Shown here: positions 1-24,769 of the stretch, piece after piece | Numbering within the stretch: the stretch's first letter is position 1 | Layout: each line of letters begins with the position of its first letter | DNA from: Clostridiaceae bacterium | GTDB lineage: Bacteria; Bacillota_A; Clostridia; Clostridiales; Clostridiaceae | Assembly: GCA_029256485.1 (NCBI GenBank) | Contig: JAQSXU010000044.1 | Location: 1 to 24,769 of the forward strand | Length of the DNA: 24,769 bases | Direction of reading: 5' to 3' | Notes under the pieces: model-generated | What the model was told of the DNA's origin: nothing | Databases searched by the model: none | The model's input: the letters and a program-made list of their open reading frames with translations, nothing else | Position numbers and translations under genes: made by a program

Positions 1-551
1 TTTATTTATTACAGGACTCAGAGTACTTTTTGAATCTATGGAATAAAATTTTTATTCTTATATTTGGCAAAAGCAAAACAGGAGCTAAATTAAAAGAAAT
101 ATTCAATATTATAGATGATACCTTTAGCAATTATATTAAGGGACAGTTGCTGGAGGCCTCTATGGTAGGATTTTTATCTGCAGTTGTACTTTTCTTTATT
201 GGCATAGACTATGCTTTTATAATAGGAATTATTGCAGGTATTTGTAATATGATACCATATATAGGGCCCATGGTTGGAACTGTTCTTGCAGTAATTATGG
301 CACTATTAAGTGGACAACCTATTACAGCAATATGGGCAATTATTGGAATGCTTGCAGTTCAACAGGTGGATAATAATTTATTAGCACCTAAAATTGTTGG
401 TGATAGTGTAGGCTTGCATCCGGTATTTACTATGCTTGCAATTCTTATTGGCGGAAATGTTGGTGGACTTATAGGTATGCTCATTGCTGTTCCCGCTGCT
501 GCATCTGTGAAAATATTACTTAGTAAGTGGTACAATTATCACATGGAATAA
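1..551 (+). CDS. AI-2E family transporter, C-terminal part
   Basis: This is the end of an integral membrane protein of the AI-2E/PerM family, which includes putative autoinducer-2 exporters and other permeases. The reading frame is open to the window edge: codons before the TTG at 30 (YLLQDSEYF) run smoothly into it, so that TTG is internal and the true start lies upstream. The visible part has a charged amphipathic stretch, then several strongly hydrophobic segments. The family-typical IDYAFIIGIIAGICNMIPYIGP loop region and the following VQQVDNNLLAPKIVGDSVGLHP region are both present. It ends with a last membrane helix and a short basic tail. The substrate cannot be told from sequence. The family assignment is secure. 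Confidence 0.88.
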   Translation, partial: YLLQDSEYFLNLWNKIFILIFGKSKTGAKLKEIFNIIDDTFSNYIKGQLLEASMVGFLSAVVLFFIGIDYAFIIGIIAGICNMIPYIGPMVGTVLAVIMALLSGQPITAIWAIIGMLAVQQVDNNLLAPKIVGDSVGLHPVFTMLAILIGGNVGGLIGMLIAVPAAASVKILLSKWYNYHME

Positions 552-673
552 TCCATTAATTAGAAAATAATTACTGGTTACCTTAAAAATATAAATGTAG
601 AATATAAAGGATAATAACCCAATATGTAGAATTATACAATTATATCAAATAATATTTTATGGTGGTAAGGTAA

Positions 674-1648
674 TTGTTTAAAAAGAAGGTTATATCAATT
701 TTATTAAGTACTTCTATGATAATTGGTACTTTAGGTATTTCGCAAAGTACAGTAGGAGCAAATGATGTTAATGGTTGGATACAAAATGGTTCAACTTGGA
801 ACTATTATGTTAATGGAAATTTAAAAAAAGGTTGGCTGCAATACGGAGGAAAATGGTATTACCTAAATGATGCTGGAGTAATGGCTACAGGTTGGAATTT
901 AGTTAATGGTAAATGGTACTTTTTAAATCCTAATGGTGACATGGCAAAAGGTTTGATTTTATATAATGGTAAATGGTATTATTTAAATTCAAGCGGAGAC
1001 ATGACTACAGGTTGGGTTTCAACTGGCGGTAGTTGGCACTATTTTAATCAAAATGGAGACAATGCAATTGGTTGGATTTTATATAATGGTAAATGGTATT
1101 ATTTAAATCCAAGTGGAGTAATGGCTACAGGTTGGGTTTCAACTGGCGGTAAGTGGTACTATTTATATGCTAATGGACAGATGGCAACAAATACTACCAC
1201 ACCAGATTTTTATGTAGTAGGAGCAGATGGTGCTTGGGATGGAAAATCAAAAGTAGTACCTAAACCAGTTTATAATGGAATAGAAATATCGAATAGACTA
1301 TCTGGTTTGGGTTTTGTTAGTGGCTTTTGGCAAACTTGGACTGAAGGTAACGACACACAATATATACAATATAATCTACCATGCCGTGATAATATGTATG
1401 ATTTTGAAGGCCCCTTTGATATGAAATTAAGCTTTACAGTAAATAATCCGGAAATGGACAAAATAAAAACTATACTAAATTGGATAATTCCAACACGGGC
1501 AAATGATTTATATGATATGTTAAATAATCCAACCATAAGAGTTGAAACTTATGAATTAGACGGAAGAACAGTAACATTAGATGTTGGAAAAGCTATTATT
1601 AGTATGACTTTCAGTCCAATTACTTTCAATCCAACTTATGTAAAATAA
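674..1648 (+). CDS. secreted cell-wall-binding repeat protein
   Basis: A predicted exported protein of 324 residues. It starts at a TTG placed about 4 bases after a purine-rich GGTGGTAAGG site. A signal peptide (KKK, then a hydrophobic core, cleavage near VGA-ND at about residue 29) precedes seven tandem ~20-residue repeats at about residues 33-173. Each follows the pattern GW-x4-GKWYYLN-x2-G-x-MAT. Such aromatic repeats are CW-binding (choline-binding-like) modules that anchor proteins to wall polymers; clostridial toxins and wall enzymes carry them. The last ~150 residues form a separate domain that I do not recognise. It shows no obvious hydrolase motif and is rich in aromatic and beta-prone residues. 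The gene is monocistronic with its own terminator. The effector role is unknown. Confidence 0.87.
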   Translation: MFKKKVISILLSTSMIIGTLGISQSTVGANDVNGWIQNGSTWNYYVNGNLKKGWLQYGGKWYYLNDAGVMATGWNLVNGKWYFLNPNGDMAKGLILYNGKWYYLNSSGDMTTGWVSTGGSWHYFNQNGDNAIGWILYNGKWYYLNPSGVMATGWVSTGGKWYYLYANGQMATNTTTPDFYVVGADGAWDGKSKVVPKPVYNGIEISNRLSGLGFVSGFWQTWTEGNDTQYIQYNLPCRDNMYDFEGPFDMKLSFTVNNPEMDKIKTILNWIIPTRANDLYDMLNNPTIRVETYELDGRTVTLDVGKAIISMTFSPITFNPTYVK

Positions 1649-1660
1649 AATATTCATGGA

Positions 1661-1698
1661 AATAATGTGCAAACTTAAAAATTGGCACATTATTTTTT
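1661..1698 (+). terminator. Rho-independent terminator after the CW-repeat gene
   Basis: A 10-bp perfect stem (AATAATGTGC / GCACATTATT) with a 14-base loop is followed directly by a run of T. It lies 13 bases after the stop of the wall-binding protein gene and isolates that gene from the TetR operon. Confidence 0.85.
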
Positions 1699-1725
1699 AT
1701 GTTTTATTTATTTTTATCAACCCCA

Positions 1726-1754
1726 TTGACATTGTGACCCTCCAGTCATATACT
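1726..1754 (+). promoter_or_regulatory. sigma-A promoter of the tetR-ABC operon
   Basis: A consensus -35 TTGACA (1726-1731) is separated by exactly 17 bases from TATACT (1749-1754), a near-consensus -10. It is 60 bases upstream of the TetR-family start codon. Transcription would begin near 1761. The inverted repeats listed separately cover the spacer, the -10 and the start site. Confidence 0.8.
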
Positions 1755-1787
1755 ATGACTATAAAGTCACATGACTTACGGGTCACA
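1733..1787. promoter_or_regulatory. nested inverted repeats, probable TetR operator
   Basis: Three dyads lie one after another in or around the promoter. The outer arms are TGTGACCC (1733-1740) and GGGTCACA (1780-1787). Inside are AGTCATA-TAC-TATGACT (1744-1760), which overlaps the -10, and AAGTCA-CA-TGACTT (1764-1777), which overlaps the transcript start. The half-site TGAC/GTCA recurs six times. The position fits self-repression by the TetR-family protein encoded 27 bases downstream. The binding protein is inferred; the repeats are seen directly. Confidence 0.7.
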
Positions 1788-1813
1788 TACTATTACAGGG
1801 GAAGGTAAATAAA

Positions 1814-2458
1814 ATGCCAAAGAAAACATTTATAAATCTTAGTGAAGAAAAACAAGAAAATATTATGAGAGCTGCAATAAGCAAATTTTCCAAGCTTGGC
1901 TATGAGAAAAGCAATATTGGAGATATTTCAAAAACTGCTGGAGTTGCAAAAGGAAGTATGTATCAGTATTTTGATAACAAAAAAGAGCTTTTTCTTTATT
2001 CAATACAGTGGTCCATAGACCTTCTTATGAAAAAATACAATAAATACATTACTACACCTATTGATAACACTAATATATTTGATTATCTCTATGAGAGCTC
2101 AAGGGAAATTATTGTTCAAATGAGAGAAGAAAGAGAAGCAGTTATTTTCATTCAGGAGGTGTTCTTAGGAAGATATAAAAATGTAATGGATGAATCCATG
2201 GATTATATTTTAAAAGCTTCTGACAAATATGTGCTTGATTTTATACGCCAGGGTAAGAAAAATGGTTACATAAGAGAAGACATAGATGATAAGCTGCTTT
2301 GTCTTTATGTTACAGGAGTATCCTTTAAATTTAAGGAATATATTATGAATAGAGCAAAAAGCATGGGTCAGGAAATAATAGATGAACCCTTTGATGAATA
2401 TGAAAATGAAATTAAAGCCATGATTGAATTAATGAAAAATGGGATGGGGAGGAATTAA
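1814..2458 (+). CDS. TetR/AcrR family transcriptional regulator
   Basis: A DNA-binding repressor of 214 residues, typical for the family. An N-terminal helix-turn-helix (about residues 10-57) reads AAISKFSKLGYEKSNIGDIS, followed by the recognition helix region VAKGSMYQYFDNKKELF. The C-terminal two thirds is helical and variable, the usual ligand-binding and dimer domain. The ATG start has a GGGGAAGG ribosome site 8 bases upstream. It is the first gene of a tight three-gene operon with an ABC ATPase and an FtsX-type permease, and it most likely represses that operon until an export substrate or stress ligand binds. The ligand is unknown. Confidence 0.9.
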   Translation: MPKKTFINLSEEKQENIMRAAISKFSKLGYEKSNIGDISKTAGVAKGSMYQYFDNKKELFLYSIQWSIDLLMKKYNKYITTPIDNTNIFDYLYESSREIIVQMREEREAVIFIQEVFLGRYKNVMDESMDYILKASDKYVLDFIRQGKKNGYIREDIDDKLLCLYVTGVSFKFKEYIMNRAKSMGQEIIDEPFDEYENEIKAMIELMKNGMGRN

Positions 2459-2461
2459 AAA

Positions 2462-3160
2462 ATGTTTTTAAATGTAGAAGATTTGAAGAAAAGTTACACT
2501 ACAGGTGATGTGACTACAACTGTTTTAAAAGGAGCGGGAATCAATTTGGAGAAAGGAGAAATTGGAGTCATACTTGGACCATCCGGATCTGGTAAATCAA
2601 CTCTTCTAAATATTATTGGAGGAATTGACAGATGTGATTCCGGTTCAGTTTTTGTTGACAATATAGATGTTACCAAATTAAATGATGACAAGCTAACAGA
2701 CTATAGAAGGGATAACATAGGCTTCATTTTTCAATTTTACAACTTAATACCTAATCTTACTGTAGGTGAAAATATTGAGGTGGTTTCAAACATAAGCCAG
2801 AATCCTCTGAATACAGATGAAGTTTTAAAGGCTGTGGGAATGCATGATAAGAAAGACAGATTTCCAAGAGAATTAAGCGGAGGAGAGCAGCAGAGGGTTT
2901 CAATTGCAAGAGCAATAGTTAAGAACCCAAAGCTTTTATTATGTGATGAACCCACTGGAGCCCTTGACTTTTCAACTTCCAGAGAAATATTAAAGCTTAT
3001 ACAGAAGATAAACAAGGATTTTGGAACAACTATACTTATGATAACTCATAATACTGCAATCAGTGCTATGGCCAATAAAGTATACAAGGTTAAAAGCGGC
3101 GAAATTGAAGAAAAAATTGTTAATAGCACAATTATATCTGCAGAAAGGATTGAGTGGTAA
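2462..3160 (+). CDS. ABC transporter ATP-binding protein (MacB/LolD type)
   Basis: The cytoplasmic ATPase subunit of an ABC system. All nucleotide-binding motifs are intact in 232 residues: Walker A GPSGSGKST, Q-loop FQFYNLIPNLTVGEN, signature LSGGEQQRVSIARA, Walker B LLLCDEPTGALD, and H-loop ITHN. The motif spacing and the phrase FQFYNL are typical of the MacB/LolD/FtsE-like group that pairs with FtsX-domain permeases. The ATG lies 3 bases after the TetR stop with GGAGG in front. The stop overlaps the permease start (TAATG), so the two subunits are probably translationally coupled. Candidate roles are export of a peptide or drug, or mechanotransmission; the sequence does not decide. Confidence 0.92.
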   Translation: MFLNVEDLKKSYTTGDVTTTVLKGAGINLEKGEIGVILGPSGSGKSTLLNIIGGIDRCDSGSVFVDNIDVTKLNDDKLTDYRRDNIGFIFQFYNLIPNLTVGENIEVVSNISQNPLNTDEVLKAVGMHDKKDRFPRELSGGEQQRVSIARAIVKNPKLLLCDEPTGALDFSTSREILKLIQKINKDFGTTILMITHNTAISAMANKVYKVKSGEIEEKIVNSTIISAERIEW

Positions 3161-5403
3161 TGATTATAAATAGGAAAATAAAGAGAACTATGATGGAAAG
3201 CAAATCTCAATATGTTGGTTCTTTAGTGCTCATTATTTTAAGCTGTGTTCTTTTTACTTTATTTAATTTACTATCAATCAATTTATCAGGGCTAACAACT
3301 TCCTTTGAAAAAAATTATAATCAGGAAGATGCAAGCTTTATAACTGATAAAAAAATCAATAATATAGATGCTTTGGAATCAAAATTTAATGTGAGCATAG
3401 AGGAAACTAAATCCGTGGATTACCAGTTTTCCAAAGATAAAACATTAAGGATATTCAGAGAAAACTTCAAAATTAATTTACCAGCAGTAATTGAAGGAAA
3501 GTCAGTAAGTAAAAATAATATCTTAATTGATCCAGCCTATGCTAAGGCTAATAAATTGAGTATTGGAGACAGTATAAATATATATAATACCAAATTCAAC
3601 ATATGCGGCTTTGTATCGCTTCCTAACTATATATACCCTCTTAGATCAGAATCAGATATAATGACTGATCCAAGCAGTTTCGGCATTGCTGTACTCAGCA
3701 AAGATGACTTTAACAGTCTTAGTAGAGGCAATAGCTCTTATGCCGTAAGATTTAATGGGGATAAAAGTAATTTAGAGGATAGAATGTGGCAGCTTAAGGA
3801 TTATCTGAAAAGCCAAAACATTATTGTTCTTAACTGGCTCAATATAACAGATAATACAAGGGTAAACTATGTAACGGCAAAGCTTAAAGGCATTGGCAGC
3901 ATGAGTTCATCTGTTCCTGTGCTAATATTGATTCTTACCTGCATATTAACAGGTATAGTTATGTGGAGAATGCTGAAGAGGGAATCTGTTATTATAGGAA
4001 CTCTTTATGCATTGGGTTATAAGAAAAGAGATATATTGAAGCACTATCTAAGATATTCATTGTTTATATCACTTTTAGGAGGAATAATTGGAACTACCTT
4101 AGGAATTATCACTTTAAAACCTATGATTGATTTTATGATTTCTTATTTTAATATGCCTGTTAGTTCCATTAACTACAGCTTCAGTTATATTTCAGTAAGT
4201 ATTCTGCTTCCAGTAGTATTTTTGATAGTGTGCAGTTACTTTTTAATAAATAAATCACTTAAGAGTTCTCCAGTGGAACTTATGAGAGGCGGAAAAAAGA
4301 CTGACAAGGTGACCTTCATCGAAAGACATGTAAAGCTTCATAAATTAAGCTTTAATACTAAATTTAAAGTTAGAGAACAGCTTAGAAGTATTACAAGAAG
4401 TATATTCCTTCTGCTGGGTGTAATTATTGCAACTATGCTTCTTCTAATGGGCTTCACTGAAAAGAATTCATTGGACTATTTAATGAAGGATTCCTTCAAC
4501 GAATCATTTAAATACAATTATACTTATGTATTTAATTCTATTCAACAGGTTAAACCTGATAAGGGTGAAGCTTTTTCAGAAATACCGTCTTCTGCAAAAG
4601 GAAACAGTAAATTGGCCTTTACAGTATATGGCGTAAGTGAAAATTCTCAGTTTATTTCCTTTAAGGATAAATCAGGAAACGTATTAAAATCAGATAAAGT
4701 TATTGTAACCAGACCTCTGGCTGACAAGCTTAATTTAAAACCTAATGATACAGTTACAGTGGTGAGCAAGCTGGATTCTAAAGAATATAGTATAAAGGTA
4801 GACAGCATAGCTGAAACCTATATAGGGCAATATATTTATGTGCCTCTTGATAAACTGAATTCTACCCTTAACTTCCCGGCTGGCAGCTATATGGGCCTTT
4901 GGAGCAATGAAAAGCTGGATATTCCTGAAGACAAGTTATTGACAGTGGTAACCGTTGATGATATGAAAAAAGCCCTTGATACAATGACTGCGCCTCTTCA
5001 GTCCTTTATAGGCGCTATATCATTTATGTCCTTCTTAATTGGACTAATTGTAATATATGTGGTAACATCCCTGACTATAGAGGAAAACAGGGAAAATATT
5101 TCACTGATGAAGGTGCTTGGTTACAGAAAAAAGGAAATTTACTCTCTTGTTTTAAACAGCTCCACCTTTATAGTAGTACTCGGCTATATTTTAGGAGTGC
5201 CTCTTCTGCTTGTCTCATTAGAAGCACTATTTAAATCAATAACAAAGGATATGACTTTATCTATGCCTATTAAAATAAACTATGCATATACTTTACTCGG
5301 ATTTGTGGTAATATACCTGACCTATGAGTTGTCCAAATTATTGAGCAGAAGGAAAATCAATAGAGTATCCATGGTGGAAGCTTTAAAATCTGGTCAGGAA
5401 TAA
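3160..5403 (+). CDS. ABC transporter permease, FtsX-type
   Basis: The membrane subunit partnered with the preceding ATPase, about 747 residues. Hydrophobic segments are seen near residues 20-42, 248-268, 297-318, 345-363, 413-431, 616-638, 667-687 and 709-728. Together they form two FtsX-like three-helix blocks plus extra helices. A large extracytoplasmic domain (about 43-247) and a second one (about 435-610) separate them. Cytoplasmic motifs LGYKKRDILKHY and LGYRKKEIYSL are the coupling elements of the two halves. I chose the ATG overlapping the upstream stop; a GTG six bases earlier is also in frame. The substrate is unknown. The operon context suggests inducible export or envelope-stress defence. 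Confidence 0.88.
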   Translation: MIINRKIKRTMMESKSQYVGSLVLIILSCVLFTLFNLLSINLSGLTTSFEKNYNQEDASFITDKKINNIDALESKFNVSIEETKSVDYQFSKDKTLRIFRENFKINLPAVIEGKSVSKNNILIDPAYAKANKLSIGDSINIYNTKFNICGFVSLPNYIYPLRSESDIMTDPSSFGIAVLSKDDFNSLSRGNSSYAVRFNGDKSNLEDRMWQLKDYLKSQNIIVLNWLNITDNTRVNYVTAKLKGIGSMSSSVPVLILILTCILTGIVMWRMLKRESVIIGTLYALGYKKRDILKHYLRYSLFISLLGGIIGTTLGIITLKPMIDFMISYFNMPVSSINYSFSYISVSILLPVVFLIVCSYFLINKSLKSSPVELMRGGKKTDKVTFIERHVKLHKLSFNTKFKVREQLRSITRSIFLLLGVIIATMLLLMGFTEKNSLDYLMKDSFNESFKYNYTYVFNSIQQVKPDKGEAFSEIPSSAKGNSKLAFTVYGVSENSQFISFKDKSGNVLKSDKVIVTRPLADKLNLKPNDTVTVVSKLDSKEYSIKVDSIAETYIGQYIYVPLDKLNSTLNFPAGSYMGLWSNEKLDIPEDKLLTVVTVDDMKKALDTMTAPLQSFIGAISFMSFLIGLIVIYVVTSLTIEENRENISLMKVLGYRKKEIYSLVLNSSTFIVVLGYILGVPLLLVSLEALFKSITKDMTLSMPIKINYAYTLLGFVVIYLTYELSKLLSRRKINRVSMVEALKSGQE

Positions 5404-5445
5404 GATTAGCTTCAAGCCTCTCAACACACCTCTATATTCTATAAT

Positions 5446-5482
5446 TTAAGCCAATCTATTTTAAAATTATAGGTTGGCTTAA
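5446..5482 (+). terminator. hairpin between convergent permease and PTS genes
   Basis: A 12-bp stem (TTAAGCCAATCT / AGGTTGGCTTAA, one G-T pair) with a 13-base loop lies 43 bases after the permease stop. The T-run after it is poor, so it is a moderate terminator call. The rest of the 203-base gap between the convergent genes (5404-5606) shows no other clear signal. No strong terminator is visible for the minus-strand PTS operon. Confidence 0.5.
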
Positions 5483-5606
5483 TTATATACGATAAGTAAT
5501 ATTTTCTATCTAATTGATTTAATTTACTAGAAAAAGCTACATTCTCTGCAATTTGTTACAGTACCTTGATTTTTAACCATATAATCAAAAGGTTATATTT
5601 TTATTA

Positions 5607-7226
5607 TTAAAGTCCTAAAAATCCGAAGGCATATCCAACTATTCCCAAAAGCATTAACCCAATCATGCATATCATGGGAGATACTTTTTTCTTTAATAAC
5701 CAATATATTAAAAAAGTTAATATGAAGGGTAGTAAATTGGGCATTATTGTGTCCAATTGCTGTTGAGCCGTAACGGTTATTACACCACTACTACCTTTCA
5801 CTGAGTATAATACAAAAGGTACTTTAATAATTGTCCATTTGGCAACTAATCCACCAATTATAGTATAAGTTAATACAGCCATAGAATTTTTTAATTTAGG
5901 TAGAGCACTCTTTAGCTGCGTAACAATATTTGTACCTTCCCTATATGCAATCATCAAAACGTTATACCTCATAAATAGTCTTACTGTATTCATTACTACG
6001 AAGAAAAATATAGGTCCTAATATATTCCCATTATAAGCAATACCTGCCCCTATTGCTGCAGTAACTGGTCTGATTATTCCCCATATGATTGGATCACCTA
6101 TACCTGCCATAGGTCCCATTAAAGCTAATTTTAGTTGTGCTATACTAGATGTGCTAAACTCTTGTTCATTAATCATGGTTTCTTCAACAGCTATATCTGC
6201 TCCCATTATTGCAGATGAGAAAAATGGCTGAGTATTAAAATATTCTAAATGAGACTTTACAGCTGATTGAAGTTCTTCTTTTGTGTTATATAGCTTTTTA
6301 AGAATAGGCATAATACAGTAGCAGTAACATAAATTTTGAAGTCTTTCATAATTCCAGGAAAGCTGAAATACTTGGCTTCTCCAAAATACCTTCATTAAAT
6401 CATTTTTGGTTATTTCAACTTTTACATTTTCCAATTTTTTCTCTAAATTTGCTTCACTTTTATCCGCTCTTCTATTTCTATTAGTATCCTTATCTATCAT
6501 TTTTAAAATTTCATAATATATTATTGCTAAACTCAGACCTAGTAATGTGAGCCCTATCAATGTTATATTTGAAAAGGTCATCACCAAAAACCCAATAAAA
6601 AAAAATGGCAGCATTTCTTTTAAATTAAGCAGTCTAAGAATCATTGCATACCCTACAACAACAAGAAAACCTGAAGAAATTTGTAGTCCTACTGTAATAG
6701 TTTTAGGTATTAAATTTAAAAAATTATGTATAAAAGTAACATTTGCAAAATAGGCTACTATTAAAGAGGGTACAGCTATTCTTATTATGCTTGGAATTGC
6801 AGTTAGAAAATGAGCTGTTGTAACCTTCCACAATTGGCCTTTTTCAACTCCATTTTCAGCCCAATGCATTATTGCCACATCTATAATTCCCTTTTGAACT
6901 ATGAATAAAAGTTGTCCTACTACACTTATAGGCACTGCTATTCCTATTGCTACTCCTATCTGCTGCCTGCCAAGTATTACCAAAATAGCAGCAATTATTG
7001 ATGATAAAGTTGCATCTAATGGTGTGGCAACGCCTATTGACATCCATCCAAGAGCAATTAGCTCCATCTGAGAACCAACTATTATTCCATGTTTTAAATC
7101 TCCAAGTGCTAATCCAATTAGAGTAGCCGCAATTATAGGCCTGTGGGTTTGAAATTCTTCTGTGGAAGACCCGATTCCAGATATAGAAGCGAATACAAAT
7201 AAAAGTATGGCTTGCATTATTGACAT
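5607..7226 (-). CDS. PTS mannose-family EIIC-EIID fusion protein
   Basis: A sugar-transport membrane component of 539 residues that joins in one chain two subunits normally encoded separately. Residues about 1-250 are a mannose/sorbose-family EIIC: multiple helices, the GLALGDLKHGIIVGSQMELIALG region, and later LKEMLPFFFIGFL. A charged linker of about 35 residues (KDTNRNRRADKSEANLEKK) follows. Residues about 285-539 are an EIID, recognised by SQVFQLSWNYERLQNL, ALMGPMAGIGDPIIWGIIRP and the terminal NLLPFILTFLIYWLLKKK. The ATG at 7226 is chosen because GGGGGAG lies 6 bases before it; a TTG eight codons upstream has no site. It is the last gene of the operon, 17 bases after its EIIB. The substrate is probably an amino sugar or related hexose, from the neighbouring AgaS-like gene. 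Confidence 0.87.
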   Translation of the reverse strand: MSIMQAILLFVFASISGIGSSTEEFQTHRPIIAATLIGLALGDLKHGIIVGSQMELIALGWMSIGVATPLDATLSSIIAAILVILGRQQIGVAIGIAVPISVVGQLLFIVQKGIIDVAIMHWAENGVEKGQLWKVTTAHFLTAIPSIIRIAVPSLIVAYFANVTFIHNFLNLIPKTITVGLQISSGFLVVVGYAMILRLLNLKEMLPFFFIGFLVMTFSNITLIGLTLLGLSLAIIYYEILKMIDKDTNRNRRADKSEANLEKKLENVKVEITKNDLMKVFWRSQVFQLSWNYERLQNLCYCYCIMPILKKLYNTKEELQSAVKSHLEYFNTQPFFSSAIMGADIAVEETMINEQEFSTSSIAQLKLALMGPMAGIGDPIIWGIIRPVTAAIGAGIAYNGNILGPIFFFVVMNTVRLFMRYNVLMIAYREGTNIVTQLKSALPKLKNSMAVLTYTIIGGLVAKWTIIKVPFVLYSVKGSSGVITVTAQQQLDTIMPNLLPFILTFLIYWLLKKKVSPMICMIGLMLLGIVGYAFGFLGL

Positions 7227-7243
7227 ATTGTTCTCCCCCAACA

Positions 7244-7711
7244 CTAGCAATATTTTAAAAAATCTATTCTTTTATCCGTGGGCAAAATTCTTATTTCCAA
7301 TTCAATGTTATAACTTGCTATTTTTTTCAAAGCCTTAAGTTCAACTTCATCAACATACAATGTAGTACTAATCCTCTTCTTGTCTTTTTTGTAAGACATT
7401 CCCCCTATATTTATACTTTTTACCTTTCCTCCATTTTCAATGAATTCTAAAATCTCAAATGGATTTCCAAAAACAATGATTACATTCTCATATTTGCATT
7501 CTTCTTCATACATTTCTAGGGCCTTTGAAACATTACAAAATATGATACTTATATTTTCTGGAGCAGACATTTTTATAAACGTTTTTCTTATTTCATTATT
7601 ATTTATTTCTTCATTTACAACTAATATTTCTGTAATATCTTCATAGGTACACCAATTGTTGAACAACTGCCCATGAACTAATCTATCGTCAAGTCTTACT
7701 ATTTTGAGCAA
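7244..7711 (-). CDS. PTS mannose/sorbose-family EIIB
   Basis: A cytoplasmic phosphotransfer subunit of 155 residues. The hallmark DDRLVHGQ motif near the N-terminus contains the phosphorylatable His (His13 here), which takes phosphate from EIIA and passes it to the incoming sugar. The INIGGMSY segment and the YVDEVELKALKKI region are typical of the family. Translation starts at a TTG preceded by a perfect AAGGAGG at correct spacing. The gene follows the second EIIA by 20 bases and precedes the fused EIIC-EIID. It is clearly diverged from the other EIIB of this locus (11500-11970), so this is a separate PTS and not a recent duplicate. Confidence 0.9.
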   Translation of the reverse strand: MLKIVRLDDRLVHGQLFNNWCTYEDITEILVVNEEINNNEIRKTFIKMSAPENISIIFCNVSKALEMYEEECKYENVIIVFGNPFEILEFIENGGKVKSINIGGMSYKKDKKRISTTLYVDEVELKALKKIASYNIELEIRILPTDKRIDFLKYC

Positions 7712-7731
7712 TGTAATCCTCCTTCCATGGA

Positions 7732-8151
7732 TTATGCTTTGTTTTCTTTGGTTCTATTCAAAGTTTTGTATTTTTCTCTAACATTTACTATTCCATTTTT
7801 TGCCGAGTCCTCAGCAATTTGTGAAACTCTTTTAAGTCCTTCATTTCTATGCGGAAGTATTTCTAAAAGCATTGGCATATTTATGCCAGTAATAACATTT
7901 ATATTTGGATCCTTGATCCAAAGGCTACTTGCATTATACGGAGTACCCCCAAGTAAATCCACTAATATTAAGACTTCATCTACATTCAGTTCTTTAATTT
8001 CATGTTCAATCTTACCATTTAAACTTTCTACACTTTCTGTTTTGTCAAGACAAATAGCTTTAATTTTATCCACTTTACCGTATATCATCTCAATAGAATT
8101 TATCAGCTCTTTTGCATAAACACCATGAGAGATTGCTACTATTCCAACCAT
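7732..8151 (-). CDS. PTS mannose-family EIIA
   Basis: A 139-residue EIIA-man domain protein that accepts phosphate from HPr. The active-site His9 lies in AISHGVYAKEL. The second family motif, VLILVDLLGGTPYNAS, and the GINMPMLLEIL segment are intact. There is no fused EIIB domain, unlike E. coli ManX. The ATG has GAGGTG 7 bases upstream. It sits 42 bases after the AgaS-like gene and is cotranscribed with the EIIB and EIIC-EIID genes that follow. With them it forms a complete second permease. Confidence 0.9.
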   Translation of the reverse strand: MVGIVAISHGVYAKELINSIEMIYGKVDKIKAICLDKTESVESLNGKIEHEIKELNVDEVLILVDLLGGTPYNASSLWIKDPNINVITGINMPMLLEILPHRNEGLKRVSQIAEDSAKNGIVNVREKYKTLNRTKENKA

Positions 8152-8193
8152 ACAAATACACCTCTGGATTATTATTTAATTTAGTATGAAATA

Positions 8194-9366
8194 TTACTTC
8201 CTATATATTATCACACCTTCTGCTACTTTGTTAACTAATCCAGTACTATTTATTTTATCGAGTTCACATTTTATATTAATAGCATTTAGTATAGCGAAAC
8301 TCTGCAACAATAAAGAATATTGAAAGATGGTATGTGCTTCATCCAAATATCTAAAATTGTTTTTATTAAAATAAAAATAATAATCACTGTGTTCATCTAT
8401 TTCCTTATTATAATCCATAGATATTGCTGCAATTGTACTATTTATCTTATTATTGAAGCACTCTTTTAACATATCTATTTCATATTTAATAGCGCAATTA
8501 TCATTGCTAAAGAAAAATGAAACTAATGAATTAGAGTTCATGATTAACTTAGGACCATGTCTAAATTCCAATATGGAGTGTGACTCTGTACTTTGTAGTC
8601 CAGTGGAAAGTTCACTGATCTTTAAGCACATTTCTGAGGCTAATGCATTCAATGTATTTGATCCCAGTGACACAATAGTTTCATATTTTTTATTGCTTAA
8701 AGCATGAACCTTATATATGTCTTCTTCTAAAAAGCACTTTGAATCTTCATATATGCTGTTAAACATACTAACATAATAATCGTACTTTTTTATATCAAAT
8801 ATCATCAATGCATATTGAATAAGCAAAGTAAATTCCCCAGTAGCTGCAATACTTTTACCCTTGGTTTTATCAGGGATAGGTATATATAAGGTTTTATCAT
8901 CATATCCATATTTATTAATTATTTTTCCTTCTGGAGAACAAATAATAAGAATCTGATATAATTCCCTACATCTTTCTTTGAACAACTCCACTGCCTCCAA
9001 TCCTTCAGTAGTATTTCCCGAACCACCTAGGGAAATTAGCATTACTGGTGAATCATCCAGTATATAGTTATCCGGATGTGTTATTAATGAAGTTGAAGCA
9101 ACAGCTACAACTTCTTTTTTACATATCCTTCTTATATAATTTTCTACTATTAATGCGGCTTTAGCAGAGCTTCCAGCACCAACTAAATAAATTTTTATTT
9201 TTTCTATAGCATTAATTTTTTCTATAAATAATTCTATTTTCTTTTTATTCTCTCTTATAATGTCAAGTCCCTCCATCCATAACTGGGGCTGTCTTGACAT
9301 TTCTAAAACTGTATTATATGCTTCAAGCTTTACAAGCTGTTTTTCCTCTATACCTAAGATTTTCAT
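8194..9366 (-). CDS. agaS: AgaS-like SIS-domain sugar-phosphate isomerase/deaminase
   Basis: A cytoplasmic enzyme of 390 residues, the usual length of AgaS, with two SIS folds. The first SIS domain has LVGAGSSAKAALI and the phosphosugar loop ISLGGSGNTTEGLEAVELF. The second has SLGSNTLNALASEMCLKISE, with the family-typical ESHSILEFRHGPKLI. The N-terminal SRQPQLWMEGLDII also matches AgaS. In E. coli, AgaS deaminates and isomerises galactosamine-6-phosphate to tagatose-6-phosphate. The gene lies between two PTS gene sets, one of them AgaVWEF-like, which supports amino-sugar use. A deglycase acting on a related amino-sugar conjugate (as in the gfr systems) is the main alternative. The start has AAGGAGA 7 bases upstream. 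Confidence 0.82.
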   Translation of the reverse strand: MKILGIEEKQLVKLEAYNTVLEMSRQPQLWMEGLDIIRENKKKIELFIEKINAIEKIKIYLVGAGSSAKAALIVENYIRRICKKEVVAVASTSLITHPDNYILDDSPVMLISLGGSGNTTEGLEAVELFKERCRELYQILIICSPEGKIINKYGYDDKTLYIPIPDKTKGKSIAATGEFTLLIQYALMIFDIKKYDYYVSMFNSIYEDSKCFLEEDIYKVHALSNKKYETIVSLGSNTLNALASEMCLKISELSTGLQSTESHSILEFRHGPKLIMNSNSLVSFFFSNDNCAIKYEIDMLKECFNNKINSTIAAISMDYNKEIDEHSDYYFYFNKNNFRYLDEAHTIFQYSLLLQSFAILNAINIKCELDKINSTGLVNKVAEGVIIYRK

Positions 9367-9396
9367 GTTAAGTCTCCTTTATCTAGTAAAATTTTT

Positions 9397-9446
9397 AATA
9401 ATAAAAGCAGAGCTATGTTAGTTTTAACCACTCTGCTTTTATTATT
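9397..9446 (-). terminator. hairpin between agaF-like and agaS-like genes
   Basis: A 16-bp perfect stem (AATAATAAAAGCAGAG / CTCTGCTTTTATTATT) with an 18-base loop begins 6 bases after the EIIA stop on the minus strand. On that strand the descending arm is T-rich, but A residues follow it. It could be a leaky terminator, an attenuator, or a structure that stabilises the upstream transcript end. No separate promoter was found in the 86-base gap, so read-through into agaS is likely. Confidence 0.6.
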
Positions 9447-9452
9447 TACATA

Positions 9453-9890
9453 TTATATTCCATCTTCTTCATCTAAACTATTATCCGCTTTATTAATATT
9501 TATTTTTTCAAATTTTGCAACTCCATGAATGGTTGAGTCTATAATGGAGCTGGCAAGGCTTTTTAGTGGCATTGTATCTTTTAGTAATACTGTCTCTAAA
9601 ATGGCACCTACATTACACCCAGCCACAGCTTCCATATTATCAGAATTACTGGCAAGTATTGCACATTCTTTAAAAGGAGTACCTCCAACAATGTCACATA
9701 CAAATAGAAATTGTGAATCGGTATTTCTATTTACGGCTTCCATTATTTTTTCCCTTAATGAAGTGTCATTATCTTCTTCAAGAAAATCAATAAACTCTAA
9801 CCCTTCATTATGTCCTGCTAATAATTTCAAAGAACTTTGTATTCCTGTTGCATAATTTCCATGTCCTGTTACGATCATTGTGGTTTTCAT
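9453..9890 (-). CDS. agaF: PTS EIIA, galactosamine/GalNAc type (AgaF-like)
   Basis: A 145-residue mannose-family EIIA. His10 in VTGHGNYATGI is the residue phosphorylated by HPr. FLFVCDIVGGTPFKECAIL and GCNVGAILE are the other conserved motifs. The start TGHGNYATG resembles AgaF of the E. coli GalNAc PTS. The gene starts 1 base after the EIID stop, with GGGAG 9 bases upstream. It closes the first PTS set (EIIB, EIIC, EIID, EIIA). A short acidic tail (SLDEEDGI) is unusual but harmless. Assignment as EIIA is firm; the sugar specificity is inferred from its partners. Confidence 0.87.
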   Translation of the reverse strand: MKTTMIVTGHGNYATGIQSSLKLLAGHNEGLEFIDFLEEDNDTSLREKIMEAVNRNTDSQFLFVCDIVGGTPFKECAILASNSDNMEAVAGCNVGAILETVLLKDTMPLKSLASSIIDSTIHGVAKFEKININKADNSLDEEDGI

Positions 9891-9891
9891 A

Positions 9892-10692
9892 TTATAAAAC
9901 TCCCAAGAATGATAATATTATGGCAGCAACAAATGTTATCAATATTAATGTGGTAGGGTTAATATTCTTCTTTTTTAATAAATAGAACATTGTTAATGTA
10001 TATCCCATTGGCAATATATTAGGGAATATCTTATCAACAAAATCTTTTTGTAGTGAAATTACATGACCTGCACTTACAGGTATTTGAGCAAGAAGACTAA
10101 TGTGAACATAAGATGCTATTAATCCACCTATAACAGTTATTCCCAAAACTGTAGCTGCTTTTGAGATAGCTTTTGAATTTTCTTTTAGTATAGTTATTGC
10201 TTTTACTCCAAGATTGTATCCCGAAGTTGTCCATATTATACGTGAAAGGAATACGCAAACATAAACTGCAAAGAATAATATTGGGCCTAATACATTTCCT
10301 GCAATTGCAAAGGATGAACATATACCTGCAACTATAGGCAGTAATGTAAACCAAAGTAAGGCATCTCCTATTCCAGCTAAAGGTCCGAATAATGCTACCT
10401 TTAAACCTTTTATAACGCTTCTATCTTCATGACTTTCTTCTAATGAAACCACTAATCCCATCAAAAATCCTACTAAGGTAGGGTTTGTATTAATAAATTC
10501 TAGATTATCGTGCATTGATTCTGATAATCCTTGTTTATCATCTTTATGAATTCTCTTTAAAAATGGTAACATTGCATATGTCCAGCCACCAGCCTGCATT
10601 CTTTCATAGTTAAAACTTGCTTGAAGTAGAACTGATCTAAAGGCTAATGTTCTTAAATCCTTTTTTGTCATTTTATTATTAGATTCCGTCAT
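9892..10692 (-). CDS. agaE: PTS EIID, galactosamine/GalNAc type (AgaE-like)
   Basis: The mannose-family EIID membrane subunit. It carries the characteristic LQASFNYERMQAGGWTYAMLPFLKR near the N-terminus, the ALFGPLAGIGDALLWF motif, and a C-terminal hydrophobic block ending with LLKKKNINPTTL. These align closely in order with the EIID half of the fused protein at 5607-7226. I start it at the ATG at 10692, which has GGAGG 11 bases upstream; an in-frame ATG 21 bases earlier has no site. This gives 266 residues and a 14-base overlap with the EIIC gene, a sign of coupled translation. With EIIC it forms the membrane channel. Confidence 0.87.
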   Translation of the reverse strand: MTESNNKMTKKDLRTLAFRSVLLQASFNYERMQAGGWTYAMLPFLKRIHKDDKQGLSESMHDNLEFINTNPTLVGFLMGLVVSLEESHEDRSVIKGLKVALFGPLAGIGDALLWFTLLPIVAGICSSFAIAGNVLGPILFFAVYVCVFLSRIIWTTSGYNLGVKAITILKENSKAISKAATVLGITVIGGLIASYVHISLLAQIPVSAGHVISLQKDFVDKIFPNILPMGYTLTMFYLLKKKNINPTTLILITFVAAIILSFLGVL

Positions 10693-11479
10693 TATAGTCT
10701 TCGCCTCCTTCATGGTTATTTACAGCTTTCAAAGCTTCAGCGTTGCTTTTGTCATTAAAGTATCCATACAGTGCAAATGCTGCACCAACTAAAGCTACTG
10801 GTAATAAATTTGAAAAATTTAGGAATGAAGCTATTACAAATCCTATTAGAAGGAAAGGTATATATTCTACCTTTAACATTACCCTTAGCAATAGGCCAAA
10901 TCCAACTGCTGGTAAAATTCCTCCTGCAATTTCAAATCCATGTTTTAACCATATAGGCATGCTTTCAACTAATAGTTTCATTGGAGCCTGAGCTATATAG
11001 GTACATAAGAATACTACTACTCCATATGTTATTCCAATAATTAAAGTTGTAGTTAAATTTAATTTTCCAAAAGATTCAGTATCGGCTTCATCAGCATAGC
11101 TTTCTGCCTTATGCATAAATACAGAGAATGTAGAATAATAAAATAATATAATATATTGCATTAAGAAACTAAAAGGTAGTGCAAGTCCTATTGTTGCCTT
11201 TACATCAGCTCCTGTAGTATATGCTATAACTGTTGTCATAATACCCGCTAAAATTGGATTAGGTGGTTGTGTACCTCCTACTGGTGTTAATCCTGTAAAT
11301 GCTAATTCTGTAAGTCCTCCAGCTATTAATCCAGTTCTAAGATCTCCTAGAATAAGTCCTGTTAATGTACATACTATTATTGGTCTGAAAATATAAAGTC
11401 CTTCAAGCCAAAAGTCAAAGCCAACTATAATTGCCATTACAGAAAGTAAAATACCTTGTACTAATGTAATACTATGCAT
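10679..11479 (-). CDS. agaW: PTS EIIC, galactosamine/GalNAc type (AgaW-like)
   Basis: A sugar-translocating membrane subunit of 266 residues with about eight hydrophobic segments. Family motifs are RPIIVCTLTGLILGDLRTG, LTELAFTGLTPVGGTQPPNP and VEYIPFLLIGFVIASFL. The GGTQPPNP stretch is typical of the sorbose/GalNAc EIIC group. The start ATG follows AAGGAGG by 8 bases. It is the second gene of the operon, 20 bases after EIIB and overlapping EIID. Compared with the EIIC half of the other PTS in this locus it differs strongly in the N-terminal 150 residues, so the two permeases probably take different sugars. Confidence 0.87.
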   Translation of the reverse strand: MHSITLVQGILLSVMAIIVGFDFWLEGLYIFRPIIVCTLTGLILGDLRTGLIAGGLTELAFTGLTPVGGTQPPNPILAGIMTTVIAYTTGADVKATIGLALPFSFLMQYIILFYYSTFSVFMHKAESYADEADTESFGKLNLTTTLIIGITYGVVVFLCTYIAQAPMKLLVESMPIWLKHGFEIAGGILPAVGFGLLLRVMLKVEYIPFLLIGFVIASFLNFSNLLPVALVGAAFALYGYFNDKSNAEALKAVNNHEGGEDYNDGI

Positions 11480-11499
11480 AAAAAAACCTCCTTTTTATT

Positions 11500-11970
11500 T
11501 TATTCAATCTTTGTTTTTATATCTCCAGGTGTATCTTGTGCAAATACATTAATGCCCTTTGATGAAATAAATTTTAAATCTTCCATGTCTTCATCGTTTA
11601 CATATACCTTTTTAGTTATAGATCTTTTTCCTTCTGAAAAATGCATGTTTCCAACATTTACTTCTTTCAAAGGAACGTTGCCTTCTACAAGTCTTCTAAC
11701 TCCCTTTGGTGTTTTGCATACAATAAAAATCTTTTGTTTTGGAGATGCTTTACGAATTATATCTATTGTATGTTCTATTGTAAAAAATCTTATGCCTACG
11801 CCAGATGACTCAGCAGTCATAGACATTAATTGCTGTTGAATAGGATCCTTCGCTGCATCATCATCTGCAACTATAAGTAGATTAGCACCTAAAGATGTAG
11901 TCCATGTGACACCTACTTGTCCATGAACAAGTCTGTTATCAATTCTAGTTAATAAAATATTGGGTTCCAT
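11500..11970 (-). CDS. agaV: PTS EIIB, galactosamine/GalNAc type (AgaV/AgaB-like)
   Basis: The phosphotransfer subunit that phosphorylates the sugar during uptake, 156 residues. ILLTRIDNRLVHGQVGVTWT holds the active His16. GIRFFTIEHTIDIIRKASPK, RRLVEGNVPLKEVNVGNMHF and INVFAQDTPGD match E. coli AgaV/AgaB very closely, from memory. This is the best evidence that the first PTS takes galactosamine or N-acetylgalactosamine. It is the promoter-proximal gene of the operon. An AAGGAGGAG site precedes the ATG, and a sigma-54 promoter lies about 40 bases upstream. By analogy with LevE, phospho-EIIB may also inhibit the LevR-type regulator next door when no sugar is present. Confidence 0.9.
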   Translation of the reverse strand: MEPNILLTRIDNRLVHGQVGVTWTTSLGANLLIVADDDAAKDPIQQQLMSMTAESSGVGIRFFTIEHTIDIIRKASPKQKIFIVCKTPKGVRRLVEGNVPLKEVNVGNMHFSEGKRSITKKVYVNDEDMEDLKFISSKGINVFAQDTPGDIKTKIE

Positions 11971-12008
11971 TACCTTCTCCTCCTTCTTTTATCTATATCT
12001 TTATATAA

Positions 12009-12024
12009 AGCAAAAGCTGTGCCA
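12009..12024 (-). promoter_or_regulatory. sigma-54 (-24/-12) promoter of the PTS operon
   Basis: Read on the minus strand the site is TGGCACAGCTTTTGCT. It matches the sigma-54 consensus TGGCAC-N5-TTGC, with the invariant GG and GC exactly 10 bases apart. Transcription would start near 11998, giving a leader of about 28 bases before the EIIB ATG. The adjacent upstream gene encodes a sigma-54 activator, which strengthens the call. The -24 half lies inside the inverted repeat described separately. Confidence 0.88.
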
Positions 12025-12057
12025 AGTAGTGTACACCTTTACTACTTGGCACAGCTT
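12014..12057 (-). terminator. 17-bp inverted repeat; terminator of the LevR-type gene
   Basis: The perfect arms AAGCTGTGCCAAGTAGT (12014-12030) and its complement (12041-12057) are separated by 10 bases. On the minus strand the hairpin starts within the stop codon of the regulator gene and is followed by TTGCTTTATAT, a modest T-tract. It fits a terminator that prevents read-through from the regulator into the PTS genes. The downstream arm doubles as the -24 region of the sigma-54 promoter. Confidence 0.72.
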
Positions 12058-14809
12058 ATAGCTGAAAATCATCAACTTTATTTTTTATACTGTCGTAAAT
12101 AAACCCAATTTCGGAAATTGGTATTTTCACTTTGTAAAACTGTTCTATGACACTAAATGCTTTTCTCACAAAATTTACGAAGTGTACATGACACTGTTCG
12201 AATCCTGTTATATCTTTATATGTCATAATAGGATCTTTAACAACTAGTCTCTCAACCATACAACTTATGTGAATATACAAACTAATCTTAAGATCATTTT
12301 GAAATTTAAAACCCAATTCTCTTTCAAGAATAATTAATGCCTGCTCCACTTGATCTACAATTTTATCAGGATTTAGTATAGTTAAATAATTCAACACATT
12401 TTCCAAAGTAAATAATTTAATGGTTTCCCTATTAATTTTATCTATTATTCCCTGATCTACAATACCACTTAGCGTATTTATAAGTATTTCATTACCTTTT
12501 CTCATTATTAAATTTTCCAGAGAAATATATGGAATGTCAGCAATCTTAGGATCATTTGTTCCAATAATAAGCTTTACATTATACTGTTTAAATATAAAAT
12601 CCTCCCGGCCATTATCCTTTAGCCTATCAAAATCATAAGCTAATACTTTAATTTTTTCATTTTTAAAACAGTTATTTAGAAGATCCTTTAATTTACTTGC
12701 AGTTCCTATACCTGTTATACACGTGGTTATAATTATGTCTTCTTTTCTTTTTCTTGAAGGTATAAAATTATATTTACATATATTGCTTCCTACCGTTTCC
12801 TTTGCAATCTGTTCAAGTGGCTGGCAGTTATGTATTCTGTTTCCTACATCTAGCGCCAAACGTGTGGACACATTATCTATTATTGCAATATCACCATAAA
12901 GCTCGTTTTTTAAACTTATATAAATGCTTTCTAAGGAACCCATATCCACTAATATAAGTAATCCCTTTGATGTATCAATTGTTTTTGTATAGTCTTTAAG
13001 TTTATTACTAATCTCTAATACAGAACTTTCTAGTGGCATATCAAAAGGTTCGAAAATATACCTTCCAAGCATCCTGTTTGCAACCCCAGCAATACTGCTT
13101 GCAGTTGAATATCCATGGGTAATTATTACTGCATTTATTTGATTTGAATTTGATTCCTTATGAAGAGATTTTATATAAATCAGCACATATACCACCGCAA
13201 TTTTGCTAACTTCTAAGCCTAAGTTGTTCTCTATATTTTCAATTATTCTTAAGGTTGTTTTATAATCCTTAGAATATATCTTACTTAAGTATTCAGCTGC
13301 CTCATCAAAACCTGTTATATAGCTTTCATCATATTTTTCAAGAAAATGTGTAAGAATGTATGTAAGAATTTCTGCACTATTTCCAAAATAATTGATTCCA
13401 AAATTTGAACGCATGAAAGCTAAAGTATTTTCCGTAATTTTCTCCATAGAATTAAAAATTATATTTCTTGAATCCTTATTTTTCTTGCTAAATACCATAT
13501 CATCAATTAATTCATTTAAAATAGCAGTACTTTCCATCATAAAACTCTCGCTGCTTTTTTTCTCACTTTTCAAATTTTCAATCAAGCTAACAATCTTATT
13601 TGTCAATTCCAATACTTTATTTGAATTATTGCCTTCATCATCAAAGTCATCTTTATCGGAACAGCTTAAAAACATATCGCTTACATTTATTTTATTTAGC
13701 ATTATATCATCATCTTGATTAATAAATTCCTTCGGCAGATTGTTTATTTTTACTTTAACAGGCTTTGAAGTTTTGTTAATATAACTACTTAAAGCACTGG
13801 CACAGCTTAATTTTATAGTATTAGTAAGTTTTCCTATATTTCCATAGCTGTTATTATTGATAAGAATGCTGATTACTTGACTGCTAACCAATATATCTTT
13901 ATTAATATTTACTGCTTCTTTCCTATAAAAGTTTTTAATAAGTTCCTTTCTTTCTTTTAGAGGTCTGTCTTGAAAGGTAGGTATTTTTACTATTAATGGA
14001 ATTCTCCTTAAAAAGGTTTGAAGAAATTGGTTTTCAGGATTCTCTGTTGTGGCAAAAATCATCCTTACATTTGCTTCCCTCTTCTTCTCGGCCTCTCCCA
14101 CTCTCCTAAATATACCTTTATCTAAAAATAAGAAAAGTTTTTCTTGACCTTCTGGAGGCAGCCTATGAATTTCATCAAGAAAAAGATAACCCCCATTTGC
14201 TTTTTCAATAAGACCCACTCTATCCATATCTGCGCCTGTATAAGCTCCCTTAGAAGCGCCAAACAATATAGCAGAAAAAAGTTCTGGATTATTTGCATAT
14301 TCAGCACAATTGAATATTACAAAAGGTGCATTTTCCTTTACAAAACCAGAATGCTTTGCGTAATCAAATACTAATTGAGCTATAAAGCTCTTTCCTACTC
14401 CAGATTCACCTACAAGTAAGAAAGGTAATCCATTTGGAGGATATGCAACTGCCGATTTACATTGCTGAACAACATATTTTAAGCTTCCATTTGAGCCTAC
14501 TAATTCTTTAAATAGGTATTTATCTGTATTAGAATTAAGTGGGCTGCTATCATTTAAGTATTCTGATATGAGTCTAAATTCACTCTTCCTGCTTTCATAT
14601 ACCTCTGAATCCATAAAGTATACAGGCCTTTTACTGATTTTAATAGCTTTTCCACCCTTACTCATATCATTTAACAAGTGGCTAACTAAATTCCTTTGTA
14701 ATTCCAATTTATCAGCAATGTCTGTGGCAGTTATTCCATATTCTTTTGTACCATCTATTTTCTCACAAAGCTCTTTTAATATTAAGCTAACTTTTGTTTT
14801 ATTGGTCAT
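12056..14809 (-). CDS. levR: LevR-type sigma-54 activator with PRD and PTS-like domains
   Basis: A transcription activator of 917 residues; B. subtilis LevR is similar in length. An N-terminal helix-turn-helix (about 1-65) is followed by an AAA+ ATPase: Walker A GESGVGKS near 134-141, sigma-54 contact loop GAYTGA near 188-193 (the usual form is GAFTGA), and Walker B YLFLDEIHRL near 208-217. Next come a PRD-like domain (about 425-545), an EIIA-man-like domain with ITHGYSTASS (His near 563), an EIIB-gat-like domain with TTCITGIGTA (Cys near 695), and a C-terminal PRD (about 800-915, YIHISCMVERL, His near 845). In LevR, HPr phosphorylates the EIIA-like His (activating) and the EIIB phosphorylates the last PRD (inhibiting). 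Start: GAGG 9 bases before the ATG at 14809; a farther in-frame ATG lacks a site. Confidence 0.9.
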   Translation of the reverse strand: MTNKTKVSLILKELCEKIDGTKEYGITATDIADKLELQRNLVSHLLNDMSKGGKAIKISKRPVYFMDSEVYESRKSEFRLISEYLNDSSPLNSNTDKYLFKELVGSNGSLKYVVQQCKSAVAYPPNGLPFLLVGESGVGKSFIAQLVFDYAKHSGFVKENAPFVIFNCAEYANNPELFSAILFGASKGAYTGADMDRVGLIEKANGGYLFLDEIHRLPPEGQEKLFLFLDKGIFRRVGEAEKKREANVRMIFATTENPENQFLQTFLRRIPLIVKIPTFQDRPLKERKELIKNFYRKEAVNINKDILVSSQVISILINNNSYGNIGKLTNTIKLSCASALSSYINKTSKPVKVKINNLPKEFINQDDDIMLNKINVSDMFLSCSDKDDFDDEGNNSNKVLELTNKIVSLIENLKSEKKSSESFMMESTAILNELIDDMVFSKKNKDSRNIIFNSMEKITENTLAFMRSNFGINYFGNSAEILTYILTHFLEKYDESYITGFDEAAEYLSKIYSKDYKTTLRIIENIENNLGLEVSKIAVVYVLIYIKSLHKESNSNQINAVIITHGYSTASSIAGVANRMLGRYIFEPFDMPLESSVLEISNKLKDYTKTIDTSKGLLILVDMGSLESIYISLKNELYGDIAIIDNVSTRLALDVGNRIHNCQPLEQIAKETVGSNICKYNFIPSRKRKEDIIITTCITGIGTASKLKDLLNNCFKNEKIKVLAYDFDRLKDNGREDFIFKQYNVKLIIGTNDPKIADIPYISLENLIMRKGNEILINTLSGIVDQGIIDKINRETIKLFTLENVLNYLTILNPDKIVDQVEQALIILERELGFKFQNDLKISLYIHISCMVERLVVKDPIMTYKDITGFEQCHVHFVNFVRKAFSVIEQFYKVKIPISEIGFIYDSIKNKVDDFQL
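12105..12121. promoter_or_regulatory. candidate enhancer (UAS) dyad for the LevR-type activator
   Basis: CCAATTTC-G-GAAATTGG is a perfect 8-bp dyad inside the last codons of the regulator gene. It lies roughly 107-123 bases upstream of the predicted sigma-54 start. Activators of this class bind dyads about 100 bases upstream, so position and symmetry fit. The dyad is seen; its function is inferred. Confidence 0.4.
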
Positions 14810-14878
14810 TGAGTTTATCCTCGTTTCTATACAGCAGTGCACAGCATTTATATATAATTCATTATATTTATTAATAGG

Positions 14879-14908
14879 ATTGTAACATTTTTGCAGTATT
14901 AAAATCAA
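14879..14908 (-). promoter_or_regulatory. possible sigma-A promoter of the LevR-type gene
   Basis: On the minus strand TTGATT (14903-14908) and TACAAT (14879-14884) are 18 bases apart, about 70 bases before the ATG at 14809. This is a plausible housekeeping promoter in AT-rich sequence, so chance matches are possible. Confidence 0.45.
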
Positions 14909-14956
14909 GATTAGGAAACTTTTATATTAACCGTCCCTAATTTTACTAATTTTATT

Positions 14957-14993
14957 AAGAAACCAGCCCCTGATATTATGGAGCTGGCTTCTT
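14957..14993 (-). terminator. terminator of aspA
   Basis: A stem-loop with arms AAGAAACCAGCCCC and GGAGCTGGCTTCTT (one mismatch and one G-T pair) and a 9-base loop begins about 10 bases after the aspA stop on the minus strand. It is followed by a T-containing but mixed tract. It separates aspA from the PTS regulator downstream. Confidence 0.72.
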
Positions 14994-15002
14994 AATCTTT
15001 AT

Positions 15003-16424
15003 TTATATTGCACATCTGTCTTTATCTGCGCTTAAGGATTTATCCGGCTGGGTCATTGAAATTGGATCTAATATCTGCTCCAATTCATCACGGGTTAAAA
15101 TTCCTTCCTTTAAAATTATCTTATTAACAGGTATTCCTGTTTTTAAAGCCTTCTTGGCAATTTCAGCGGATTCTTTATATCCTATGTAAGGACAAAGTGC
15201 TGTTACCATCCCCACACTGCCATTTAAAAGTTCCAAACATCTTCCTTTATTAGCAGTAATCCCAACAATACAATTGTCTACAAATGTTTTAACTGCATTT
15301 CTCAAAGTTTCAATGGATTCAAATAAATTATAGAAAAGCACTGGTTCAAAGGCATTGAGCTCCATCTGCCCAGCCTCTGCTGCCATGGTTATGGTAAAGT
15401 CATTTCCTATTATATTAAATGCAACCTGGGAAACTACCTCCGGAATAACAGGGTTTATTTTGCCTGGCATAATTGATGATCCATTTTGCTTTGATGGAAG
15501 ATTAATTTCTCCTAAACCAGTTTTAGGTCCGCTGGAAAGTAATCTTAAATCATTTGCCATTTTAGATAAATTTACTGCGCAGGTTTTTAAAATACCTGAT
15601 ACACTTACAAAGCCGTCCAGGTTTTGAGTTGCATCAATTAAATCATCTGACTGAACCACATTAAGCCCTGTAACCTTCTGAAGATTATATGTAATGCTGT
15701 TTATATATTCTGGACTTGCATTAATACAAGTGCCTATAGCCGTTGCTCCCATATTTAATGTGAGCATTTCCTTTTCAGCTTTATTTAATCTATTTATATC
15801 ACGCTTTATCACTGAAGCATATGCATGGAATGATTGTCCAAGTCTGATTGGTACTGCATCCTGAAGCTGAGTACGTCCCATTTTTATAACATTATCAAAC
15901 TCTAGGGATTTTGCCTGAAGAGCATTATATAAACGCTGAAGTTCTGAAGCTACTTTAGGCAGCATTTTTAAAATAGTAAGCTTTCCTGCAGTTGGAAACA
16001 CATCATTGGTGGATTGTGCCATGTTTACATGGTCATTTGGATGAACTATTCCGTAATCTCCCTTGTTTCCGCCTAGTAATTCAATGGCACGGTTTGCAAT
16101 AACCTCATTGGCATTCATATTTGCAGAAGTACCTGCACCCCCTTGAATAGGATCAACTATAAATTCATCATGGAATTTTCCTGAAATAATCTCATCACAG
16201 GCATAAATAATTGCATTAGCAATGGTGGAATTTAATTTCTCTATATCTCTATTTGTAATAGCTGCTGATTTTTTTATTTCAGCAAGACTTACTATAAGCT
16301 GTGGATGAATTGTTTTATTTGTAATGTGAAAGTTATTTTTTGCTCTTAGTGTTTGTACTCCATAATAAGCATCAGCTGGTACTTTCATACTTCCTATTGA
16401 ATCAGATTCTATTCTTGTATCCAT
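15003..16424 (-). CDS. aspA: aspartate ammonia-lyase (aspartase)
   Basis: A cytoplasmic enzyme that reversibly splits L-aspartate into fumarate and ammonia; 473 residues, as expected. The fumarase/aspartase superfamily signature GSSIMPGKINPV (about 313-324) supplies the catalytic Ser loop. MGRTQLQDAVPIRLGQ, AQSTNDVFPTAGKL and GGAGTSANMNANEV form the other active-site regions. The later EAGQMELNAFEPV and the tail LTRDELEQILDP favour aspartase over class II fumarase. The start at 16424 has GGGGGA 6 bases upstream; an earlier in-frame ATG does not. It is transcribed divergently from an Lrp/AsnC-type regulator that may sense amino acids and control it. In anaerobes it feeds fumarate reduction or releases nitrogen from aspartate. 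Confidence 0.93.
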   Translation of the reverse strand: MDTRIESDSIGSMKVPADAYYGVQTLRAKNNFHITNKTIHPQLIVSLAEIKKSAAITNRDIEKLNSTIANAIIYACDEIISGKFHDEFIVDPIQGGAGTSANMNANEVIANRAIELLGGNKGDYGIVHPNDHVNMAQSTNDVFPTAGKLTILKMLPKVASELQRLYNALQAKSLEFDNVIKMGRTQLQDAVPIRLGQSFHAYASVIKRDINRLNKAEKEMLTLNMGATAIGTCINASPEYINSITYNLQKVTGLNVVQSDDLIDATQNLDGFVSVSGILKTCAVNLSKMANDLRLLSSGPKTGLGEINLPSKQNGSSIMPGKINPVIPEVVSQVAFNIIGNDFTITMAAEAGQMELNAFEPVLFYNLFESIETLRNAVKTFVDNCIVGITANKGRCLELLNGSVGMVTALCPYIGYKESAEIAKKALKTGIPVNKIILKEGILTRDELEQILDPISMTQPDKSLSADKDRCAI

Positions 16425-16572
16425 GTAAAATCCCCCGCTTCTATTTTTCAAATTTCTAATAGCTAAACAACTTCAACTACAGTTTACGTATTGTTTATCC
16501 ATAGAGCGAGGTTATCACTGTTTGGACTCAATGTAAATCCTTAAATCACATTTTCGAATAAAAGCTAAAAAT

Positions 16573-16613
16573 AAACATCATATACTTAATTTAAATTAAT
16601 TATTATGATGTTT
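16573..16613. promoter_or_regulatory. inverted repeat in the aspA-lrp intergenic region
   Basis: The arms AAACATCATA and TATGATGTTT flank a 14-bp perfect palindrome, TTAATTTAAATTAA (16586-16599), at almost the same centre. The whole 376-base divergent gap (16425-16800) is AT-rich and holds no small gene or riboswitch that I can see. Lrp/AsnC proteins bind AT-rich dyads of this sort, so this is a candidate operator for the adjacent regulator. Confidence 0.5.
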
Positions 16614-16724
16614 TAGTTAATTAAATTAAGAACAAAATTTCGTTGAAAAATCATACATTGGGTATTTAAACTTAATATTTTTAATTAGATTAATAAAAAA
16701 TTAGGTCCAACTTACATTTAAAAC

Positions 16725-16754
16725 TTTACTAAATTAACATAACCATTATATAAT
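16725..16754 (+). promoter_or_regulatory. probable promoter of the Lrp/AsnC gene
   Basis: TTTACT (16725-16730) is 18 bases from a consensus TATAAT (16749-16754), 46 bases before the regulator ATG. The -10 is strong and the -35 weak, which fits a regulated gene. Confidence 0.5.
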
Positions 16755-16800
16755 AATAAATTATAAGCTGGTGCTAATTTAAAAGAAAAGAGGCTGATTT

Positions 16801-17238
16801 ATGGATAAAATTGATTTGAAGCTTATTGAACTTTTACAAGAAAATGCACGATATTCACTTAAATTTTTAGCTGAGCAAGTATTTCTGTCAACTCCAGCAG
16901 TATCTACACGTATTTTAAAATTAGAAGAGGCAGGTATCATCACTGGATATTCTGCACATGTAGACTTATTAAAGCTTGGCTATAATATTAAGGCATTTAT
17001 AAACCTGGAAGTAAAACCAATACAAAAACCTGAATTTTATCCTTTTATTGCAGCAATTCCAAATGTACTTGAATGCAACTGCGTTACAGGAAAATATTCA
17101 ATGCTTATAAAGGTTGCCTACCATACAACGTTGGAGCTTGATGCACTTATTAATGAGCTTCAAAAATTCGGTAATACAGAAACTCAAATTGTGTTTTCTA
17201 CAGCGGTTGACCATAGAGAGATTAAAATATCCTATTAA
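16801..17238 (+). CDS. Lrp/AsnC family transcriptional regulator
   Basis: A 145-residue DNA-binding protein, the usual length for the family. The N-terminal helix-turn-helix reads DKIDLKLIELLQENARYSLK, then VFLSTPAVSTRILKLEEAGII (about residues 2-48). A C-terminal RAM/ligand-binding domain (about 62-145) has the typical LEVKP, NVLECNCVTGKYSMLIKV and FSTAVDHREI segments. Such proteins form octamers and respond to amino acids. Its divergent position to aspA suggests control of aspartate catabolism and of itself. AGAGG stands about 8 bases before the ATG. Confidence 0.9.
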   Translation: MDKIDLKLIELLQENARYSLKFLAEQVFLSTPAVSTRILKLEEAGIITGYSAHVDLLKLGYNIKAFINLEVKPIQKPEFYPFIAAIPNVLECNCVTGKYSMLIKVAYHTTLELDALINELQKFGNTETQIVFSTAVDHREIKISY

Positions 17239-17255
17239 CAATATATTTAGTTAAG

Positions 17256-17288
17256 TTAATGTAAATGGCATATAACCATTTACATTAA
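17256..17288. terminator. hairpin between convergent lrp and BFD-type genes
   Basis: A 13-bp perfect stem (TTAATGTAAATGG / CCATTTACATTAA) with a 7-base loop lies between the two convergent stops. Neither side has a good T-run, so it may be a weak bidirectional terminator or a transcript-end stabiliser. Confidence 0.5.
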
Positions 17289-17330
17289 TGTGCTATAAAC
17301 CCTTATTGTGCTTTGAGAGGAGATTAAATA

Positions 17331-17510
17331 TTACTTTACCAGCAATTGAGTGACCAGCTGTTTAATGCTGTTATTGCAGTTACCGCAGCTAGTACCAACT
17401 TTAGTAACTTCCTGTACCTCTTCAAATGATTTAGCTCCGTTTTCAATTGCTTTCTTTATATCTGACACGGTAACCTTGAAACATTCACATACTACTGTAG
17501 CATTATCCAC
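17331..17510 (-). CDS. small [2Fe-2S]-binding protein, BFD domain
   Basis: A small protein of about 59 residues formed almost entirely of a BFD-like domain (bacterioferritin-associated ferredoxin family). Four Cys ligands are in the family pattern: VCECFKVT near the N-terminus and TSCGNCNNSIKQL near the end (C-x-C ... C-x2-C). The helix between them (VSDIKKAIENGAKSFEEVQ) is also typical. I chose the GTG at 17510 because GGAGG precedes it by 8 bases; an in-frame ATG at 17531 would add 7 residues but has no site. Such proteins shuttle electrons or regulate cluster or iron release. It lies downstream of a haem/flavin reductase on the same strand, possibly a functional partner. Confidence 0.82.
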   Translation of the reverse strand: MDNATVVCECFKVTVSDIKKAIENGAKSFEEVQEVTKVGTSCGNCNNSIKQLVTQLLVK

Positions 17511-17647
17511 TTTCCTAACCTCCATAATCATTTATTAATAAATTTTCTGAACATTATTTAGTTTCACCATTTATATCTTAACTATGTATCCTTCAATAAT
17601 TATGGTTTATAGGTAAATGAATATGCTTTGCTTATATAAATTTTAAT

Positions 17648-18916
17648 CTATTTAAATTGAAAGTGTTCAAAATGAAATTGTCCAACCTTTAAGCTGCTGC
17701 TTTCAAATTGTTTTCTCAAACTTTCTCTCATGGGCCTTGGCCCGCAGAAATAAACATCCGTAGTATCCTCAAATTTTGCATATTTGCAAATTTCATTTAC
17801 TGTTAAACGTCCCTGTTCTTTTGTGTTTATCAAATGTAATTTAAAGTTTTCATCATTTGCCAGTTCCTTAAGTTCATCCACATAAGCTGCTTCTTTTTCA
17901 TTTTTATAAGAATAAAAGAAATCTATATTGTAATCTTTTGATATTACAGACTGTAAAAAACTCCTAAATGGGGTTACTCCAATTCCTCCAGCAATCCATA
18001 TTTGATTTTTGGTGCCTGTTTCATAGTTGAACTTTCCATGAGGCCCTGCCGCTGCAAATTCGTCACCAATTTTCAATGTATTAAATATAGCCCTTGTGTC
18101 ATCTCCCAATGCCTTAATGGTAAATTGTATTTCACCATGTTTTGGAGCCTCACTTATGGTAAATGGATGTGATGGTAATTTATTATCCTTACCTGCTGTT
18201 TTTATAAATGCAAACTGCCCAGGCTTAAATTTCATACTTTTCCCTAAGGCACTTCCTGTGATTTCTAGGGTATCATCAGCTACCACCTGTAAATTTTTAA
18301 TTTTAAAGTGATATTTAAAAGCAGTTTTTTCATATAAGAATATGCTGTAAACAGCCGATGCCACTCCTAATATATTTAAAAAATCCATCCACATTGCATA
18401 AGCGCTTACTGAAAAAACAGCATAATTTGCACTTCCATAGTAATGATAAATGCCCATTGCATATGGAATAGGCATAAACTTATGAATTGATTTCCATCTT
18501 TCATAATTTAATTTTTTTGCTAAAATAGCAATTGATATAAGGACTACAAATAAATACAAGCTGAAGCTTCCATACATGGCATATGGATCTCTAGGTATGC
18601 GAATACCCTCTCTAAATTCAATTCTTCTTGCCATGCCAATTGTTATATTGTGAATTACCACCAAAAGCAGTGCTGATATGCTTAAGTATTTATGATAAAT
18701 ATATGACTTGTCTAGTCCATCAAATAAATAATCTAAAAGCCTGTGTCTGGTAGATATAAAATTTATCATGGCAAAAGCAGCCATAGCAAATGAAGCCAGT
18801 AATTGTGAATATTGACTCATCATAGGTATATTCCTTGTAGGCTTCATAAGCAGCCAGAATAACCCAGTAACTAACATACTAAATGAAATAAATAAAATAC
18901 CTGTTTTTTTTCTCAT
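17648..18916 (-). CDS. ferric reductase-like haem membrane flavoprotein
   Basis: A predicted membrane oxidoreductase of 422 residues. The N-terminal half has about six membrane helices with two His pairs, His75/His89 and His145/His158, at the 13-14 spacing of the ferric reductase/NADPH-oxidase haem b domain. The C-terminal half is a ferredoxin-NADP reductase module: FAD motif HPFTIS (about 250-255), NAD(P) motif GGIGVTPFRSF (about 310-320) and YFCGPRPM near the end. It should move electrons from NAD(P)H through FAD and haem across the membrane, for example to iron. The ATG at 18916 has GGAGAG 7 bases upstream. It follows the CDP-alcohol phosphatidyltransferase gene by 30 bases, in one operon. 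The electron acceptor is unknown. Confidence 0.85.
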   Translation of the reverse strand: MRKKTGILFISFSMLVTGLFWLLMKPTRNIPMMSQYSQLLASFAMAAFAMINFISTRHRLLDYLFDGLDKSYIYHKYLSISALLLVVIHNITIGMARRIEFREGIRIPRDPYAMYGSFSLYLFVVLISIAILAKKLNYERWKSIHKFMPIPYAMGIYHYYGSANYAVFSVSAYAMWMDFLNILGVASAVYSIFLYEKTAFKYHFKIKNLQVVADDTLEITGSALGKSMKFKPGQFAFIKTAGKDNKLPSHPFTISEAPKHGEIQFTIKALGDDTRAIFNTLKIGDEFAAAGPHGKFNYETGTKNQIWIAGGIGVTPFRSFLQSVISKDYNIDFFYSYKNEKEAAYVDELKELANDENFKLHLINTKEQGRLTVNEICKYAKFEDTTDVYFCGPRPMRESLRKQFESSSLKVGQFHFEHFQFK

Positions 18917-18946
18917 TGTACAACTCTCCTTCAATGTATACTGCAA

Positions 18947-19522
18947 CTAAATAGTTGTTAAAAATCTAAAACAACTCTTTATCCTTGAATAGGAGGAATA
19001 AATTCCAGCAGCAAATGTTACATAAAGCAGTAAATTAATTAAATATGATGAATTATAAATGGCAGCACATTTGCAAATACAAGCTATGCCTGGAATTACA
19101 AAGAAGGCTGCAGATACTGTTTTCCCAACCCTATCAAAAACAAAGGGACTGTTTGATAATTTACTTTGAAATTTAATAATTTTGGATGTCAATACAAATT
19201 CCATAAATTTAAAGCATATAAAGCTAAAAAACCATAAAGGCAAAATTTTAAGATTTATCAGTACAGCATAAGATAAGACTATAAATAATAAATCTGCAAA
19301 AACGTCCAATTTCGCTCCAAATACGGAATTGGTACCCATGGCTCTTGCAATTTTACCATCTGCTAAATCTGAAATACATATCAGTGTGAAGGCTGCTGTT
19401 AATTCTATAAATTCCCCTTGGTTAAATATAAATTGTTCTATAAGAAGATATGTGAATACAAAAGTCATTATAATTCTTGTTATTGTAATGGTATTTGGTA
19501 TAAATTTAATTATTTTTTTCAT
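18947..19522 (-). CDS. CDP-alcohol phosphatidyltransferase family protein
   Basis: A membrane enzyme of 191 residues that transfers a phosphatidyl group from CDP-diacylglycerol to an alcohol. The full catalytic signature D-x2-DG-x2-AR-x8-G-x3-D-x3-D is present as DLADGKIARAMGTNSVFGAK followed by LDVFAD. There are about five hydrophobic segments. The family includes phosphatidylglycerophosphate and cardiolipin synthases; which alcohol is used cannot be told. The ATG at 19522 follows AAAGGTG by 6 bases. The upstream 157 bases to the next terminator hold no clear promoter. It is cotranscribed with the haem/flavin oxidoreductase, an unusual pairing. Confidence 0.87.
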   Translation of the reverse strand: MKKIIKFIPNTITITRIIMTFVFTYLLIEQFIFNQGEFIELTAAFTLICISDLADGKIARAMGTNSVFGAKLDVFADLLFIVLSYAVLINLKILPLWFFSFICFKFMEFVLTSKIIKFQSKLSNSPFVFDRVGKTVSAAFFVIPGIACICKCAAIYNSSYLINLLLYVTFAAGIYSSYSRIKSCFRFLTTI

Positions 19523-19679
19523 GTTTTTCACCTTTCAAAATGCTTTTTATCCTTCTAGATTTCAAAGTATACACTTAAAAGGTTAATATCAGCTTAAAAT
19601 ATCCTTAAAATCTGCTGAGAAAAAAGTGAACAAAATATGTATTCTGGTGCAATTTAACCATAAATATCCTACAAATTAA

Positions 19680-19706
19680 AAAGAGGCCGTTTAAAACAGC
19701 CTCTTT
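19680..19706 (-). terminator. Rho-independent terminator of the EamA transporter gene
   Basis: An 8-bp stem (AAAGAGGC / GCCTCTTT) with an 11-base loop is followed on the minus strand by TTTTAATTT. It lies 25 bases after the transporter stop. Confidence 0.83.
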
Positions 19707-19730
19707 CCAAATAGGGTTATGTACAAATGA

Positions 19731-20627
19731 TTAAATAAATAAAATTGCAATACCAAATAAAGTTATGATTGATCCAAATACTTCTCTTGATATTACCTTT
19801 TCCTTAAATATAATAATTGATACAGGAATAAGCAGTATTGGGGTAATAGAAGTTATAGTGGATACAATGGCTGTAGGCGCATGCTGAACCGCTAATAAAG
19901 ACATAGATACACCTACAAATGGTCCGAAAATTGATCCTATTGTTATATTCCTCATAGCCTTCATATCTTTAATACCCATAAATACCTTGCCCCAGTTTTT
20001 AGTAGCTGAAATAACAATGGTAAATCCAATCATTGCTGCAACAATTCTAATTTGAGTAGCTGCAAAAGGATTATAGGATCCCATGCCAAATTTGCTAAAA
20101 ACCAGTCCAAAGGCTTGTCCTAATGCACCTATAAATGCAAATATAATTCCTCTTAATGAATGAGAAAAGGTAATTTTATTATCATCTTCCCCTTTCGTCA
20201 ATATTACCATGGCAATGCCGGAAATAGTTATCATCATCCCTGCAAAACCAAGCAATGTTATTTTTTCTCCCATTATAATATAGCCTGTTACTGCCGTTAT
20301 TGGAGGCACTATAGACATTACTAACTGAGATATACGAGAACCTATTTCCACATATGCCTGGAATAAGAATAAATCCCCTATAACAAATCCTATTAATCCA
20401 GACAAAAGCAGCCACATCCATGTGGAAAATGAGGCATCCGTTGGTAAAGCAATTCCCCTTGTAAAAAAGTTAAACACTGAAAGTAAAATAAAAGCTATGA
20501 AAATTCTTAGTATGTTTACACATAGTGATCCGACTTTTTTACCTGCAGATTCAAATGCAACCGCAGTAATTGTCCAGCATAATGCAGAAGAAAGTGCAGC
20601 AGTTACTCCAAGATGTGATTCAAGCAT
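19731..20627 (-). CDS. EamA/DMT family transporter
   Basis: An inner-membrane transporter of 298 residues with ten predicted helices in two EamA repeats. The first repeat includes SALCWTITAVAFESAGKKVG and LSGLIGFVIGDLFLFQAYVE. The second includes GALGQAFGLVFSKFGM, with PTAIVSTITSITPILLIPVS near the end. The drug/metabolite superfamily exports amino acids, nucleosides or related metabolites; the substrate is not decided by sequence. The ATG at 20627 is chosen because GGAGG lies 8 bases before it; an in-frame start 18 codons upstream lacks a site. The gene appears monocistronic, with its own terminator. Confidence 0.88.
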   Translation of the reverse strand: MLESHLGVTAALSSALCWTITAVAFESAGKKVGSLCVNILRIFIAFILLSVFNFFTRGIALPTDASFSTWMWLLLSGLIGFVIGDLFLFQAYVEIGSRISQLVMSIVPPITAVTGYIIMGEKITLLGFAGMMITISGIAMVILTKGEDDNKITFSHSLRGIIFAFIGALGQAFGLVFSKFGMGSYNPFAATQIRIVAAMIGFTIVISATKNWGKVFMGIKDMKAMRNITIGSIFGPFVGVSMSLLAVQHAPTAIVSTITSITPILLIPVSIIIFKEKVISREVFGSIITLFGIAILFI

Positions 20628-20680
20628 AAAAAATTCCTCCAAATTGACTTTTAATCTTATATTACCATAAATAAAGCACA

Positions 20681-20727
20681 TAAGGATATTAAATTATCAC
20701 ATTAGCTGCAATAATAAAATATCCTTA
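20681..20727. repeat. inverted repeat between flavoprotein and EamA genes
   Basis: The arms TAAGGATATT and AATATCCTTA surround a 27-base AT-rich loop in the gap between the flavoprotein stop and the EamA gene. It could be a weak terminator for the former or an operator for the latter. No T-run supports a strong terminator. Confidence 0.35.
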
Positions 20728-20742
20728 TACATAAAAATTATT

Positions 20743-21378
20743 TTATCTTATAAAATTCATAAATATCTTTTCTTCTCTTTCATTTTCTTCTATATGTCCT
20801 TTTCCAAAATCCACAAGCTTCATTAACCAGGTCATATTTTTACCTAAAACTCTCATAATCTGCATACCTTCTGTATCTTTTTCTGCTTCCCCCGGTTCTG
20901 TTCCATAAACTACATTCCAGTAATTTGATGTAGGCATCACCATTTCTGAATAATTAATATAGTTATTCAGTTGATCAAATACCGGCACACCGCCGGATCT
21001 TCTATCTGCAACCACGCTGGCTCCAACTTTATGTCTAAGCATTCCATTGTTTACTGATGTTACAAGAAATGCACGATCTAAAAATGACTTCATTGTTCCT
21101 GCTATAGCTGAATAGTGCACTGGAGAACCTAAAATAATTCCATCAGCTTCTTTCATCTTTTGAATCCACTCATTTACCTGGTCATTTTCAATAACACATC
21201 TTTCATTCATATTTCTGCTGCACCCTCCACAGGCTAAACATCCACGAATGACCTTATTTCCTACATGAATAATTTCTACATCTATATTGCTTTTTTCTAA
21301 TTCCTCTGCTACAGCTTTTATTGCCTTATAGGTATTACCATTCTTTTTAGGACTTCCATTAAAAGCAACTACTTTCAT
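20743..21378 (-). CDS. iron-sulfur flavoprotein / NADPH-dependent FMN reductase family
   Basis: A cytoplasmic flavodoxin-fold redox protein of 211 residues. The N-terminal FMN phosphate loop is NGSPKKNGNTYKA. A compact cysteine cluster, GCLACGGCSRNMNERC (about 46-61), gives C-x2-C-x2-C-x7-C, the [4Fe-4S] motif of Isf-type proteins. GSPVHYSAIAGTMKSFLDR is the second flavin loop. These proteins of anaerobes pass electrons from ferredoxin or NADPH to oxidants such as O2, peroxide or quinones. The ATG has GGAGG 8 bases upstream. The gene is divergent from an HxlR-type regulator and has a promoter overlapped by dyads, so induction by redox or electrophile stress is likely. Confidence 0.88.
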   Translation of the reverse strand: MKVVAFNGSPKKNGNTYKAIKAVAEELEKSNIDVEIIHVGNKVIRGCLACGGCSRNMNERCVIENDQVNEWIQKMKEADGIILGSPVHYSAIAGTMKSFLDRAFLVTSVNNGMLRHKVGASVVADRRSGGVPVFDQLNNYINYSEMVMPTSNYWNVVYGTEPGEAEKDTEGMQIMRVLGKNMTWLMKLVDFGKGHIEENEREEKIFMNFIR

Positions 21379-21428
21379 AATATATTTGCCTCCTTATTGT
21401 TTTTTATATTTTTCACAATTCGATACTT

Positions 21429-21457
21429 ATTATATGTCTTAAATATCTAACTAACAA
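21429..21457 (-). promoter_or_regulatory. promoter of the iron-sulfur flavoprotein gene
   Basis: On the minus strand TTGTTA (21452-21457) is separated by exactly 17 bases from a consensus TATAAT (21429-21434). The start site would be about 45 bases before the ATG. The -35 lies in the left arm of the inverted repeat at 21444-21479. Confidence 0.68.
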
Positions 21458-21479
21458 GTAGGCACTTTTTAGTTAGATA
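21444..21479. promoter_or_regulatory. inverted repeat over the flavoprotein -35, probable HxlR operator
   Basis: Perfect 11-bp arms, TATCTAACTAA and TTAGTTAGATA, are separated by 14 bases. The left arm covers the -35 and part of the spacer of the flavoprotein promoter, so a bound protein would block it. The divergent HxlR-family gene is the obvious candidate regulator. Confidence 0.6.
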
Positions 21480-21480
21480 A

Positions 21481-21496
21481 CTTACCTGCAGGTAAG
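21481..21496. promoter_or_regulatory. 16-bp perfect palindrome CTTACCTGCAGGTAAG
   Basis: A second dyad one base after the preceding repeat, with no spacer and higher GC than its surroundings. It lies between the two divergent promoters and is probably a further operator. Confidence 0.55.
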
Positions 21497-21534
21497 ATTT
21501 GTTGTGCCATAAATACTTACATTGTGTTATTAAT

Positions 21535-21564
21535 TTGCTATTATTAAATTATATGATATATAAT
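21535..21564 (+). promoter_or_regulatory. promoter of the HxlR-family gene
   Basis: TTGCTA (21535-21540) and TATAAT (21559-21564) are 18 bases apart, about 46 bases before the ATG. The match is good for the -10 and fair for the -35. Confidence 0.58.
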
Positions 21565-21610
21565 TATTTTGAAATTCTAATTTTAAGGTGATTAAAGGCA
21601 GGTAAATGCA

Positions 21611-21949
21611 ATGATAGATTGTAATGGTAAAAAATATGTATGCTTTTTAGATTTTGCAATGGATTTAATTAGAGGTAAATGGAAAGCAGTTTTATTGTGC
21701 CACTTATATGAAGAACCCAAAAGATTTTTAGAACTTCAGCGAATAACAAATGGAATCAGCCAAAAAGTATTAAATGAAAAACTTAAGGAATTAGAAAATG
21801 ATGGACTAATAGATAAGGTAATTTATGCTGAAATTCCACCTAAAGTAGAATATTATCTTACTAATAAGGGCAAAGATCTTACTGAGATCATAAAAGAACT
21901 TGAAAATTGGTCTATTAAGTATTATTCTAACTTAAATTCTAATGTTTAA
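21611..21949 (+). CDS. HxlR family transcriptional regulator
   Basis: A 112-residue winged helix-turn-helix protein. The family pattern is clear: DFAMDLIRGKWKAVLLCHLY (helix 1 and the conserved GKWK), RFLELQRITNGISQKVLNEK (recognition helix) and LKELENDGLIDKVIYAEIPP (wing), ending in YYLTNKGKDL. HxlR/YodB-type members often sense electrophiles or redox state through a Cys near the N-terminus; here Cys4 and Cys11 precede the domain. It is divergent from an iron-sulfur flavoprotein gene and probably represses that gene and itself. An upstream GGCAGG provides the ribosome site. Confidence 0.9.
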   Translation: MIDCNGKKYVCFLDFAMDLIRGKWKAVLLCHLYEEPKRFLELQRITNGISQKVLNEKLKELENDGLIDKVIYAEIPPKVEYYLTNKGKDLTEIIKELENWSIKYYSNLNSNV

Positions 21950-21992
21950 AAAACAATAACTCATATGAATATCATATGAGTTATTGTTTTTT
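21948..21992. terminator. bidirectional terminator between hxlR-type gene and cooS
   Basis: A 21-bp perfect stem with a 3-base loop (ATA) lies between the convergent genes. T-runs follow the stem on both strands. It begins two bases before the end of the HxlR stop codon and reaches the cooS stop codon, so it serves both genes. Confidence 0.88.
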
Positions 21993-23905
21993 TAGCTTAG
22001 TCCCATTGCTTTTCTTTTACTTAATATATGAGCTTCAATGTTGTTAGCTACTTCTACTGGATTATCACCTAAAGCCACTTTACCTCCTGTAAGTTTTTCC
22101 ACATCCTCTGTAAGAAGCTTTACAAGCTGGCTGGCACCTGTTAAAAATGGAGTTGGGGATAAATGTGTGTAAGCTCCATATGCAACAGCAAACATACCAT
22201 CTATTGTTGCCTTCTGTTCCATCCACTCAGGGGCAGTTACTGCAATTGGAAGGTCAGGGATATCCACATCAAGATGATTGGCAAGTTCAGTAACAAGCAT
22301 GGATATTCTTCCTGTATCAGTACAGGTTCCAAAGCTTAAAACCGGAGGAATCTTCAGCATATTGCAAACCTCTTTAAGACCTGCACCTGCCATATTTACT
22401 GCGTCTAAATTACAAAGTCCTGCTACTTCCAGTGCATGGTTGCCGCAGCCCCCCGCAACAACTAAAATATCCTTTTTAATTAATTCCTTTACCAGATTTA
22501 CTGTGTTCCAGTCCTGAGGTCCATTTCTCAATGTGGAGCAATTTGCCAGAGCCACTACTCCCTTAATTTTCCCCGCTGCAATTACATCTACCAGTGGATC
22601 TAATTTATTTCCCAGTGCTTTTAAAACAGCCTCTGTAGAAAATCCAGCTATTGCCTTTTGTATTATTTGAGGAACTTTTGGTACAATCTTACCCTTTCTC
22701 TTTTTGAAATTTTCAATGGCTAAGTCTATTAATGTGTCAGCGGTCTCATTCACCTTTACAGGATCGTATGGGAACATATGATTAAGCCCCGGCAATCCGA
22801 TTATTGTACTTACTCCCACCAGTGTGACCTGATACTTTTCAGCATACTGATCTATTGCAGGAGGTGAGCAGTTTTCCTCCATTGCCAGAACATCCACTGT
22901 TCCTGTAGCTAAAAGAGGTTCTATGGTTAGCCAGTTTCCCATAAGCCCTACAAATACATCATCAATTTGAAATCTTTGCAGCAGCTCCTGACCTGTTTCA
23001 ATGGAACCAACTATTCTAAGTCCCTTGGCACCAGCTGCTTTTGCTCTTTCCTGTACTTCTGGCGTCTTTGCCTTTTGCAGAGTAGCGACTCCAGGCCATG
23101 GCTGATGTCCATTAAATACAATATTTATATAGTTGGGATCCATTATTCCTAAATCCACATTTACTTCATGAGGAGTTGGAGTTCCAAATAATATATCCTG
23201 TGTCATTTCTAGTCCTATCTGAGCTGTATAAATTGTAGATAATCCTAGTGATAATCCCTTCTTTGCCAGAGACGCATAATCTCCATCCACGTTGGTTAAG
23301 CAGCTTGCTACTGCATTTTGTTCTTCATGAACTACTCCTGAAGGATAAATTCCAATGTTCTTCCACACCTGTTTTCTCTTCCTTGGTGCAAATACATCTA
23401 CCATAACACTTGGCTCATCTACATCTTTTCCCATTTCTGCTTCTAAAAAATTGGCTAAATCCACAGCCATCTTATTTATGTCCTTATTTGTATTAATTCC
23501 AACTTTGCCGCACATCCATTTAAGCTTTTCAGTATCTTTTATTGTAAATGGAGTTTTTCCCTGCCCTGTTGCCCTCAATGTTCTAAATGCCTCATATGCG
23601 TGATGACTGTATGTACCTGCTCCCATAATGTTTCGTAGCAGCATATTTCTCATTGCCATAGCATCAGGACCTATGCCGCATACTCCCTTTTGCTGTTCTC
23701 CTTTAAGATTAATTCTGCAGGGACCTTGAGAACACAGCTGGCAGCTTAGTCCTTCCAAGCAGAATTTACATCTTATTTTTTCCTGTGATGCATACCTGTC
23801 AAAAACATTAGACATCCCATCTTCTCTTATTCTTTTAAGCATTTCTTCAACAGAGTCATGATAGCTGACCCGGACTTCTGTTTTTTCTAATATAGTTTCA
23901 TTCAT
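21992..23905 (-). CDS. cooS: CooS-family protein with altered active site (CooS-V-like)
   Basis: A cytoplasmic Fe-S protein of 637 residues, the length of anaerobic CO dehydrogenase catalytic subunits. B-cluster ligands are present at Cys55, Cys58, Cys63 and Cys76. The D-cluster motif is Cys46-x2-Cys49, with Ser54 at the place of a normal Cys. For the C-cluster (C. hydrogenoformans CooS-II numbering), His261, Cys333, Cys446, Cys476 and Cys526 match His267, Cys346, Cys456, Cys487 and Cys528, and Lys563 matches Lys565. But the usual GxCCTGNE reads GSIETGQE, so Cys295 is Glu303. The CooS-V enzyme lacks a canonical active-site Cys, carries an Fe/S/O hybrid cluster and does not oxidise CO. No cooF, cooC or acs gene is adjacent. 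AGGAGGTGG precedes the ATG. Family certain; activity probably not CO oxidation. Confidence 0.9.
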   Translation of the reverse strand: MNETILEKTEVRVSYHDSVEEMLKRIREDGMSNVFDRYASQEKIRCKFCLEGLSCQLCSQGPCRINLKGEQQKGVCGIGPDAMAMRNMLLRNIMGAGTYSHHAYEAFRTLRATGQGKTPFTIKDTEKLKWMCGKVGINTNKDINKMAVDLANFLEAEMGKDVDEPSVMVDVFAPRKRKQVWKNIGIYPSGVVHEEQNAVASCLTNVDGDYASLAKKGLSLGLSTIYTAQIGLEMTQDILFGTPTPHEVNVDLGIMDPNYINIVFNGHQPWPGVATLQKAKTPEVQERAKAAGAKGLRIVGSIETGQELLQRFQIDDVFVGLMGNWLTIEPLLATGTVDVLAMEENCSPPAIDQYAEKYQVTLVGVSTIIGLPGLNHMFPYDPVKVNETADTLIDLAIENFKKRKGKIVPKVPQIIQKAIAGFSTEAVLKALGNKLDPLVDVIAAGKIKGVVALANCSTLRNGPQDWNTVNLVKELIKKDILVVAGGCGNHALEVAGLCNLDAVNMAGAGLKEVCNMLKIPPVLSFGTCTDTGRISMLVTELANHLDVDIPDLPIAVTAPEWMEQKATIDGMFAVAYGAYTHLSPTPFLTGASQLVKLLTEDVEKLTGGKVALGDNPVEVANNIEAHILSKRKAMGLS

Positions 23906-24004
23906 TTAATCCACCTCCTGTAAAATGTACTCTTTGTTAGTTTATCTTTTATAAATATATATATACATATATTCTTTACAGCAGTTAAAGCCATAATTAT
24001 TCTA

Positions 24005-24044
24005 AAAGAGCACAATGATTATTTTTATAAACATTGTGCTCTTT
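24005..24044 (-). terminator. hairpin downstream of the nitroreductase remnant
   Basis: A 13-bp perfect stem (AAAGAGCACAATG / CATTGTGCTCTTT) with a 14-base loop lies 23 bases after the remnant's stop and 100 bases upstream of the cooS start. The arm ends in TTTT on the minus strand, with a moderate T-rich tail. No clear promoter for cooS was found between it and the cooS start. Confidence 0.7.
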
Positions 24045-24067
24045 CTATTCATTTTATTTACTTTTGC

Positions 24068-24378
24068 TTAACCTTCCAACTTTTCATAGTGTATTCTTTT
24101 TTCATCAAATCTATCTATAAATTTATTTTCCTGTCCATCTGGGTATCCCAGTGCAATTACACAAAATGGTTTTAAGTTTTCCTTTAAATTAAACATTTTC
24201 TTTATATAATCTACTCTTTCTTTAATTGGTGCCGCTCCAAGCCATACTGCACCAAGATCTAACTCAACAGCTTCAAGCAAAATATTTTCAGCTGCTGCTT
24301 TCCTGCAGATAGAGCCTGCATTGCAGCTCTATGAAGCTTTTCTATTGGTTTTCCTCATATTTTCTTATACTTCTTCTG
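24068..24378 (-). pseudogene. nitroreductase family, decayed and interrupted
   Basis: A remnant of an FMN-dependent nitroreductase. Read on the minus strand, the piece next to the mobile element encodes RRSIRKYEEN, then a +1 shift gives PIEKLHRAAMQALSAGKQQ; both belong to the N-terminal flavin-binding part (typical form RRSIRKYEEKP...RAAMQAPSAGNQQPW). The sequence then jumps to another frame encoding AAENILLEAVELDLGAVWLG and the normal C-terminus ending DRFDEKRIHYEKLEG. So one A is missing from a short A run, and the middle of the gene is deleted, with the join at a GCAGCAG repeat near 24292-24298. An in-frame TAG at 24329-24331 closes the C-terminal frame. The very N-terminus is cut off by the mobile element. 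It cannot make a working enzyme. Confidence 0.8.
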
Positions 24379-24489
24379 GTGAACTACCACCACCTAAGAG
24401 GTGGATGGCTTCGTGGTCAATACTACTACCGTAGCAAGTTTACCCACGCTATCAAGGTCGCTCCGACCTCTCTAACAATATATCTTTTA
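24379..24489 (-). ncRNA. probable omega-RNA (TnpB guide RNA scaffold)
   Basis: The 111 bases between the tnpB stop and the element end contain compact hairpins: AGGTCG-GAG-CGACCT and CCACCT-CTT-AGGTGG. Between them is a GC-richer segment (GTGGGTAAACTTGCTACGG) unlike the surrounding AT-rich DNA. In IS605-family elements this region is transcribed as the TnpB guide RNA, whose scaffold can extend into the 3' part of tnpB and whose guide is the host sequence beyond the element end. Here the guide would start at 24378 and run into the nitroreductase remnant. Exact ends are not determined. Confidence 0.62.
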
Positions 24490-24769
24490 TTACATTGCTA
24501 GTTTTAGTAGGTTTTTACTGGCATTTATATCTCTATCCATTATCATTCCACACACTGGGCATTCATAGGTCCTACAAGATAAGTCTTTTGTTTGGCTTGA
24601 TTGATTCCCACAATTAGAGCATAACTGACTACTTGCATAATTTGATGGTGCTATTATTATTTCTCTGCCGTACCATTTAGCTTTATATGTGAGCATTGTT
24701 CTAAATTCTGACCAGCTGACATCAGCTATTGCCTTAGCTAATTTATGATTTTTTATCATGTTATTTACT
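24490..24769 (-). CDS. tnpB: TnpB RNA-guided nuclease/transposase accessory, C-terminal part
   Basis: The last ~93 residues of TnpB, open to the window edge, so the N-terminal part is missing from view. MIKNHKLAKAIADVSWSEFR and KAKWYGREIIIAPSNYASSQ precede the zinc ribbon, with CSNC and CPVC as the two Cys pairs. MDRDINASKNLL carries the last RuvC Asp. These motifs are intact, so nothing visible argues against an active nuclease. TnpB uses an RNA from the element end to cut the empty donor site and so favours keeping the element. Confidence 0.87.
   Translation of the reverse strand, partial: VNNMIKNHKLAKAIADVSWSEFRTMLTYKAKWYGREIIIAPSNYASSQLCSNCGNQSSQTKDLSCRTYECPVCGMIMDRDINASKNLLKLAM

Follow-up and report, generated by a model that had tools for sequence, protein, structure and literature searches.

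To our knowledge, only one member of the CooS-V family of carbon monoxide dehydrogenase (CODH) homologues has been purified. The passages of Jeoung 2022 drawn on here (PMC9311411) describe this protein, CooS-V of Carboxydothermus hydrogenoformans, as carrying a [4Fe-3S-nO] (Fe/S/O) hybrid cluster without Ni and a [2Fe-2S] D-cluster. Neither oxidation of CO nor reduction of CO2 or NO was detected, and hydroxylamine was turned over with a kcat of 0.13 per s. The active site opens only on reduction, which was taken to suggest a reductase. The exchange of Cys295 for Glu is the mark of the CooS-V subclade, and CODH-II carrying the C295E substitution is Ni-deficient and does not oxidize CO (PMC9311411).

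Corresponding residues define structural group D-1 of the Ni-CODHs, a group called HCP-like by convergence in the part of Inoue 2019 used here (PMC6344411), i.e., similar to the hybrid cluster protein (HCP). The same source associates D-1 genes with a COG1063 dehydrogenase and with HypA and HypB, which are Ni-related factors, and it cites genetic data from M. acetivorans that suggest a possible role of D-1 in CO oxidation. In the passages available from PMC13056359, a close operon neighbor is lacking for 64% of clade D genes, the role of the clade is said to lack experimental proof, redox sensing is discussed, and co-occurrence with HCP is suggested as a clue.

A clade D or D-1 isoform of C. 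autoethanogenum is mentioned in PMC13056359 and PMC6344411, in passages that give no gene name. The orphan gene cooS2 of this species is not required on CO or on H2-CO2, according to the sections consulted of Liew 2016 (PMC4895105), with which those of PMC9004356 are consistent. Loss of cooS2 did not significantly affect growth on CO but lowered the final density, and an acsA mutant that retained cooS1 and cooS2 failed to oxidize CO but gave off some of this gas, a result interpreted by the authors of the study as possible CO2 reduction by cooS1 or cooS2 (PMC4895105). By elimination, we take cooS2 to be the D-1 copy of C. autoethanogenum, because cooS1 adjoins ferredoxin and oxidoreductase genes as in clade C.

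The predicted protein and its cluster residues

The window, i.e., the whole 24,769-nucleotide stretch of Clostridiaceae DNA that we analyzed, contains an intact open reading frame of 637 residues on the minus strand (positions 21992 to 23905), with an ATG start. A Pfam scan assigned the protein to the Prismane/CO dehydrogenase family (493.7 bits). The NCBIfam model TIGR01702, a CO dehydrogenase equivalog named "anaerobic carbon-monoxide dehydrogenase catalytic subunit," gave 890.3 bits against a cut-off of 478. A phmmer search of PDB sequences returned 7b7q as the top match (882 bits, E value of 1.4e-264), with 7b7t, 7b95, 7b97, and 7b9a ranking beside it, and the second-best solved CODH reached 413 bits only. 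The data statement of PMC9311411 identifies all five entries as CooS-V of C. hydrogenoformans. Identity to CooS-V (7b7q) was 62%, or 389 of 624 aligned residues.

The kinship with the deviant CooS-V proposed in the first-pass annotation is thus borne out by the identity, the gap between 882 and 413 bits, and identical first-sphere residues. Its warning that an automatic "CO dehydrogenase" label would mislead was equally apt, given that TIGR01702 accepts the protein far above its cut-off despite CooS-V type residues. Judged by its sequence, the window protein is of an already published kind, the CooS-V type or Ni-CODH structural group D-1, for which a hybrid cluster would be expected. An AlphaFold model had a mean pLDDT of 65.8, with segments 1 to 97 and 557 to 595 below 50; its top Foldseek match was again CooS-V, at 62% identity but with an rmsd of 11.5. 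We set the model geometry aside on account of this mean pLDDT and rmsd.

Twenty cluster and active-site positions were compared in the alignment with 7b7q, and 19 were identical; the only difference was His101, which corresponds to Tyr93 of CooS-V. Glu303 (codon at 22997 to 22999; this and the following features lie on the minus strand) occupies the position of Cys295 of the C-cluster and matches Glu295 of CooS-V, and the adjacent Ile302 matches Ile294; the codon was placed by alignments to CooS-V, relatives, and paralogues. The other C-cluster ligands and the catalytic Lys are kept, as had been stated. They are His267 (codon at 23105 to 23107; CooS-V His259), Cys346, Cys456, Cys487, and Cys528 (within 22322 to 22870; Cys338, Cys449, Cys480, and Cys521), and Lys565 (Lys558). 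His102 and Asn345 match His94 and Asn337. No alignment that we made puts a Cys at position 303, so the substitution read from the sequence at first pass, with its Ile neighbor, was confirmed.

The D-cluster motif comprises Cys46 and Cys49 (CooS-V Cys38 and Cys41) and Ser54 (Ser46), at 23744 to 23770, and is followed by the B-cluster Cys residues 55, 58, 63, and 76 (23678 to 23743; CooS-V Cys47, Cys50, Cys55, and Cys68), which bind a [4Fe-4S] cluster in CooS-V. These features were also placed by alignment. The first-pass annotation had singled out the C-x2-C pair with a Ser as an alteration; the pair and the Ser are present but are no oddity of this gene. With Ser54 preceding Cys55, Cys46, Cys49, and Cys55 form the C-x2-C-x5-C pattern of the type III D-cluster, a class defined in PMC6344411, and the type III or [2Fe-2S] motif is already described in the parts of PMC6344411 and PMC9311411 used here.

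Two further features had escaped the first reading. Tyr99 (codon at 23609 to 23611; CooS-V Tyr91) stands at the position of the acid-base His, and Glu563 (CooS-V Glu556, HCP Glu494; 22211 to 22219 together with Lys565) precedes the Lys by two residues, an arrangement shared with HCP according to the correspondence given in PMC6344411. The protein therefore combines Glu for the first C-cluster Cys, a type III D-cluster, and the Tyr, Lys, and preceding Glu of group D-1, and no departure from the group definition was found among the residues compared. A competent Ni,Fe-CODH has a His and five Cys as C-cluster ligands and an acid-base His (His93 of CODH-II); here Glu303 replaces one of the Cys, and Tyr99 replaces the His.

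The HCP ligand set of one His, two Glu, and four Cys is complete in His267, Glu303, Glu563, and Cys346, Cys456, Cys487, and Cys528, and the resemblance to the Glu ligand of HCP remarked on earlier is real; the correspondence is that of PMC6344411 and PMC9311411, our own alignment being gapped around position 303 in the HCP rows. Together with a weak match to the HCP model TIGR01703 (52.9 bits), this ligand set could suggest that the protein is a true HCP (hydroxylamine reductase family) with no more than a likeness to CooS. This identity is hardly credible, and we regard it as refuted by sequence. The TIGR01703 score is far under the cut-off of 360.8, a branch of length 3.27 set three HCPs apart in one of our trees, and the protein has the length and the D-cluster motif of a CODH. 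In addition, each of the 46 genomes surveyed that carry the enzyme encodes a separate HCP scoring over the cut-off.

A second alternative is a working Ni,Fe-CODH in which Glu303 serves as the exo-iron ligand and CO/CO2 interconversion is kept. It would account for the retention of Lys565 and of the other C-cluster ligands and for the TIGR01702 score, and it could draw on the M. acetivorans genetics (PMC6344411) and on the CO release by the C. autoethanogenum acsA mutant with cooS1 and cooS2 (PMC4895105). We consider it unlikely enough to deserve little weight. CooS-V, with the same residues, has neither Ni nor CO activity, and CODH-II C295E loses both (PMC9311411); Tyr99 takes the place of the acid-base His; and the C. 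autoethanogenum cooS2 mutant was not significantly affected on CO save for its lower final density (PMC4895105). As the first-pass annotation had stated, the gene also has no cooF, cooC, or acs nearby, since a Pfam scan of 27 ORFs in the window detected none of these domains.

Relatives, paralogues, and trees

We compared the window protein with the best 80 of 220 confirmed genomic loci and with 119 database proteins among the matches listed (120 of 3,836 including the window's own protein). The diagnostic residues, His101 included, were invariant in 80/80 of these loci and in 119/119 of these proteins, except that position 54 was either Ser or Thr. A chance substitution is excluded, because Glu303 was found in every one of these best 80 of 220 loci and 119 proteins among the matches listed; as these are the nearest relatives, the counts show a trait fixed in the subfamily and do not measure the breadth of the subfamily. 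One further relative (L168) has its D-1 gene split into two adjoining pieces, covering query residues 1 to 183 and 174 to 633, and appears to hold a decaying copy.

In an alignment with CODH paralogues, the window protein and 7/7 D-1 relatives had Glu in the 303 column, and all 20 paralogues hand-picked from the relatives' genomes had Cys, within motifs such as GICCTGN, GMCCTGN, and GCTCVGQ. Six of the 20, with the motif GCTCVGQ, share Tyr99 and Glu563 but have Gln at 565; in four others, which carry GICCSGL, the next Cys is replaced by Asp or Glu. Six D-2-like proteins (L162 to L167) were also examined. All six combine a type III D-cluster with Glu563, Asn345, and Lys565, yet have Cys at 303 (GHVCEGQ) and Asn at position 99, the acid-base His position; they are 37 to 38% identical to the window protein and have a longer N terminus, in open frames of 714 to 732 codons. 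In the table of Inoue, too, D-2 combines a type III D-cluster with Cys (PMC6344411). The altered D-cluster and the additional Glu therefore also occur without the Cys-to-Glu change, because the D-2-like proteins have the first two but keep the Cys.

The D-1 rows, including the window protein, formed one clade of 8/31 rows (support 99/97), and of 8/37 rows (96/98) in a second tree to which the D-2-like rows were added. The trees were built without CooS-V itself, so the kinship of the window protein with CooS-V rests on the phmmer match and the alignment. When rooted with HCP, the trees placed D-1 at the base, the other CODHs being grouped with support of 93/90; with the D-2-like rows the corresponding values were 82/53, and in both cases the program warned that long branches meet. 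For this reason, we made no use of these trees to argue that D-1 is ancestral to Cys-type CODHs. In print, the Glu at the 295 position is treated as derived in the passages seen of PMC9311411 and PMC6344411, and CODH-V is proposed as the earliest form in those of PMC10502027.

Genomic setting and distribution

Downstream of the gene lie a convergent HxlR regulator (21611 to 21949) and then an FMN reductase (20743 to 21378). Upstream are a 70-codon C-terminal piece of a nitroreductase (24068 to 24280, minus strand) and, at the contig end, a TnpB/Cas12f-like fragment (PF07282; 24490 to 24768, minus strand). A 21-pair hairpin separates the convergent HxlR gene from the CooS-V type gene (21948 to 21992; -24.4 / -26.5 kcal/mol, z about -10), and another lies upstream, between the gene and the nitroreductase piece (24004 to 24045; -21.5 / -19.9 kcal/mol, z about -7.7). 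A G+C-based pattern scan listed neither, and both appear terminator-like by inference. Because they flank the gene on both sides, the transcript probably contains this gene only. No Rfam family matched the window at gathering thresholds.

The first-pass annotation had placed the gene next to redox-stress-type genes. The FMN reductase and HxlR genes do adjoin it in the window but are not conserved in relatives: a tblastn search (E 1e-8) of the fetched flanks of the best 80 of 220 loci, many of them shorter than the full flank, found HxlR near the gene in 0/80 loci and the FMN reductase in 2/80, about 3 and 7 kb away. The neighbors are different in L161, the nearest genome found (94% identical). 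Upstream, an apparently intact 170-codon nitroreductase frame occupies the place of the window's piece, and downstream is an FtsX/ABC/TetR set (L161 positions 12112 to 15743), whose homologue lies 16 kb off in the window (1814 to 5403). The different position of this set (FtsX permease, ABC ATPase, and TetR) suggests that the intervening region was rearranged or inserted. In light of these differences, the redox-stress neighborhood was rejected as functional evidence.

The window contains other gene sets. A gene that joins a ferric-reductase-like membrane domain to a flavin/NAD reductase module (17648 to 18946, minus strand) lies directly downstream of a same-strand CDP-alcohol phosphatidyltransferase and is followed by a BFD-like [2Fe-2S] protein (17331 to 17531). 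Two mannose/sorbose-type PTS gene sets and an SIS-domain protein (5607 to 14908, minus strand) stand beside a sigma-54 activator with a PRD domain, which is DagR-like (NF047795, 551.8 bits, under the cut-off of 1400); they perhaps form an operon for uptake of amino sugars or glycation products.

No conserved partner gene was found among 930 neighboring ORFs clustered from the best 80 of 220 loci. The largest neighbor family, read by eye as response regulators, occurred in 27/80 loci at scattered positions. Upstream regions of the window gene and of 79 loci were scanned with site strings for Rex, HcpR/CRP, FNR, PerR, Fur, NsrR, CooA, and CymR, and these 80 regions showed no noteworthy enrichment relative to mononucleotide shuffles. 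The strongest signal was HcpR/CRP-like, in 4/80 regions against 1.3 expected; CooA-like sites numbered 10 against 8.5.

For the distribution of the enzyme, we surveyed the 46 of 80 loci with isolate-like genome titles, leaving out 34 that were mostly metagenome bins. All 46 genomes carry the CooS-V type enzyme, and 29/46 encode a second protein over the TIGR01702 cut-off; in another (G045) the second copy is interrupted and scores under it. Sixteen genomes (G003, G005, G006, G011, G014, G016, G018, G020, G024, G025, G034, G039, G041, G042, G044, and G046) had no other TIGR01702 match beyond hits of at most 45 bits, which were weak fragments or HCP-like, a count that rests on mostly draft genomes of related species, of completeness not given, and on one model cut-off. 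They include Fonticella tunisiensis, Clostridium tetanomorphum, C. thermopalmarium, C. sardiniense, two Lutispora, and Metaclostridioides mangenotii. In one of them (G003), a C-terminal fragment of 56 residues that contains stops (37 bits) may be the remnant of a lost gene. Acetyl-CoA synthase (PF03598) was found in 20/46 genomes and in 0/16 of those with D-1 as the sole CODH.

A printed remark holds that D-1 type genes occur only beside other CODHs. The 16/46 sole-CODH genomes run against it, which is a modest new point; we saw no earlier report of D-1 as a sole CODH in the literature searched, although this does not prove its absence from print. A homologue with 75 to 94% identity was present in 54/194 genomes of the family to which C. 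ragsdalei (L001) belongs, 53 of them nearly full length and one split, as tallied by identity, with residue 303 read in part of them. Distribution is patchy, with the D-1 enzyme in 4/13 genomes of the genus of L001. Co-occurrence with HCP, the clue suggested in PMC13056359, was dropped: HCP over the cut-off accompanied the enzyme in 46/46 genomes but was also present in 190/194 genomes of the family regardless of it.

Predicted function and known counterparts

The gene very probably encodes a CooS-V type (D-1) enzyme that would carry a hybrid cluster, would not oxidize CO, and would act as a reductase outside CO metabolism. Sequence identity, the residue set, the clade, the unconserved context, and the relatives without other CODHs were computed; the cluster structure and activity of CooS-V come from papers, and the like behavior and the physiological role of the window protein are inferred. 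In particular, its presumed lack of CO activity is extrapolated from CooS-V across 62% identity.

By analogy with CooS-V, the enzyme would be a homodimer. Its active site would hold an Fe/S/O hybrid cluster instead of a Ni,Fe C-cluster because Glu303 occupies the Cys295 position and, going by the CooS-V structure, Glu563 would be a further carboxylate ligand. An external low-potential donor would reduce the intersubunit [2Fe-2S] D-cluster (Cys46 and Cys49 of both subunits), and electrons would pass through the [4Fe-4S] B-cluster to the hybrid cluster, which on reduction would take an open [4Fe-3S] form. In the oxidized state, Fe3 would be bound by Cys456 and Glu303 (Cys449 and Glu295 in CooS-V), with Glu563 (Glu556) nearby, and a persulfide on Cys528 (Cys521) would shut the channel. 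In the reduced state, Fe4 would be bound by His267, Glu303, and Cys528 (His259, Glu295, and Cys521), the persulfide sulfur would enter the cluster, and the channel would open. A small oxidized substrate might then bind and be reduced, hydroxylamine being a slow surrogate.

Slow turnover by CooS-V and the redox-dependent opening of its site (PMC9311411), as well as the mention of redox sensing by clade D (PMC13056359), could also fit a regulator or redox sensor whose reversible cluster rearrangement signals the redox state to a partner. Such a role is very unlikely, as the electron-transfer Cys are fully retained, the substrate channel of CooS-V opens on reduction, and no neighbor gene is conserved in the best 80 of 220 loci, although an unlinked partner could still exist. 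The gene is most likely a single-gene unit with a function outside CO metabolism, encoding a low-potential reductase distinct from HCP. A physiological "N-oxide reductase" activity is a weak proposal, because CooS-V showed no detectable NO reduction and poor hydroxylamine turnover. Whether D-1 proteins at large are independent low-potential reductases or sensors rather than auxiliaries of CO metabolism, and the only CODH-fold proteins beside HCP in many clostridia, is a generalization that we put forward tentatively, at slightly less than even chances.

A curated model thus confidently names the protein after a chemistry that is absent from its best-studied relative. Surveys of CO users based on the TIGR01702 label would overcount, as 16/46 isolate genomes are CODH positive on the D-1 gene alone, and species with D-1 as the sole CODH offer the clearest background for studying the function of the enzyme. 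Beyond the known kind, what is left is modest: frequent occurrence as the sole CODH in these clostridia, and the annotation warning.

Among described systems, HCP shares the active-site ligand set and, by inference, an Fe/S/O cluster with the window protein but is a separate family, under whose cut-off the protein falls far. Group D-1 is matched throughout, in the type III D-cluster, the ligand row H E C C C C, the Tyr at the acid-base His position, the Lys, and the extra Glu. The C. autoethanogenum cooS2 is also an orphan gene, in a host that has acsA and cooS1 as well; the copy in C. ragsdalei, which we take to be a close relative of C. autoethanogenum, is 90% identical to the window protein. 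The window protein is 62% identical to CooS-V over 624 residues and has counterparts of its Glu295, Glu556, His259, and cluster Cys, the [2Fe-2S] D-cluster motif, and even the annotation as a CODH. CooS-V has Tyr93 where the window protein has His101, and its host is a thermophile that grows on CO, whereas the host of the window protein is, judging by its best hits, a Clostridium-like bacterium.
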